Made by a program: the position numbers and the translations under genes. Shown here one piece after another: positions 1 through 64,000 of a stretch of DNA of 64,000 bases. Source of the DNA: Stutzerimonas stutzeri RCH2 (lineage in GTDB: Bacteria > Pseudomonadota > Gammaproteobacteria > Pseudomonadales > Pseudomonadaceae); NCBI RefSeq assembly GCF_000327065.1, contig NC_019936.1, forward strand, positions 1,860,001-1,924,000. Reading direction: 5' to 3'. The notes beneath the pieces were generated by a model, which saw nothing but the letters and a program-made list of their open reading frames with translations, was not told the origin of the DNA and did not search any database. Each line of letters opens with the position of its first letter. Position 1 is the stretch's first letter.

Positions 1-342
1 ATCGCAGCGGGTGAAGCGCCAGAGGGCACCCGAATCCGTGCGGGGGGGCTGGTCGAGGAAGGATCGGTCAAGCGCACCAACGATTCGCTGAGCGTCGCCT
101 TCCGTGTCACCGACGGCGCCCAGGCGATCACCATCACCTACCAGGGGATCCTCCCGGACCTGTTCCGTGAAGGGCAGGGCATCGTCGCGCTGGGTCGGGT
201 CAATGCCGACGGCGTGCTGGTGGCCGACGAGGTACTAGCCAAGCATGACGAAAACTACATGCCGCCCGAAGTGACTCAGGCGCTGGAGAAGAGCGGCATG
301 ATGAAACACTACGAGGGTGGCAAGCAGGAGTATGCGAAATGA
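1..342 (+). CDS. ccmE: Cytochrome c maturation protein CcmE, C-terminal part (5' end outside window)
   Basis: CcmE is the periplasmic haem chaperone that takes haem covalently and passes it to the CcmF/CcmH lyase. The frame is open from base 1 and ends at a TGA overlapping the ccmF start (ATGA). The visible 113 residues hold the beta-barrel core and the HDENYMPPE motif, whose histidine (codon at 244-246) is the covalent haem ligand in this family. A short polar tail follows. The N-terminal membrane anchor lies upstream of the window. First gene of the visible ccmEFGHI run. Confidence 0.95.
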
Positions 343-2312
343 TTCCTGAGCTCGGCCATCTGGCGATGATTCTGGCGTTGTGCCTGGCGGTGGTGCAGGC
401 CACGCTCCCCCTGATCGGTGCCTGGCGCGGCGACCGACAGTGGATGGGCCTGGCGCAACCGGCTGCCTGGGGCCAGTTCGCCTTTCTCGGCTTCTCCTTT
501 GCCTGCCTGACCTATGCATTCATGGTCGACGACTTCTCCGTCGCCTATGTCGCGCACAATTCCAACAGTGCCTTGCCCTGGTACTACAAATTCAGCGCCG
601 TCTGGGGTGCGCACGAAGGCTCGCTGTTGCTGTGGGCTTTCATCCTGGCTGGCTGGACCTTCGCTGTGGCGGTGTTCTCCCGTCAGCTTCCGGAGGACAT
701 GCTGGCGCGCGTGCTGGGCGTCATGGGGCTTATCAGCATCGGCTTCCTGCTGTTCCTGATCGTCACGTCCAACCCCTTCGAGCGCCTGCTGCCTCAGGTT
801 CCGGTGGACGGTCGCGACCTCAACCCGCTGCTGCAGGATTTCGGCCTTATCGTCCACCCGCCGATGCTCTACATGGGCTATGTGGGCTTCTCTGTCGCCT
901 TCGCGTTTGCAATCGCCGCGCTGCTCGGCGGTCGCCTGGATGCCGCCTGGGCCCGCTGGTCCCGTCCGTGGACGCTCGTTGCGTGGGCGTTCCTGGGGTT
1001 GGGTATCGCACTGGGTTCCTGGTGGGCGTATTACGAGCTCGGCTGGGGCGGCTGGTGGTTCTGGGATCCAGTGGAAAACGCGTCCTTCATGCCATGGCTG
1101 GTCGGAACCGCGTTGATTCACTCGCTTGCGGTTACCGAGAAGCGTGGCGTGTTCAAGAGCTGGACAGTTTTGCTGGCGATCGCTGCCTTCTCCCTGAGCT
1201 TGCTCGGTACCTTCCTGGTTCGTTCGGGCGTACTGACGTCGGTCCATGCATTCGCTACTGACCCCGAGCGCGGCGTCTTCATTCTGGTCTTCCTGCTGAT
1301 GGTGGTCGGCGGTTCGCTGACGTTGTTTGCGCTGCGCGCGCCGGTGGTCAAGAGTCAGGTCGGCTTCGGCCTCTGGTCTCGTGAAACGCTGTTGCTGGTC
1401 AATAACTTGCTGCTCGTCGTGGCCACCGCGATGATTCTGCTCGGCACGCTCTATCCCTTGCTACTGGATGCGTTGTCCGGCGCCAAGCTCTCCGTTGGGC
1501 CTCCGTACTTCAACGCCATGTTCGTGCCGCTGATTGGCGCGCTGATGGTCACGCTCGGCGTAGGCATCCTGGTGCGCTGGAAGGACACGCCGCTGAAGTG
1601 GTTGCTCGGCATGCTCACGCCGGTGCTGATCACCAGCGTGGTGCTCGGCGGGCTGGGCTCGTTGCTCTTCGGTGACTTCAACTGGGCGGTGCTTGCAGTG
1701 TCACTGCTGGCGGCCTGGGTGGTCATCGCCAGCATTCGTGATCTGCTGGACAAGACTCGTCACAAGGGCCTGCTCAAGGGTGTGCGCAGCCTGGCACCGA
1801 GCTACTGGGGGATGCACCTGGCGCACCTCGGGTTGGCTGTCTGTGCCATTGGCGTGGTGCTCACCAGCCATCAGAGTGCCGAGCGCGACCTGCGCTTGGC
1901 TCCCGGTGAGTCGCTGTCGCTTGGCGGCTACGAGTTCGTCTTCGAAGGCGCCGTGCACCATGAGGGGCCGAACTTCACCTCGGACAAGGCGACCGTTCGC
2001 GTGCTCGATGGCGACAAGCAGATCGCGACGCTGCATCCGGAGAAGCGCCTGTACACCGTGCAGCAGATGCCAATGACCGAGGCCGGCATCGATGCGGGAT
2101 TTACCCGCGATCTCTATGTCGCGCTGGGTGAACCACTGGGCGACGGCGCCTGGGCTGTGCGCGTGCACATCAAGCCCTTCGTGCGCTGGATCTGGCTTGG
2201 CGCATTGATGATGGGGCTAGGTGGTGTGCTGGCGGCGAGCGATCGTCGCTATCGAGTCAAGGTGAAGACCCGTGTGCGCGAGGCGCTGGGTATGGCGGCG
2301 CAAGGAGCCTGA
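339..2312 (+). CDS. ccmF: Haem lyase subunit CcmF
   Basis: Large polytopic membrane protein (657 aa, usual length for CcmF) that with CcmH/CcmI ligates haem to apocytochrome c in the periplasm. It has many hydrophobic segments and the tryptophan-rich WWD signature ([13 protein letters not shown], about residue 235), which binds haem in this family. A periplasmic soluble stretch lies near residues 500-610, followed by a last membrane helix. It overlaps ccmE by 4 bases, and its stop is one base from the GTG start of ccmG, so the genes look translationally coupled. Confidence 0.97.
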
Positions 2313-2313
2313 T

Positions 2314-2844
2314 GTGAAACGATTGCTGATGTTGCTGCCGCTGGTGATTTTTCTGGTGGTAGCCGTGTTCCTTTATCGCGGCCTGTTTCTCGATCCGTCA
2401 GAACTGCCTTCGGCGTTGATCGGCAAGCCGCTACCGGCCTTTTCGCTTCCGTCGGTGGAAGACGAGCAGCGCGTGATCACCGCTGCTGATCTCAAAGGCA
2501 AGCCGGCATTGGTCAACGTCTGGGCAACCTGGTGTGTCGCCTGCAAGGTCGAGCACCCGGTGCTGAACCGCCTCGCGGCCCAGGGCGTGGTGATTCACGG
2601 GGTCAATTACAAGGACGACAACGCTGCGGCACTCAAATGGTTGAACGAATTCCATGACCCCTATCAGCTGAACATCCGTGACGAGCGCGGCAGTCTCGGC
2701 CTGGATCTGGGCGTTTACGGTGCACCCGAAACGTTCCTGATCGACAAGCAGGGCATCATTCGTCACAAGTTCGTAGGTGTGATCGATGATCGCGTCTGGC
2801 GCGAACAGCTGGCAGCGCTTTATCAGGAACTGGTGGACGAATGA
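2314..2844 (+). CDS. ccmG: Thiol:disulfide interchange protein CcmG (DsbE)
   Basis: Membrane-anchored periplasmic thioredoxin-like protein that keeps the apocytochrome CXXCH thiols reduced. The GTG at 2314 is preferred: AAGGAG lies just upstream, the product opens with the usual K-R hydrophobic anchor (residues 2-22), and longer in-frame starts lie inside ccmF. The thioredoxin active site WCVAC is near residue 75, and the cis-proline region GAPETFLID follows. About 176 aa, typical for DsbE. It overlaps ccmH by 4 bases. Confidence 0.95.
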   Translation: MKRLLMLLPLVIFLVVAVFLYRGLFLDPSELPSALIGKPLPAFSLPSVEDEQRVITAADLKGKPALVNVWATWCVACKVEHPVLNRLAAQGVVIHGVNYKDDNAAALKWLNEFHDPYQLNIRDERGSLGLDLGVYGAPETFLIDKQGIIRHKFVGVIDDRVWREQLAALYQELVDE

Positions 2845-3314
2845 AGCGACTTATCCACGGTATGTTGCTTGGCCTTTTTCTGGCCACGACTGCCCAGGCA
2901 GCAATCGATACCTATGAGTTCAGGGATGAGGCTGAGCGCGAGCGTTATCGGACATTGACCGAAGAGCTGCGCTGCCCCAAGTGCCAGAATCAGAATATCG
3001 CTGATTCCAATGCGCCAATCGCCATGGACTTGCGTCAGGAAATCTTCCGCATGCTGGAAGAGGGTCAGAACAATGACCAGATCATCAATTATCTGGTGGA
3101 CCGTTATGGCGACTTCGTGCGCTACAACCCGCCTGTGAATGCCAAGACGCTCCTGCTTTGGTACGGGCCGGCTGGCTTGCTGGTGCTGGGCTTCGGTGTG
3201 CTGACCATGATCTTGGTGCGCCGTCGTCGGGTCGAGAAGGCCCCAGCGTCGAATACCCTTTCCGAGACCGAGCGCGAGCGTCTCGCCCAGCTTCTGGATA
3301 AAAAAGACTCATGA
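2841..3314 (+). CDS. ccmH: Cytochrome c maturation protein CcmH
   Basis: Thiol oxidoreductase subunit of the haem lyase. The 157-residue protein has a signal peptide (residues 1-20), the LRCPKCQNQN motif whose CXXC reacts with apocytochrome thiols, and one C-terminal membrane helix near residues 105-126 followed by a basic cytoplasmic tail. This is the short CcmH form; the TPR part is the separate ccmI next door. Both ends overlap neighbours by 4 bases. Confidence 0.96.
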   Translation: MKRLIHGMLLGLFLATTAQAAIDTYEFRDEAERERYRTLTEELRCPKCQNQNIADSNAPIAMDLRQEIFRMLEEGQNNDQIINYLVDRYGDFVRYNPPVNAKTLLLWYGPAGLLVLGFGVLTMILVRRRRVEKAPASNTLSETERERLAQLLDKKDS

Positions 3315-4519
3315 CCGATTTCTGGATCGCCGCCGGCGCCTTGCTGCTGGTGGCATTGGCTTTCCTGCTTATTCCGATTCTCCATGGCCGTCGAGCCCAG
3401 TCCGAGGAGGACCGTACAGCGCTGAACGTAGCGCTGTACGAGGAACGTCTGGCTGAGCTCGTTGCTCAGCACGGCGCCGGCACTTTGAGTGACGCGCAGC
3501 TGGAGGCCGGGCGGGCCGATGCTGCTCGCGAGCTCCTTGAGGATACCGAGGGCAGCGAAACACCCCGGATCGCCAAGCTGGGCCGCAGCGTACCCCTGAT
3601 CGCCGCGGTGCTGGTGCCCCTGGTGGGCTACGGGCTCTACATGCACTGGGGCGCCAATGACAAGGTGCAGATGGCTCGCCAGTTTTCGGAGCAACCGCGC
3701 ACAGTCGAAGAAATGACGGCTCACCTGGAGCAGGCGGTTCAGGAACAGCCAGACTCGGCCGAGGCCTGGTATTTCCTCGGGCGGACCTATATGAATCAGG
3801 AGCGTCCGGGCGATGCGGCCAAGGCTTTTTCACGTGTCGTGGAAATCGCCGGGCGCCAGCCTGAGCTGCTTGGCCAATGGGCGCAGGCCCTGTACTTCGC
3901 TCGTGACCGTCAGTGGTCCGAAGAACTGCAAGCGCTCACTGACGAAGCGCTACAGAGTGATCCGCAAGAATTGACGAGCCTTGGCCTGCTCGGCATCGCT
4001 GCGTACGAGGAGTCGCGTTATCAGGATGCGGTACGTTTCTGGGAGCAGCTGGTAGCGGCACTGCCTGAAGAGGACCCTTCGCGGGAAGCTATCCGCGGCG
4101 GCATCGAGCGTGCACGGCAGCAGATCGATGGCGATTCCCCGGTCGAGCAAGCACAGTCAGCTGCCAATGCAGGCACCACGCTGGAAATTCAGGTGGCATT
4201 GGACCCCAAGGTTGTGGAGTCTGTGTCGCCGCAAGACACCGTGTTCGTCTTCGCGCGGGCGGTTTCGGGGCCTCCGGTTCCGCTGGCAGCCAAGCGGCTT
4301 ACGGTTGCGGATCTACCAGCAACCATCACCTTGGGTGACGCCGATGCCATGGTCCCTTCGATGAAGATCTCCAGTGTCGAGCAGGTCATGGTGATGGCGC
4401 GGATATCACGTTCCGGCGATGCAACAAAAGGGGAGTGGATGGGTCAAAGCGAAGCCGTCGCGACCGGCGGCGACCAGAGCGCCGTGCGTCTGGTGATCGA
4501 TCGCGCCGAGGCTCGCTGA
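3311..4519 (+). CDS. ccmI: Cytochrome c maturation protein CcmI (TPR apocytochrome chaperone)
   Basis: 402-residue membrane protein with two N-terminal hydrophobic helices (about 5-24 and 94-112), a cytoplasmic linker between them, and a periplasmic TPR region. A clear TPR-like unit (AWYFLGRTYMNQ) sits near residue 150. The C-terminal part (about 280-400) is the beta-rich domain of CycH-type proteins. CcmI holds the C-terminus of apocytochrome c for the lyase. Last ccm gene of the visible operon; the next gene starts 18 bases later but is unrelated in function. Confidence 0.93.
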   Translation: MTDFWIAAGALLLVALAFLLIPILHGRRAQSEEDRTALNVALYEERLAELVAQHGAGTLSDAQLEAGRADAARELLEDTEGSETPRIAKLGRSVPLIAAVLVPLVGYGLYMHWGANDKVQMARQFSEQPRTVEEMTAHLEQAVQEQPDSAEAWYFLGRTYMNQERPGDAAKAFSRVVEIAGRQPELLGQWAQALYFARDRQWSEELQALTDEALQSDPQELTSLGLLGIAAYEESRYQDAVRFWEQLVAALPEEDPSREAIRGGIERARQQIDGDSPVEQAQSAANAGTTLEIQVALDPKVVESVSPQDTVFVFARAVSGPPVPLAAKRLTVADLPATITLGDADAMVPSMKISSVEQVMVMARISRSGDATKGEWMGQSEAVATGGDQSAVRLVIDRAEAR

Positions 4520-4537
4520 TTCACTCGTGAGGTAAAG

Positions 4538-4978
4538 ATGGCAACGTTAACGTCAGTACGCCCGTTAGTACCTGTGCGGCTAGGTCTGCGTGCCACGCTG
4601 CTTGGACTGACGTTGTTGCTCGGTGCCTGCGCGGGGAGCCCCTATGATTCCACGCCGCAGGCGCCAATGCCTGCCCCTGTCCCCCGCGCGCCAGAGCCGA
4701 GCGGTCCGGTAATCGCACCCCCGCCCATCAAGGCACCGTCGGTACCGCGAGCGCCTAGTACCCAGAAGAGCCATCCGCGTTACGCACCTCCGCCGCATGT
4801 ACCAGCGCACTGGGACAAAAGCTTGGGGGTCTACGTCGTGGAGGGTCGCGATCTCTTCTATCGCGAGCGACTGTACTACCGCTGGGACGGAGACTGGTTC
4901 TGTGCAGGGCGCCCGGACGGTCCCTGGGAACCGGTCGCGCCACCCAGCGTTCCGCCAGGCCTGCGTAACCGTTTCTGA
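4538..4978 (+). CDS. Proline-rich putative outer-membrane lipoprotein
   Basis: 146 aa. A basic N-terminus, a hydrophobic stretch and a lipobox ending LLGAC (Cys31) predict a lipoprotein. Residues 38-85 are rich in Pro and Ala, as in periplasmic spacers. The C-terminal 60 residues are rich in Trp, Tyr and Gly, including YYRWDGDWF and a PDGPWEP segment similar to small repeats in other envelope lipoproteins. GAGGTA precedes the ATG. It follows ccmI closely and may be cotranscribed. Function unknown; no catalytic motif is visible. Confidence 0.75.
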   Translation: MATLTSVRPLVPVRLGLRATLLGLTLLLGACAGSPYDSTPQAPMPAPVPRAPEPSGPVIAPPPIKAPSVPRAPSTQKSHPRYAPPPHVPAHWDKSLGVYVVEGRDLFYRERLYYRWDGDWFCAGRPDGPWEPVAPPSVPPGLRNRF

Positions 4979-5121
4979 GCGGGCAGCGTCGGTCGAGACT
5001 TTTACGCTCCTTGCTAAAGGCGAATCGTTGTTTGCCGATAAAGGGTCAGCAGCGTTGCTTTGCAACGTCCCAGCTGATTCGGCAGACGCCGTCGCATCGG
5101 GTCTAGGCCCAGGAGTCGATC

Positions 5122-5418
5122 ATGATTGCTTCCCTCAAGCGCCTCGAAGAAACCGGCACTGCGCTGCGCGATGCGCTGGCTCAGCAGAACTGGGCAGCGA
5201 TCGGCTTGCTTGATCGCGAATGTCGGCATGCTGTGGATGAGGCAATGCAAGAGCAAGAGCGTGACAACGATCAGGTGCGCCAGCGCCTGCAGGAACTGTT
5301 GGACCTCTACGGCGAACTGGTAATGACTTGTCAGCTCGAGCGGGTCCGCGTCGCTGGCGAGCTGCGCCAGTTGAATCAGCCAAAGCAGATCGCCAGGGTT
5401 TACAAATTATTTGGCTAA
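5122..5418 (+). CDS. fliT: Small helical protein in the FliT position before fleQ
   Basis: 98-residue, entirely helical, charged protein with an AGGAGT ribosome-binding site. Size, lack of motifs and position just upstream of fleQ match the FliT-type flagellar export chaperone that in pseudomonads follows fliC-flaG-fliD-fliS. Here fliD and fliS are not adjacent: upstream are a lipoprotein and the ccm operon. The name rests mainly on context and size, because FliT sequences diverge strongly. Confidence 0.6.
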   Translation: MIASLKRLEETGTALRDALAQQNWAAIGLLDRECRHAVDEAMQEQERDNDQVRQRLQELLDLYGELVMTCQLERVRVAGELRQLNQPKQIARVYKLFG

Positions 5419-5822
5419 CACATACCTTGCGCTTGCATATCTTCCCGACCCCGCACTTCTACAACTCCCTCTCCGTGTTCGCCGCTCGGCCTGCGTTGAG
5501 CGCTGCTTCGTCGTTTTAATCATTACGAAATATGTGGCATTATGTCGCCATTATTTCGACATCGATGTGATGGATCAACGGCTACTGCGCTGCAAATCCG
5601 GTTAATTGACGCCATCGTGCGTTGAACTTGCCTAACGAAACCTGAGTCCTCTCACAAGGCGCTGATTTTTCGCTCGTTCTTTGGTCGCTAATTCACGCCA
5701 TAAATTTGACTCAGTTCATTTTTTCATTAATCTACCTGTCTTCTGCCATGAGCGTGGTCGCCTTCTCTTCTTGGATGCGAGCGCAGGCCTCCTTTAAGCC
5801 TCTATAGGGCCCTATAAACAAG
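5419..5822. other. 404-base intergenic region upstream of fleQ
   Basis: No convincing gene: the short open frames here lack ribosome-binding sites and Pseudomonas-like codon use. The stretch is clearly more AT-rich than its flanks and contains the best sigma-70-like promoter for fleQ (listed separately). In P. aeruginosa fleQ is transcribed by sigma-70 and repressed by Vfr; I could not identify a convincing Vfr site by eye. Confidence 0.6.
5706..5733 (+). promoter_or_regulatory. Candidate sigma-70 promoter of fleQ
   Basis: TTGACT (5706-5711) and TAATCT (5728-5733) are separated by 16 bases in an AT-rich stretch, about 90 bases before the fleQ ATG. The -35 is close to consensus and the -10 is weaker. 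This fits the known sigma-70 control of fleQ in Pseudomonas, but it is a by-eye call. Confidence 0.4.
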
Positions 5823-7292
5823 ATGTGGCGTGAAACCAAGATTTTGTTGATAGATGATGATCGTGACCGTCGGCGGGATCTGACGGTCATCCTGAATTTT
5901 CTCAGTGAAGATCATCTGGCCTGCTCTAGTGATGAGTGGCAAGACGCAGTCGCCGGCCTGGAGTCCAGTCGTGTGGTGAACGGCGTCATGCTGGGCAATG
6001 TCTCGTCGAGGGGGGGCGCGGCTGAATTGATCAAGCAAATGGGCAAGTGGGACGAGAATGTTCCGCTGCTGTTGATCGGTGAACCTGCGCCAGCCGACTG
6101 GCCGGACGATGTCCGGCGCCGCGTGCTTACCAGCCTGGAGATGCCGCCGAGCTACAACAAGCTTCTCGACTCGCTGCACCGCGCACAGATCTATCGCGAG
6201 ATGTACGACCAGGCCAAGTCCCGCGGTCGGCAACGCGAGCCCAATCTGTTCCGTAGTCTGGTTGGAACCAGCAGGGCTGTTCAGCATGTTCGGCAGATGA
6301 TGGAGCAGGTTGCTGATACGGAAGCCAGTGTGCTGATTCTTGGGGAGTCTGGTACCGGTAAAGAAGTGGTTGCGCGAAACCTGCACTACCACTCCAAGCG
6401 CCGTCAGGGTCCGTTCGTTCCCGTAAACTGCGGAGCGATTCCCGCTGAGTTGCTGGAAAGCGAGTTGTTCGGCCACGAAAAGGGCGCTTTTACCGGCGCC
6501 ATCACGGCTCGTTCCGGTCGCTTCGAGCTGGCCGAAGGCGGCACGCTGTTCCTCGACGAAATCGGTGACATGCCGCTGCCCATGCAGGTCAAGCTGCTCC
6601 GGGTTCTGCAGGAGCGTACCTTCGAGCGCGTCGGCAGCAACCGTACGCAGAATGCCGACGTCCGCATCATTGCTGCGACGCACAAGGATCTGGAGAAGAT
6701 GATCGAGGAGGGGACCTTTCGCGAGGACCTCTACTACCGCCTGAACGTCTTCCCCATCGAAATGGCGCCGCTGCGCGAGCGCGTCGAAGACATCCCGTTG
6801 CTGATGAACGAGTTGATTTCGCGTATGGAGCATGAAAAGCGCGGCTCCATCCGTTTCAATTCTGCTGCGATCATGTCTCTTTGCCGGCACGACTGGCCGG
6901 GCAACGTCCGTGAGCTGGCCAACCTGGTCGAGCGTATGGCGATCATGCACCCGTACGGTGTCATTGGTGTCATGGAGCTACCGAAGAAGTTTCGTCATGT
7001 TGATGACGATGACGAGCAGTACGCGACCAGCTTGCATGACGAGATGGAGGAGCGCGCCGCCATCAGCGCACCGATGGTGGTGCCCGAGGCGCAGGCCATG
7101 CTGCCGGTCGAAGGCCTTGATCTTAAAGAGTACCTTGGCAACCTTGAGCAAGGACTCATTCACCAGGCGTTGGAAGATGCGGGCGGCGTGGTTGCTCGTG
7201 CTGCCGAGCGTCTGCGTATCCGTCGCACGACACTTGTGGAGAAGATGCGCAAGTACGGCATGAACCGCCGCGACGACGATATGGGCGAATAA
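5823..7292 (+). CDS. fleQ: Flagellar master regulator FleQ (c-di-GMP-responsive sigma-54 activator)
   Basis: 489-residue bacterial enhancer-binding protein that drives class II flagellar genes and represses exopolysaccharide genes according to c-di-GMP. Domains: degenerate receiver (about 1-120), AAA+ domain with Walker A GESGTGKE (174-181), the sigma-54 contact loop GAFTGA and Walker B LFLDEIGD, and a C-terminal Fis-type HTH ending [12 protein letters not shown]. The c-di-GMP-binding residues described for P. aeruginosa FleQ appear at matching positions: LFRSLVG (142-148) and R185-N186. The N-terminus [10 protein letters not shown] is typical. A terminator follows, so fleSR has its own promoter. 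Confidence 0.97.
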
Positions 7293-7308
7293 GCGGCATT
7301 GCCGGACG

Positions 7309-7334
7309 AAGGCCACCTGAGCGGTGGCCTTTTT
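7309..7334 (+). terminator. Rho-independent terminator after fleQ
   Basis: Stem AAGGCCACC / GGTGGCCTT with loop TGAGC followed by a run of five T (7330-7334), 17 bases after the fleQ stop. Confidence 0.85.
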
Positions 7335-7385
7335 CGTTTCCAACCCTAAACATTGGTCCTAGCTGCCTCCGCAGGGGCCGCTGCG

Positions 7386-7402
7386 TGGGCATGAAGATTG
7401 CT
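7386..7402 (+). promoter_or_regulatory. Sigma-54 promoter of fleSR
   Basis: TGGGCATGAAGATTGCT carries GG at 7388-7389 and GC at 7400-7401 with exactly 10 bases between, the -24/-12 spacing of RpoN promoters (consensus TGGCAC-N5-TTGC). Transcription would start near 7412. FleQ with RpoN is known to activate fleSR in Pseudomonas, and fleQ lies directly upstream. Confidence 0.8.
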
Positions 7403-7446
7403 CGGTGCATGCAACCGACCATCTTTTGACAGGCACAAGTGGACCC

Positions 7447-8640
7447 GTGAAATTCCTCGCAAGGCCTCTGGCAGACCCGTTACGTCCGGTAGATACGTGC
7501 GCGTTGACCGGTTCACTTGAGCTTTTTCGCCAATTATCCGGGCAGCTCGGGGCGTCGGAGGACTTCTTACGCGCGCATGTCGGTGAACTACAAGAACGCC
7601 TGGCCGAGGCGGGAGCGCTGCGCCGGCAGGAGCTGGAGGAAAAGGAGCGGCTTGCCCACAGGCTGCAGAACGTGCTCGACCTGCTGCCTGGCGGCGTAAT
7701 CGTGATCGATGGGCACGGCGTCGTGCGCGACGCTAACCCGGTCGGCCTCGAGCTTCTTGGCGAACCTCTTGTAGGTGCGCCCTGGCGCGACGTCATCGGT
7801 CGCTGCTTCGCGCCGCGCAAGGACGACGGGCATGAGGTTTCGCTACGCAACGGCCGTCGGCTATCTATCGCTACTCGCTCGCTCAGCGGGGAGCCTGGTC
7901 AGCTGGTTCTGCTCACCGACCTTACCGAAACGCGGCGCCTGCAGGACCAGTTGGCGCGCCACGAGCGATTGTCATCACTGGGGCGCATGGTTGCTTCGCT
8001 TGCCCATCAGATTCGTACGCCCTTATCTACTGCCTTGCTATATGCCAGCCATCTCGAGCAGGGTGGTTTGAGCGAGGAACAACAGCGCCGTTTCGCCGGC
8101 AACCTGAAGGCCCGCCTGCACGAGCTGGAGCATCAGGTTCGCGACATGCTGGTCTTTGCTCGAGGTGACCTGCCGTTGAATGACCGGCTGAGTCCAGGGG
8201 AGTTGCTGTGTTCCCTGAGGTCGGCGGCTGAGTCGCAGCTGCAGGGTGTCGCGGTGCGCTGGCAATGCGACGTGCGCGGCGGGGAGATTCTTTGCAATCG
8301 CGATACCTTGATCGGTGCCTTGCTCAACCTGGTCGAGAACGCCCTGCAGGCCTGTGAAGGGGAGCGACGCCTTAAGATCCATCTGTATCGCCGTGAGGAA
8401 ACCTTGCGTATTTGCATAAGCGACAACGGCAAAGGTGTCGACGCCGATATCCTGGCCCGCTTGGGCGAGCCGTTTTTCACTACCCGCGCTGCGGGGACCG
8501 GGCTAGGGCTTGCGGTGGCAAAGGCCGTTGCCAGAGCGCATCACGGAGAGTTGCAGCTGCGCTCGCGCTGTGGTCGCGGGACCTGTGCTTCGGTGGCCCT
8601 GCCGCTGATCCCTGTCTCTTCCTTCCCCGGGAGGTCCTGA
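7447..8640 (+). CDS. fleS: Flagellar sensor histidine kinase FleS
   Basis: Cytoplasmic sensor kinase that phosphorylates FleR for class III flagellar genes. No membrane helix. A PAS-like domain (DLLPGGVIVID) lies in the N-terminal third, then a HisKA H-box with AHQIRTPL, then a HATPase domain with NLVENALQA, DNGKG and GTGLGLAVAK. The open frame extends back to a GTG at 7405, but that codon lies before the transcription start expected from the sigma-54 promoter at 7386-7402. The in-frame GTG at 7447 is therefore preferred (397 aa; P. aeruginosa FleS is about 400). Its stop overlaps the fleR ATG by one base. Confidence 0.88.
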   Translation: MKFLARPLADPLRPVDTCALTGSLELFRQLSGQLGASEDFLRAHVGELQERLAEAGALRRQELEEKERLAHRLQNVLDLLPGGVIVIDGHGVVRDANPVGLELLGEPLVGAPWRDVIGRCFAPRKDDGHEVSLRNGRRLSIATRSLSGEPGQLVLLTDLTETRRLQDQLARHERLSSLGRMVASLAHQIRTPLSTALLYASHLEQGGLSEEQQRRFAGNLKARLHELEHQVRDMLVFARGDLPLNDRLSPGELLCSLRSAAESQLQGVAVRWQCDVRGGEILCNRDTLIGALLNLVENALQACEGERRLKIHLYRREETLRICISDNGKGVDADILARLGEPFFTTRAAGTGLGLAVAKAVARAHHGELQLRSRCGRGTCASVALPLIPVSSFPGRS

Positions 8641-10037
8641 TGGCTGCCAAGATACTTCTCGTGGAAGACGACCGCGCCCTGCGCGAAGCCTTGGGTATAA
8701 CGCTGGAGCTCGGTGGCTACGCTTACCGTGCCGTTGACAGTGCCGAAGCGGCGTTGAGCGCTCTGCAGCAGGACATGTTCAGTCTGGTTGTCAGTGACGT
8801 GAACATGCCAGGGATGGATGGACACGAGCTGCTTGCCTTGATCCGCAAGCGCTACCCGCAGATCCCGGTTCTGCTGATGACTGCCTTTGGTGCCGTGGCG
8901 CGCGCGGTGGATGCAATGCGCGAAGGGGCCATCGACTATCTCGTCAAGCCGTTCGAGCCGAACACGCTGCTGGAGCTATTGCGTAGGCACATCAATGGCG
9001 CCCTCGACGCTGCCGACGCAGAAGGCCCGGTGGCCTGTGACGCATCTAGCCAGCAGCTGCTGGGCCTTGCCCGGCGCGTAGCGCAAAGCGATTCGACGGT
9101 GCTGATTTTTGGCGAGTCAGGCACGGGCAAGGAAGTACTGGCTCGCTACATCCATCAGCAATCTCCGCGAAGTAAAAGGCCATTTATCGCCATCAACTGC
9201 GCGGCGATCCCGGACAACATGCTCGAGGCGACGCTGTTCGGGCACGAGAAGGGCGCGTTTACCGGAGCGATTGCCAGTCAACCGGGCAAATTCGAGCAGG
9301 CCGATGGCGGCACCTTGCTGCTCGATGAAATCTCCGAAATGCCGCTAGGGTTGCAGGCGAAGTTGTTGCGTGTGCTGCAGGAGCGTGAAGTCGAACGCGT
9401 GGGCGGACGCCGACCTATTACGCTGGATATTCGCGTACTCGCCACCACCAACCGTGACCTCGTCGGCGAGGTAGCAGCAGGCCGCTTCCGTGAGGACTTG
9501 TACTATCGCCTATCGGTGTTCCCCTTGTCGTGGTCTCCGCTACGCCAGCGCCCCGCTGACATTCTGCCGCTGGCCGAACGCTTGCTGGCCAGCCGCGCCA
9601 GAAAGATGCGGCAGGGTTCAGCGCAGCTTTCCGCGGCGGCACAGCGCTGCCTGCTCGGGCATCCCTGGCCGGGAAATGTGCGTGAGCTGGACAATGCCAT
9701 TCAGCGCGCGCTCATTTTGCAGCAGGGCGGGCTGATCCAGCCCGAGGATCTGTGCCTCTCGGGTGTGAGTAACGTTGCCAGCCTGCCGACTCCTGTTGCC
9801 GTCGCGCAGACGCCCTCCGATCTGATCACCGAAGGGCCGCGCGAGTCCTGCTCCGCGCTGGGCGATGACCTGCGGCGGCGCGAGTTTCAGTTGATCATCG
9901 ATACCCTGCGTGCGGAACGCGGGCGACGCAAGGAAACAGCTGATCGTCTGGGCATCAGCGCGCGCACACTGCGCTACAAGCTTGCACAGATGCGCGACGC
10001 CGGGATGGACGTCGAGGCAGCGCTCTATACCAGCTGA
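8640..10037 (+). CDS. fleR: Flagellar response regulator FleR (sigma-54 activator)
   Basis: 465-residue NtrC-type regulator. Receiver domain with phospho-acceptor Asp53 (VVSDVNMPGMDG) and the conserved LVKPFEP lysine; AAA+ domain with [14 protein letters not shown] and TLLLDEISEM; Fis-type HTH at the C-terminus. The ATG at 8640 shares a base with the fleS stop and follows GGGAGG, so the pair is cotranslated. Longer in-frame extensions lie within fleS and were discarded. In most pseudomonads fliE follows fleR; here tpm follows. Confidence 0.96.
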   Translation: MAAKILLVEDDRALREALGITLELGGYAYRAVDSAEAALSALQQDMFSLVVSDVNMPGMDGHELLALIRKRYPQIPVLLMTAFGAVARAVDAMREGAIDYLVKPFEPNTLLELLRRHINGALDAADAEGPVACDASSQQLLGLARRVAQSDSTVLIFGESGTGKEVLARYIHQQSPRSKRPFIAINCAAIPDNMLEATLFGHEKGAFTGAIASQPGKFEQADGGTLLLDEISEMPLGLQAKLLRVLQEREVERVGGRRPITLDIRVLATTNRDLVGEVAAGRFREDLYYRLSVFPLSWSPLRQRPADILPLAERLLASRARKMRQGSAQLSAAAQRCLLGHPWPGNVRELDNAIQRALILQQGGLIQPEDLCLSGVSNVASLPTPVAVAQTPSDLITEGPRESCSALGDDLRRREFQLIIDTLRAERGRRKETADRLGISARTLRYKLAQMRDAGMDVEAALYTS

Positions 10038-10094
10038 CGTGCGCTGTGGCATAGCTCTGATAAGCTGCCGACATCACAGGATGGAGGTTCACAG

Positions 10095-10754
10095 GTGCAC
10101 GAAGGCTTCTGGCAGGAGCGTTGGGCTCGCAACGAGATCGGTTTTCATCTTGACGATGTACACCCCGGTCTTCGTCGTCACTGGCCGCGAATGGCGGTTC
10201 CGGCAGGTGCCACGGTGCTGGTGCCGCTATGTGGCAAGAGTCTGGATCTGGCCTGGCTCGCCGGGCAGGGATATCGGGTGCTGGGCGTCGAGCTGAGTCA
10301 GAAGGCTGTCGAAGCATTTTTCTCCGAACAGCAGCTTGAAGCCGAGGTTTCTCAGGAAGGGGCGTACCGAGTCTATCGCGCTGGCGCGCTGGAAATCCGT
10401 TGTGGCGATTTCTTCGCGCTCAGTGCAGAGGATGTGGCTGCATGCCAAGGGGTCTACGACCGTGCAGCGCTGATAGCCCTGCCACCCGCAATGCGTGAGC
10501 GCTACGCGACCCTGCTGACGGCCATCCTGCCGGCTGGCTGTCAGCAATTGCTGGTCACGCTGGACTACGAACAGACGGAAATGGACGGCCCGCCGTTTGC
10601 TGTCAGCCCGAGCGAAGTGCGCGAGCTGTATGCCGCGGGATGGGATGTCGAGTTGTTGGAGGCAAAGGAGGTGCTGGAGCGCAATCCACGTATGCGTGAG
10701 CGCGGCCTGCAGCGGCTTGAAGAGCAGTTCCACAGATTGCAACGGCGGGGCTAG
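10095..10754 (+). CDS. tpm: Thiopurine S-methyltransferase
   Basis: SAM-dependent methyltransferase (219 aa) of the bacterial TPMT family, which methylates thiopurines and, in pseudomonads, tellurium and selenium oxyanions. The N-terminal signature [14 protein letters not shown] and the SAM-binding segment [19 protein letters not shown] are typical. The GTG at 10095 starts exactly at the family's N-terminus; the ATG at 10081 is in another frame. It stands alone between fleR and a convergent gene. Confidence 0.93.
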
Positions 10755-10763
10755 CCGCCGTTG
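10740..10763. terminator. Perfect hairpin between convergent genes tpm and DUF2959
   Basis: CAACGGCGG and CCGCCGTTG form a perfect 9-bp stem with a 6-base loop. It overlaps the tpm stop codon and lies just beyond the convergent gene's end. There is no T-run on either side, so it may act as an RNA-stabilising end or a weak bidirectional terminator. Confidence 0.5.
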
Positions 10764-10770
10764 CCCAGGA

Positions 10771-11421
10771 TCAAGATCGGTTGTCCGCCTGTAGACGGCG
10801 AATGAAGGTATCGGCTTCGTCGATGGCGCGCTGCATTTCCGCCATCAGCTGGTCGACGTTGCCTTGCAGCGTCCGGTATTCGCCGTGCAAGGCGCTGATA
10901 GCGCGGGCGTTGAGGTTGTGCTTGAGGAACAGCACCTGGTCCCTGAGCACGCTGAGCACCGGCTCGATGCGCTTTTCCGCGGCCTTCATGCGCTGAAGCA
11001 AGGTGCGGTACTCGGCGCGGGTGCCGCTGAGTTCTTTAGCGCTGGCGGCCTTGAGGCTGGCATTGCTGTATTGCTTGAGCTCGTTTTCCCATTCCTTGAA
11101 TAGCGCGTCGGCTACGTCCTCCACCGCCTCGATGCGAGTTCGAACATCGCGGGCGCTCGCTACGCTGGCTTCGTACTCGCGATTGAGCGCTTCGTAGCGT
11201 TTCTCCAGATCACCGCCCTTGACCTCGACAACGCTGCGATAGCGCTCAAGGGCGTCCTTGAATTGCTGCTTGGCTTCCTGTTGCGAGTCGCGGGCATCCT
11301 CCACTCGGGTCACGAGAATGTCGCGCTTGTGAATGCCAGCCTTCTCCATGGCGGAGTAGTAGGCGCTCTGGCAGCCTGATAATGCGAGCAGAGCGCAGCA
11401 GGCAATTATGAAACGGCGCAT
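10771..11421 (-). CDS. DUF2959 family lipoprotein
   Basis: 216 aa. A signal peptide with lipobox LALSGC (Cys17) is followed by an almost wholly alpha-helical, charged body with coiled-coil character (ARDSQQEAKQQFKDAL, about 45-60). This matches the DUF2959 family of gammaproteobacteria, whose function is not established. Its place beside tpm and htpX is as I recall it from other pseudomonads. Probably tethered to the outer membrane. Confidence 0.85.
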   Translation of the reverse strand: MRRFIIACCALLALSGCQSAYYSAMEKAGIHKRDILVTRVEDARDSQQEAKQQFKDALERYRSVVEVKGGDLEKRYEALNREYEASVASARDVRTRIEAVEDVADALFKEWENELKQYSNASLKAASAKELSGTRAEYRTLLQRMKAAEKRIEPVLSVLRDQVLFLKHNLNARAISALHGEYRTLQGNVDQLMAEMQRAIDEADTFIRRLQADNRS

Positions 11422-11462
11422 GGCGATTCCTTGTATGCGGGTTGAGTCAGCATAGACAAACG

Positions 11463-11489
11463 AAAAGGGCGACTTACGTCGCCCTTTTT
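11463..11489 (-). terminator. Terminator after htpX
   Basis: AAAAGGGCGAC / GTCGCCCTTTTT with a TTAC loop: a perfect stem with A-run and T-run on opposite sides. It lies just past the 3' end of htpX on the minus strand and upstream of the DUF2959 gene, separating the two units. Confidence 0.85.
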
Positions 11490-11503
11490 CTATTCGTAGA
11501 AAC

Positions 11504-12376
11504 TCAGCCGCGCTGGCGCAGGGCTTCGATGCGGTCTTCCAGCGAAGGATGGGTCATGAACAGGCCGGCCATGCCATGCTTCAGCGAGCCGTTGATGCCG
11601 AACGCCTTGAGCGTATCGGGCATGTGCACTGGCAGGCCTTGTTCGGCGCGCAGGCGCTGCAGGGCACCGATCATGGCGCTGGTGCCGGCCAACTGGGCGC
11701 CGGCCTCGTCGGCGCGGTACTCACGTTTGCGCGAGAACCACATGACGATGATGCTGGCGAGGATGCCCAGGACCAGTTCGGCGAAGATCGTCGCGACGAA
11801 GTAGCCGATACCATGGCCGTCCTCGTTCTTGAGAATGGCCTTGTCGACGAAGTTGCCGAAGATTCGCGCGAAGAACATGACGAAGGTGTTCACCACGCCC
11901 TGGATCAGCGCCAGGGTAACCATATCGCCATTGGCCACGTGGCCGATCTCGTGGGCCAGCACCGCACGCACTTCATCCGGGGAGAAGCGCTCGAGTAGGC
12001 CCTGGCTGACGGCTACCAGTGCGTCGTTGCGGTTCCAGCCAGTTGCGAAGGCGTTGGCCTCGTAGGCGGGGAAGATGCCGACCTCGGGCATCTTGATGCC
12101 GGCTTCACGCGACAGTTGCTCCACGGTCTGCAGCAGCCACTGCTCATGCCGGGTGCGCGGCTGACTGATGATCTCCGTGCGGGTGCTCATCTTTGCCATC
12201 CATTTGGAGATGAACAGCGAAATCAACGAACCCGCGAAGCCGAACACTGCGCAGAACACCAGCAAGCTGCCATAGTTCTGGCCGGTGTAGCGATCGACCC
12301 CGAGTAGCTTCAGGGTGATGCTGGCTATGACCAGTACCGCAAAGTTGGTGGCCAGGAACAAGAAAATGCGCATCAT
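11504..12376 (-). CDS. htpX: Protease HtpX (inner-membrane zinc metalloprotease)
   Basis: 290-residue M48-family membrane protease for quality control of misfolded membrane proteins. Two N-terminal membrane helices (about 4-25 and 36-57), zinc motif HEIGH (142-146) with catalytic Glu143, two further hydrophobic stretches (about 155-215), and the REYRADE segment that supplies the third zinc ligand. Length equals the usual HtpX. Flanked by a strong terminator on its 3' side. Confidence 0.96.
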
Positions 12377-12464
12377 GTTGCGGCAGACTCCAGGGTAGGA
12401 ATTGAAGAACGATAGGCTATATAAGGTGCGCCCCTGAGCTATTCAACCGAGCGACTATTTCAAG

Positions 12465-12935
12465 CTATGTCGCCTGAGCGGCGAGACTGGAGTGCGGAGG
12501 TGAGTCTGGCTTGTTTTCGAACAGTAGCCGGGCCAGCTGGGCAATGCGCTCGCCATGTCCGCCCTTCAGCGCATCGCGCAGCTGATGGGCAAGGCTGGCC
12601 TGGGTGCGCAGCACGCTAGGTGGCAGGTTGTGGTCACCTGCGATGTGTCCCGGCACGGCGCGCGTCAGGCGAACGAAGCCTTTTTCGGTGAGCACTGCCT
12701 GATCCAAGGCCTGAAACTGAATGGTACTGTCGAAGCGTATATAACCTTCATCGGCCAGCCAGAGCAGCGCGCCGAGACAGCTCTGGTGGCGCTTGGTGGG
12801 AAGGCCGAACTCGTCGGGCTCTTCCCGGCCAATCAGATCCTCGACATACAGCGCAATCTTGCGCGGGAAGGCCTGGTAGAGCATTAGCAGGCCGGCTGCT
12901 GCATCCTTGTAGAAATCGTCGATCTGCAGGTCCAT
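12465..12935 (-). CDS. Conserved hypothetical protein between alaA and htpX
   Basis: 156 aa, soluble, no signal peptide. Residues 20-95 look like a winged-helix-like fold (LGALLWLADEGYIRFDS, then LTEKGFVRL), but no known family is clear. It starts 4 bases after the alaA stop on the same strand, so the two are probably cotranscribed. The same position between the aminotransferase and htpX is, to my recollection, kept in P. aeruginosa. Function unknown. Confidence 0.8.
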   Translation of the reverse strand: MDLQIDDFYKDAAAGLLMLYQAFPRKIALYVEDLIGREEPDEFGLPTKRHQSCLGALLWLADEGYIRFDSTIQFQALDQAVLTEKGFVRLTRAVPGHIAGDHNLPPSVLRTQASLAHQLRDALKGGHGERIAQLARLLFENKPDSPPHSSLAAQAT

Positions 12936-12939
12936 CGGG

Positions 12940-14151
12940 TTACTGCTGATAGGTCTTGAGGAAGTTGCCGATGCGGCCGATGGCCTGTTCCAGATCGTCC
13001 ACGCGGGGCAAGGTGACCACGCGGAAATGATCCGGCCACGGCCAGTTGAACGCGGTGCCCTGAACGATCAGCAGCTTCTCGGAAAGCAGCAGGTCGAGGA
13101 CGAACTTCTCATCGTTGTGGATCGGGCAGATCTTCGGGTCGATCCGAGGAAATGCGTAAAGCGCGCCCATTGGTTTGACGCAGCTGATGCCCGGAATGTC
13201 GTTGAGCAGTTCCCAGGTGCGATTACGCTGCTCGAGCAGGCGACCCGGTGGCAGTACCAGATCGTTGATGCTCTGATATCCACCCAGTGCGGTCTGGATC
13301 GCGTGCTGCGCCGGTACGTTGGCGCACAGGCGCATGTTGGCGAGGATATCCAGGCCTTCGATGTAGCTCTGCGCTTTGTGCTTCGGCCCGGAAATCGCTA
13401 CCCAGCCCGAACGGAAGCCTGCGACGCGATAGGACTTCGACAGCCCGTTGAAGGTCAGGCAGAGCACGTCCGGGGCGAGAGAGGCGGTGGAAATGTGCAC
13501 CGCGTCGTCGTAGAGGATCTTGTCGTAGATCTCGTCAGAAAACAGCACCAGCTTGTGCTGGCGCGCCAGCTCCACCATGCCTTCGAGCACTTCTTTCGGG
13601 TAAACCGCACCGGTCGGGTTGTTCGGATTGATCAGCACCAGGGCTTTGGTGTTCGGCGTGATCTTGGCCTTGATGTCGGCCAGGTCAGGCCACCAGTTGG
13701 CCTGCTCGTCGCAGAGGTAATGCACCGGCTTGCCGCCGGCCAGACTGACCGCAGCGGTCCACAATGGGTAGTCCGGCGCAGGAATCAGCACCTCGTCGCC
13801 GTTGTTCAGCAGGGCCTGCATGGACATCACGATCAGCTCGGACACGCCGTTGCCAAGATAGATGTCTTCGATGCTGACGCCTTCCACCTGCTTCTGCTGG
13901 TAGTACTGCATGATTGCCTTGCGGGCGCTGAACAGACCTTTCGAGTCGCTGTAGCCCTGGGCGGTCGGCAGATTGCGGATCACGTCCTGGAGGATTTCCT
14001 CCGGTGCTTCGAAACCGAACGGCGCCGGGTTGCCGATGTTCAGCTTGAGGATGCGATGGCCTTCCTCTTCCAGGCGTTTGGCGTGCTTGAGCACGGGCCC
14101 ACGGATGTCGTAACAGACATTGGCGAGCTTGTTCGATTTGCTGACCTGCAT
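12940..14151 (-). CDS. alaA: Alanine/glutamate-pyruvate aminotransferase AlaA
   Basis: 403-residue class I PLP aminotransferase of the AlaA/YfbQ type (glutamate + pyruvate to 2-oxoglutarate + alanine). The PLP lysine is in LSKSYRVAGFRSGW, the NPNNPTGAVYP segment binds cofactor and substrate, and the N-terminus (DIRGPVLKHAKRLE) is the one seen in AlaA. Divergent from msrB across a 190-base intergenic region. Confidence 0.93.
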   Translation of the reverse strand: MQVSKSNKLANVCYDIRGPVLKHAKRLEEEGHRILKLNIGNPAPFGFEAPEEILQDVIRNLPTAQGYSDSKGLFSARKAIMQYYQQKQVEGVSIEDIYLGNGVSELIVMSMQALLNNGDEVLIPAPDYPLWTAAVSLAGGKPVHYLCDEQANWWPDLADIKAKITPNTKALVLINPNNPTGAVYPKEVLEGMVELARQHKLVLFSDEIYDKILYDDAVHISTASLAPDVLCLTFNGLSKSYRVAGFRSGWVAISGPKHKAQSYIEGLDILANMRLCANVPAQHAIQTALGGYQSINDLVLPPGRLLEQRNRTWELLNDIPGISCVKPMGALYAFPRIDPKICPIHNDEKFVLDLLLSEKLLIVQGTAFNWPWPDHFRVVTLPRVDDLEQAIGRIGNFLKTYQQ

Positions 14152-14341
14152 GATCCTGAGTGTCCCGAAGTGAAAACGTGCCAGTTCCGGAAATGGCTGG
14201 TCACGTTTGGCATGAACCCGGGCGCCTTGGCAGTCGGAAACCCCGCTGCCAGACTAGGCGTCGAAGAGGGACGCATGATACGTGCGCCCTGACCACCGGA
14301 AAAGGTACAGATCGGCCTTTTTTGAGCTGAGGAGTGTATCG

Positions 14342-14740
14342 ATGGAAAAGTTGGAAAAACCGCTCGACGTCTGGCGCGAGGAGCTCTCCGACGAACAGTT
14401 CCAGATCTGTCGGCTGGGCGCCACCGAGCGCCCCTTCACCGGCAAGTACAACGACGCCAAGACGCCAGGAATCTACCATTGCGCGTGCTGCGACGAGCCG
14501 CTGTTCGATGCGGATGCAAAGTTCGATTCCGGCTGTGGCTGGCCCAGCTATTTTCAGCCGGTCAGCGCTACGGCAATTGCCAGTCTGGATGATTTCAGCC
14601 ACGGCATGCACCGGATCGAGGTGAGATGCGCGCGCTGCGATGCTCATCTTGGTCATGTGTTTCCGGATGGCCCCAAGCCAACCGGATTGCGCTACTGCAT
14701 CAATTCTGCCTCCCTCAATCTGAAGCCGCGCGAGGCCTGA
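14342..14740 (+). CDS. msrB: Peptide methionine-(R)-S-oxide reductase MsrB
   Basis: 132 aa. Repairs methionine-R-sulfoxide. It has two zinc CXXC motifs (CACC near residue 43 and CARC near 98), the GCGWPSY substrate segment and the C-terminal catalytic RYCINS cysteine. GAGGAG precedes the ATG at 14342; an in-frame ATG at 14282 would add unrelated residues. It forms a likely operon with the peroxidase gene 28 bases downstream. Confidence 0.96.
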
Positions 14741-14768
14741 GTGCCTTGTCGGTCGCCTGGAGCCGCGC

Positions 14769-15251
14769 ATGCACGATCCATTGCTGGACATTCCCTGCGT
14801 CACTATCGAGGGAGAAACGAAGACGCTGGCTGACTTCGGTGCCAAGGCGCTGCTGATAGTGAACACCGCCAGTCAGTGCGGCTTTACTCCGCAGTACAAG
14901 GGGCTTGAGGAACTGTGGCAGCGTTACGGTGAGCGCGGGCTGGTGGTGCTCGGCTTCCCTTGCAATCAGTTCGGGCGGCAGGAACCGGACGGTGAGCAAG
15001 AGATTGCGGCGTTCTGCGAGCGACGCTTCGGGGTCTCCTTTCCGCTGTTCGGCAAGGTTGAAGTCAACGGTAGCGATGCCCATCCCCTGTTCATCGAACT
15101 GAAGAAACGTGCGCCTGGCTTGCTGGGAAGCAAGGCGATCAAGTGGAATTTCACCAAGTTTCTCGTCACCGATCAGGGAAAGACGGTCAGGCGCTATGCC
15201 TCGAGGACCACTCCGCAGGCGCTCGCGGAGGAGATCGAAGCGTTGCTCTGA
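14769..15251 (+). CDS. Glutathione peroxidase family protein
   Basis: 160-residue thioredoxin-fold peroxidase (BsaA/Gpx type) reducing H2O2 and organic peroxides. The catalytic Cys is in NTASQCGFT (about 38), with Gln in GFPCNQFG (about 72) and the WNFTKFL motif (about 128) completing the tetrad. It uses Cys, not selenocysteine, so thioredoxin may be the real donor. Follows msrB in an oxidative-repair pair and is closed by a terminator. Confidence 0.94.
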   Translation: MHDPLLDIPCVTIEGETKTLADFGAKALLIVNTASQCGFTPQYKGLEELWQRYGERGLVVLGFPCNQFGRQEPDGEQEIAAFCERRFGVSFPLFGKVEVNGSDAHPLFIELKKRAPGLLGSKAIKWNFTKFLVTDQGKTVRRYASRTTPQALAEEIEALL

Positions 15252-15296
15252 TGCCGCGATGAAAGCGAGTCGTTCTGCCTGTTCGGCATACTGTTC

Positions 15297-15319
15297 GGCC
15301 CGGTCATGCCGGGCCTTTT
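15297..15319 (+). terminator. Terminator after the peroxidase gene
   Basis: GGCCCGG / CCGGGCC stem with a 5-base loop and TTTTC tail, 45 bases after the gpx stop and just before the next gene's ribosome-binding site. Confidence 0.7.
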
Positions 15320-15336
15320 CGTTTCTGGAGTAAGCA

Positions 15337-16227
15337 ATGGATGTCGAGTTGAAAGCCTTCCTGCTGCGCGCCGAAGATCTGTTGGCGCGCATAGAGCCGC
15401 TGCTGCCGTCCCGGCCGCCCAGCATTGATTGGGAGCGCACGCTGGCCGCACGTTGGCAGCGCGACGCACGCAGCGGCTACCTGGCGCCACTGCAGGTCAG
15501 TCTGGACATGCAGCTGGAAGACCTGATCGGTATTGATCGGCAACGCGATCTGCTCGCGGCGAACACCCGTCAGTTCGTCGACGGGCTGCCCGCCAACCAT
15601 GTGCTGCTCTGGGGGGCGCGTGGCACCGGAAAGTCCTCACTGATTCGCGCCCTGTTGGCCGAGTATGCCGCGAGCGGACTGCGCCTGATCGAAATCGAGC
15701 GTGATCATCTGGCGGATCTGCCGCGAGTGGTGGAACAGCTAGCTGGGCTGCAACAGGCATTCGTGCTGTTCTGTGACGATTTGTCGTTTGAGGCGGGCGA
15801 GGGTGACTATCGAGTGCTCAAGAGCGTGCTCGACGGATCGCTGGAGCGCGCGCCAGAAAACGTTCTGCTGTATGCCACTTCCAATCGGCGGCACCTGGTT
15901 CCCGAGCGCCAGAGCGACAACGAGAACTGGCAGATGGTCGATGGTGAGCTGCACCCGAACGAGGCGGTGGAAGACAAGATTGCCTTGTCCGATCGCTTCG
16001 GGCTTTGGCTTTCGTTCTATCCGTTCACGCAGCAGCACTATCTCAGCGTGGTGCGCCACTGGATCGATTCGCTGGCAGGTAACGCAAAGTTGCAGTGGAG
16101 CTGGGATGAAGCGCTGGAGAAGGATGCGATCCGCTGGGCCAGCGGGCGGGGCAATCGTAACGGCCGTTGTGCCTACCAGTACGCGCGTCAATGGGTAGGC
16201 AAACGTTTGCTGCAAGGGCAGGGTTGA
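15337..16227 (+). CDS. DUF815 family AAA-type ATPase
   Basis: 296 aa. Walker A GARGTGKSS (about 90-98), Walker B FVLFCDDLSFE, and a sensor-like LLYATSNRRHL mark a P-loop ATPase of the DUF815 family, annotated in many proteobacteria without known role. The C-terminal third (RWASGRGNRNGRCAYQYARQW) is the conserved arginine-rich end of the family. No membrane segments. It sits alone between the gpx terminator and the convergent gst gene. Confidence 0.9.
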   Translation: MDVELKAFLLRAEDLLARIEPLLPSRPPSIDWERTLAARWQRDARSGYLAPLQVSLDMQLEDLIGIDRQRDLLAANTRQFVDGLPANHVLLWGARGTGKSSLIRALLAEYAASGLRLIEIERDHLADLPRVVEQLAGLQQAFVLFCDDLSFEAGEGDYRVLKSVLDGSLERAPENVLLYATSNRRHLVPERQSDNENWQMVDGELHPNEAVEDKIALSDRFGLWLSFYPFTQQHYLSVVRHWIDSLAGNAKLQWSWDEALEKDAIRWASGRGNRNGRCAYQYARQWVGKRLLQGQG

Positions 16228-16279
16228 TGTCTCCGGCCCGCTACCCTGAAGCAGCGGGCCGAGTTGTGCTGCTGGACTG

Positions 16280-16957
16280 TCAGGCTGTGACGGGCTTGCC
16301 CATTTCCTTCAGCTTGGCATTCATGCGCTGCTCGTCCGGCAGCAGGCTGGCGACCGAAGGTAGCTCCAGCATGCGTGCGTGGTGGGCGGCCAGGTTGGGC
16401 CAGCGTTGCGCGTCGAGCTGTTCACCACCATGGGCCATGTTGATCAGCTGGCAGGTGATCGCGATGTCAGCCATTGAAAGACTGTCGCCAACGAAGAACT
16501 GCTGCTGGTTGAGTTGCTTCTCCAAATAGTCGAAGTGTGGCGGGAGCTTTTCCTGCATGGCGGCCTTAACGGCTTCTTCGTTACACGGATGGCCGGAGGT
16601 CGGCTTGAGAATGCGATTACGAAAAACGGTAAAAGTGGTCAGTGGGGCCAGTTCGTAGTCTGCGTATTTTTCCAGCCAGCGTACGCGCCCGCGCTCTTGT
16701 GCATTCTTACCGTAAAGGGCTGCCGTTTCGGGATAGGTTTCCTCCAGGTACTGACAGATGACGCTCGAGTCAGCGAGGGTGCAGTCACCATCTTTTAGCG
16801 CAGGGATACGGCCGAGGGGATTGATTTCCAGATACCACTGCGGTGGTGTAAACGGCATAACCGTTTCGAGCCGGTATTCGAGCCCTTTTTCGAGCAGGCA
16901 AAGGCGCACTTTACGCACGAATGGCGAGAGGGGGACGCCAAACACGGTCATTGACAT
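16280..16957 (-). CDS. Glutathione S-transferase family protein
   Basis: 225-residue GST. An N-terminal thioredoxin-like domain (VFGVPLSPFVRKVRLCLLEKG) contains the cis-Pro GSH site (GRIPAL) and the SSVICQYLEE motif; an all-helical C-terminal domain follows, with SMADIAITCQL as the N-capping box. The ATG at 16957 is chosen because GGAG lies 6 bases upstream; an in-frame ATG 33 bases earlier lacks one. Substrate unknown. Probably follows the neighbouring minus-strand hypothetical gene. Confidence 0.9.
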   Translation of the reverse strand: MSMTVFGVPLSPFVRKVRLCLLEKGLEYRLETVMPFTPPQWYLEINPLGRIPALKDGDCTLADSSVICQYLEETYPETAALYGKNAQERGRVRWLEKYADYELAPLTTFTVFRNRILKPTSGHPCNEEAVKAAMQEKLPPHFDYLEKQLNQQQFFVGDSLSMADIAITCQLINMAHGGEQLDAQRWPNLAAHHARMLELPSVASLLPDEQRMNAKLKEMGKPVTA

Positions 16958-17014
16958 ATTGTTCTCCGTGGCGGGTTGTTGCTGGTTCAATCTCGTCGAC
17001 AGGTCTTCGACCCA

Positions 17015-17782
17015 TCAGTACACGTTTTTCTTCTTCCAGAGATCTTCGTCATCGAAAGCTTTCATGCCTTCCGCCAGCTCGCTTGGCTCTTCCGCTTTCG
17101 GCCGCTCATGATTCAGTACCAACGCGTTGGAATGTTCCAATAGCGCTTCCAGCTGCTTGAGCTGCGCCTGGTAAGCAGCAGGTGCGGGTTGCCGGCGGAT
17201 ATGCTGGATGCCTCGCTCGAAGGCAAGGCGCGCGCGCTGGGGTTGGTTTTGTTGCAGCGCGAGTCGGCCCAATCCGGTGAAGTATTCGATATGCAGTATC
17301 GCCAGCATGCGCTGGATGTCCTGCACCCAATGCTTGGCCTCGGTCTGCTTTAGCAGCCCGTCCTTGGCGGCACGAACGATCTGCGCATGGAGATCTTCGA
17401 GCATGAAGCGGCTTTCCTTGGCCTGAGCCTCGGTCAGTATCTGGCGTGGTGGATTGCTTACCTGGATGGCTTCGCCTTTTGCCGCCTCGCTGCGGAGCGT
17501 CTGGATGCGCGCGCTCAGTTTGTCATTGCTTTTGTCCAGCGGCTGGAGGCGCTCGCTGCACGCCAGCTCGAGACGTGTGAGCAGCAGTTTGAGCGCGGGC
17601 GTCATCATCTGGCCCGGTAGGCCGTCGGAGAGGTCGGCGCAGCGTTGGCAGCGATCAGTGAGATCTGCACGCTTGCGCGCTTTTTCCAGATTGCTCTTTT
17701 CGACGATCTGAATGGTGTAGACGATGCTGACCAGGAGAAACACACCGGCCAGTATCAATCCTGTGATCATAAGTGGAGACAC
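17015..17782 (-). CDS. Conserved hypothetical membrane-anchored protein
   Basis: About 255 aa from the GTG at 17782, which has GAGGT 7 bases upstream; an upstream extension would run into the tRNA promoter region. One N-terminal membrane helix (MITGLILAGVFLLVSIVYTI) is followed by a cytoplasmic or periplasmic helical domain with a CQRC pair, coiled-coil stretches and a TPR-like segment (GRLALQQNQPQRARLAFERG). No known function. Linked to gst and tRNA genes as, I believe, in other Pseudomonas. Confidence 0.8.
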   Translation of the reverse strand: MSPLMITGLILAGVFLLVSIVYTIQIVEKSNLEKARKRADLTDRCQRCADLSDGLPGQMMTPALKLLLTRLELACSERLQPLDKSNDKLSARIQTLRSEAAKGEAIQVSNPPRQILTEAQAKESRFMLEDLHAQIVRAAKDGLLKQTEAKHWVQDIQRMLAILHIEYFTGLGRLALQQNQPQRARLAFERGIQHIRRQPAPAAYQAQLKQLEALLEHSNALVLNHERPKAEEPSELAEGMKAFDDEDLWKKKNVY

Positions 17783-17894
17783 TAACCGCACCTCTCGAGC
17801 CGCTGGTTTTTGGCCTGAGTGTAGTGGCTCGGCGGTGTGGCTGATAGGTCTGCTTGCTGTTTGGTTGGCGCGCAAAAAAAATTTCAAACTATGC

Positions 17895-17923
17895 TTGACG
17901 ACGTTCAGGGCGCTCCATAGAAT
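17895..17923 (+). promoter_or_regulatory. Sigma-70 promoter of the tRNA-Glu/tRNA-Gly unit
   Basis: TTGACG (17895-17900), a 17-base spacer, TAGAAT (17918-17923), then a GC-rich discriminator (GCGCGCC), the pattern of stringently controlled stable-RNA promoters. The start would be near 17930, about 65 bases before the first tRNA. Confidence 0.75.
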
Positions 17924-17995
17924 GCGCGCCACTTGCAGCGTGAAGCACTAAGCAGAGCGCTGGAAGCCGGAATGAAGCTGAAGTTTCCGGGCAGC

Positions 17996-18071
17996 GTCCC
18001 CTTCGTCTAGTGGCCTAGGACACCGCCCTTTCACGGCGGTAACAGGGGTTCGAGTCCCCTAGGGGACGCCA
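17996..18071 (+). tRNA. tRNA-Glu (anticodon TTC)
   Basis: 76 bases. Acceptor stem GTCCCCT / AGGGGAC, anticodon stem CCGCC / GGCGG with loop CTTTCAC (anticodon TTC at 18030-18032), T-arm AGGGG-TTCGAGT-CCCCT, discriminator G, and CCA encoded at 18069-18071. Confidence 0.98.
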
Positions 18072-18088
18072 TTTTTGTTGTAAATGAC

Positions 18089-18164
<76 letters not shown>

Positions 18165-18203
18165 AATTCTCTTCAAGCCTTCTAGGAGGCAATGAAGATC
18201 GAG

Positions 18204-18228
18204 AAAGCGACCTTAGGGTCGCTTTTTT
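18204..18228 (+). terminator. Terminator of the tRNA unit
   Basis: AAAGCGACC / GGTCGCTTT with TTAG loop and a run of six T, 40 bases after tRNA-Gly. Confidence 0.9.
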
Positions 18229-18373
18229 CGTTTCTGCTGATGCGTATCAGAAGTGCCACCGGTGAGCGTTGGCGGAATTCCGTTGCGCCGGCCATCGGCA
18301 GGGCCTTGGCCAAAGCCGCCCAGCGCATGATTCTTTCAGGGTCTGCTGTATCGTTCGGCCTGAGCCACTGACT

Positions 18374-18664
18374 TCAGGTGTATTTGGTGAAAATGCTGCG
18401 CACTCTGTCCAGCGTCTCACCGGTATCCTGCGCCTGGTCATGCAAAGCCTCCTCGATCAGGCAGGTCAGCATCAATCGATATGCCTTGTCCAGTGCGCTA
18501 CGAGCAGCCGAGAACTGCTGGGCGATCGCTTCGCAGTCTTCCCCGCGCTTGATCATTGCCTGGATACCGCGCACCTGCCCCTCGACCCTTGCGAGCCGTT
18601 TCAGCATGGCCTGCTGTTGATGCTGCAGGTCTGCAGGTTCGCTGGGCGTGGTCTGGTCATTCAT
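18374..18664 (-). CDS. CsoR/FrmR-family (DUF156) repressor, CstR-like
   Basis: 96-residue all-helical repressor with the family core RLARVEGQVRGIQAMI. CsoR proteins sense Cu(I) with Cys-His-Cys, FrmR senses formaldehyde, CstR senses persulfide with two Cys. Here Cys44 matches the first conserved Cys. The position of the canonical His is Leu69, and a second Cys (Cys68) sits one residue before it. With no His and sulfide genes all around, a persulfide-type sensor is more likely than a copper sensor (inference). GAGGT is 6 bases before the ATG. A G-rich dyad of CsoR type lies 65 bases upstream. Confidence 0.88.
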   Translation of the reverse strand: MNDQTTPSEPADLQHQQQAMLKRLARVEGQVRGIQAMIKRGEDCEAIAQQFSAARSALDKAYRLMLTCLIEEALHDQAQDTGETLDRVRSIFTKYT

Positions 18665-18728
18665 GCGGCTACCTCTACATCGCAGGAGGGGAGGTGACGA
18701 TGCTCCAGGATCGGAGTGTCGGCCTCGT

Positions 18729-18744
18729 ATACGGGTAGGGGCAT
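18729..18744. promoter_or_regulatory. CsoR-type operator, copy A (between csoR-like and bigR-like genes)
   Basis: ATACGGGTAGGGGCAT differs at 2 of 16 positions from copy B at 25120-25135 (ATACCGGTAGGGGTAT). It lies in the divergent intergenic region, 65 bases before the csoR-like start, suggesting autoregulation. Assignment rests on the repeat among promoters and on the G-tract operators known for this repressor family. Confidence 0.55.
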
Positions 18745-18795
18745 GCTATCGATGCCGAAGTCCGTGGCCAACTTCTTTCGACGGGCTCTTGCCTA

Positions 18796-18819
18796 ACAAT
18801 ATATAAATAAATATATTGT
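18796..18819. promoter_or_regulatory. BigR-box-like perfect AT-rich palindrome
   Basis: Arms ACAATATA (18796-18803) and TATATTGT (18812-18819) are perfect inverted repeats around an 8-base AT centre, 28 bases before the ATG of the ArsR-family gene. BigR/SqrR-type repressors bind AT-rich dyads and regulate their own operon, so this is the likely operator. Confidence 0.7.
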
Positions 18820-18846
18820 AATTGTCTTAATCATTTTTCTGCGGCC

Positions 18847-19164
18847 ATGACTCCCGAACTGGATATCGAGCAGCTGCGAGCCAACGCGGCTTCGGCTGGT
18901 GCGTTGCTGAAAGCACTGGCAAACCCTGACCGTCTGCTGCTGCTTTGTCAGCTGTCGCAGGGCGAACGGAACGTCACCGAACTGGAGCAGCTCCTCGGCA
19001 TCCAGCAGCCGACCCTTTCGCAGCAACTTGCAGTGTTGCGGCGTGAGGGGCTTGTCGCTACCCGGCGTGAGGGCAAGCAGATCTACTACCGGATCAGCAG
19101 TTCGGAGGCACTCGCAGTGATCACCACCCTGTATCAGCTGTTTTGCGAGAGAGGGCAGCAATGA
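18847..19164 (+). CDS. bigR: BigR/SqrR-like ArsR-family persulfide-sensing repressor
   Basis: 105 aa winged-helix repressor. Core LLKALANPDRLLLLCQL, recognition helix QQPTLSQQLAVLRREGLV, wing REGKQIYYRI. Cys34 and Cys100 are 66 residues apart, the same spacing as the redox pair of BigR (Cys42/Cys108) and SqrR (Cys41/Cys107), which form a di- or tetrasulfide bridge with reactive sulfur species. The metal ligands of arsenic or zinc sensors are absent. The ATG overlaps nothing upstream, and the stop overlaps the next gene's start (ATGA). Confidence 0.9.
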   Translation: MTPELDIEQLRANAASAGALLKALANPDRLLLLCQLSQGERNVTELEQLLGIQQPTLSQQLAVLRREGLVATRREGKQIYYRISSSEALAVITTLYQLFCERGQQ

Positions 19165-19595
19165 ATATCGATTGGGGCAACTTCACACCCTGGACCGCAC
19201 TTGCCGGCGGCGTACTGATCGGCGCGGCGGCGAGCCTTTTCGTCCTGCTCAATGGCCGTATCGCTGGCATCAGCGGCCTGCTGGCCAGCCTTCTGGATCG
19301 GGGCGCCGAGGGGCGTGGCGAAAAGCTGATATTCCTTCTCGGCGTGCTGCTCGCTCCGTTGCTATGGATGCTGTTTGGTGCCTTGCCGGTCATGGAGTTT
19401 CAGTCCGGTTGGATCGGATTGGTGGTTGCAGGGTTGCTGGTTGGTATCGGCACGCGCTATGGCGCCGGCTGCACCAGTGGTCACGGCGTATGTGGGATCT
19501 CGCGGCTATCGCCTCGCTCGATCGTCGCGACCTTGATGTTCATGGCGGCGGGCTTCGTGACCGTCTTTGTCCTGCGTCATCTGTTGGGGGGATGA
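19161..19595 (+). CDS. YeeE/YedE (DUF395) transporter, PmpA-like first half
   Basis: 144 aa membrane protein with about four helices and the signature [15 protein letters not shown] (about 105-119), whose Cys residues handle sulfur species in YeeE (thiosulfate uptake) proteins. Starts at the ATG overlapping the bigR stop. In bigR operons of other proteobacteria two such half-size proteins (PmpA, PmpB) follow the regulator, as here. Likely moves thiosulfate or related sulfur compounds. Confidence 0.9.
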
Positions 19596-20017
19596 ACATG
19601 CGCAAACTGGCTTCGTTCGCCGCCGGACTGTTGTTTGGTCTGGGGCTGTTGCTTTCTGGGATGGCCAATCCTGCCAAGGTGATCGGTTTTCTCGATCTCG
19701 CAGGTGCGTGGGATCCCTCGCTCGCGCTGGTCATGGCTGGTGCCATCGGCACGGCGCTGGTGCCGTTCACCTGGGCCAGGAAGCGTGATCGCTCATTGCT
19801 GGATGCTCCGATGCAGCTGCCCAGCAAGCGTGAGCTCGATGGACGGCTCATCGGCGGCAGCCTGCTGTTCGGGGTGGGCTGGGGAATTGCCGGCATCTGT
19901 CCGGGGCCGGCAGTTGCCGTGCTACTGAGCGGTCACTGGCAAGTGATGCTGTTCGTCGCCGCCATGCTTGGCGGGATGCTGTTGTTCTCTGCGCTGGAAC
20001 GCCGGCGCATTTGCTGA
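19592..20017 (+). CDS. YeeE/YedE (DUF395) transporter, PmpB-like second half
   Basis: 141 aa, four predicted helices. LSGMANPAKVIGFLDLAG (about 21-38) and GWGIAGICPGPA (about 97-108, with a Cys) are the conserved DUF395 segments complementing the half encoded upstream. The ATG at 19592 overlaps the previous stop; an ATG 6 bases later with better spacing from GGGGGG is an alternative. It probably pairs with the preceding protein. Confidence 0.9.
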   Translation: MNMRKLASFAAGLLFGLGLLLSGMANPAKVIGFLDLAGAWDPSLALVMAGAIGTALVPFTWARKRDRSLLDAPMQLPSKRELDGRLIGGSLLFGVGWGIAGICPGPAVAVLLSGHWQVMLFVAAMLGGMLLFSALERRRIC

Positions 20018-20030
20018 CCGGGAGGTCATT

Positions 20031-20228
20031 ATGAAAGCCAACGTTGGAACCATTGATCGGACACTACGTATCGTCGTCGGTCTGGCACTCATCGGCCTGA
20101 GTCTGGCGGGGGTAATCGGTGTGTGGGGCTGGATTGGCCTGTTGCCCCTGGCCACCGGCATCTTCCGCTTCTGCCCGGCTTATACGCTGCTTGGCATCAA
20201 GACGTGCAAGGCGTGCTCCAAGCCTTGA
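20031..20228 (+). CDS. DUF2892 (YgaP-like) small membrane protein
   Basis: 65 aa. NVGTIDRTLRIVVGLALIGL starts the DUF2892 fold, with two membrane helices and a C-terminal FCPAYTLLGIKTCKAC, whose Cys residues are typical. The domain is often fused to or encoded beside rhodaneses and sulfide oxidation enzymes. GGAGGT precedes the ATG at 20031. Last gene of the bigR operon; a terminator follows. Confidence 0.9.
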   Translation: MKANVGTIDRTLRIVVGLALIGLSLAGVIGVWGWIGLLPLATGIFRFCPAYTLLGIKTCKACSKP

Positions 20229-20263
20229 GTGGCAGAGTATTGAATCAGTAGCGCGCAAACACG

Positions 20264-20290
20264 AAAGGCCGACAGCGATGTCGGCCTTTT
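20264..20290. terminator. Bidirectional terminator between the bigR operon and the rhodanese gene
   Basis: AAAGGCCGACA / TGTCGGCCTTT perfect 11-bp stem with GCGA loop, T-run on the plus side and A-run for the minus strand. Placed between convergent units. Confidence 0.88.
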
Positions 20291-20310
20291 CGCGTGGCCT
20301 GGCGAATGTC

Positions 20311-20691
20311 TCAGTCGAAGCTCGGCAGGTTGGGTTTGATGACCGGTCTGCCCGCTGCGACCCAGGCATCAAAGCCTCCGGCAATGGATTTAACGTTCAG
20401 GTAGCCCATTGCCTGTAAGGACGCCGCGGCAAGAGCGGCGCGGCCGCTGGTCTTGCAGTAGAGCACGACGTGCAGGTCGCGGGCGTTCAGTTCCGGCGCG
20501 CCGCTGAGCTTGAACTCCAGCACGCCACGCGGGATGTTCAGCGCACCCTCGATATGTCCCTCGCGAAACTCGTCTGGTTCGCGTACATCGATAAGTACGT
20601 CGGCTGCCTGGATCGCGGCTTCGGCTTGGCTCGTCGGTATCTCCTGGATACCAGTGCGGGCCTGTTCGACTAGATCATGGGCGCTTTTCAT
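20311..20691 (-). CDS. Rhodanese-domain sulfurtransferase
   Basis: 126 aa single rhodanese domain. VLIDVREPDEFREGHIEGA opens the fold, Cys79 in the loop CKTSGR is the persulfide-carrying residue, and GGFDAWVAAGRPV closes it. No signal peptide, so cytoplasmic. Last gene of the minus-strand operon (4-base overlap with sulP). It probably transfers sulfane sulfur between SQR-made persulfide, glutathione and the dioxygenase. Confidence 0.93.
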   Translation of the reverse strand: MKSAHDLVEQARTGIQEIPTSQAEAAIQAADVLIDVREPDEFREGHIEGALNIPRGVLEFKLSGAPELNARDLHVVLYCKTSGRAALAAASLQAMGYLNVKSIAGGFDAWVAAGRPVIKPNLPSFD

Positions 20692-22466
20692 CCTGCGTTC
20701 TCCTGCATGCTGGAAAGATGATCACGCTGTCGTTCGACGGCGCGATGGGTGGTCTGCGGGTCCAAAGAGAGCAACGCTTCGTACTGGCTGAGGAACACCT
20801 GGCCGCCGAAGTGCTCAAGGAAGTCGCTGCGGCGCAGCCGATCCATCACCGGTCCTTTGACTTCGGAAAGGTGCAGCTGGACGCCGGCAGCGTGAAGACG
20901 GGCGGTGATGGCTTCGAGACTTTCCAATGCGCTGGCATCGATCAGGTTTACGCCTGGACACATCAGCACCAGATGCTCGGCTTGCGGGTAGCGACCGACG
21001 AGTTCGGCGATGCGATCTTCCAGAAAACGCGCATTGGGAAAATACAGGCTTTCATCCACGCGCACCGAGAGCACCGTCGGGCTCTGCACCACGGCGAAAC
21101 GTTCGATATTGCGGAAGTGCTCGCTGCCGGGCAGCTGGCCAACCACGGCGACATGAGGCTGGCTGGTGCGCCAGAGAAACAGCAGCAGCGACAGCCCCAC
21201 GCCGAGGATGATGCCGCTCTCCACCCCGACCAGCAGCACACCGAGCATCGTTGCAGCCATCGCCGCGGCGTCCTGACGGGAATAGCGCCACGTTCGCCGC
21301 AGCGCGGCGAGGTCCACCAGGCTGAGCACTGCGACGATGATGGTTGCGGCCAGGACGGCATGGGGCAGGTTATGAAACAGCGGCGTGAAGAACAGTACGG
21401 TAAGGCCAATACCTGCGGCGGTCAGGGCGCCGGCCAGAGGTGTCTGGGCGCCAGCGTCGAAGTTGACCACCGAGCGGGCGAAACCGCCGGTTACCGGAAA
21501 GCCACCGCTGAGCGCCGCGGCGACATTGGCGCCACCGAGCGCAACCAGCTCCTGATTGGGTTCGATGCGCTCACGGCGTTTGGCTGCCAGGGTCTGGGCT
21601 ACCGATACCGACTCGACAAAGCCGACCAGGCTGATCAGCACGGCCGCCGGCAGGAGCTGCATGGCCAGCGCCAGATCCAGCGATGGCAGGCCGAGGGATG
21701 GCAGGCCGCGGGGCACCTCTCCGACCACTCGTACACCCAGCTCGGCAAGCTGGAACACGCTGACTGCAGCGATGGCTAGAAACAGTGCGGCGACCGGGCC
21801 TATTTTGCTCAGGGTGGCGGCCATGCGCGGGGACATCCCCAGGCCGTGCAGCCACTTGGCGAGGTGGCCGCGGACCAGATAGAGAAAAACCAGACTGGTT
21901 AGACCAATGGCAAGGGTCGGCAGATGCGTCTGTGGCAAGCCGGCGATCAAACCTGCAGCGAGCTCAAGCGCATTTTCGCCGGCAACGGAAATACCGAGGA
22001 TGTGCTTCAGCTGTCCGAGGGCGATGAGAATCCCCGACGCGCTGATGAACCCGGAAATCACCGGATGGCTGAGAAAATTCGCCAGAAAGCCCAGCCGCAA
22101 CACTGCCATGACCACCAGCACGACCCCGGACAGCATCGCCAAGAGCATGGCCGCGCCGACATATTCCGCGCTGCCCGCGGCAAACAATGGGCCCAGTGCC
22201 GCGGCGGTCATCAGCGAGACCACTGCCACCGGGCCAACGGCCAAGGTACGGCTGGTGCCGAAGAGGGTATAGGCGATCAGCGGCAACATGCTGGCGTACA
22301 GGCCAGTCACTGGAGGCAGGCCCGCGAGCATGGCGTAGGCCAGGCTTTGCGGGATCAGCATCAAGGTCACGATCAGCGCGGCCAGGCTGTCCTTGGCTGC
22401 GGCCGCACGATCGTATTGCTTCGCCCATTCCAGGCATGGCAGCAAGCGGGCCAGCCGTTTCATCAT
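20688..22466 (-). CDS. SulP-family anion transporter with STAS domain
   Basis: 592 aa. Roughly 10-12 membrane helices spanning about residues 25-440, with the SulP signatures PQSLAYAMLAGLPPVTGLYAS and ALGGANVAAALSGGFPVTGGFARS, and a cytoplasmic STAS domain (about 455-560) with VNLIDASALESLE. Overlaps neighbours on both sides by 4 bases. Between SQR and rhodanese genes it may import or export sulfate, sulfite or thiosulfate; substrate not shown by sequence. Confidence 0.92.
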   Translation of the reverse strand: MMKRLARLLPCLEWAKQYDRAAAAKDSLAALIVTLMLIPQSLAYAMLAGLPPVTGLYASMLPLIAYTLFGTSRTLAVGPVAVVSLMTAAALGPLFAAGSAEYVGAAMLLAMLSGVVLVVMAVLRLGFLANFLSHPVISGFISASGILIALGQLKHILGISVAGENALELAAGLIAGLPQTHLPTLAIGLTSLVFLYLVRGHLAKWLHGLGMSPRMAATLSKIGPVAALFLAIAAVSVFQLAELGVRVVGEVPRGLPSLGLPSLDLALAMQLLPAAVLISLVGFVESVSVAQTLAAKRRERIEPNQELVALGGANVAAALSGGFPVTGGFARSVVNFDAGAQTPLAGALTAAGIGLTVLFFTPLFHNLPHAVLAATIIVAVLSLVDLAALRRTWRYSRQDAAAMAATMLGVLLVGVESGIILGVGLSLLLFLWRTSQPHVAVVGQLPGSEHFRNIERFAVVQSPTVLSVRVDESLYFPNARFLEDRIAELVGRYPQAEHLVLMCPGVNLIDASALESLEAITARLHAAGVQLHLSEVKGPVMDRLRRSDFLEHFGGQVFLSQYEALLSLDPQTTHRAVERQRDHLSSMQENAG

Positions 22467-24211
22467 GCCTTCTTCTCTTGGGTGAAGTTGCAGGCGTCAG
22501 GCGCATCAGCCGGGCGTGGCTCGAAATCAAGGTGCTTCGGCTCTGCCAGCCATTCATGCCCCTTCAGCATCATGTCGAAGTAGATTGATGGCATCCATTG
22601 CGTCTTCAGCCGCCAGGCGAGCCGTCTGGGTACCCGCGGATCGAGCGGGAAGGTCGGCAGCAGCTTCCCGCCGTAGCCGAACTCGGCCAGGATCACCTTG
22701 CCGCGCTCCACGGTCAGCGGGCAGGAACCATAGCCGTCATAGATTGCTCGCGGGCCCTTGCCGCCAAGCACGCTGAGGACATTTTCCGCCACAACCGGCG
22801 CCTGCTTGCGGACCGCGGCGGCAGTCTTGGCGTTAGGCGCAGAGCAGACATCGCCCAGGCTGAAGATGTTGCCGAAGCGCGGATGGCGAAGCGTTTCATG
22901 CTCGGCTTCGAACCAGCCATCGGCGTTGCTGAGTGCGCTATGGCGAATGAAGTCCGGCGCGTGCTGTGGCGGGACCACGTGCAACAGATCGAACTCGCGC
23001 TCCTCGGTACGGCTGTTGCCATGACTGTCGACGACGTTGAAGCTGGCCTTGCGCGCCGGGCCGTCGATCGCCGTCAGGCGATTGTTGAACTGGAGCTGTG
23101 CGCCGTAGCGTTCAACGTAGCTCATCAGCCCGGGCACGAAATCCGCTACGCCAAACAGCACGGCACCCGCGGAACAGAAGTCCACCTGGATGTCTTTCAG
23201 CACGCCTTGCCGCAGCCAGTGGTCGCATGACAGATACATGGCTTTCTGCGGCGCTCCGGCACATTTGATTGGCATCGGAGGCTGGGTGAACAGTGCCTTG
23301 CCGTGCCGCAGGCTCTGTACCAGTTGCCAGGTGTAGGGTGCCAGCTCGAAGGCGTAATTGGAGGTCACGCCGAATTTACCGAGGCTCTCGCGGGCGCCTT
23401 CGATGGCATCCCAGTCGAGGCTGAGGCCCGGGCAGACCACCAGCGCTCGATAACCGATGCGGCTGCCGTCCTCGAGCACGATCTGTTGATGTTCCGGCTC
23501 AAAGGCTTCGGCTGCTGCACGGATCCACTGCGCTTTGGCCGGAATGCAGCGGCTCATTGCGCGTTCGGTGTTGGCACGGTCGAACACACCGGCGCCCACC
23601 ATCGTCCAGCCGGGCTGATAGTAATGTTGATCGCGCGGCTCGATGATCGCGATGCGCAAATCGGGATCACGCTTGAACAGGCTGGCGGTCACGGCGCAGC
23701 CGGCGGCGCCACCGCCAATCACCAGTACGTCGTACCGCGGTGTGACCGCTAATTTTCCAGCGGCCTGTAGCGGTTGGTCAGTCGCCGATTGCCAATACTG
23801 TTCCAGCCGAGGCAGCAGGCCGCTGAGGTCGTAGTTCGCCTGCTGAGCGGTCTGCAGCAGCACATGCGGATCGAGGTGGTGCGCTTCGGCCAGCGCCCAC
23901 AGCGAGGCCGAGCGAGTGCCGGTCCGGCAGAACGCCAGGGCAGGGCCTTTGACCCGCTCCAGCAGCGAGCGAAATGCGGCGACATCGGCATCGCTGATCT
24001 GCCCGGATACGACAGGCAGGTGGTGGTACTCCAGTCCTGAGGCCTCGGCCGCGACACGCATGATCGCGCTGGCAGGTTGCCCTTCATCCTCGCTGTCAGG
24101 ACGGTTGTAGATGACACAGCGAAAACCGCTGGCTGCCAGCAGCGCCATATCCGCCGGTTGCAGTTGCGCGGCGACAGAGATGAAAGGGGTCAGTCGTTTT
24201 ATTGTTTGCAT
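22463..24211 (-). CDS. DUF442 sulfurtransferase/phosphatase-like domain fused to sulfide:quinone oxidoreductase
   Basis: 582 aa fusion. Residues 1-110 are a DUF442 (TIGR01244) dual-specificity-phosphatase-like domain with the P-loop FCRTGTRS (Cys95, Arg100). From about 158 a flavoprotein follows: VLVIGGGAAG (FAD), Cys317 in KCAGAPQKAMYL and Cys456 in GDVCSAP, the two redox cysteines of type II SQR. Such enzymes oxidise sulfide at FAD, pass electrons to quinone and make persulfide. DUF442 domains occur alone or fused to persulfide dioxygenase in Blh proteins; here the partner is SQR and the dioxygenase is the next gene. Second gene of the operon. Confidence 0.9.
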   Translation of the reverse strand: MQTIKRLTPFISVAAQLQPADMALLAASGFRCVIYNRPDSEDEGQPASAIMRVAAEASGLEYHHLPVVSGQISDADVAAFRSLLERVKGPALAFCRTGTRSASLWALAEAHHLDPHVLLQTAQQANYDLSGLLPRLEQYWQSATDQPLQAAGKLAVTPRYDVLVIGGGAAGCAVTASLFKRDPDLRIAIIEPRDQHYYQPGWTMVGAGVFDRANTERAMSRCIPAKAQWIRAAAEAFEPEHQQIVLEDGSRIGYRALVVCPGLSLDWDAIEGARESLGKFGVTSNYAFELAPYTWQLVQSLRHGKALFTQPPMPIKCAGAPQKAMYLSCDHWLRQGVLKDIQVDFCSAGAVLFGVADFVPGLMSYVERYGAQLQFNNRLTAIDGPARKASFNVVDSHGNSRTEEREFDLLHVVPPQHAPDFIRHSALSNADGWFEAEHETLRHPRFGNIFSLGDVCSAPNAKTAAAVRKQAPVVAENVLSVLGGKGPRAIYDGYGSCPLTVERGKVILAEFGYGGKLLPTFPLDPRVPRRLAWRLKTQWMPSIYFDMMLKGHEWLAEPKHLDFEPRPADAPDACNFTQEKKA

Positions 24212-24232
24212 GTCGACGTCCTCCAGTCCTGG

Positions 24233-25096
24233 CTACAGCACATCCAATGGGATTTTCAGGTAACGGGTGCCGTTGCTCTCAGGCTCTGGCAGCTCGCCGC
24301 CGCGCATGTTGATCTGCACAGAGGGCAGAATCAGCGTGGGCATGCCCAACGTGGCATCGCGTGCGGTGCGCATGGCGACGAACTCTTCTTCAGTGATGCC
24401 AGCGTGAACGTGGACGTTGAGCTCGCGTTCGGCGGCGATGGTGGTTTCGTAGAGAAACTCCTCGCGGCCGGGTGCCTTGTAGTCATGGCACATGAAGACC
24501 CGCGTCGAATCTGGCAGGGTGAACAGCTTCTGAATGGACTGATACAGCGTGCGCGCGTCGCCGCCGGGAAAGTCGCATCGGGCGGTGCCGTAGTCGGGCA
24601 TGAACAGCGTATCGCCGACGAACGCGGCGTCGCCGATCACATAAGTCATGCAGGCTGGAGTGTGCCCCGGGGTATGGATGGCGTGCGCCTGTATGTTGCC
24701 GACCTGAAAGGTGTCACCGTCGTGGAACAGATGGTCGAACTGACGACCGTCCGTGGCGAACTCGCTACCGGCATTGAACAGCTTGCCGAAGGTGTCCTGC
24801 ACCACTGTGATCCGGTCGCCGATCGCCAGCCGACCGCCTAGTTGCTGCTTCAGGTAAGGGGCCGCACTCAGATGGTCGGCATGCACGTGGGTTTCCAGCA
24901 GCCATTGCACCGTCAGCCCCTGGGCGCGCACATAGTCAACGAGACGCTCGGCCGTGGCGTGGGAAGTGCGACCTGAGGCCGGGTCGTAATCCAGCACCGA
25001 ATCGATTACTGCGCACTGCTGGGTTACCGGGTCGCTGACTACATAGCTGTAGGTGAAGGTTGCCGGATCGAAAAAGGCTTCAACATGGGCGTTCAT
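24233..25096 (-). CDS. blh: Persulfide dioxygenase (Blh/ETHE1-like MBL-fold hydrolase)
   Basis: 287 aa metallo-beta-lactamase-fold enzyme oxidising glutathione persulfide to sulfite. The metal ligands ETHVHADH (about 67-74), TPGHTP and FVGDTLF with a later MCHDY are those of the mononuclear iron ETHE1/Blh group. The ATG at 25096 has AAGGA 6-7 bases upstream; an in-frame ATG 18 bases earlier lacks one. First gene of the operon, with a CsoR-type dyad 24 bases before its start, so probably the regulated entry point. Confidence 0.92.
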   Translation of the reverse strand: MNAHVEAFFDPATFTYSYVVSDPVTQQCAVIDSVLDYDPASGRTSHATAERLVDYVRAQGLTVQWLLETHVHADHLSAAPYLKQQLGGRLAIGDRITVVQDTFGKLFNAGSEFATDGRQFDHLFHDGDTFQVGNIQAHAIHTPGHTPACMTYVIGDAAFVGDTLFMPDYGTARCDFPGGDARTLYQSIQKLFTLPDSTRVFMCHDYKAPGREEFLYETTIAAERELNVHVHAGITEEEFVAMRTARDATLGMPTLILPSVQINMRGGELPEPESNGTRYLKIPLDVL

Positions 25097-25119
25097 TGCG
25101 TATTCCTTATCCATTCTGC

Positions 25120-25135
25120 ATACCGGTAGGGGTAT
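25120..25135. promoter_or_regulatory. CsoR-type operator, copy B (before the persulfide dioxygenase operon)
   Basis: ATACCGGTAGGGGTAT: perfect arms ATACC/GGTAT around a G-rich centre. It lies 24 bases before the dioxygenase start, where a bound repressor would block transcription. Nearly identical to copy A before the csoR-like gene. Confidence 0.65.
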
Positions 25136-25270
25136 CTGTGTGGAGGTGATCTTAGTCCTGAATAAGGTTATATGCTTAGAATTAATAGTTATTAGTCGTT
25201 GGGCAGCGATGCGCGTCTGTTGGAGAGACCGATTGCCCAGCGCTAGAAGGGCGCCGACACAGCCTGCACT

Positions 25271-26002
25271 TCAGCGACTCGACGGGTTGGCTTCGTCGCT
25301 GACGATATGGCCGTCGACCAGTTGAATGGTCCTGGCACAATCCGCTGCGAGGCGCGGGTCGTGAGTCACCACCAGCACCGCACAGCCGAACTGCGCGTTG
25401 ATCCGGTGGAACAGCTCGAACACGCTTTGCGCAGTGCGAGTGTCGAGGTTGCCGGTCGGCTCGTCGGCCAAGAGCAGCGGAGGGCGAGTCACCAGTGCCC
25501 GGGCGATGGCCACCCGCTGTTGCTGGCCGCCGGAGATCTGCGTGGGTTTCTTGTCGGCGAAGGCGCCAAGGCCGACCTCGTCAAGCAGGCCTCGCGCCAG
25601 TTCGATATCGGCAGGCGAAGGTTTGCCGTGGCGGATCATCAGCGGCATCAGGACGTTTTCCAGGACGCTGAAGGCCGAAATCAGGTGGTGAAACTGGAAC
25701 ACGAAGCCGATCGCCTGATTGCGCAGGTGGGTGCGGGTTTCATCGTCACTGTCGCGAGTGGCCTGCCCGAGCAGATACAACTCGCCCGAGCTCGGTGCAT
25801 CGAGCAGGCCGATCAGATTAAGTAGCGTACTTTTGCCGGAACCGGATGGGCCGATCAGTGCGGCCAGTTCGCCGCGATACAGCGACAGGTCGATACCATG
25901 CAACACCTCGGTTTCCAACGGTGTGCCAACGTTGAATGCCTTGCGTACCTGGTCCAGGCGCAGGACTTCGGCCGAGTTGTGCTTGATCATGGGTTCAGAC
26001 AT
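25271..26002 (-). CDS. ABC exporter ATPase (MacB/LolD type)
   Basis: 243 aa. Walker [11 protein letters not shown]-loop [11 protein letters not shown] signature [14 protein letters not shown], Walker [13 protein letters not shown] and H-loop VVTHD: a complete nucleotide-binding domain of the lipoprotein/macrolide exporter group. The ATG at 26002 overlaps the end of the permease gene, so the upstream in-frame extension (61 codons) is rejected. Third gene of a HlyD-permease-ATPase operon. Confidence 0.93.
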
Positions 26003-27215
26003 AGCGGATCGCCACCGCCGGATCGTAACGCGCCGCGCGCCGCGCCGGCATCGCCGCCGCGAGTACGCCGGTGATTGTCGCGACCAGCATCGCCAGCGGT
26101 ACCAGCGTCGGATCGACGGGGATTTCGAACAGGCGCGGCCCGAACAGATTGAATACCTGCACCAGGCCCCAGCCGACCCCACCACCGCAAGCCGAGCCGA
26201 GCAGGCCGAGCAGCCCGCCTTGGAGCAGGAAGACGCGCAGGATCTGCCCGCGCGGACTGCCCATCGCGCGCAGAATGCCGATTTCGCGGGTGCGCTGGAC
26301 GACGCTCACGGCGAGCACGCTGGCGATGCCGAAGGCGACCGAGATGCCGACGAACACGCGAATCATCTCGGTGGTCATGCTTTGCGAGCTGAGCGCATTG
26401 AGTAGCTGGCCATTGGTTTCCATCCAGCTTTCCGCGCGTAACCCGGTGAGCCGAGCCAGGCGCCGGGCAATGCGGTCTGCTTCGAAAATCTCGGCGACCG
26501 TGGTATCGATCACCGTGATGCCGCCCGGCAGGTCGAGCAATGTTTGCGCCTGCTTCAGATCCAGATAGACATAGCGCGCATCCAGCTCACGCACGCCCAG
26601 CTCGAAGATGCCGGCGACGTCCACCACCGCTTCCCGGCCTTCTCCAGCGTCCAGTCGCAGCTTGTCGCCGATGCCCAGGCCGAGATCGCGTGCCAGCTCC
26701 TTGCCGATAACCGCGTTGCCGGCGCCGACCACGAAGCGTCCGGCAATCAGATCATTGGCCAGCGGGATGATGCGCTGGTAGCGCGGCGGATCGATGCCGA
26801 GCAGCGCAACCGACGCCCGCGCCACGCCGCGACGGGCGATTGCCGGGCCGCTGATCACTGGCGAAACGGCCAGGATCTGTGCGTCCTGATCGAGCACGTC
26901 GCGAATGTCCTGCCAGTTGATGATCGAGCGCAGGCGCTGTGCCCGCGGGCTCTCCAGCACGAGCGACCAGCTGTCGTCATCGCTCGGTAGAATGCGGTTG
27001 ACTTCGTCCGGCGGCAGAATGCGGATATGCGCCTGGGTGCCGAGGGTGCGCTCGACCACGTTGGCCTGCAGCCCGGTGATCAGGGCAGTAATGAACACGA
27101 TAACGGCTGAGCCTACCGCGATGCCGAAAGTGATCAGCAGGGTCTGCATGCGATTGTCCAGCAGAAAGCGCAGGGCAATCTTCCATTCGGTCCACAGCGA
27201 GTTGGCCAGGCGCAT
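25995..27215 (-). CDS. ABC exporter permease (FtsX/MacB family)
   Basis: 406 aa. One N-terminal helix (MQTLLITFGIAVGSAVIVFI, about 22-41), a large extracytoplasmic domain (about 45-270) and three C-terminal helices (about 285-395): the MacB/FtsX topology. The ATG at 27215 follows the adaptor's stop by 4 bases and starts the family N-terminus; a longer in-frame start would lie within that gene. Unlike MacB itself, the ATPase is a separate protein. Confidence 0.9.
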   Translation of the reverse strand: MRLANSLWTEWKIALRFLLDNRMQTLLITFGIAVGSAVIVFITALITGLQANVVERTLGTQAHIRILPPDEVNRILPSDDDSWSLVLESPRAQRLRSIINWQDIRDVLDQDAQILAVSPVISGPAIARRGVARASVALLGIDPPRYQRIIPLANDLIAGRFVVGAGNAVIGKELARDLGLGIGDKLRLDAGEGREAVVDVAGIFELGVRELDARYVYLDLKQAQTLLDLPGGITVIDTTVAEIFEADRIARRLARLTGLRAESWMETNGQLLNALSSQSMTTEMIRVFVGISVAFGIASVLAVSVVQRTREIGILRAMGSPRGQILRVFLLQGGLLGLLGSACGGGVGWGLVQVFNLFGPRLFEIPVDPTLVPLAMLVATITGVLAAAMPARRAARYDPAVAIRYV

Positions 27216-27219
27216 TCCG

Positions 27220-28404
27220 TCAGTCCTGAATGCCGTGAGGAATCGGTTGTTCCTGCACGCGCACGCGCTGACCTTCCTCGGCATCGCCGATCAACACCAG
27301 ATCGCCCGTAGCCAGGCCCTCGACAACTTCGCTCAGCGCCGTGCCGAGCAAGCCCAGGCGCACGTTTACCCGTTCGACGACTCCCGCGCGGACCCGTAAT
27401 ACCTGCGCGCGCATACCGTCGCGCGCCCGCAGCGCATCGTTGGGCAGCACCAGGGCTTGCTTGCGGCGGCCGGTCTCGATGTTCACCGACACGGTCATGC
27501 CCTGACGCAGGAAGTCGGCGGGCTGCTCAAGGTCAAGATGAACATCGATGGTGCCGCGGGAGGTATCGACGCTTGGCGCGATGAAGCTGACCCGCGCCGG
27601 CATCACGCGCTCCGGGTAGGCATCGGCAATGATCTTCGCAGCCTGTCCCAGTTCGATCGGCGCCAGGTTCTTCTCGTCCAGGGGCAAGAGGATTTCGTTG
27701 CTACCCGAGCGGGCGATTGCCAGCAGGGTTCGGCCCGGTTGTACCAGGTCGCCGGGCTCGGCATCGCGCGTCTGCACGATGCCGTCTACCTGCGCATGAA
27801 TACGGGTTTTCGCCAGCGTGGCGCGAGCGGCTTCCAGTCGCTGCCGCAATACCTGCTCCTCGCTGCCGCCCTCGGCCAGGGCTGCGGCGGCAAAGCGTGC
27901 GCGGTCACGGATCACGCGGGCGGTGAGCTCCGCTCGGCGCGCCTGCTCCAGTGGCTCGGACGCCAACAGTTTGCGTTCGAAGAGCGTCTCGCGACGCTTC
28001 AGTTCGCGGCTTGCCTGTTCGAGGTTGTGCTGCGCTTCGCGCAGGGTTGCCTGCGCCTGTGGTCGGGTGGAGTCGATCAGCTGCTGCAGGGCCGCTTCGG
28101 CCTCGCGCAGACGGGCGCGCTGCTCATCGTCGCGCAGCTCGAGCAGCAGGTCGCCAGCCGCTACTGCGTCGCCCTCACGCACGTGGCGCGCCGAGATGAC
28201 GCCGGTGATCTCGCTGCCGACCTGGGCCAGCGACTGGCTGTCCACCTCGCCACTGGCGACCACGCGCTGTACCAGCGGGCGTGTCTCCAGGCGGTAACCG
28301 GGCAGTTCCGGCCCTTGCAATTGACGCCAGATGAACCAGGCAGCAAGAAGAACAAGCGCGAGAAGCAGCGGGAGTGTGCGGCGGATGGATTTTGCGGCGG
28401 GCAC
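27220..28404 (-). CDS. HlyD/MacA-type periplasmic adaptor subunit
   Basis: About 394 aa from the GTG at 28404 (AGGAG 9 bases upstream). One N-terminal membrane anchor (LPLLLALVLLAAWFIW), lipoyl-like halves either side of a long helical hairpin (about 95-190, rich in Glu/Arg/Gln/Ala), and a beta-barrel domain. It would bridge the permease to an outer-membrane channel, but no TolC-type gene is nearby. An ATG at 28440 is an alternative start; still longer versions would run over the G-rich dyad at 28463-28478. Confidence 0.88.
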   Translation of the reverse strand: MPAAKSIRRTLPLLLALVLLAAWFIWRQLQGPELPGYRLETRPLVQRVVASGEVDSQSLAQVGSEITGVISARHVREGDAVAAGDLLLELRDDEQRARLREAEAALQQLIDSTRPQAQATLREAQHNLEQASRELKRRETLFERKLLASEPLEQARRAELTARVIRDRARFAAAALAEGGSEEQVLRQRLEAARATLAKTRIHAQVDGIVQTRDAEPGDLVQPGRTLLAIARSGSNEILLPLDEKNLAPIELGQAAKIIADAYPERVMPARVSFIAPSVDTSRGTIDVHLDLEQPADFLRQGMTVSVNIETGRRKQALVLPNDALRARDGMRAQVLRVRAGVVERVNVRLGLLGTALSEVVEGLATGDLVLIGDAEEGQRVRVQEQPIPHGIQD

Positions 28405-28462
28405 GACGGACCACTCCTGGATGCGGCCCTTGAGGGCCATCGAACGCGTCAAGCTTACGGTC

Positions 28463-28478
28463 ATACCCGCGGGGGTAC
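28463..28478. promoter_or_regulatory. CsoR-type operator, copy C (between exporter and ZIP genes)
   Basis: ATACCCGCGGGGGTAC: perfect TACCC/GGGTA arms around 4 bases. It lies 59 bases before the adaptor start and 97 before the ZIP start, in a divergent intergenic region. It shares the ATAC and GGGGTA ends with copies A and B but has a different centre, so the assignment is less firm than B. Confidence 0.45.
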
Positions 28479-28574
28479 AACGCCGCCATGATGGCCTGCG
28501 CCTATCACGACCATAGGCTCTGGGAGGCGGCTCTGCGGAGTACACTGGGCTCCCGCATCAAGGATTCTGAAATC

Positions 28575-29507
28575 ATGGCGACCACCGTCCAAAGCCCGGC
28601 GGCCACTCTGCGTGCTGCCTGGATCGCGCAGGCGCAAGCCAACCCTTGGATCACCTTCGGTCTTGCTGCTACTGCAGTAGCGGTGCTGTTACTGCTAGTG
28701 GCGGGTACCGCTAACGCGTTGCAGAGCAGCGAATCGGCCAATGTTCGCTATGCACTGCTGGGTGGTACGGCAGGGTTCGCGGCGACCGCCGTCGGCGCTT
28801 TTCTGGCTATCGGCCTGCGGGATATCTCCACGCGTACCCAGGACAGCATGCTCGGTTTCGCGGCAGGAATGATGCTTGCGGCCAGCGCGTTCTCGCTGAT
28901 TTTGCCGGGGCTGGAGGCGGGGCGTGAGCTGTTCGGCAGCGGTCCGGCCGCGGCGCTGACGGTGGTGGTAGGGCTTGGCCTGGGCGTGTTGCTGATGCTC
29001 GGTCTGGATTACTTCACCCCGCACGAGCATGAAAGCACCGGGCCGTGCGGGCCCGAGTGCGAGCGGCTCAACCGCGTGTGGCTGTTCGTGCTCGCCATTG
29101 CGCTGCACAACATTCCCGAAGGCATGGCCATCGGCGTGAGCTTCGCCAATGGTGATCTGAGCGTCGGTCTGCCATTGACCACTGCAATCTCGATTCAGGA
29201 CATTCCGGAGGGCTTGGCCGTGGCGCTGGCCTTGCGCACCACCGGTCTGTCGGCGCTCGGCTCGGTGCTGGTCGCCGCGGCGTCCGGGCTGATGGAGCCG
29301 ATTGGCGCGCTGGTGGGTATCGGCATGTCCAGCGGTTTCGCGATTGCCTATCCGATCAGCCTCGGCCTGGCTGCGGGTGCCATGATCTTCGTTGTCTCCC
29401 ACGAGGTTATCCCGGAAACGCATCGCAACGGTCACCAGACGCCAGCCACGTTGGGCCTGATGGTGGGTTTTGCCGTGATGATGTTCCTCGATACGGCGCT
29501 GGGCTGA
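28575..29507 (+). CDS. ZIP-family divalent metal transporter (GufA/ZupT-like)
   Basis: 310 aa, about 8 membrane helices. The binuclear metal site is visible in helices IV and V: HNIPEGMAIGVSFANGD and DIPEGLAVALALR. A cytoplasmic loop with PHEHE precedes helix IV. The ATG at 28575 gives the usual N-terminus of this Pseudomonas ZIP type; an upstream in-frame start would overlap the operator. Probably takes up zinc or similar metals. Divergent from the ABC exporter. Confidence 0.92.
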   Translation: MATTVQSPAATLRAAWIAQAQANPWITFGLAATAVAVLLLLVAGTANALQSSESANVRYALLGGTAGFAATAVGAFLAIGLRDISTRTQDSMLGFAAGMMLAASAFSLILPGLEAGRELFGSGPAAALTVVVGLGLGVLLMLGLDYFTPHEHESTGPCGPECERLNRVWLFVLAIALHNIPEGMAIGVSFANGDLSVGLPLTTAISIQDIPEGLAVALALRTTGLSALGSVLVAAASGLMEPIGALVGIGMSSGFAIAYPISLGLAAGAMIFVVSHEVIPETHRNGHQTPATLGLMVGFAVMMFLDTALG

Positions 29508-29521
29508 TCGGATGGCTGCAG

Positions 29522-30268
29522 TCAGGGTTGGTCTGGCGCGGTCTGCATGATCAATTCGACGCGCCTATTGCTGGCGCGCCCGCGATCGTCGCCGTTATCA
29601 GCGATAGGACGTGTATCGGCGTAGCCGGTTGCACTCAAGCGCCTTGCCTCGATGCCGGCCAGCTGCAGGTAGCGCACCACGCTGCTGGCGCGGCTGGCCG
29701 AAAGCTCCCAGTTGGACGGAAAGCGTTCGGTCTGGATCGGCAGGTTGTCGGTGTGGCCTTCGACGACGATGCGATAACGATTGGCGGCGAGCGTCGGGAC
29801 CAGCTGGTCGATCACGTCCAGCCCTGCATCCTCCAGCTCTGCGCGACCGGAGCCGAACAGGAGTTCGCTGCTGATACGAAAACTGATACTGCCTTCGTTG
29901 ACGATGACCTCGATATCGTCGCCCAGCGCCATGTCCGACACGACATCGCTGTCGTCAGTCTCGTCTGGCGCCGTCTCGACTGGTGGCGCCGGCACCGGTG
30001 CGATCGAGGGAATCGGTGACGCCGACATATCCAGCGCGAGGTTCGGTCCGCTTGCCGCCTGCAGCGCTGTCGAATCAAGGATCGCCTGTTCGCTCTGCCT
30101 GCCATCGCCTTTGCCGGCCATCGTCAGCATGATGACCAGCATCACCAGCAACAGCGTGAGCATGTCGAGGTAGGTGATCAGCCAGGCTTCCTGCTCCTCT
30201 TCGCGCTGCGGTTCGATATGCCATTTGGAGAAGCGGCTGCCCTGGGGCGTCTGGCCATTCACGGTCAT
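29522..30268 (-). CDS. MotB-like OmpA-domain protein
   Basis: 248 aa. A single membrane helix begins with the stator aspartate (TYLDMLTLLLVMLVIML, about 33-49), then a linker rich in Pro, Asp and Glu, then a peptidoglycan-binding OmpA domain with VEGHTDNLPIQTERFPSNWELSASRASSVV. This is the MotB/PomB architecture: the Asp carries protons or Na+ and the OmpA domain anchors the stator to peptidoglycan. Its start overlaps the end of the MotA-like gene (ATGA), so the two form a complex. Not near flagellar structural genes. Confidence 0.9.
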   Translation of the reverse strand: MTVNGQTPQGSRFSKWHIEPQREEEQEAWLITYLDMLTLLLVMLVIMLTMAGKGDGRQSEQAILDSTALQAASGPNLALDMSASPIPSIAPVPAPPVETAPDETDDSDVVSDMALGDDIEVIVNEGSISFRISSELLFGSGRAELEDAGLDVIDQLVPTLAANRYRIVVEGHTDNLPIQTERFPSNWELSASRASSVVRYLQLAGIEARRLSATGYADTRPIADNGDDRGRASNRRVELIMQTAPDQP

Positions 30269-31074
30269 TCCTCCTGCGGCTTGCCAGGCGGCGCGGCGGG
30301 GATGCCATCGCGAATCTCGTCGTCGTGATGGGCAATAAAGGATTTGAGCGTTTCGCGCATGTAGGCCGGGCTGCGGCGGTTACACATCATCGAGATGCCC
30401 TGCATTACCAGGTTCATCAATGCCACGCGCTGTTCGGTGCGCCGCTCGAGCTTCACGGCGACCGGCTTGAGGATCAGGTTGGCCAGCAGCACGCCGTAGA
30501 AGGTCGTCATCAGCGCGATGGCCAGGCTGCGACCGATCAGGTCCATGTCGCCGCTGCCAAGCATGAACATCAGGTTGATCAGCCCAACCAGCGTGCCGAT
30601 CATGCCGAACGCCGGGGCATAGCTGGCCATGGCGCGGAACAGCTGTGCCTCGGCATTTTCCCTGGCGCGCAGACGCGCGATGCGCCATTGCAGGACTTCC
30701 AGAATGTCCTCTTCCGGCGTGTTGTCGATCACCAGCTGCACGCCGGTGCGCAGAAACGGGTTGCTGACTTTTTCCTCGGCCTTCTCGACTGCCACCAGAT
30801 CGCCGCTGATCCACAGTCGAGAGATATGCACCAGTTCGTCGAGATCCTGGCGGGTATACAGGCGTTCGTTACGCAGCACGGTCCAGAGCAGGCCGAATAC
30901 CCGCGTGACTTCGCGCAGCGGATAGCTGATGAAGGTCGCCGCCAGGGTGCCGACCAGCACGATGCCGAGGCTCGGCAGGTCGATGAACAGCGCCGGCTCC
31001 TTGGCTGCGAAAAGCATGACGACTGCCAGCAGGCCGATGCTCGCAAGGATGCCAATCAGGGTCGAGGGATTCAT
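30265..31074 (-). CDS. MotA/TolQ/ExbB-family ion channel subunit (MotA/PomA-like)
   Basis: 269 aa with four membrane helices: two near the N-terminus (about 7-24, 33-51) and two near the middle (about 150-172, 183-205), separated by the large cytoplasmic loop typical of MotA. APAFGMIGTLVGLINLMFMLG is the conserved helix 3 region. First gene of a two-gene operon with the MotB-like protein. Could be an accessory stator or a motor for another envelope task; pseudomonads already have MotAB and MotCD. Confidence 0.9.
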   Translation of the reverse strand: MNPSTLIGILASIGLLAVVMLFAAKEPALFIDLPSLGIVLVGTLAATFISYPLREVTRVFGLLWTVLRNERLYTRQDLDELVHISRLWISGDLVAVEKAEEKVSNPFLRTGVQLVIDNTPEEDILEVLQWRIARLRARENAEAQLFRAMASYAPAFGMIGTLVGLINLMFMLGSGDMDLIGRSLAIALMTTFYGVLLANLILKPVAVKLERRTEQRVALMNLVMQGISMMCNRRSPAYMRETLKSFIAHHDDEIRDGIPAAPPGKPQEE

Positions 31075-31186
31075 CGAGGCTCCGCTGCAAGGAGGGTCGT
31101 ACGGAAAGCGCGCGATGATAACAGCTGACCGGAAGCGCGCGGCTGACCTGGGTCAGGGCAGGGCCAGCCGCTCAAGCGTGTGTCGG

Positions 31187-32290
<1,104 letters not shown>

Positions 32291-32411
32291 CTAGAGGCTT
32301 TCGACGCAATGCGCTACGTCATTTGAAGGTTTTGCCAGTTGCTGACCGGCGGTAGGGATTGGCCGGCCATGCAGCAATTGGCCGCTGCAACGCGCAGCTT
32401 GTAGTCGGTGG

Positions 32412-32439
32412 TTGTAAGTTGCTGATAAGCCGGTACAAT
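32412..32439 (+). promoter_or_regulatory. Candidate sigma-70 promoter of the 4.5S RNA gene
   Basis: TTGTAA (32412-32417), 16-base spacer, TACAAT (32434-32439), followed by a GC-rich discriminator (GGCGCCGCTCG). Transcription would start near 32446, about 20 bases before the mature RNA. Confidence 0.6.
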
Positions 32440-32466
32440 GGCGCCGCTCGCCGCCAGGCGGGTTTT

Positions 32467-32591
32467 GTTATGGTGGGCCCTGCCGGTCCCCTCGCAACGA
32501 TCAGCCGTGAACCCGGTCAGGCCCGGAAGGGAGCAGCCGCAGCGGTGACATTGTGTGCCGGGGTGTGGCTGGTAGGGTTCACCTCCATAAC
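32467..32591 (+). ncRNA. ffs: 4.5S RNA of the signal recognition particle
   Basis: The SRP domain IV core is present: GGTCAGGCCCGGAAGG, then GAGCAGCC and GCAGCGG, and on the other side GTGTGCCGGGGTGTGGCTGG. The ends pair (GTTATGG at 32467-32473 with CCATAAC at 32585-32591), giving a long rod of about 125 bases. Binds Ffh to target inner-membrane proteins. Exact mature ends are inferred. Confidence 0.93.
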
Positions 32592-32800
32592 GACAGTCTT
32601 GTTTTCCTCTTTCTCTGTTTCTGACTTCGCTGACCTTCGCAGGCTCGGGCGTATTCGCACGTCTGGCTTATGGCGAGCAGGCCGCAGTGCTCCTTTAAGC
32701 CTTGTTGTGTAGCGGGCAAGCCCGCCATCTGCCGCAACCTTGTATCCTGCGCGGCCTATCCATTGCATCAAGTGCCGGTATTTTTTCGAGGAACATTGGT

Positions 32801-33955
32801 TTGTCTGTCAAAGCGAAGTGGGACATCTTCTGCGCCGTCGTGGATAACTTCGGAGACATCGGCGTTACCTGGCGGCTGGCTCGTCAGCTGGTCGCCGAGC
32901 ATGGTCAGCCGGTGCGGTTATGGGTGGATGACCTGGAGACCTTTGCGCGACTCTGTCCGGCTGCCAGTGCCCATGATGAGCAGCAGACCCTTGATGGGGT
33001 GGAGGTCAGGTACTGGCCTAAAAAGTGGCCAGGCGCGGAGCCCGCCGACGTAGTGATCGAGGCGTTCGCCTGCAACCTGCCACAGGCCTATATCAATGCG
33101 ATGGCAGCCAGTAGCCGGCGCGTGCTCTGGTTGAACCTCGAGTACCTGAGTGCAGAGGACTGGATCATCGGCTGCCACGCGTTACCGTCGCTGCAGGCCA
33201 ACGGGCTGCAGAAGTATTTCTTCTTTCCCGGTTTCGAGGCCGATACCGGTGGCCTTATCCGCGAATCCGATCTCATGCAGCGCCGCGCCAGATTCCAGGC
33301 TGATCCCCTGCAGCAGGCCGAGTTTCTCGCCAGCCTTGGTGTCGAGAGACAGCCGGAAGCGCGGCTGCTGTCCTTGTTCGCCTATGAAAATCCTGCCGTA
33401 GCGGGCTGGCTGGATGCGCTTGCCGGCGATACGCGCGTGAACCAATTGCTGGTGCCGGAGGGGCGTGTGCTGGGCGATGTCGCGGCCTGGCTCGGCGTGC
33501 CGAACGTACAGGCGGGGGACCATCATCAGCGTGGCAGTCTGCAGATATCCATCGTGCCGTTCATGACCCAGGATGAATACGACCTGTTGCTCTGGAGCTG
33601 CGATTTCAACGCAGTGCGTGGCGAAGAGTCGTTCATTCGCGCCCAATGGGCCGGACGTCCTTTGGTGTGGCACATCTATCCGCAGGAAGACGATGCGCAC
33701 TGGGACAAGCTCAATGCGTTCCTCGACCTGTACGCCCATGGTTCGCCGCCTGCGGTTGAGGAAGCGCTGCGCGGCTTCTGGCGTGCCTGGAACGCTGGAG
33801 AGGGCGCAGGCGAAGCCTGGACTGCACTGCTACGCCAGTACCCCGCGTTGCTCGAGCGCGCCGAAGGCTGGACCCATGAGCAGGTGGTCAATGGTGATCT
33901 GGCGGGCAAGCTGGTGTTCTTCTACGCGGATTGGTTCGGCTCCGTTCACGGTTAG
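32801..33955 (+). CDS. earP: EF-P arginine rhamnosyltransferase EarP
   Basis: 384 aa GT-B enzyme that adds rhamnose from dTDP-L-rhamnose to Arg32 of EF-P. WDIFCAVVDNFGDIGVTWRLARQL is the signature N-terminus and GEESFIRAQWAGRPLVWHIYPQED is the conserved nucleotide-sugar site. The TTG at 32801 with GAGGA 8 bases upstream gives the family length; the open frame extends upstream but into non-conserved sequence. The target efp lies 149 bases downstream. Confidence 0.93.
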   Translation: MSVKAKWDIFCAVVDNFGDIGVTWRLARQLVAEHGQPVRLWVDDLETFARLCPAASAHDEQQTLDGVEVRYWPKKWPGAEPADVVIEAFACNLPQAYINAMAASSRRVLWLNLEYLSAEDWIIGCHALPSLQANGLQKYFFFPGFEADTGGLIRESDLMQRRARFQADPLQQAEFLASLGVERQPEARLLSLFAYENPAVAGWLDALAGDTRVNQLLVPEGRVLGDVAAWLGVPNVQAGDHHQRGSLQISIVPFMTQDEYDLLLWSCDFNAVRGEESFIRAQWAGRPLVWHIYPQEDDAHWDKLNAFLDLYAHGSPPAVEEALRGFWRAWNAGEGAGEAWTALLRQYPALLERAEGWTHEQVVNGDLAGKLVFFYADWFGSVHG

Positions 33956-34031
33956 TTCGTCGCTCGGGCGATCATCGCGCCGCCTTTGCGAAACGCCGCT
34001 GACCCTGCGTCACCTCGCGCAGCAACGCGGC

Positions 34032-34061
34032 TTGCGACAAAACGGGAACAGCCCCTATGAT
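34032..34061 (+). promoter_or_regulatory. Candidate sigma-70 promoter of efp
   Basis: TTGCGA (34032-34037), 18-base spacer and TATGAT (34056-34061), about 44 bases before the efp ATG. It would let efp be expressed far more than earP. Confidence 0.5.
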
Positions 34062-34104
34062 ACGCGGCCTGTTTTTTGTCTCTAATTCCCTTCGGATATT
34101 TCGT

Positions 34105-34671
34105 ATGAAAACCGCACAAGAGTTCCGTGCCGGCCAGGTGGCCATCATCAACGGCGCACCCTGGGTCATCCAGAAAGCCGAGTTCAACAAGTCCGGCCGT
34201 AACAGTGCCGTGGTCAAGATGAAGCTGAAGAACCTGCTCAACGGCTCGGCTACCGAGACCGTCTACAAGGCCGACGACAAGCTGGAGCCGGTCATCCTCG
34301 AGCGTAAGGAAGTGACCTATTCCTACTTCGCCGACCCGCTGTACGTGTTCATGGACGACGAGTTCAACCAGTACGAAATCGAGAAGGAAGACCTCGAAGG
34401 CGTGATGACCTTCATCGAAGACGGCATGACCGACGTCTGTGAAGCGGTGTTCTACAACGACAAGGTGATCTCGGTTGAACTGCCGACCACCATCGTTCGT
34501 GAGATCGTCTACACCGAGCCGTCCGTACGTGGCGATACTTCGGGCAAGGTGATGAAGACTGCCCGTCTGAAGAACGGTGCCGAGCTGCAGGTTTCCGCCT
34601 TCTGCGAAATCGGCGACTCGATCGAAATCGACACCCGTACCGGCGAGTACAAGTCCCGCGTCAAGGCCTGA
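34105..34671 (+). CDS. efp: Elongation factor P
   Basis: 188 aa, three beta-barrel domains. EF-P rescues ribosomes stalled at polyproline. Residue 32, at the tip of domain I (KSGR), is Arg, the form rhamnosylated by EarP, instead of the lysine used with EpmA. This matches the earP gene next door. The ATG at 34105 is the family start. A strong terminator follows. Confidence 0.97.
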
Positions 34672-34694
34672 TAGGTCTCGCAGACTTCTCGTAG

Positions 34695-34722
34695 AAAAGC
34701 CCGGCCTAGTGCCGGGCTTTTT
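34695..34722 (+). terminator. Terminator after efp
   Basis: AAAAGCCCGGC / GCCGGGCTTTTT with CTAGT loop, 24 bases after the efp stop, and a T-run to 34722. The A-run on the left makes it usable by the opposite strand too. Confidence 0.92.
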
Positions 34723-34775
34723 GCGTTCTGGCCCCGCGCCGCTGGCGCCGGGCCCTCGATTCCTCGCGGTATCAG

Positions 34776-36224
34776 TCAACTCGCCCAGATCAGTCCGACC
34801 AGGCCATAGCAAAGCAGGGTCACCAGTGCGACACCGAACAGGTTGATCGCAAAGCCTGCCTTGATCATCGATTGGATGTGCATCTGGCCGGTGCCGAAGA
34901 CAATGGCGTTGGGCGGTGTTGCCACCGGCATCATGAAGGCGCAGCTGGCGGCGATGGCGGCGGGGATCGCGAGCATCTCCGGCGACAGGCCCTGGGCCAC
35001 GGCCAGCGCGCCCAGCAGCGGCAGGAAGGCGGCGGCCGTAGCGGTATTGGAGGTGATCTCGGTGAGGAAGGTGATCACCAGCGCCACCAGGCCGATCATC
35101 AGAATCAGCGGCAGCGCGCCAAAACCGCCGAGGCTCTGCGCGATCCACTGCGCCAGGCCGGATGCGCCGATCACGCCGGCCAGCGACAGGCCGCCGCCGA
35201 ACAGCAGCAACACACCCCAGGGTGCCTTGTTGGCCTGCTCCCAGTCCATCAGGAATACGCGTTGGCGCAGATCTACCGGAATGAGGAACAGCGACAGAGC
35301 GGCGGCCATAGCAATGCTGGTATCGTTCACGCCATTGACGTGCTTGGCCAGCAGCGGTTGAAAAATCCACGCCAGGGCGGCCAGGCTGAACACCACCGCA
35401 ACCATCTTCTCGGCCTTACTCATCGGGCCAAGCGCAGCCATTTCCTTTTCCAGCATGGCACGGCTGTCGCCGCCCGATAGCGTGAAGCCGCCGCGGGTCA
35501 GCCACCACCAGATGAATAGCAACATGCCGAGGCTTACCGGCAGGCCCAGCAGCATCCACTGGCCGAAGCCGATGTGCACGTCGTAGTTCTCGCGCAGGAA
35601 AGCCGCCAGCAGTGCGTTCGGTGGGGTGCCGATCAGTGTGGCGATGCCGCCGACGCTTGCGGCATAGGCGATGCCGAGCAATAGCGCGATAGCGAAGCGC
35701 TCGCCGTCGCGCTTGTCGCTACCGGCCACCAGCAGACTGATCACCGATAAGCCGATCGGCAGCATCATGATGCTGGTCGCCGTATTACTGACCCACATGC
35801 TGATGAACGCGGTGGCGATCATGAAGCCGGCGATCTGCCGGCTGGGCGCACTGCCCACCGCCAGCAGCGTCGCCAGGGCGATGCGCTTGTGCAGATTCCA
35901 ACGCTGCATCGCCAGCCCGAGCAAGAAGCCCCCGAGAAACAGAAAGATGGTCGGGTTGGCGTAGGGCGCGGTGGCTTTGGCCAGTGTGTCGATGCCGAGT
36001 ACGGGGATGAGGAGGATCGGCAGCAGCGACGTGGCCGGGATCGGTATCGCCTCGGTCGACCACCAGACCGCCATCAGTGCGGCCATGCCAACGGTCAGCC
36101 AGGCAGTGCGCGAAAGGTCTGCCGGCGGCTCGGTGAGAATGCACAGCAGCAGAAGCAGTGGGCCGAGAAACAGGCCGATGGAGGCGGCGATGGCGGCCCC
36201 CTTGTTCTGGGGCGAATCGGACAT
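34776..36224 (-). CDS. SLC13/DASS-family sodium:dicarboxylate symporter
   Basis: 482 aa membrane protein with about 11-12 helices. The two SNT motifs of DASS carriers are visible as VSNTATSIMMLP (about 155) and TSNTATAAAFLP (about 397), which bind Na+ and carboxylate. PPNALLAAFLREN and PPNAIVFGTG are the matching hairpin regions. Substrate probably C4-dicarboxylates such as succinate or malate; sulfate is possible in this superfamily. Convergent with efp. Confidence 0.92.
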   Translation of the reverse strand: MSDSPQNKGAAIAASIGLFLGPLLLLLCILTEPPADLSRTAWLTVGMAALMAVWWSTEAIPIPATSLLPILLIPVLGIDTLAKATAPYANPTIFLFLGGFLLGLAMQRWNLHKRIALATLLAVGSAPSRQIAGFMIATAFISMWVSNTATSIMMLPIGLSVISLLVAGSDKRDGERFAIALLLGIAYAASVGGIATLIGTPPNALLAAFLRENYDVHIGFGQWMLLGLPVSLGMLLFIWWWLTRGGFTLSGGDSRAMLEKEMAALGPMSKAEKMVAVVFSLAALAWIFQPLLAKHVNGVNDTSIAMAAALSLFLIPVDLRQRVFLMDWEQANKAPWGVLLLFGGGLSLAGVIGASGLAQWIAQSLGGFGALPLILMIGLVALVITFLTEITSNTATAAAFLPLLGALAVAQGLSPEMLAIPAAIAASCAFMMPVATPPNAIVFGTGQMHIQSMIKAGFAINLFGVALVTLLCYGLVGLIWAS

Positions 36225-36354
36225 GCAGCGTTTCCTCTAAGTAAGCGACTCGGCTGCGAGAGGGCGTAGGGAACCCGAGTCAAAACGTCGCAGATTCTAA
36301 CAGCGATTAGTTAGCTCGCGAATTAATCGTTTTTCAGACTATTAGTCAGCTATG

Positions 36355-36404
36355 CAGCTCCGCCACATCGGGCAGGCATCGCCATGCCCTATGTGGCGGA
36401 GCTG
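36355..36404. repeat. 50-base near-perfect palindrome between the DASS carrier and DAHP synthase genes
   Basis: Left arm CAGCTCCGCCACAT (36355-36368) and right arm ATGTGGCGGAGCTG (36391-36404) are perfectly complementary (14 bp). After one mismatch, GGGCA/TGCCC adds 5 bp; the loop is 10 bases. It lies 20 bases past the DAHP synthase stop (minus strand). It has no T-run, so it is not a standard terminator; it may be an mRNA 3'-end stabiliser or a dispersed palindromic repeat. Confidence 0.75.
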
Positions 36405-36423
36405 TGCGCTGTAGATGGGCGGA

Positions 36424-37773
36424 TCAGTTTGGCCGCAACTGCTTCAGCGTCTCGGCAATCATGAACGCCATTTCCAGCGACTGATCGGCGTTTAACCGCG
36501 GGTCGCACTGGGTGTGATAGCGATCGCTGAGGCCGGCTTCGGTGATTGGCCGCGAACCGCCGATGCATTCGGTGACGTTCTGGCCGGTCATCTCGATATG
36601 AATCCCGCCGGGGTAGCTGCCCTCGGCACGATGCACATCGAAGAACTGACGCACTTCGGCGAGCACCTTCTCGAAGTCCCGCGTCTTGTAACCGCTGGAC
36701 GCCTTGATGGTGTTGCCATGCATCGGGTCGGAACTCCAGAGCACATGGCGACCTTCGTTCTGCACCGCACGCACCAGTCGCGGCAGGCCGGCTTCGACCT
36801 TGTCGGCGCCCATGCGCACGATCAGATTCAGGCGACCGGGGTCGTTCTGCGGGTTGAGGATGTCGATCAGGCGGATCAGCTCCTCGCTGTCCATGCTCGG
36901 GCCGACCTTCACGCCGATGGGATTGCCCACTCCGCGCAGGAATTCGACATGCGCGCCGTCGAGCTGACGGGTGCGGTCACCGATCCACAGCATGTGCGCG
37001 GAGCAGTCGTACCAGCCGCCGCTGAGGCTGTCCTGGCGGACGAAAGCCTGCTCGTAGTTCAGCAACAGTGCCTCGTGAGCCGTGAAAAAGCTGGTCTCGC
37101 GCAACTGTGGCGCGCCATCCAGGCCGCATGCGCGCATGAATTTAAGCGTTTCGTCGATGCGTGCGCCGAGCTGGTGGTACTTCTCGGCCAGCAGGGAGTT
37201 GGCGATGAAGTCCAGGTTCCACTGATGCACCTGGTGCAGGTCGGCGAAACCGCCCTGGGCGAATGCGCGTAGCAGGTTCAGGCTGGAGGTGGACTGATGG
37301 TAGGCCTGCAGCAGACGCTCCGGGTCCGGCACGCGACTTTGCGCGTTGAAGTCGATGCCATTGACGATATCGCCCCGGTAAGCCGGCAGCGTCACGCCAT
37401 CGACGGTTTCGTCACCGGCCGAGCGGGGCTTGGCGAACTGGCCGGCCATGCGCCCTACCTTGACCACCGGACAGCCGGCCGCGAAGGTCATGACGATCGC
37501 CATCTGCAGCAGCACCTTGAAGGTGTCGCGAATCTTGGTGGCCGAGAATTCGGCGAAACTCTCGGCGCAATCGCCGCCCTGCAACAGGAACGCGCGGCCC
37601 TGGGTCACCTCGGCGAACTGCCGTCTCAGCTCCCGTGCTTCGCCGGCGAAGACCAGCGGTGGCAAGCCGGCCAGGGTGCGTTCAACGCGCGAGAGGTGTT
37701 CGGCATCCGGGTATTCGGGCTGCTGCTGGATCGGCTTGCTTCTCCAGCTATCGGGGCTCCAGGCGTCGTTCAT
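36424..37773 (-). CDS. Class II 3-deoxy-7-phosphoheptulonate synthase (DAHP synthase)
   Basis: 449 aa. First step of the shikimate pathway (PEP + erythrose 4-phosphate). This is the plant-like class II type: [14 protein letters not shown] (about 80), [14 protein letters not shown] (about 122), DPMHGNT (about 346) and [12 protein letters not shown] (about 382) carry the PEP and metal ligands. The ATG at 37773 gives the usual start [15 protein letters not shown]; an upstream open extension of about 107 codons is not homologous. Class II enzymes in pseudomonads serve primary aromatic synthesis and phenazines. Confidence 0.94.
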
Positions 37774-37905
37774 GATCGTTCCAACTGATAAAAGTGCGGC
37801 GATTTTACCTGAAGCGCCCGGACCCCGGAGATAGCGATGGCCTATGGGGCTGCGTAAGATGCGTTCGCCGACACGCTGGTGATCGGATAGCTGCGGAGCA
37901 CATTG

Positions 37906-38655
37906 ATGGACAAAGAGGAACGTCTGCTCGCCGAAGTGCATGACGCTTTCGGGCTGATTCGCGTACTCGAGGTGGGCGACTACCGTTTTCTCGAGTTTGG
38001 CGCGGCGGTCGAACAGAGCTGCGTATTCACCGCCGATCCTGCCTGGCTCGAATACGATTACACCCGCGCGATGCTGCTCGGTGGGCTGTGTCATGCAGAG
38101 CCGGAAACCGCACTGTTTCTAGGGCTTGGTGCCGGCAACCTGACCCAGGCCTGTCTGCAGTTCCTGCCGCTGGAAGACGTCGAGGTCATTGAGCTGCGGC
38201 CAGCGGTGCCGGAGCTTGCGATGCAGTACCTCGGCTTGCAGAACGACTCGCGGCTGTATATCCGCATCGGCGATGCCACCGAGTTGCTGGATACCGCCGA
38301 GAGTTCCGATCTGATCTTCGTCGATCTGTACAACGATGCCGGACCGGATGCCGCGCATCTGGCCTGGTCGTTCCTCAAGCGCTGCCAGGAAAAACTCAAT
38401 CCGGGTGGCTGGCTGATCATCAATCAGTGGGGCACCGACGACGACCGCCCGCTGGGGGCTGCGCTGCTGCGTGGTCTGTATCACCGGCACTACTGGGAAT
38501 GCCCGGTGAAGGAGGGCAACGTGGTCCTGCTGGTGCCGGCCGACCTCGACCAGCAGCTGGACGTGAATGGATTGCGTCTGCGAGCCGAAGCCCTGGCGTC
38601 GCGTCTCGGGTACACCTTGGACTCGCTGATCGCGGCGTTGCGCCCGGCCAGCTAA
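37906..38655 (+). CDS. Spermidine synthase-like (polyamine aminopropyltransferase-like) protein
   Basis: 249 aa SAM-fold protein. [19 protein letters not shown] is the nucleotide-binding loop, [14 protein letters not shown] the acidic strand, and [14 protein letters not shown] the active-site region. True spermidine synthases carry a DGGDG loop and catalytic Asp; here the loop is GLGAGNL and identity is limited, so the substrate is uncertain. ATG at 37906 with GGAG 7 bases upstream. Divergent from DAHP synthase. Confidence 0.8.
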
Positions 38656-38903
38656 GCGGTGCCCCGTTGCGGTGCGCGGGTGCGCCTGCGGTATTCAGGA
38701 TGAGCTCTATCGGTGCGTCTGCTGCAACCGCAGCCGCCAGGTCTTGGTTGCAGCGGCACGCCAGCGCGTTCCGGCGTTGGCGCTGGTGATCAGCGATAAC
38801 GCTGACTCGGGTCGGCTCGTGAGCCTTTCTGGTGCGTAGAGCTGCAGGCTGGTCTGCTAATTGCTATTGGCCAGCATGCTCTCACCGCAGTAAGGAACGC
38901 TCA

Positions 38904-41066
38904 GTGCTGAAACTCCAAAGCCATCAGATGCATCTTTCCGTAAGCGAACGTCACTGGCTGCCTTGGCTGGGGCCTACCGGCAAGCTACGAATGCGCTGGT
39001 CCTGTTGGCTCAACCGCGGTGCCTATTCCGCCGTGGAGCAGGTTTTCGAGGGTATCGCGCAGTCCCGTGTGCGCATACTGCAGAACTGGGTTAGTGCACA
39101 CTGGGAGCATCTGGCGGACCTCGCCTCGAACCTGGGTGAAGGGCTGGCCCATGCGGATGCCGACCTGCTGGAAAAGAAGCACGCCCAGTTGCCCGATCTG
39201 TCCGAGCTGTTCGTTATCGATCCGCAAGGCCGTGTGCTGGCCTCCACCTGTGCGGCTCACGTCGGGCAGCAAGATCTCGATGGCGGGGCAGTGGCCCGCG
39301 GCCTGGGCGAGCCATTTCTGCATGGCCCCTATCGCGACCCGCTGACCCTGCGTCTGGGTGCCAGCACATCGCGCTTTCATGATGCAGTGACCCTGATGTT
39401 CTATCAGCCGGTGCAGGTCGGCGGAAAGCGTTTGGGCTGCATCTGCGCGCGAGTTCCCAACGATGTCATCGGCGACCTGATCCAGCGCGAAGCCGGTCAT
39501 ATTTATCCGGAGTCCGGCGACAACTATCTGTTCATGGTCGATTCACGTTTCGACCGCACCGTTCAGGCCGGCACGGCGCTGTCGCGCTCGCGTTTCGAAG
39601 ATGCCACTTTCAGCCACGGCGAGAACCTCAAGAGCGGCGTGCATACCCGTTGGGGCGCGGTGCGTGTGCAGCAGCACACCGAACTTGAACTGCGTTTCAC
39701 TGATCCCGCCACCGGGCAACTGCATCCGGGAGTACGGGAAACCATCGCCAACGGCTCGAATCTGTTCGTCACCTATCCCGGCTACTCGGATTACCGCCAT
39801 ATTCCGGTGATCGGCAAGGGCGTGACCTTTCAGTTGCCGGGTTCGCCGGATCGCTGGGGCATGATGTGCGAGGCCGACCTGGAGGAGGTCTATCGACGCC
39901 GCTCATTGAGCGTCGGGTTGATGAAAACGTACCTGTGCACCGTGACCACGCTGTTCATCATCGGTGGTCTGTTGCAGGAGTACAGTGGGCTGTCGCATAC
40001 AGCGCTTAATCTGCTCAACGGCCTGCTACTCATACTGGGCGCCTGGTCCTTCGCGTCTTTCGGGCCCAAACGCCTGGCGGCGCGTATGCAGGAAATGACC
40101 GAAGTGATCCGCACGCTTGCCGAAGGCGAGGGCAGCCTGCGTCAGCGAGTCGACAGCAGTACCATGCGACACGACGAGAGTGGCGACATGGGGCGCTGGA
40201 TCAACAGCTTTATCGACAGCCTGGATGGTGTAGTGGGGCAGGTGATCCAGGTCTCCAGGCATGTGCGGCATGATAACGAGCTGATGCTCGCCCGCAGCAG
40301 CGAGGCAGGGCAGACCACCGGTGAAGTAGCCGAGTCCATCCATCAACTGCTGTTGCTGGTAGAGGAGCAGCTTGGAGAGATCCAGCAGGCCTCGATGACC
40401 GCCGAAGAAATGAAGGCGGCGATGGACGAGGTGATGCAGTGCGCCCGCGAGCGTTTCGACACCGTGCGCAACGGTACTGAATCGATCCGTGATGTGGTGC
40501 AGCGCTCGGCGCAGAGCGTGCAACTGCTCGACAGCCGCATGGGCGAGATCGATGAGATCGTCGGGCTGATCAGCGACATCACTACGCAGACCAATCTGCT
40601 GGCGCTGAATGCGGCAATCGAAGCTGCTCGTGCGGGGGATCATGGCCGCGGTTTCGCGGTGGTGGCGGGCGAGGTGCGCTCGCTGGCGCAGCGCACGGCC
40701 AAGGCCGCGGAGGACATTCGCACCAAGGTCGAGAGTCTGCAGGGCGAGACGCGCCAGGCGGTGTCGTTCATGGAAGGTGGCGTGCAGAACGTCGACCGCA
40801 GCCTACGCCTGACCGAGGAGGCGTCGTCGGAAAACGTGCATCTGCACCAGACAGTCGAGCGCATGTTCGAGATCATCAAGGGTTTGAACGAGCGCAGCCT
40901 GCATTACGGCCAGACCATCCGAGGTGTCGAGCAGGCCTCCAGCGAAATGGGGCAGACCTTGGGCGTGCTGCAGGGCAGTGCCGAACGGGTGCGCCATACG
41001 GCCGGCAAGCTACATCAATTGGTTGGTCGCTTTCGCGTCAGCGCCGTTAACAGCGACGCAGCTTGA
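38904..41066 (+). CDS. Methyl-accepting chemotaxis protein with unusual topology
   Basis: 720 aa from the GTG at 38904 (AAGGAA 6-7 bases upstream). A Cache/PDC-like sensor region occupies about residues 30-325 ([14 protein letters not shown] near 110). Two membrane helices come next (about 341-356 and 368-387), then HAMP-like and a full MCP signalling domain with hairpin tip [21 protein letters not shown] and [16 protein letters not shown]. No hydrophobic helix is visible before the sensor region, so the sensor would face the cytoplasm, unlike standard Cache receptors. Ligand unknown. Confidence 0.88.
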
Positions 41067-41120
41067 AGCGATCTTGCCGCGATAGTCGCGGGTCCGCGCA
41101 AAGCCATACATCCTTGCGCG

Positions 41121-41157
41121 GCGAGCCGAGGGCGCCTTCGCGGCGCCTATGGCTCGC
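41121..41157 (+). terminator. Large GC-rich hairpin downstream of the MCP gene
   Basis: Outer stem GCGAGCC (41121-41127) / GGCTCGC (41151-41157) and inner stem GGCGCC / GGCGCC around TTCGC, separated by small bulges. Followed by AT-rich sequence but no clean T-run. Probable transcription end or stabilising hairpin for the MCP message. Confidence 0.5.
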
Positions 41158-41420
41158 AGGCTCGCCATAAAAAGCATGATGGGATCTCGGCCTGCCACGC
41201 AAAATACCCGCACAGCTTCACGTTAATCCGGTATAGTACGCGCCGGCTGAAACCCAGCCTGCGTTCAGGTACTGCAACACACGAAGCACTGCTTCGGCTG
41301 CTGTCCGCTTCGAGCGGGCTATCCTTGACGATTCATCATTCATACGTTTTCGCAACCCCGCCGACCAGGCTGCCAGGGTGACCTTCGGGTTTTGCACGGC
41401 ATGCGCAGCTTCGGAACAAT

Positions 41421-41450
41421 GGGTCTTGCGGAGCATCAGAGACAAGACCC
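41421..41450 (+). promoter_or_regulatory. Hairpin abutting the DEAD-box helicase start codon
   Basis: GGGTCTTG (41421-41428) and CAAGACCC (41443-41450) form a perfect 8-bp stem whose last base is directly before the ATG at 41451. The 14-base loop holds GGAG (41430-41433) and AGAGA. The structure would place the start codon at a helix end and expose the ribosome-binding sequence in the loop, so it may gate translation. Confidence 0.55.
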
Positions 41451-43121
41451 ATGACCCAGGAAATCGGCGGCTTTGCCGCACTCGGTATTCACTCCGCTGT
41501 TCTGGCTGCCATCAGCGCAGTCGGCTACGAAGAACCATCCCCTATTCAATCTCAGGCGATCCCGGTGATCCTTGGCGGTCACGACATGATCGGCCAGGCG
41601 CAGACCGGTACCGGCAAGACCGCGGCCTTTGCGCTGCCGATCCTGTCCAAGATCGATCCCGCTCGTAAGGAAGTGCAGGCACTGATCCTCGCGCCGACTC
41701 GCGAACTGGCCCTGCAGGTCGCCACTGCATTCGAAACCTATTCCAAGCAGATGCCTGGCCTGACCGTCGTCGCGGTCTACGGTGGCGCACCCATGGGCCC
41801 GCAGCTCAAGGCCATTCGCCAGGGCGCGCAGGTCATCGTTGCGACCCCGGGCCGTCTGGTTGACCACCTGAGCCGCAACAGTGGCCTGCTGTCGACCATC
41901 CGCTTCCTGGTACTCGACGAGGCGGACGAGATGCTCAAGCTGGGCTTCATGGACGACCTCGAAGTGATCTTCGAAGCGATGCCAGAGAGCCGTCAGACTG
42001 TTCTGTTCTCCGCTACGCTGCCGCACTCCATTCGCGCGATTGCCGAAAAGCACCTGCGTGAGCCGCAGCACATCAAGATCGCTGCCAAGACCCAGACCGT
42101 CGCTCGTATCGAGCAGGCACACCTGATGGTCCATGCCGATCAGAAGATCCAGGCTGTGCTGCGTCTGCTGGAAGTCGAGGATTTCGACGCCCTGATTGCC
42201 TTCGTGCGCACCAAGCAAGCCACGCTGGATCTGGCCGCCGCGCTGGAAGCCAAGGGCTACAAGGCCGCTGCGCTGAACGGCGATATCGCCCAGAACCAGC
42301 GTGAGCGCGTTATCGAATCGCTCAAGGATGGCCGCCTGGACATCGTCGTCGCCACCGACGTCGCCGCCCGTGGTCTCGACGTGGCGCGCATCACCCACGT
42401 ATTCAACGTGGACATGCCCTACGATCCGGAGTCCTACGTACACCGCATCGGCCGTACCGGCCGTGCCGGTCGTGAAGGCCGTGCGCTGCTGCTGGTCACC
42501 CCGCGTGAGCGTCGCATGCTGCAGGTTATCGAGCGCGTGACCAACCAGAAGGTCGCTGAAGCCCGTCTGCCGAATGCGCAGCAGGTGCTGGACGCCCGCA
42601 TCAAGAAACTCACTAACAGCCTCGCGCCGCTGGTTGCCGATGCCGAAGCCACCCATGGCGAGTTGCTCGACAAGCTGGTTGCCGACATCGGTTGCAGCCC
42701 TCGTGCTCTGGCCGCTGCACTGTTGCGCAAGGCCACCAATGGTCAGGCTCTGACCCTGGCCGAGGTGGAAAGAGAGCAGCCGTTGGTTCCGACCAGCAGC
42801 CCGCGTGAGCGCACCGAACGTTCGGATCGTCCAGAGCGTAGTGGTGATCGCGAGCGTCGCGCTCCGGTCCCGCTGGCCGAAGGCCGCGCCCGCTGCCGTA
42901 CGCCGCTTGGAGCGCGTGACGGCATCGCTGCCCGCAATCTGCTCGGCGCCATCCTCAACGAAGGCGGCCTAGCCCGCGAAGCCATCGGCCGCATCCAGGT
43001 GCGCGACAGCTTCAGCCTGGTCGAGCTTCCGGAAGACGGTCTCGAGCGCTTGCTTGGTAAACTCAAGGACACCCGCGTCGGTGGCAAGCAGCTCAAGCTG
43101 CGTCGCTATCGCGAGGATTGA
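41451..43121 (+). CDS. deaD: DEAD-box ATP-dependent RNA helicase (DeaD/CsdA type)
   Basis: 556 aa. Q-motif (YEEPSPIQSQAIP), motif I AQTGTGKT, II DEAD, III SATLP, and VI HRIGRTGRAGR make a complete helicase core (about 1-370). A dimerisation-like segment, an Arg/Glu/Asp-rich linker (about 445-475) and a C-terminal DbpA-type RNA-binding domain follow, as in CsdA. Roles in ribosome assembly and mRNA decay in the cold are known for the family. It has a long leader with a start-site hairpin and a terminator after it. Confidence 0.94.
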   Translation: MTQEIGGFAALGIHSAVLAAISAVGYEEPSPIQSQAIPVILGGHDMIGQAQTGTGKTAAFALPILSKIDPARKEVQALILAPTRELALQVATAFETYSKQMPGLTVVAVYGGAPMGPQLKAIRQGAQVIVATPGRLVDHLSRNSGLLSTIRFLVLDEADEMLKLGFMDDLEVIFEAMPESRQTVLFSATLPHSIRAIAEKHLREPQHIKIAAKTQTVARIEQAHLMVHADQKIQAVLRLLEVEDFDALIAFVRTKQATLDLAAALEAKGYKAAALNGDIAQNQRERVIESLKDGRLDIVVATDVAARGLDVARITHVFNVDMPYDPESYVHRIGRTGRAGREGRALLLVTPRERRMLQVIERVTNQKVAEARLPNAQQVLDARIKKLTNSLAPLVADAEATHGELLDKLVADIGCSPRALAAALLRKATNGQALTLAEVEREQPLVPTSSPRERTERSDRPERSGDRERRAPVPLAEGRARCRTPLGARDGIAARNLLGAILNEGGLAREAIGRIQVRDSFSLVELPEDGLERLLGKLKDTRVGGKQLKLRRYRED

Positions 43122-43139
43122 TCGGTAGGTAGATAAATG

Positions 43140-43168
43140 AAAGGCGGGCTTATTAGCCCGCCTTTTTT
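43140..43168 (+). terminator. Terminator after deaD
   Basis: AAAGGCGGGC / GCCCGCCTTT stem with TTATTA loop and six T, 19 bases after the stop codon. Confidence 0.92.
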
Positions 43169-43380
43169 ATTGCCAAAAGAAAGATTCACCTCGGCTCTCG
43201 CTTTCCATCGATCACGCCAAGGGCTGGTTACTCATCCGTCCCTTTGCATTCCGTGTCGTGCTCCGATAAACGAAGCACTCGTTGCTCGTCAATCCCGCTC
43301 GGGCTGTTCAAACTCTGAACAACATGCTACAAACGACCGCAACCCGAATGATCTAGCCGCTTGAAAACGAAGGGAAAACC

Positions 43381-43665
43381 ATGACCAAGTCGGAGTTGAT
43401 CGAGCGAATCGTCACCCAGCAGGGGCTGCTTTCGTCGAAGGATGTCGAGCTGGCCATCAAGACCATGCTTGAGCAAATGGCTCAGGCTCTGGCCACTGGC
43501 GACCGGATCGAGATCCGCGGCTTTGGTAGCTTTTCCCTGCACTACCGCGCCCCCCGGGTAGGCCGCAATCCCAAAACCGGCCAATCCGTCAGCCTTGACG
43601 GAAAATTCGTCCCGCATTTCAAGCCAGGGAAGGAGTTGCGGGATCGGGTGAATGAGGAGGACTGA
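43381..43665 (+). CDS. ihfB: Integration host factor subunit beta
   Basis: 94 aa DNA-bending protein. [10 protein letters not shown], the basic beta-arm [14 protein letters not shown], and RNPKTGQSV with the intercalating Pro identify IhfB (HimD). GAAGGGA precedes the ATG. In P. aeruginosa the gene follows rpsA and is followed by wzz and the O-antigen genes; here the right-hand side agrees, but the left-hand neighbour is deaD and rpsA is absent. Confidence 0.95.
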
Positions 43666-43817
43666 CGAGCGGCTAGGCTTGCGCCTCCGTGTAGCAACGA
43701 GGCGTCAGCCTAAATAGTTGTTAAAAGCCATCATTCGGCTGAACTTTTTGCGGTTCGTACGTACAAAATCCGGTTCACTTGCTCCGCAGTGAAGAGCACA
43801 CATAACAAGGACTTCGG

Positions 43818-45098
43818 ATGATCGTGCAGCAACCCACTTCACCTAACGATGAAATTGATTTGGTCGAACTGTCCCGTGCGCTTTGGCGGCAGAAGATTCT
43901 GGTCGTTAGCATCACGCTTCTCGTTACGCTGCTAGCGGCCCTGTACGCCTTCTTGGCGACGCCATACTTTCAAGCTCGAACCTACCTCCGTCCAGTGCCG
44001 CAGAGCAATCTGGACCAGCTCAATGAAACGGGCATCTACAAGCTCACTCCGGAAGAGGCCATAAATCGCGTGGCTGGCGGATTGTCGTCTTATGACAACC
44101 GCCTGGAATTCTTCATGAACAATCAGGAGCTGTTTCCGAATCTCACCGAGCGGGGCGAGCAATCAGAGCAGGCATTCGCTGAGTTCAACGAAGAGGCGTT
44201 TGAGATGCTGTTCCCTGACCCGAAGCGTACGGAGAACCGCAGCGCCTTCGTGGGTCTGAGGCTGACTTACCCCGAGGGTGTCGCCGGTGCTTCGGTAGTC
44301 AATGGCTTTGTCGCTTATGTGTTGGAGCTGGAGCGCCGCGAAATCGCTGAGGATGTGGAAAGCCTGGTCAACAATCGTCTGGCCAGCCTTGAGATGAACA
44401 TCGAGGCGCAGCGTGCAAACTACGAAGCGTCCAAGGAGGCGAAGATTGCGTCCCTGCTCGAAGAGGACGCGCTGAAGCGGGCCCAGCTTCAGGACGAACT
44501 GGCTGCTCTGCGTGAGGAACTCAAAACTCGACGGAACAACCGAATTCAGGAGTTGACTGAGGCGATATCCATAGCCGAGTCGTTGAGTATTCGTAAGCCA
44601 ACAAGTCCGTCTGCAATGTCCGACTCGGCCAGAGGCGGCGCGCAAGTTATTCGGACGGAGGTAAACAGTCGGGAAACCCCGCTGTATTTCATGGGAACAG
44701 AAGCACTATCCGCGGAGCGTGACGCCCTCGCGAGTCGCAAGTCGGATGACTTCATGGAGCCTCGAATCGCCGAGATCCAATCCGAGCTCGCAATGCTAGA
44801 AAACAATCGCGAAGTGGAAATTCTCAGAGAGCGAGAGGGTGAAGACCTATACCTGACCAATCTCGCTGAGTTGCGCGAAGAGGCCGCCCGCTTGAAGGGA
44901 ATCAAGCTCGATACTGATCGGTTGCGGCTTGTTCGTCTGGATCAACCAGCGCTGGATTCGTCCAAGCCAATCAAACCCAGGAAGGCGCTGATTCTGGCGT
45001 TGGGCTTTGTGCTTGGCGGCATGCTTGGCGTATTCGCCGCTTTGGTACGCAGCCTTGCGAATCGCGGCCGCGAGCTGCAAGCCTCATCGGGGTCGTAG
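43818..45098 (+). CDS. wzz: Wzz-type O-antigen chain-length determinant (copy 1)
   Basis: 426 aa polysaccharide co-polymerase. N-terminal helix (about 30-50) and C-terminal helix (ALILALGFVLGGMLGVFAALV, about 393-413, preceded by a Pro-containing KPRK) flank a large coiled-coil periplasmic domain, the Wzz topology. It oligomerises around Wzy to set O-chain length. Start ATG with AAGGAC nearby. Paralogue of the next gene. Confidence 0.94.
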   Translation: MIVQQPTSPNDEIDLVELSRALWRQKILVVSITLLVTLLAALYAFLATPYFQARTYLRPVPQSNLDQLNETGIYKLTPEEAINRVAGGLSSYDNRLEFFMNNQELFPNLTERGEQSEQAFAEFNEEAFEMLFPDPKRTENRSAFVGLRLTYPEGVAGASVVNGFVAYVLELERREIAEDVESLVNNRLASLEMNIEAQRANYEASKEAKIASLLEEDALKRAQLQDELAALREELKTRRNNRIQELTEAISIAESLSIRKPTSPSAMSDSARGGAQVIRTEVNSRETPLYFMGTEALSAERDALASRKSDDFMEPRIAEIQSELAMLENNREVEILREREGEDLYLTNLAELREEAARLKGIKLDTDRLRLVRLDQPALDSSKPIKPRKALILALGFVLGGMLGVFAALVRSLANRGRELQASSGS

Positions 45099-45125
45099 AT
45101 TGCCGTAATCCTTTCTTCTGCGAAG

Positions 45126-45158
45126 AGCCAGGCAGGGTATTAAATGCCTTGCCTGGCT
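45126..45158 (+). terminator. Hairpin between the two wzz genes
   Basis: AGCCAGGCA (45126-45134) / TGCCTGGCT (45150-45158), perfect 9 bp plus three more pairs including one G-T wobble; loop TATTAAAT. There is no T-run after it, so it may attenuate or stabilise rather than terminate. The 259 bases between the two genes hold no other clear feature. Confidence 0.5.
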
Positions 45159-45357
45159 GCGTAACTGAAGGTCGGCGAGCATCTGGCACGATGCTATGGG
45201 CGCTCTCAACGTGAATTAAAGTTGATGCGCGTCACTTGTTTTTTGTGAACTGGCTGGCAGAATAGCGGCCCGCAGCGCGCCGGAACTTTTTCGTGCGTTA
45301 GCGGTATAGCCTTCGGCGCACGCTCTGCGTCGCCGCATTCAGCGAGACGGACCTCAA

Positions 45358-46638
45358 GTGAACGCAGTAACTCCTCCGCAAGTCCTTGCTTCGGCAACGC
45401 CTGATGAAATCGACCTCATCCAACTCTTCCGCTCTTTATGGAAGCAAAAGCTCCTGATTAGCGGCATAGCTGGGGTGTGCACGCTTGTCGGGTTGCTCTA
45501 CGCCTTGCTTGCACCTCGTTATTACACCGTTCAAAGCGTGCTACGACCGGCCGCTATCAAAGATCTCGACGAGTTGAATCATCTTGGTATCTACAAGCTG
45601 TCGCCGAAACAAGCATTGGCGCAGGTTGGCGCAACGCTTGAGTCGTACGAAAATCGGTTGGCCTTCTTCCGTCAGCACCCGCAGCTATTCGCTGATTTAG
45701 TGCAGTCTGGGCGAACACTTGAGCAAACTTTTGAAGCCTTCAATGATGAGGCCTTCCAGTTGCTGCAACCAGATCCAAAGAAGCCCGAGGGCACGACTCC
45801 GTATGTCGGCCTCCAGCTCACCTATCCTGAAGCGCTGGATGGGGTTGAGATCGTCAACAGCTTTGTGAATTTCTCCCTGACTAACGTCCAAAAGGAGATA
45901 GCGGCTGATCTGGATACTCTTATCGGCAACCGGCTTAGTCAGCTTGACAAGAAGATTGCTGCTGCTCGTGCCAGCTATGAGGCCAGCAAGGAAATCAAGA
46001 TCTCCAAACTGACCGAGGCTGATGTGCTTAAGCGTGCAGAGTTGAATGATGAGTTGGCTGCTCTGCGCCAGCAGCTCCGGACGCGTCGCGATAACCGCAT
46101 CAATCAGCTCAACGAAGCGATTCGAATCGCGACTTCGCTGGGCATAAGCAAGCCCACCACGCCTTCGTCCCTTGGTGCGTCTGAGATCACGAGCCAAGGC
46201 AGCGTAATTCGTACCGAGGTCAACAACCAGCAGATCCCTTTGTATTTCATGGGTAGCGAGGCGTTGGAAGCCGAGCGTAAGGCGCTTTTGGCCCGTCGCT
46301 CTGACGACTTCACCGAGCCGCGCATTGCACAGATTGCCCGGGAGCTGAAGTTGCTTGAACACAACCGCCAGATCCAGGTCTTACAAAGTCGAGAGAACGA
46401 AGACCTGTTCCTAAAAGACCTGGCCGGTTGGCGCGAGGAGGCAGCCAGGCTGCGCTCCCTGCAGTTCGATGCTGGTTCGCTCAAGCTGGTTGCCATTGAT
46501 CAACGTGCGGTTGAGCCTCGTCAGCCGATCAAGCCCAAGAAGGCACTAATCGTGGCCCTCGCGCTGGTGTTGGGTGGCATGCTCGGAGTGTTCGTCGCGC
46601 TGGTACGCAACCTTCGGCGTCCGGTCGCCGCAATCTGA
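45358..46638 (+). CDS. wzz2: Wzz-type O-antigen chain-length determinant (copy 2)
   Basis: 426 aa, the same length as its upstream paralogue, with the same topology: helix about 34-54, coiled-coil domain, and C-terminal KPKKALIVALALVLGGMLGVFVALV. Shared blocks include DEIDL near the N-terminus, YKL(T/S)P and NQQIPLYFMGSEAL versus a matching region in copy 1. The GTG at 45358 is the start; its ribosome-binding site is weak. Two Wzz proteins usually give two modal O-chain lengths. Confidence 0.92.
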   Translation: MNAVTPPQVLASATPDEIDLIQLFRSLWKQKLLISGIAGVCTLVGLLYALLAPRYYTVQSVLRPAAIKDLDELNHLGIYKLSPKQALAQVGATLESYENRLAFFRQHPQLFADLVQSGRTLEQTFEAFNDEAFQLLQPDPKKPEGTTPYVGLQLTYPEALDGVEIVNSFVNFSLTNVQKEIAADLDTLIGNRLSQLDKKIAAARASYEASKEIKISKLTEADVLKRAELNDELAALRQQLRTRRDNRINQLNEAIRIATSLGISKPTTPSSLGASEITSQGSVIRTEVNNQQIPLYFMGSEALEAERKALLARRSDDFTEPRIAQIARELKLLEHNRQIQVLQSRENEDLFLKDLAGWREEAARLRSLQFDAGSLKLVAIDQRAVEPRQPIKPKKALIVALALVLGGMLGVFVALVRNLRRPVAAI

Positions 46639-46769
46639 CCATCCATCCGTCGGCGTGCCGTTGAGACCTCAACGGCCCCGAAAGACGGTAGTATTCCCGC
46701 TTATTTTTTTAAGTGGCTCGTGACTGGCATGTCGCGAGTGCGTTGGTTGACATCGTTAAAGGAATAACC

Positions 46770-48323
46770 GTGCGCTATCCAGATATCGAACACCACGGCG
46801 CTAAGGATGGCGTAACAGGTTCCTGTCATCAGCTACACATGGACGCGAGCCATAGCTTGCTGGTCGATTGCGGCCTGTTCCAGGGTAACGAGACTTCGAG
46901 CGATGGGCGTGCTGCTACAGGACGGCTGGATATCGAGTTTTCGCTCAGGACCGTCCAGGCGCTTGTCGTCACCCATGTGCATATCGACCACGTGGGGCGA
47001 ATTCCCTATCTGCTTGCCGCCGGATACAAAGGCCCGATTTACTGCAGCGAGCCTTCGGCCAAACTACTGCCTATCGTTCTTGAAGATGCCTTCAAGCTAG
47101 GCTTCAGCCGTGATCAAAAAGCCGTCGAGCGCTACCTCAAGCTGGTCGAGCAGCGGTTGCGGCCGTTGCCCTACCAGCGATGGTCAACGCTGCTGGAAAC
47201 CGAAGAGCTCATCGCCCGTGTACGGCTACAGCGAGCTGGTCATATTCTCGGCTCCGCCTATGTGGAAATTGACCTGACGTACCCCACCAGTGGCGAAAGC
47301 CAGCGCATCGTCTTCTCCGGAGACCTCGGGGCAGCACATGCGCCACTACTGATGCCGCCCGAATCACCCGAGCGAGCCGATATCCTCGTCCTTGAAAGCA
47401 CGTACGGCGACCGCCTGCATGAAGACCGCACCAGCCGCCGTCAGCGACTCGAAGCCGTCATCGAACATGCCCTGCAGGATCAGGGCACCGTACTGATTCC
47501 AGCCTTCAGCATTGGTCGTACTCAGGAGTTGCTGTACGAACTGGAAGAGATCATTCACAGCAAACAGCAAGTCTCTACAGACCAGTCCTCTTTGCCCGCC
47601 GATGAGCGCGCGAGGGGGGGCATAGAAAGCGCTGGCGCCCCGCACAGTCACTCCCCCCTTTCATCTGAGGAGAGGGCTAGGGTGGAGCGCAATAGCGACA
47701 ACGCTCATGGCCAGTTAGAAACAGACTGGCCCAGGCTCCCGATCATTCTCGATTCGCCCTTGGCCACACGCTTCACCGAAGCCTATCGAAGCCTGCAGCC
47801 TTACTGGAATCAGGAAGCCCGCGAGCGCGTCGAAGGCGGCCGCAATCCGCTTGCCTTCGATAACCTGATCATGATCGATAGCCACGCTGACCATATTGCC
47901 GTAGTCAACCACCTCACCCAGACCGCGCGCCCGGCGATTGTCATCGCGGGTAATGGCATGTGTTCCGGAGGGCGCATCGTCAATTACCTCAAAGCCATGC
48001 TGCACGATCCCCGGCACGACGTTCTATTCGTTGGCTACCAAGCCCAGGGCACACCAGGCCAAGCGATTCAGCAGTACGGGCCGAAGGGTGGTTACGTTGA
48101 TCTCGACGGTGAGCGTTTCGATATTCGGGCGAGGGTGACCAGCATTGGCGGTTACTCGGCCCATGCGGATCAGAAGGGGTTGGTAGAGTTTGTGACGGGG
48201 ATGCGGGAGTGGCCGACTAAGATAGGAGTGGTGCATGGGGAGCACGGGGCCAGGCAGGCGTTGATAAAGGTTCTACAGCAACGCTATTACGCTGCTGGTA
48301 ATGCGCTCGTGGTGAAGTCATGA
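46770..48323 (+). CDS. MBL-fold/beta-CASP metallo-hydrolase (RNA-processing family)
   Basis: 517 aa from the GTG at 46770 (AAAGGA 6 bases upstream). Metallo-beta-lactamase core with HVHIDH (zinc), FSGDLG, then a beta-CASP domain, and the C-terminal RNA specificity segment GGYSAHADQKGL with GEHGAR. Such proteins (Ysh1/CPSF73 group) are ribonucleases, but a role in O-antigen loci is not established. Between about 47575 and 47720 there is a low-complexity in-frame segment with repeat-like DNA that looks inserted in a linker. Gene lies between wzz2 and wzx on the same strand. Confidence 0.88.
   Translation: MRYPDIEHHGAKDGVTGSCHQLHMDASHSLLVDCGLFQGNETSSDGRAATGRLDIEFSLRTVQALVVTHVHIDHVGRIPYLLAAGYKGPIYCSEPSAKLLPIVLEDAFKLGFSRDQKAVERYLKLVEQRLRPLPYQRWSTLLETEELIARVRLQRAGHILGSAYVEIDLTYPTSGESQRIVFSGDLGAAHAPLLMPPESPERADILVLESTYGDRLHEDRTSRRQRLEAVIEHALQDQGTVLIPAFSIGRTQELLYELEEIIHSKQQVSTDQSSLPADERARGGIESAGAPHSHSPLSSEERARVERNSDNAHGQLETDWPRLPIILDSPLATRFTEAYRSLQPYWNQEARERVEGGRNPLAFDNLIMIDSHADHIAVVNHLTQTARPAIVIAGNGMCSGGRIVNYLKAMLHDPRHDVLFVGYQAQGTPGQAIQQYGPKGGYVDLDGERFDIRARVTSIGGYSAHADQKGLVEFVTGMREWPTKIGVVHGEHGARQALIKVLQQRYYAAGNALVVKS
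47587..47686 (+). repeat. Repeat-like in-frame segment inside the beta-CASP gene
   Basis: Two similar units, each encoding a peptide ending ERAR (near 47587-47620 and 47650-47684), the second with CTGAGGAGAGGGCTAGGGTG. This resembles the GAGAGGG-containing intergenic repeats common in pseudomonads. Both are in frame, so the gene stays open. By-eye call. Confidence 0.4.
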
Positions 48324-48425
48324 CAATGATGTTGCCGCACGCAATACAGAACGCGCATCAGTGTCTGTACATCGCTTCAGAGCTTTCCGTATGCAAGAGC
48401 GCTTTTGTATGACGCCCGGATCTAA

Positions 48426-49703
48426 ATGCTGATGCCTACGCACAATTTTCAGCGTTTGTTGAATGTAGCGCTGCGTGGCATCACCCTGGCCAGCAAGTTT
48501 CTGCTGATTTTCTTCCTGGCGCGTTTTCTCGAGCCGGCGGAGCTGGGGCTTTATGGGCTAATCGCTGCGACCATCGGATACGCCCTCTACCTGCTGGGGT
48601 TCGATTTTTACGCTTTCACAACCCGCGAGCTGATCAAGCGCGAGCGCAGCCAATGGGGGGGGCTGTTGAAGGGGCAGGGTGCGCTTACCGCGGTGCTTTA
48701 TTGTGTCTTTCTACCGTTGTTTTGCCTGATCTTTGTTCGGCAACTACTGCCTTGGAGCCTGGCTGGCTGGTTCTTCGCCCTGTTGATACTCGAGCACCTA
48801 ACCCAAGAATTGAGCCGCCTGCTTATTGCTATTTCCGAACAACTAATGGCGAGCTTGGTGCTATTTCTGCGTTCAGGCGTCTGGGCGGTTGCTGTGGCAG
48901 GTCTGATGTTCATCGAGCCGGAGTCACGGACACTTGATTTTGTTCTAGGGGCTTGGACGCTTGGCGGGTTGTCGGCACTGCTGCTTGGCATCTACAAGGT
49001 TACCCAGTTGAAAATGGGGGGGTGGCACACAAGCGTGGACTGGCGATGGATTCGCAAAGGACTGAAGATCGCGATTCCTCTGCTCATCGCTACCTTGGCG
49101 ATACGTGGGGTATTCACGCTTGATCGTTATTGGTTCGAAGCGTTGGTAGGGTTGGAAACTTTGGGCGCTTATGTGTTGTTCATGGGTGTTAGTAACGCGC
49201 TGATGTCTTTTCTGGATGCCGGTGTATTTGCCTTCAGTTACCCGGGGCTCATCGCCGCGCACAGCAAGCAGGATGCTTCTGCATTCCGCCAAGGTTTGCG
49301 GAGGCTGTTAGGGCAAACCTTGCTGCTCACTGCTGCTTTTGCCGTGATCGCACTCCTGTTGATCGGGCCCTTGCTGCAATGGCTAGACAGGCCGCTTTAT
49401 ATGGCCCAAGAAAATCTGTTCCCATGGATACTTCTAACTACTGTTCTTTATGCCATTAGCATGGTTCCGCATTATGCGTTGTACGCTCAGGGTCATGACC
49501 GCCCGATCATTCAAAGTCACGTTGCAAGCTTTCTGGCCTTCATTCCGGCGACCTGGCTGTTTTCATTCTATTCACCGCTGCTAGCCGTACCGCTCGGCCT
49601 GTCTGCAGCGTTTACTCTGGTACTGCTCTGGAAGTCCTGGTTCTTTTTCCAGCTGACGCCGGCGTACTATCGTTCCACTCGCGTCAATCAGACACCGGTC
49701 TGA
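48426..49703 (+). CDS. wzx: O-antigen flippase Wzx (oligosaccharide flippase family)
   Basis: 425 aa, about 12 hydrophobic helices, with the family's N-terminus (FLLIFFLARFLEPAELGLYGL) and a second repeat-like half starting near residue 210. It would flip undecaprenyl-linked repeat units across the inner membrane. Flanked by wzz and sugar nucleotide genes. Confidence 0.88.
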   Translation: MLMPTHNFQRLLNVALRGITLASKFLLIFFLARFLEPAELGLYGLIAATIGYALYLLGFDFYAFTTRELIKRERSQWGGLLKGQGALTAVLYCVFLPLFCLIFVRQLLPWSLAGWFFALLILEHLTQELSRLLIAISEQLMASLVLFLRSGVWAVAVAGLMFIEPESRTLDFVLGAWTLGGLSALLLGIYKVTQLKMGGWHTSVDWRWIRKGLKIAIPLLIATLAIRGVFTLDRYWFEALVGLETLGAYVLFMGVSNALMSFLDAGVFAFSYPGLIAAHSKQDASAFRQGLRRLLGQTLLLTAAFAVIALLLIGPLLQWLDRPLYMAQENLFPWILLTTVLYAISMVPHYALYAQGHDRPIIQSHVASFLAFIPATWLFSFYSPLLAVPLGLSAAFTLVLLWKSWFFFQLTPAYYRSTRVNQTPV

Positions 49704-49721
49704 AGAAAAAGGAATGCATTA

Positions 49722-50720
49722 ATGTTTAGCGACAAAACCATCCTCGTTACGGGCGGTACCGGCTCCTTCGGCAATACGTTCGTGCCGATGACACTGGCCA
49801 GATACAACCCGAAGAAGATCATCATCTTCTCCCGCGACGAAATGAAACAGTGGGACATGGCCAAGAAGTTCGAGGGCGATAAGCGCGTTCGCTTCTTCAT
49901 CGGTGATGTGCGCGATAAGGATCGCCTGTACCGCGCGCTGGATGGCGTCGATTACGTGGTGCATGCCGCTGCCACCAAGATCGTCCCGACCGCTGAATAC
50001 AACCCCTTCGAATGCGTAAAGACGAACGTCGACGGCGCCATGAACCTGATCGATGCCTGCATCGACAAGGGCGTGAAGGGTGTGGTTGCCCTGTCCACCG
50101 ACAAGGCAAGCAGCCCGATCAACCTGTATGGCGCCACCAAGCTGGCTTCCGACAAGCTGTTCGTTGCCGGCAACTCATACTCCGGTGAGCACGGCACCCG
50201 TTTCTCCGTGGTGCGCTACGGCAACGTGATGGGCTCGCGCGGCTCGGTGATCCCGTTTTTCATGTCCATCAAGGACAAAGGCGTGCTGCCGATTACTGAC
50301 GAGCGCATGTCGCGCTTCATGATCTCGTTGGAAGAAGGCGTCGAGCTGGTCTGGCATGCCTTTGAGGACATGGAAGGCGGTGAGATCTACGTGAAAAAGA
50401 TTCCGTCGATGAAGGTTACCGATCTGGCTCGCGTCGTCGCTCCCGAAGCTCGCCAGGAAATCATCGGCATTCGCCCTGGTGAAAAGCTGCACGAGCAGAT
50501 GATTAGTGCCGAGGACGCTTACTACACCTACGAATATCCTGAGCATTTCAAGATCCTGCCGACCATTCACAGCTGGTCCACTTGCCCGAAACGCATCAAG
50601 GACGGCAAAAAAGTCCCAGAAGGCTTTGTGTACGCTAGTGATAACAACAGCGAGTGGATGAGCGATAGCCAACTCCAGGCATGGATTGACGCGAACCGCG
50701 AAAAGATCGGGAGCATCTGA
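49722..50720 (+). CDS. pseB: UDP-GlcNAc 4,6-dehydratase (inverting) PseB
   Basis: 332 aa SDR-type dehydratase; first step of CMP-pseudaminic acid synthesis. TGGTGSFG (10-17) binds NADP, LYGATK carries the catalytic Tyr/Lys context, and SRDEMKQWDM and TDKASSP are PseB-like. First of six consecutive pse genes with spacing of a few bases or overlaps. Confidence 0.95.
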   Translation: MFSDKTILVTGGTGSFGNTFVPMTLARYNPKKIIIFSRDEMKQWDMAKKFEGDKRVRFFIGDVRDKDRLYRALDGVDYVVHAAATKIVPTAEYNPFECVKTNVDGAMNLIDACIDKGVKGVVALSTDKASSPINLYGATKLASDKLFVAGNSYSGEHGTRFSVVRYGNVMGSRGSVIPFFMSIKDKGVLPITDERMSRFMISLEEGVELVWHAFEDMEGGEIYVKKIPSMKVTDLARVVAPEARQEIIGIRPGEKLHEQMISAEDAYYTYEYPEHFKILPTIHSWSTCPKRIKDGKKVPEGFVYASDNNSEWMSDSQLQAWIDANREKIGSI

Positions 50721-50722
50721 CG

Positions 50723-51883
50723 ATGATTCCCTACGGTCGCCAGGACATTACCCAGGCTGATATCGACGCTGTCGTGAGTGTGTTGCAATCCGACTTCCTG
50801 ACGCAGGGGCCGATGGTGCCGCGCTTCGAGCAGTCCGTGGCGCAGCATGTCGGCGCCAGCCACGCTCTGGCAATGAACAGTGCTACCTCGGCGCTGCATG
50901 TTGCCTGTCTGGCGCTGGGCCTTGGTAATGGCGACTGGCTATGGACAACGCCTATCACGTTCGTTGCTTCGGCAAACTGCGGTTTGTATTGCGGCGCGCA
51001 GGTCGATTTCGTCGACATTGACCCCCGAACCTACAACCTCTGCCCGCAGGCGCTGGCGCGCAAGTTGGAACAGGCCGAGCGCGAAGGAAAGCTGCCTAAG
51101 GTCGTGGTGGCAGTGCACCTGTGCGGCCAGCCCTGCGACATGCTGGCTATCCATGCCCTCGCTCAGCGCTACGGCTTCAAAGTCATCGAAGATGCCTCCC
51201 ACGCCATCGGCGGCAAGTATCAAGGTGAGTTCATCGGCAACTGCCGATACAGCGATATCACCGTGTTCAGCTTCCATCCAGTGAAGATCATCACCACCGC
51301 CGAAGGCGGCATGGCGCTGACCAACGATGCCGAGCTGGCCGCCAGGATGGAACTGCTGCGTAGTCATGGCATCACCCGCGATCCCGCGCAGATGACCCAC
51401 GAGGCCGATGGTCCTTGGTATTACCAGCAGATCGACCTTGGTTTCAACTACCGGATGACCGAGCTGCAGGCGGCTCTTGGCGTAACCCAGCTGGATCGCC
51501 TCGACCAATTCGTGGCGCGTCGTCACCAACTGGCGCAGCGCTACGATGATCTGCTGAGCGAACTGCCGGTCACTACACCCTGGCAGCACCCAGATAGCTA
51601 CTCTGGCCTGCATCTGTATGTGATCCGCCTGCAATTGGGCAAGATCACCAAAACCCACAGTCAAGTGTTCGAAGCCCTGCGCGAGCGGGGCATCGGCGTC
51701 AACCTACACTACATCCCGGTGCATACCCAGCCGTATTACCAGCGTATGGGCTTCGGCGTTGGTGACTTCCCCGAGGCGGAGCGCTACTACGCCGAGGCGA
51801 TCAGCCTGCCAATGTTCCAGACTATGACCGAAGCCCAGCAGGATGAAGTCGTGGCAGCGGTGCGCGAGGCGCTCGAAGCATGA
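50723..51883 (+). CDS. pseC: UDP-4-amino-4,6-dideoxy-N-acetyl-altrosamine transaminase PseC
   Basis: 386 aa PLP-dependent DegT/DnrJ-type aminotransferase. PLP lysine is Lys188 in FSFHPVK, with the IEDASHAIGG segment. Converts the PseB product to the 4-amino sugar. Two bases after the pseB stop; its stop overlaps pseF by 4 bases. Confidence 0.95.
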   Translation: MIPYGRQDITQADIDAVVSVLQSDFLTQGPMVPRFEQSVAQHVGASHALAMNSATSALHVACLALGLGNGDWLWTTPITFVASANCGLYCGAQVDFVDIDPRTYNLCPQALARKLEQAEREGKLPKVVVAVHLCGQPCDMLAIHALAQRYGFKVIEDASHAIGGKYQGEFIGNCRYSDITVFSFHPVKIITTAEGGMALTNDAELAARMELLRSHGITRDPAQMTHEADGPWYYQQIDLGFNYRMTELQAALGVTQLDRLDQFVARRHQLAQRYDDLLSELPVTTPWQHPDSYSGLHLYVIRLQLGKITKTHSQVFEALRERGIGVNLHYIPVHTQPYYQRMGFGVGDFPEAERYYAEAISLPMFQTMTEAQQDEVVAAVREALEA

Positions 51884-52572
51884 AGTTGGCGATTATCCCC
51901 GCCCGTGGCGGCAGCAAGCGTATTCCGCGCAAGAACATCAAGCCGTTCTGCGGTAAGCCTATGATTGCCTGGTCCATCGAGGCGGCGCTGCAGAGCGGAT
52001 GCTTCGATCGGGTTGTCGTCTCCACTGACGATGCCGAGATTGCGGACGTGGCCCTTCAGCATGGTGCTGATGTGCCGTTCACGCGCCCGGCCGAGCTGTC
52101 CGATGACCGTACCGGTACCGTTCCGGTGATCCGCCATGCCATTGAGTGGTTTTCCCAGGCGGGACTGGCTGTTGAGCAGGTCTGTTGTCTGTATGCCACC
52201 GCACCTTTTGTTACGGCAGAAGATTTGGATCGAGGCATGCAAGTGCTGCAAGGCAACGACTGCGACTATGCCTTCTCAGTGACTAGCTACGCTTTTCCTA
52301 TCCAGCGTGCCATTCGGATCAATGCCCAAGGCCGTGTGGAAATGTTCAATCCCGAATACTTCAACACCCGTTCACAGGATCTGGAAGAAGCCTTTCATGA
52401 TGCCGGGCAGTTCTATTGGGGGCGCGCCGATGCTTGGCTACAGGGAAAGCAGATCTTCAGTCCCGACGCATTGCCTGTATTGCTGCCCCGTCATCGCGTG
52501 CAGGATATTGATACACCCGAAGACTGGGTGCGAGCTGAATGGCTGTTCAAAGCCATGACTCAGGAAGGCTGA
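51880..52572 (+). CDS. pseF: Pseudaminic acid cytidylyltransferase PseF
   Basis: 230 aa. N-terminal IIPARGGSKRIPRKNI is the CTP-binding loop of CMP-nonulosonate synthetases; FCGKPMIAWSIEAAL and RHRVQDIDTPEDW are typical. Activates Pse to CMP-Pse. Overlaps pseC by 4 bases. Confidence 0.95.
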   Translation: MKLAIIPARGGSKRIPRKNIKPFCGKPMIAWSIEAALQSGCFDRVVVSTDDAEIADVALQHGADVPFTRPAELSDDRTGTVPVIRHAIEWFSQAGLAVEQVCCLYATAPFVTAEDLDRGMQVLQGNDCDYAFSVTSYAFPIQRAIRINAQGRVEMFNPEYFNTRSQDLEEAFHDAGQFYWGRADAWLQGKQIFSPDALPVLLPRHRVQDIDTPEDWVRAEWLFKAMTQEG

Positions 52573-52582
52573 TGCGTTGCTC

Positions 52583-53704
52583 ATGAACGTCGTCTTCCGC
52601 GCCGATGCTTCCCTGCAGATGGGTACTGGTCACGTGATGCGCTGTCTGACCCTGGCTGATGCGCTCACAGCGGCTGGGGCCAGATGTGAGTTCATCTGCC
52701 GGACGCATCCCGGCAACCTGCTGGATTTGATCCGCAGCAAGGGTTATATCGCCCATGAGCTGTCTGTTCGTCAGGGTATGTCAGGAGCAGGCGTGTCCGG
52801 CTGCAAGACGGAGAGCGGTGAGCACGCATCTGCGCATAGTCATTGGCTCGGAGCCAGCCAGGCCGAAGATGCTGCAGCTTGCGTACCGATTCTCGCGGAA
52901 CTGCAACCCGATTGGCTGATTGTTGATCACTACGCTCTGGACGTTCGCTGGGAGCAAGCCCTCAAGTCGCACTACCGCAGGCTAATGGTGATCGACGACC
53001 TGGCCGACCGACCGCATGCGTGCGACCTTCTTCTGGACCAAACCTACGGCCGTCAGGACGAAGACTACCGTGCATGGGTGCCCGACGACTGCCAAATCCT
53101 GTGCGGCTCGCAGTACGCCTTGCTTCGCCCGGAATTCGCCGCACGGCGTCCCTATAGCTTGCAGCGCCGAGTGAGGCCGCAGTTGCGTCAGCTGTTGATC
53201 AGCATGGGCGGTGTCGACAAAGACAATGCTACCGGTCGGGTGCTGGATGCGCTTCGCGACTGTCCGCTCCCGGGCGATTGTCGAATTACCGTGGTCATGG
53301 GCTCGACAGCCCCTTGGCTGAAGGAAGTAAAGCAACAAACACTTAGCTTGCCTTGGCCTAGCCAGGTTCTGGTTGGAGTCAGCGATATGGCACGCGTAAT
53401 GGCTGATAGCGACCTGGCGATCGGCGCGGCAGGCGCGACTTCCTGGGAGCGCTGCTGCCTCGGGCTGCCAACAATCATGCTAGTGCTAGCGGACAATCAG
53501 CGAAAGGTCGCGCAAGGATTGGAGCAGGGGCAAGCGGCTCGGATTATCGAGAGGTTACAAGATATCGGCTCGTGCCTTCCCAAATTACTACGGCACCTTA
53601 CCGAGCACCCGACGGCCCTGCAGCTGATGAGCCAATCGGCTACACGAATTGTCGACGGAAAGGGCGTGAGCACTGTTGTCCACCTATTGGAAACACTGAC
53701 GTGA
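52583..53704 (+). CDS. pseG: UDP-2,4-diacetamido-2,4,6-trideoxy-altropyranose hydrolase PseG
   Basis: 373 aa GT-B-like hydrolase removing UDP to give the PseI substrate. N-terminal FRADASLQMGTGHVMRCLTL and IGAAGATSWERCCLGLP are signatures. ATG at 52583 matches the family N-terminus; an in-frame TTG at 52577 has AGGAAGG 8 bases upstream and cannot be excluded. A Gly/Ser-rich stretch near residues 72-95 looks like a loop insertion. Confidence 0.92.
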   Translation: MNVVFRADASLQMGTGHVMRCLTLADALTAAGARCEFICRTHPGNLLDLIRSKGYIAHELSVRQGMSGAGVSGCKTESGEHASAHSHWLGASQAEDAAACVPILAELQPDWLIVDHYALDVRWEQALKSHYRRLMVIDDLADRPHACDLLLDQTYGRQDEDYRAWVPDDCQILCGSQYALLRPEFAARRPYSLQRRVRPQLRQLLISMGGVDKDNATGRVLDALRDCPLPGDCRITVVMGSTAPWLKEVKQQTLSLPWPSQVLVGVSDMARVMADSDLAIGAAGATSWERCCLGLPTIMLVLADNQRKVAQGLEQGQAARIIERLQDIGSCLPKLLRHLTEHPTALQLMSQSATRIVDGKGVSTVVHLLETLT

Positions 53705-54216
53705 CAATGAATTCGCAACAACGGGTTCGCCCGATGGCTCATGGCGATCTTATGAGCGTCCTTGCCTGGCGCAACCACCCGGACGTCCGTCGCTATATGT
53801 ATACCCAGCATGAGATTTCGTTTGACGAACATAGTCGCTGGTTCGAGCGCGCTTCGCAGGACCCGAGCCGACACCTGCTCATGTATGAGAGCGAGGCCAC
53901 CCCAATGGGCTTTATCAATATTCACCAAATAGCTGCAGGTGGAATAGCGGATTGGGGTTTCTACGCGGCACCGGATGCCCCAAAGGGTACCGGGAAACAG
54001 CTGGGACAGGCGGCTCTGCAGTACGCGTTCTCGGTGGTAGGTGTACACAAGCTTTGCGCCCAAGCCCTCCGCTATAACGAACGCTCCATTCGTTTTCACG
54101 GGAGTCTGGGATTCCAGCAGGAAGGTATCCTGCGGCAACAGCATTTCGATGGTCAGCATTACCACGATGTGGTGTGTTTTGGCCTGCTTGCCAATGAATG
54201 GCACATGAACCTTTGA
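53701..54216 (+). CDS. pseH: Pse N-acetyltransferase PseH
   Basis: About 171 aa GNAT-fold acetyltransferase acting on C4 of the amino sugar. RPMAHGDLMSVLAWRNHPDVRRYM and GFYAAPDAPKGTGKQLG carry the acetyl-CoA site. GTG at 53701 overlaps the pseG stop (GTGA); an ATG at 53707 is the alternative start. Confidence 0.9.
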   Translation: MTMNSQQRVRPMAHGDLMSVLAWRNHPDVRRYMYTQHEISFDEHSRWFERASQDPSRHLLMYESEATPMGFINIHQIAAGGIADWGFYAAPDAPKGTGKQLGQAALQYAFSVVGVHKLCAQALRYNERSIRFHGSLGFQQEGILRQQHFDGQHYHDVVCFGLLANEWHMNL

Positions 54217-54227
54217 GAGAACAATAC

Positions 54228-55283
54228 ATGCCTAACATACCGAGCATTAGCATCGCCGGTCGCCGTATCGCGGCTGACGAACCGCCTTACATCATTGCCG
54301 AACTCTCCGCTAACCATAACGGTAGGCTGGAAACTGCGCTGAGGATCATCGAAGAAGCTAAAAAAGCCGGCGCCGATGCGATCAAGCTGCAGACCTACAC
54401 CGCCGATACCATCACCTTGAATTGTGACTCAGAAGAGTTCCAGATCCATGGCGGCTTGTGGGGCGGTAAGACCCTCTATCAGCTCTATCAAGAAGCCCAT
54501 ATGCCTTGGGACTGGCATAAGCCGTTGTTCGAGCATGCCCGCTCGCACGACATCACCATCTTCAGCTCTCCGTTCGACAACACGGCCGTCGACCTGCTCG
54601 AGGATCTAAACGCTCCGGCCTACAAGATCGCCTCTTTCGAAGCTGTAGACCTGCCGCTGATCAAGTACGTAGCCAGCACCGGCAAGCCGATGATCATCTC
54701 AACCGGCATGGCTGATGCCGAAGAAATACAAGAAGCGATCGACGCTGCCCGCGAAGGCGGCTGCAAGGAACTGGCGATCCTCCACTGTGTTAGCGGCTAC
54801 CCCGCCCCGGCAGAGGATTACAACTTGCGCACCATCCCCGACATGATGCAGCGATTCGGCCTGGTTACCGGCCTGTCCGATCACACCTTGGACAACACCA
54901 CAGCTATCGCCAGTGTGGTGCTCGGTGCCTCCATTATCGAGAAGCACTTTACCCTCGACCGCAATGGTGGTGGCCCAGACGATAGCTTCTCGCTGGAGCC
55001 GGTGGAGCTGGCGGCGCTGTGCCGCGACAGCAAGACAGTCTGGTCAGCGCTGGGCAAGGTGGACTATGGGCGCAAGTCCAGTGAGCAGGGGAACGCGAAG
55101 TTTCGGCGTTCACTTTACTTCGTGAAGGATTTGAAAGCCGGGGATGTAATTACGCCTAACGCGATCCGAAGCGTGAGGCCAGGATTCGGCGTTGCACCTA
55201 AATATATAGAGAAGGTCCTAGGTAAAAAGGTTAGAGAAGGTGTGGCGAGCGGTATGCCAGTGGCTTTCGATCTTATCTATTAA
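54228..55283 (+). CDS. pseI: Pseudaminic acid synthase PseI
   Basis: 351 aa. Condenses PEP with the trideoxy sugar to make Pse. NeuB-like TIM barrel (IIAELSANHNGRLETA, KIASFEAVDLPLIKYV, EKHFTLDRNGGGPDDSFSLEP) and a C-terminal antifreeze/SAF domain (RSVRPGFGVAPKY). GC content falls towards its 3' end, at the border of the AT-rich block. Confidence 0.95.
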   Translation: MPNIPSISIAGRRIAADEPPYIIAELSANHNGRLETALRIIEEAKKAGADAIKLQTYTADTITLNCDSEEFQIHGGLWGGKTLYQLYQEAHMPWDWHKPLFEHARSHDITIFSSPFDNTAVDLLEDLNAPAYKIASFEAVDLPLIKYVASTGKPMIISTGMADAEEIQEAIDAAREGGCKELAILHCVSGYPAPAEDYNLRTIPDMMQRFGLVTGLSDHTLDNTTAIASVVLGASIIEKHFTLDRNGGGPDDSFSLEPVELAALCRDSKTVWSALGKVDYGRKSSEQGNAKFRRSLYFVKDLKAGDVITPNAIRSVRPGFGVAPKYIEKVLGKKVREGVASGMPVAFDLIY

Positions 55284-55316
55284 TGGTTATAGTTATCGCT
55301 GGAACATAAAAAATTT

Positions 55317-56192
55317 ATGAAAACCCTAGTTCGTTCATTTGTTGGGCGTGCGCCTCTCATGCTTCAGATGCAAATGGCAAAGGTTATACTTTGGCTAGAG
55401 GGTGTGTTGCAAGTCTTTCGTTGCTCGTATTTGCGGCGTTCTGGGATGACAGAATTTCTGTTGAATGCCCATTCGCCTCATGGTGATGTGTGCCATATAT
55501 TGGCGTCGGGGTGGAGTCTGAATGATTCATTTTCTCGTATTGATAGGTCTAATGCTTTTGTAATTGGATTCAACTTCTCATTTCTAAAGTGCCCTGATCC
55601 CGATGTGCATTTTATTGAGAATGCATCTTCGGCAGATAAAAGGTTTTTTATTAACACGTTCCATCATTATGCGGCTTTAAATATTTTCAAGATCTCCGAT
55701 AAAACACGTCTGGTATTCAAAAATATTTCCGAATTTAAGAACTCTACAAAGCTTATATGTTGGTTGTATGGCCGTGAGGCTGAGTTTGTTAGAGATCGGC
55801 ATTACCGAATATTTTCTGGTAAAGGGGTGGGGCCGACATTGGCGTTGATGCTCGAAGATAAGCGGGGCCTGCCACAAGCTGTGTCTAGCGTAGTTGGGTT
55901 GGTTATCTGGGCTAAAAATATGGGATTTAAAAATATTGTCGTGCATGGTTTGGATTTTTATGGGCCCCACTTTTATGGGTCGGATTTACATAAAGCGATA
56001 TTTGAAGGTTATATACCCGCTTGTTTCGATCCAGCCATTGGGAGTCATAAAACAGTTATCGGTGAAAATGGTGTGGGGGTTAAAGATCTGTTTATTGAGC
56101 TAAAGAAAAGTTTAGAGCGGCATGGGGTTAAGCTTTCGGCTGGTTCAGCGTTATCACCGTCTGCGGTATTCTTAGGAAGCGCCTATGACTAG
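55317..56192 (+). CDS. Unrecognised protein after pseI; candidate nonulosonate (GT42-like) glycosyltransferase
   Basis: 291 aa, strongly AT-rich. A glycine-containing HILASGWSLND loop (about 60-71) and, late in the sequence, GFKNIVVHGLDFYGPHFYG (about 202-220) recall the N-terminal GSGPSL-type loop and the GxxxIxLxGxDFY strand of GT42 sialyltransferases and DUF115 proteins. GKGVGPTLALML lies between them. No other transferase for CMP-Pse is visible here. Overlaps the polymerase gene by 8 bases. The link to GT42 is a pattern-level guess, not a family assignment. Confidence 0.5.
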   Translation: MKTLVRSFVGRAPLMLQMQMAKVILWLEGVLQVFRCSYLRRSGMTEFLLNAHSPHGDVCHILASGWSLNDSFSRIDRSNAFVIGFNFSFLKCPDPDVHFIENASSADKRFFINTFHHYAALNIFKISDKTRLVFKNISEFKNSTKLICWLYGREAEFVRDRHYRIFSGKGVGPTLALMLEDKRGLPQAVSSVVGLVIWAKNMGFKNIVVHGLDFYGPHFYGSDLHKAIFEGYIPACFDPAIGSHKTVIGENGVGVKDLFIELKKSLERHGVKLSAGSALSPSAVFLGSAYD

Positions 56193-57327
56193 CTATAAGT
56201 CGATGCGCTCTGTTTGTGCAACTTTGATTTTTGCATATGTGGCTCTTTCATGTGCGGCCTTTTACCTTGGCGATTTGCTTTTTAGATCGCTAGCTGTGAT
56301 TGTGGGGTGTGTTGTATTTGTTTTAATGATCTGGTGGGCTCCCAAAAAAAACATTATTGTTCTCTCCTCATGTTGGGCGGTGATCTGTCTCGTCGCAGCT
56401 ATTAACATGGTTTGGTCCGATCATAGATCGCTTTTTCTTGTGTTGATTTTTTTTTCCTGCCTGGGGGTTTCATGGGCAGCATTCGAATTTCAGTTGACGA
56501 AATATCTATATGAATATGTCTTTATCATGTTCTTGGCTTTAACATTCTTTCTTGTTTTTTTATTTGGATACGGATATAAGGAGTTTAATGTTTTTCTCGA
56601 AGGGTCTAGTCGTAACGTCTATTCGGCTCTTATGCTTGCTTCGGCGGTTGGGTACGTCCTTTCTGTTATTTATCGTGGAGAAAAGCCGGCCCTTTTCTTA
56701 ATTGTGTTATTTGTTATGCTGAGCTACCCTCTTTACGGGAGGTCGGCTATTTTCTTTTCTGTTGTCTTGCTGTTCTCGGTTTTGTTTTTCTATTATAGAA
56801 AAACGTTATTTTTTTGCTTGTTTTGTTTTGTTTTGTTTTTGGTTTTTTCTTATATTTATTTTGATGGTCAAATTGATGGTTATGCGCGCGGTACGAATTT
56901 CGAAGCGGGGTTGGAAAGCGAGAGATTTGATATGTTAGCTGACTATTTCAAAGGGCTAGATGTAAACGGCGTCTTTTTTGGAGGCGACTTCACTGTCTAC
57001 CCAAGTATTGAAGCTAAAGGGGGGAATCCTCATAATGCTTTTCTGCGCTTGCATGGCTATTGGGGGGTTGGTATCTCGATTCTGCTGTTCTTGTTCTTTG
57101 TTTCGCAAATTTTGGCCGTTCAAGATAAGCGTGCAATGATTGCGTTTACAGCTTTTCTTATTTTGGTTAGGTCGTTTTTTGATATCGTTTATTTGTTCAA
57201 CTTATTCGATTATTTATTTTTTCCGGCAATTTTGTATTTTTTTTATAGGCCTTATTATGTTGGCAATGCTGATGTCTCGCGCATCGGTGTTGGTAGGGAC
57301 TCGAATTTTTCGTGGGGTAAGCAATGA
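56185..57327 (+). CDS. wzy: O-antigen polymerase Wzy-like membrane protein
   Basis: 380 aa with about 11 hydrophobic segments and one larger hydrophilic loop (about 230-285, ending [16 protein letters not shown]). The NPHNxxL-type motif near the end of the loop is common in Wzy/WaaL proteins. Very AT-rich with rare codons. Position in the locus and topology support Wzy; sequence alone cannot prove it. Its stop overlaps the gmd ATG. Confidence 0.78.
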
Positions 57328-58442
57328 GAAAAGCACTTATAACCGGTATTACTGGTCAAGACGGTTCCTATCTAGCCGAACTTCTGTTAGAGAAGGGCTA
57401 TGAGGTTCATGGCATCAAGCGTCGCGCTTCGCTGTTCAATACGCAGCGAGTCGATCATCTTTATCAAGATCCGCATGTCAATAACCGAAACTTTGTGCTC
57501 CACTATGGCGATCTCAGTGATTCGTCCAACCTGACGCGAATCATCCAGGAGGTGCAGCCCGATGAGGTGTACAACCTGGGTGCCCAGTCCCATGTTGCCG
57601 TGAGCTTCGAATCCCCCGAGTACACGGCCGATGTCGATGCTATGGGCACGCTCCGCTTGCTGGAGGCCATTCGGCTGCTGGGCCTGGAGAAGAAGACGCG
57701 TTTCTACCAGGCATCTACGTCGGAGCTGTATGGCCTTGTGCAGGAAATCCCGCAGAAGGAAACCACCCCGTTCTACCCGCGTTCGCCCTATGCAGTGGCT
57801 AAGCTGTACGCCTACTGGATCACCGTGAACTACCGCGAGGCCTACGGCATGTATGCCTGCAACGGCATTCTGTTCAACCACGAGTCGCCGCGCCGCGGCG
57901 AAACCTTCGTGACCCGCAAGATCACCCGCGGCCTGGCCAATATCGCCCAGGGCCTGGAGCAGTGCCTGTACATGGGCAACCTGGACGCACTGCGCGACTG
58001 GGGCCACGCCAAGGACTACGTGCGCATGCAGTGGATGATGCTGCAGCAGGAGCAGCCGGAGGACTTCGTGATCGCCACCGGCGTGCAGTACTCGGTACGC
58101 GAGTTCATCCGCTGGTCGGCGGCCGAGCTGGGCATCACCCTGAAGTTCGAAGGCCAGGGCGTGGAGGAGCTCGCCATCATCGAGGCTATCGAGGGCGAAA
58201 AAGCTCCGGCGCTTAAGGTTGGCGATGTGGTCGTGCGCGTCGATCCGCGTTATTTCCGCCCTGCGGAAGTGGAAACACTGCTTGGCGATCCGACTAAGGC
58301 GAAAGATAAGCTTGGCTGGGTGCCGGAAATTACAGTCCAGGAGATGTGTGCCGAGATGGTTCGCGAGGATCTCACCGCGGCGCGCCGCCATGCCTTGCTC
58401 AAGCAGCATGGTCATGACATACCGGTACCAATGGAGAACTGA
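57324..58442 (+). CDS. gmd: GDP-mannose 4,6-dehydratase
   Basis: 372 aa [23 protein letters not shown] at the N-terminus, STSELYG and [12 protein letters not shown] (Tyr/Lys), [16 protein letters not shown]. Makes GDP-4-keto-6-deoxymannose. Followed by fcl, giving GDP-L-fucose. Codon use returns to the GC-rich norm within the gene. Confidence 0.97.
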
Positions 58443-58444
58443 CC

Positions 58445-59422
58445 GTGGCCCGTGATCTGAACCAGACCATATTTGTGGCCGGCCATCGCGGCATGGTTGG
58501 CTCGGCGATTGTCCGCCGTCTTCGGGCATTGGGGTACGACAATATCCTGACTACCGGGCGGGACGAGCTCAATCTGCTCGATCAGCAGGCAGTGCACGCC
58601 TGGTTTCAGTCCCATGCGATCAATCAGGTTTATCTAGCCGCGGCCAAGGTCGGTGGCATACACGCCAACAATACCTTCCCGGCTGATTTCATCTACGAAA
58701 ATCTGATGATCGAAGCCAACATCATCCATGCGGCGCACATCCATGGCGTGCAGAAGCTGTTGTTCCTCGGCTCTTCATGCATTTACCCCAAGCACGCCGA
58801 GCAACCGATGAGAGAGGAGTCGTTACTGACCGCTACTCTCGAACCGACCAACGAGCCGTATGCTATCGCCAAGATTGCCGGTATCAAGCTCTGCGAAAGC
58901 TACAACCGACAACATGTGCGCGACTACCGCAGCGTCATGCCGACCAACCTATATGGCCCGCATGACAACTTCCATCCCGATAACAGTCATGTGATTCCCG
59001 CATTGCTACGGCGTTTCCACGAAGCTGTTCAGCGCGGCGACAAAGAAGTGGTGATTTGGGGAAGTGGTAAGGCGATGCGTGAGTTCTTGCATGTCGATGA
59101 TATGGCTGCAGCCAGCGTCCACGTCATGGAGCTTGATCAGGCCGCTTACCAGGCTGCAACGCAACCAATGCTTTCGCACATTAATGTTGGTACCGGCGTG
59201 GATTGCACTATTCGGACGCTGGCGGAAACCATCGCCAGCGTCACCGGCTTCAAGGGACAGCTGATATTCGACAGCAACAAGCCGGACGGTGCGCCTCGCA
59301 AGCTCATGGATGCCTCTCGCCTCAAGAGCCTCGGTTGGGAGGCCAGCATCACGCTGGAAGACGGTTTGCGTAGCGCCTATGGATGGTATGTCTCGAATGT
59401 CGAACAGGCACGGTCGCAGTGA
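58445..59422 (+). CDS. fcl: GDP-L-fucose synthase
   Basis: 325 aa epimerase/reductase (WcaG). [23 protein letters not shown] and the catalytic EPYAIAKI region. GTG start at 58445, 2 bases after gmd stops. Confidence 0.96.
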
Positions 59423-59438
59423 CTTCGGGAGTGCTTGC

Positions 59439-59930
59439 ATGTGGCTAGACGAGGATGCTTTTCGGGGCGTAGTGGCTTCTACTCCGTTGGTTTCCATTGA
59501 TCTTGTTGTTCAGAACGAGCATGGCGAGCTGCTTCTCGGCCATCGCCTGAATCGTCCGGCTCAGGGCTTCTGGTTCGTGCCAGGTGGTCGTATCCAGAAG
59601 AACGAGACTCTCGATGAAGCGTTCCGACGTCTCACTTCTGGCGAGCTGGGAAGTGCTTTCGACCGTGCTTCTGCGGGACTGCTTGGCATATATGAGCATT
59701 TCTATGCAGATAGCGTTTTTGGTACGGCCGAGGATGGCATTGATACCCACTATATAGTGCTTGCCTATCACTTGCTGCTGCCTATTGGTCACGTCCTCAC
59801 GCTGCCAATTGAGCAGCACAGCGCTTATCGCTGGTGGTCAATCACTGAAGTTGAGGCCAGCGCCAAGGTGCACGGCAATTCACGTGCATATCTAGACGCG
59901 CTGCGTATGCATATGCGTGAAGGAAAATGA
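59439..59930 (+). CDS. gmm: GDP-mannose mannosyl hydrolase (Nudix)
   Basis: 163 aa WcaH/Gmm. The modified Nudix box [17 protein letters not shown] lacks a normal Nudix glutamate arrangement, as in this family. Hydrolyses GDP-mannose, maybe balancing the GDP-mannose/GDP-fucose pools. ATG at 59439; manC follows within 2 bases. Confidence 0.93.
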
Positions 59931-59931
59931 A

Positions 59932-61341
59932 ATGCTTCTACCGGTAATCATAGCCGGCGGTTCGGGCTCGCGTCTGTGGCCGTTATCGCGGCAGCTTAAT
60001 CCCAAGCAGTTTCTGGCGTTGACCGATGCGCAGTTATCCATGTTGCAGTCGACCATCCGCCGGCTGGATGGTCTCGAAGCGGGTTTGCCTCTGCTGATCT
60101 GCAACGAGCAGCATCGGTTCCTCGCTGCAGAGCAGCTCCGCCAGTTGAGTATGGAGCAGGCCAGTATTCTGCTCGAGCCTGTTGGACGGAATACAGCACC
60201 GGCAATCGCCTTGGCTGCGTTGCAGGCAACACAGGAGGGCGATGACCCGATTCTGCTCGTGTTGGCCGCGGATCACCTGATTCAGGATGTGGACGCCTTT
60301 CACTCCAGTATCCAAGCGGCGATGCCGTTCGCTACCAATGGCAAGCTCGTTACGTTCGGCATCGTTCCGACGAATCCGGAAACCGGGTACGGCTATATAG
60401 AGAAAGGCAAGGAGCTGGGCGAGGGCGGCTTTGCGGTGAACCGCTTCGTGGAAAAGCCGAGTCTGGATATCGCAGAGGAATACTTGGCGAGTGGTGAGTA
60501 CTTTTGGAACAGCGGTATGTTCATGTTCCGAGCTAGCCGGTATCTGGACGAGTTGGAGCGTCACCAGCCGTCAATACTTGCGGCTTGTCGTCAGGCGCTC
60601 GCGGCCGGAACGCAGGATATGCATTTCGTTCGGGTAGATGCAGCCACATTTGCTGCCTGTCCGGAGGACTCCGTTGACTATGCCGTGATGGAGAAGACAA
60701 ACGATGCAGTCATGGTGCCGCTAGATGCTGGTTGGAGCGACGTTGGGTCTTGGACGGCGCTCTGGGAGGCCAGTAACAAGGATGCTGAAGGAAATGTGTT
60801 CAAGGGCGACGTCCTCGGCCACGCCACTCGCAATTCCTTTGTTCACGCTGACAGCCGCCTGGTGGCAACGCTGGGGGTTGAAGATTTGGTAATCGTAGAG
60901 ACCAAAGACGCTGTGCTGGTCGCCCATAAAAACCAGGTGCAAGACGTCAAGAAGCTCGTCGAGCGCATCAAAGCTGATAATCGCCACGAGCACCTCAATC
61001 ACAGGGAGGTCTATCGTCCTTGGGGGGTGTATGACGCCATCGACAGCGGGCACCGTTATCAAGTCAAGCGCATTACCGTCCAACCGGGCGCCAAGCTGTC
61101 TGTGCAGATGCATCATCATCGGGCTGAGCATTGGGTCGTGGTCAGCGGGACTGCCAAGGTGACTAACGGCGATAAGACTTACTTGGTCACCGAAAACCAA
61201 TCGACCTACATACCGGTAGGCCAAGTCCATGCACTGGAAAACCCCGGAGTAATCCCATTGGAGCTGATTGAAGTTCAGTCGGGTTCTTATCTGGGCGAAG
61301 ACGATATTGTGCGGTTCGAAGATCAGTATGGGCGCGCGTAA
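59932..61341 (+). CDS. manC: Mannose-1-phosphate guanylyltransferase/mannose-6-phosphate isomerase
   Basis: 469 aa bifunctional type. Nucleotidyl transferase motif [21 protein letters not shown], and a C-terminal cupin isomerase domain with [13 protein letters not shown] at 59932 is preferred (AAGGA 7 bases upstream) over an upstream in-frame GTG. Supplies GDP-mannose to gmd. Confidence 0.96.
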
Positions 61342-61350
61342 GGGGACGGT

Positions 61351-62103
61351 TTGAAGATTTCAATAATTACGGTGGCCTACAATAGTTCCGCTACCATCGA
61401 AACGACGCTCGACTCGGTACAGGCACAAGGCTATCCGGACTTGGAATATATCGTGGTCGATGGCGGTTCTACCGATGCGACATTGGATGTCGTACGTAAC
61501 TATCCCGGTCTGGTTACTCAGCTTATTTCCGAGCCTGACCGCGGGATCTACGACGCGATGAATAAAGGTGTCCAGCGAGCTACCGGGGAGGTTGTTGGTA
61601 TCCTCAACTCAGATGATTTCTATCGCCATTCACGGGTGCTGCAAGAGGTCGCTGAAGCCTTCGCGGCTGATCCAGAGTTGGAGGTATTGATGGGGGATGT
61701 GGATTTCGTGTCGGACGAGGATCTGCAAGAGCCAGTGAGAACTTATCGCGCGACGGGTTTCCGACCCTGGATGTTTCGTTTGGGTTTCATGCCGCCACAC
61801 CCAGCAATCTTTATTCGAAAATCTGCGTACGAGCGTGTTGGGCTATATAAGCTAGGCTACAGGATAGCTGCCGATTTCGACTTTCTTGTGAGACTGTTGC
61901 TGATCGACCGAGCAAAGTATCGAATCGCAGGTACCCAATGGGTCAGAATGCGCACCGGCGGAGCCAGCACTGCTGGCTGGAAAAGCAATTTGATATCCAC
62001 TCGCGAGATGCTGCGTTCATTGCGTGAGAACGGCGTTTTTTCTTCTATGCCGATGCTGTTGCTTCGATTGCCTGTCAAATACATCAGACAGGTATTTCTA
62101 TGA
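61351..62103 (+). CDS. Family 2 glycosyltransferase
   Basis: 250 aa GT-A fold. ISIITVAYNSSATIETTLDS, VVDGGSTDATLD, GIYDAMNKGV and NSDDFY (metal site) are typical WcaA/Wbd-type transferases. Start is TTG at 61351. Probably adds fucose or an aminosugar residue; specificity not readable. Overlaps the next gene by 4 bases. Confidence 0.9.
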   Translation: MKISIITVAYNSSATIETTLDSVQAQGYPDLEYIVVDGGSTDATLDVVRNYPGLVTQLISEPDRGIYDAMNKGVQRATGEVVGILNSDDFYRHSRVLQEVAEAFAADPELEVLMGDVDFVSDEDLQEPVRTYRATGFRPWMFRLGFMPPHPAIFIRKSAYERVGLYKLGYRIAADFDFLVRLLLIDRAKYRIAGTQWVRMRTGGASTAGWKSNLISTREMLRSLRENGVFSSMPMLLLRLPVKYIRQVFL

Positions 62104-63041
62104 ATGTCCTGTTGACGGGAGCGAACGGTTTCTTAGGGCGCGCCATTGTGGCTCATCTATGCCGGCAGGATCGGATCACCCTTTCCTGCGCGGTGCGTTC
62201 ACCTCTCGCTCAGGTGCGCTTTGCGACTTTTGCTGTAGGCGATCTTTGCGGTGCTAATGACTGGTCGCAACCTCTGCTTGGCCAGCAAGTAGTCATTCAT
62301 GCTGCAGCGCGCGCCCATATCATGAAAGACGAGCTCGCCGACCCCCTCAGCGAATACCGTCTCGTCAACGTGGAAGGCACGCTTAATCTGGCTCGTCAGG
62401 CCGCTGCTGCTGGAGTCGAGCGTTTTATCTATATCAGTTCCATCAAGGTCAATGGTGAGTCGACGCCTTTGGGCAAGCCGTTCGTATCCAGCGACGCGCC
62501 TGCACCTGAAGACCCCTACGGGCTTTCCAAGCTGGAAGCTGAGCAAGGCCTGATGCAACTGGCTGCCGAGACTGGGATGGAGGTCGTGATAATCCGCCCT
62601 CCGCTCGTTTACGGGCCAGGTGTAAAGGGAAACTTTGCCAGCATGATCAAGTTGATCGACAGAGGTATTCCGCTGCCCTTTGGTGCTATCCATAACAAGC
62701 GCTCTCTGGTCGGTGTCGATAATCTGGTGGACCTTATCATTCGTTGCGTCGACCATCCTGCTGCCGCAAACCAGATATTTCTCGCAGGCGACGGCAAGGA
62801 CCTGTCTACTACGGAGCTATTACTTGGCGTAGGCAAGGCGATGGATAAGCCAGCCAAGTTAATTCCAGCTCCTGCTGGATTTCTCCAGCTGGGTGCTACG
62901 TTGCTTGGCAAGAAGGCGATGGCTCAGCGGTTGCTAGGCTCTCTGCAAGTGGACATCAGCAAGACATGCGAGCTGTTGGACTGGAAGCCGCCGTACACGG
63001 TCGAAGAGGGCCTGCGTCGCTGCTTCGAGCCCGTCAAATGA
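62100..63041 (+). CDS. WbpV-like NAD-dependent epimerase/reductase
   Basis: 313 aa SDR. LLTGANGFLGRAIVAHL, YISSIKVNGE and PYGLSKLEAE mark the extended SDR. Similar in type and position to WbpV of P. aeruginosa, which reduces the 4-keto intermediate to UDP-N-acetylquinovosamine or -fucosamine. Lies before the initiating transferase and wbpM. Confidence 0.85.
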   Translation: MNVLLTGANGFLGRAIVAHLCRQDRITLSCAVRSPLAQVRFATFAVGDLCGANDWSQPLLGQQVVIHAAARAHIMKDELADPLSEYRLVNVEGTLNLARQAAAAGVERFIYISSIKVNGESTPLGKPFVSSDAPAPEDPYGLSKLEAEQGLMQLAAETGMEVVIIRPPLVYGPGVKGNFASMIKLIDRGIPLPFGAIHNKRSLVGVDNLVDLIIRCVDHPAAANQIFLAGDGKDLSTTELLLGVGKAMDKPAKLIPAPAGFLQLGATLLGKKAMAQRLLGSLQVDISKTCELLDWKPPYTVEEGLRRCFEPVK

Positions 63042-63060
63042 CTATCCGCAGGTAACCTTC

Positions 63061-63612
63061 GTGATCCGTATTTTCGATTTTGTCTTCTCTCTGCTGGGGT
63101 TGGTTTTCGGCTTTCCTGTGCTCGTATTACTTACGATCGTCGGACTTTTCGATACAGGTTCCCCGATTTTTCGGCAAGTGCGTGTCGGTCGCCATAAGCA
63201 GCCGTTCACGCTGGTTAAGTTCCGCACCATGCGGGTGGACACGGCGTCGGTTGCCACGCATCTGGCCAGTAGTGCGTCGATTACGCGATTCGGTCATTTT
63301 TTGCGCAAGACGAAGCTCGACGAGCTACCGCAGCTCTGGAATGTGCTCAAGGGTGAGATGAGCTTGGTGGGACCACGTCCTGGGCTGTTCAACCAAGAGG
63401 AGTTGACGGTCGAACGGGCCAAACGTGGTGTTTACGATGTGCGCCCTGGCATAACGGGCCTGGCCCAGGTTAGCGAGATCGATATGTCGACGCCGGTTTT
63501 GTTGGCCGAAACCGACCTGCAAATGATTAAGAGCCTGACTCTGGCTAACTACTTCAAGTACATCTTTATGACTGTGGCTGGAAAAGGCGCCGGAGATCGC
63601 GTCGTTCGATAG
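63061..63612 (+). CDS. Initiating sugar-1-phosphate transferase (PglC/WbpL-like)
   Basis: 183 aa, one N-terminal reentrant helix (about 1-30), then KFRTMR, DELPQLWNVLKGEMSLVGPRPG, typical of small monotopic phosphoglycosyl transferases. Loads the first sugar phosphate on undecaprenyl phosphate. GTG start at 63061. Note that canonical P. aeruginosa WbpL is polytopic, so the name is only by role. Confidence 0.88.
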   Translation: MIRIFDFVFSLLGLVFGFPVLVLLTIVGLFDTGSPIFRQVRVGRHKQPFTLVKFRTMRVDTASVATHLASSASITRFGHFLRKTKLDELPQLWNVLKGEMSLVGPRPGLFNQEELTVERAKRGVYDVRPGITGLAQVSEIDMSTPVLLAETDLQMIKSLTLANYFKYIFMTVAGKGAGDRVVR

Positions 63613-63763
63613 CTCGTTGGCTCGAGCTCTTGGAGATCTACCGCAGGTCTGAATTGTCGTTTAGGTGCTTCATATCGTGAAGGCTTGTGCTTTGCTGTTA
63701 AGCCACTCGCTAATTGCATTTCGCGTGATCATAGCAGTGGTTGGCTAAGGAAGGGGCGTGTTT

Positions 63764-64000
63764 GTGTTGAGTTTGGCGGAAAAATTGCGGGCCCGATTGG
63801 TTTCTTTGCCTCGGCGCTACAAGCGCTTGATCCAGCTAGCGGCGGATATCGTGCTGGTATGGGTGGCGCTCTGGTTGGCCTTTGTGGTGCGGCTGGGCGA
63901 CTCTAAAAATATCGAGCCGTTGGATGGCCATGCCTGGCTGTTCGGTATCGCGCCCGTCATCGCTATTCCATTCTTTATCCGCTTCGGCATGTACCGCGCG
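63764..64000 (+). CDS. wbpM: WbpM-like nucleoside-diphosphate sugar dehydratase, N-terminal part (runs off window)
   Basis: The frame from the GTG at 63764 (AAGGAAGGGG 7 bases upstream; an in-frame GTG at 63758 is also possible) encodes LRARLVSLPRRYKR, then a hydrophobic helix (LVWVALWLAFVVRLG) and a second (IAPVIAIPFFIRFGMYR), matching the membrane N-terminus of WbpM. Open to the window end (79 codons). Makes UDP-4-keto-6-deoxy-HexNAc for WbpV-like reductase. Confidence 0.88.
   Translation, partial: MLSLAEKLRARLVSLPRRYKRLIQLAADIVLVWVALWLAFVVRLGDSKNIEPLDGHAWLFGIAPVIAIPFFIRFGMYRA

Follow-up and report, generated by a model that had tools for sequence, protein, structure and literature searches.

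The open reading frame (ORF) that directly follows pseI in the O-antigen cluster of Stutzerimonas stutzeri RCH2 very probably encodes a cytoplasmic GT42-like glycosyltransferase that uses CMP-pseudaminic acid (CMP-Pse) to add pseudaminic acid (Pse), a bacterial sugar resembling sialic acid, to the O-unit. The original prediction had proposed a new pseudaminyltransferase family, and this reading is supported by the fold of the protein, by a profile match, by the position of homologs next to pseI in distant relatives and by replacement with a KpsS-like protein. The last two lines of evidence, the replacement occurring in a largely collinear cluster, support CMP-Pse as the donor. Judged by its sequence, the candidate belongs to a small, undescribed and rare family. 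The window, i.e. the whole stretch of 64,000 nt that was analysed (contig NC_019936.1, positions 1,860,001 to 1,924,000), carries the following genes around it.

48426..49703, + strand: wzx-like flippase (PF01943, E 7e-7)
49722..50720, + strand: pseB (TIGR03589, 546.3 bits)
50723..51883, + strand: pseC (TIGR03588, 584.6 bits)
51880..52572, + strand: pseF, CMP-Pse synthetase, which makes the donor (TIGR03584, 351.8 bits)
52577..53704, + strand: pseG (TIGR03590, 325.2 bits)
53572..54216, + strand: pseH (TIGR03585, 138.1 bits over residues 53-203)
54198..55283, + strand: pseI, pseudaminic acid synthase, directly upstream of the candidate (TIGR03586, 511.6 bits, cut-off 340.25)
55317..56192, + strand: candidate CMP-pseudaminic acid:O-unit transferase, 291 aa, GT42/Maf-like fold (ORF, model, fold, profile and family)
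56185..57327, + strand: wzy-like O-antigen polymerase, forming a low-GC pair with the candidate (PF04932, E 0.016, sub-threshold; GC 0.392)
57324..58442, + strand: gmd, GDP-mannose 4,6-dehydratase (PF16363, 6e-157)
58445..59422, + strand: fcl-type epimerase/reductase for GDP-L-fucose (PF01370, 8e-65; Fcl assigned from its pairing with gmd)
61351..62103, + strand: GT2 glycosyltransferase, probable fucosyltransferase (PF00535, 1e-25; WcaE model 4e-21, below cut-off)
63061..63612, + strand: initiating sugar-phosphate transferase (PF02397, 3e-52)

PseB, C, F, G, H and I all score above their NCBIfam equivalog cut-offs, which makes the pse set complete; the pseH ORF as listed overlaps pseG, and its true start probably lies near 53695. 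With these six assigned and the candidate matching no NCBIfam family at E ≤ 1, the candidate is indeed the only unassigned protein of the pse block, as had been claimed. Its ORF was confirmed to be present (ATG start, 291 codons). It is separated from pseI by 33 nt, a gap in which RNA folding found nothing, and overlaps the next ORF by 8 nt. The candidate (GC 0.425) and wzy form a low-GC pair among genes of 0.51-0.61, and the candidate is linked to a complete pse set and to Wzx and Wzy, the wzy match being sub-threshold. Further upstream, two tandem Wzz chain-length genes (43818-45098 and 45358-46638) were observed, and a beta-CASP metallo-hydrolase (46713-48323; PF10996/PF07521) lies between wzz and wzx, with similar genes in two of the loci described below (L003 and L005).

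The assertion that the window holds no other candidate is nearly correct: the GT2 at 61351-62103 is present but follows the fucose genes, and otherwise only EarP was found. This other TRANSFERASES, the GT2, is 92% identical in locus L095 and 89% identical in L012, from a genome without PseI, and both loci have gmd and fcl; its distribution thus follows the fucose genes rather than pse. EarP was the only glycosyltransferase at E ≤ 1e-8 among 30 further window ORFs, drawn from 79 of at least 150 aa, many of them antisense. At the scale of the genome, the candidate is single-copy (search at E ≤ 1) and the only PF01973 match at E ≤ 1, no PF05159 match appears at E ≤ 0.1, and PF07388 gives one sub-threshold place (C1:508761, E 0.016).

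Among about 5.8 billion proteins searched, 32 relatives were found; no Pfam domain is precomputed for any of them, and those with names are called 'hypothetical protein' and come mostly from Pseudomonas. Two relatives added by an alignment-based search both carry PF01973, and 29 of 33 members match PF01973 at E ≤ 1 when scanned singly, the best at 1.6e-4. Homologs occur in 2 of 56 genus genomes (E ≤ 1e-5) and in 4 of 398 family genomes, both counts including the candidate's own genome and a weak match in genome G011, and in 1 of 369 class genomes (E ≤ 1e-8), which is the own genome. Viral contigs gave two pattern matches and no relative, plasmids gave no match to the candidate, and neither did E. 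coli genomes searched at the DNA level.

A scan of species genomes yielded six loci (L002-L007), to which family genomes G068 and G289, very likely the same as those of L004 and L002, add none. The homolog lies directly after pseI in L002, L003, L004, L005 (Halomonas) and L007 (a Chitinophagaceae MAG, Bacteroidota). With the window included, this is the arrangement in six of the seven pseI-bearing loci, down to the 22% identity of L007, where the homolog starts right after the pseI stop. A wzy-similar gene comes after the homolog in L002-L004, and a 373-aa hydrophobic ORF without a Pfam match does so in L005. In L006 the homolog is a 120-aa ORF that corresponds to the C-terminal half, behind a gmd fragment and 3.6 kb downstream of pseI; it is a remnant or an assembly end, which makes L006 a weaker case. 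Between pseI and this fragment of a Gammaproteobacteria MAG lie a wzx-like gene, one further ORF and a gene (L006:7986-8909) for a 307-aa MptE-like protein with a GNGPSL motif (PF01973, 27.8 bits, below cut-off), which may be the working transferase of L006. As a separate observation, formyl transferases (PF00551) are encoded just before pseI at L005:8304-8963 and L007:7873-8754, and neither cluster has a pseH match, which would suggest that these pse clusters lead to N-formyl Pse.

The distant homolog of G011, a genome of the same genus, bears on the choice of donor. It is 20% identical to the candidate and sits at L012 in an O-antigen cluster of the same kind, beside a polysaccharide pyruvyl transferase (L012:8748-10797), in a genome without PseI at E ≤ 1e-100, so that a link to Pse does not hold for the outer family. 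Another contig of G011 encodes a NeuB-type synthase (TIGR03569, 392.1 bits, cut-off 399.65; PseI model, 212.5) that adjoins NeuC (408 bits, over cut-off). A nonulosonate donor is thus available there, which makes this pse-free homolog less of an objection and, set against the weaker L006 locus, leaves the odds of the main reading as they were; the protein may be a true sialyltransferase. The occurrence of this homolog without PseI, these Neu-type genes and the sub-threshold PF07388 place in the own genome are what could be said for a GT42-like transferase whose donor is a different CMP-sugar, either CMP-Kdo or a modified nonulosonic acid; the GT2 or the product of an unlinked gene would then transfer Pse. 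Such a scheme is improbable, given that PseI is the only NeuB-family protein of the own genome, that the homolog recurs directly after pseI down to 22% identity, and that the GT2 is kept at 89% where PseI is absent.

PseI is found in 117 of 398 family genomes and neighbours the homolog in all three with a strong homolog (own included), while 114 of the 117 lack a close homolog; other transferases must therefore serve most pse sets. A census of the slot after pseI covered 117 PseI loci besides the window. At each, the ORF picked was the longest one on the same strand with a start close to the pseI end, a crude choice with some picks being antisense noise. It gave 110 loci with such an ORF, in 43 clusters, and the Pfam scan covered 20 proteins from 19 of these. 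The largest cluster (44 loci) is, from the one member that was scanned, of the ketoacyl-ACP synthase III type, and the candidate's own family occupies two census loci (L129 and L141). Four loci (L072, L074, L083 and L115) hold an MptE-like protein of 271-279 aa with GTGPSL and GCDYNAF...GHCYDD motifs, from Pseudomonadaceae; the two of the four that were scanned score 34.6 and 40.6 bits (PF01973 cut-off 34.6), and these proteins, which fill the same slot, are likely another Pse transferase family. L046 matches A-2_8-polyST (PF07388) over the cut-off, with L059 and L076 below it, L076 representing a cluster of four (with L052, L056 and L104); these proteins directly after pseI, with weak to clear similarity to polysialyltransferases, may be a further type of CMP-Pse transferase. 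L071 and L095 match PF05159 over the cut-off. The rest of the scanned set comprises the synthase just named, one glycosyl transferase (L062, PF13524), seven proteins without a row at E ≤ 0.01, and L073, L089, L094 and L112 with only sub-threshold rows to other families. Since 7 of the 20 scanned proteins, L072 and L115 among them, resemble CMP-nonulosonate transferases of several folds, the slot after pseI often, though far from always, holds such a transferase.

The L095 locus, from genome G016 of the same genus, shows the exchange. Its cluster is 85.0% identical to the window over 48462-51823, 86.6% over 52589-55186 and 88.2% over 57332-62630, where the compared G016 stretch stops. In place of the candidate and wzy (window 55187-57331), L095 has a 465-aa protein and a 418-aa hydrophobic ORF. 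The former matches PF05159 (Capsule_synth; 2e-9, 37.8 bits, cut-off 20), from which it would be GT118-like; the latter has no Pfam match and is taken as Wzy by position. This KpsS-like pair is also low in GC (0.427 and 0.393). The pseF stretch is likewise exchanged, for a fusion of a cytidylyltransferase (PF02348) and an aldo/keto reductase (PF00248) plus an SDR (L095:3866-6291). Thus, pseF, the candidate and wzy differ between the two clusters, and wzx and pseH retain 76-77% protein identity. Because pseF differs too, the two clusters may make different Pse derivatives. L002 has a gap without a pseF match at the same place and retains the candidate homolog, so that pseF type and transferase vary independently.

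Three elements of the candidate are relevant to its catalytic assignment.

55491..55523, + strand: N-terminal nucleotide-binding-type loop CHILASGWSLN, residues 59-69 (conserved in alignment A1; G65 and S67 invariant)
55872..55979, + strand: core of the CstII match, PQAVSS...MGFKNIVVHGLDFYGPHFYG, residues 186-221 (aligned to CstII by profile)
56046..56048, + strand: His244, proposed catalytic base (conserved in alignments A1, A3 and A5)

The first corresponds to the G-containing loop that had been noticed near the N-terminus, and alignment A4 suggests that MptE-like proteins have its equivalent in their GTGPSL-type loop. The 'GLDFY' element, described as near the C-terminus, is found at residues 211-215 inside HGLDFYGPHFYG, directly after a predicted strand (206-210 in the structure model); its G, D and F are invariant, but the final Y is present in just 12 of 33 family members. 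In an alignment of 16 sequences, down to 19% identity, G65, S67, G211, D213 and F214 are thus invariant, as are H60, G84-F85-N86, S88, D96, E101, K135, D160, H210, G216 and H244. Residue 244 is His in 31/33 rows of A1, 13/13 of A3 and 16/16 of A5, and residue 246 is Thr in 30/33 rows of A1 and 15/16 of A5.

Among Pfam families at E ≤ 10, the single row for the candidate is MptE-like PF01973 (E 0.12, 12.6 bits), below the gathering score of 34.6. Neither PF06002 (CST-I, CAZy GT42) nor PF05159 (GT118, KpsS/KpsC) gives a row at E ≤ 10, HMMER filters dropping most weak rows. At E ≤ 1e-10, PF06002 was found in 0 of 274 class genomes, the own genome included, a count that is uninformative on absence as no positive control matched. 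The fold search against GT42 and DUF115/Maf that had been proposed as a check was positive by two aligners (Foldseek and VIA-align), both the GT42 fold and the Maf central-domain fold being matched by the candidate model, and independently by sequence profile. Identity to GT42 structures in the structural alignment is 15-19%. GT97 is absent among the fold matches listed, which does not exclude it, and a BFVD fold search returned many uncharacterised and MptE-like phage proteins, uninformative on the donor.

As for the profiles, a single-sequence PDB search gave only a chance match (a PCI-domain protein, E 0.14) and the A1 profile matched nothing in the PDB, probably because A1 is too narrow, since the more diverse A3 and A4 did find GT42. 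The 13-member A3, run against 177,635 distinct PDB sequences, gave eight matches at E ≤ 10, all CstI or CstII, at weak E-values of 0.0055-0.033. When further members of the family and the four MptE-like proteins were included (A4), nine of ten matches were GT42 (7.8e-5 to 0.0037) and the tenth was Maf (0.26). A direct hhalign comparison of A1 with the four MptE-like proteins gave a probability of 13.5 and E 0.0021 over 56 columns only, so that this link rests on the fold and on intermediates. On sequence grounds the candidate, though it would work like members of GT42 and PF01973, is filed in neither, since it reaches neither family model.

The A3 alignment pairs candidate residues with CstII as Q187-Q128, A188-R129, S191-S132, G211-G152, D213-D154, F214-F155 and Y215-Y156, with CstII numbering derived from chain positions, back from Tyr156, a count by which the GHSKNT His is residue 188, as expected. 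One study gives the general base as His188 in CstII and His202 in CstI, and has Arg129, Asn51 and Tyr81 help to bind the sialylated acceptor (PMC4202792). The loss of Arg129, replaced by Ala188 in the candidate, fits a different acceptor. In the A4 alignment, within a low-confidence stretch, H244 lies two columns off His188 and Thr246 falls on Thr192; H244 is proposed as the catalytic base.

The fold is also that of HPPK (a pterin kinase) and SteA (a cell-division regulator) by VIA-align, and alone is therefore no proof of a transferase. A non-transferase MptE-like/DUF115 protein, pterin diphosphokinase-like or regulatory and present in the cluster by chance, is nevertheless very unlikely: Foldseek and the profiles favour CstI/CstII, the position after pseI recurs, the gene is swapped together with wzy for a KpsS-like protein and a hydrophobic ORF, and without the candidate the cluster has no evident CMP-Pse user. 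Equally slim are the chances of a Maf-like transfer of Pse to protein, e.g. flagellin, for although Maf 5mu5 is the best VIA-align match, only its central part (247-508) is covered by this 291-aa protein, whose gene has pseI on one side and wzy on the other in a wzz/wzx/wzy cluster and whose homologs are likewise followed by a wzy-similar gene (L002-L004) or a hydrophobic ORF (L005).

For a CMP-Pse:O-unit transferase, the following scheme can be proposed. The products of pseBCHGIF would make CMP-Pse. From this donor the candidate, predicted to have a GT42-like GT-A-variant fold, would transfer Pse to the O-unit while the latter is still lipid-linked, probably at a place adjoining L-fucose; export by Wzx and polymerisation by Wzy would follow. 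With the PF02397 initiator, the GT2 and the candidate, the gene count would fit a short repeat in which an initiating amino sugar is joined by fucose and Pse. By analogy with GT42, the enzyme would be metal-independent and inverting, a histidine (putatively His244) would deprotonate the acceptor hydroxyl, and the N-terminal GxS loop would hold CMP together with Asn86 and the region around Ser191 and Asp213. The low-pLDDT stretch at about residues 215-254 may be a flexible lid, and the N-terminal helices (2-11 and 14-41) probably lie on the membrane.

The chances appear about even that the candidate founds a family of inverting GT42-fold O-antigen pseudaminyltransferases and that transferase plus wzy form a swappable linkage cassette, inverting and GT42-like in one cluster, retaining and GT118-like in the other, while sister strains share their backbone genes and each keep a pse set. 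If so, the O-antigens of the two would be nearly the same except that the swap inverts the anomeric configuration of Pse. The two near-identical clusters, differing mainly in transferase, polymerase and CMP-synthase type, constitute a natural experiment on Pse linkage. Furthermore, the family, made up of compact proteins of one domain whose fold is predicted well, offers a directly testable enzyme and possibly a tool for Pse-glycan synthesis, and for the annotation of other clusters the gene directly downstream of pseI deserves inspection.

Pse glycosyltransferases were still called 'elusive' in a passage of a 2021 paper (PMC7910423). Among the literature matches listed, most subscription papers being outside the scope, no GT42-like O-antigen Pse transferase appears, and no paper joins 'pseudaminic acid' with 'DUF115'. 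As stated in parts of PMC12887879, GT118 was defined in 2024 from a Pse transferase, and the enzyme behind this definition is KpsS1 of A. baumannii, which is homologous to KpsC and transfers Pse5Ac7Ac with retention. The candidate has the same proposed donor and role as this capsule enzyme, and a PF05159 protein fills the same slot in the sister cluster, but the families are unrelated and the candidate is predicted to be inverting. With the MptE-like PF01973 proteins found after pseI it shares the slot, a similar G-x-S loop and a GCD/GLD element, but at 18-20% identity it belongs to a separate sequence family, whereas their two scanned members reach the PF01973 cut-off. With the Maf flagellin glycosyltransferases (PF01973 central domain; 5mu5) it has the central-domain fold in common, but lacks their N- and C-terminal domains, and hence the three-domain architecture, and lies in an O-antigen cluster. 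Compared with GT42, namely CstI/CstII of Campylobacter jejuni and Pasteurella multocida 9c08, the fold and motif order are the same, as is the Ser132/Asp154/Phe155 region of CstII, a His and a Thr align near the catalytic His188 in the low-confidence stretch, and CMP-nonulosonate chemistry is presumably common to both; the candidate differs in its low identity (15-19% by structural alignment), in having no PF06002 row, in not keeping Arg129, in its N-terminal helices and in its linkage to pse.
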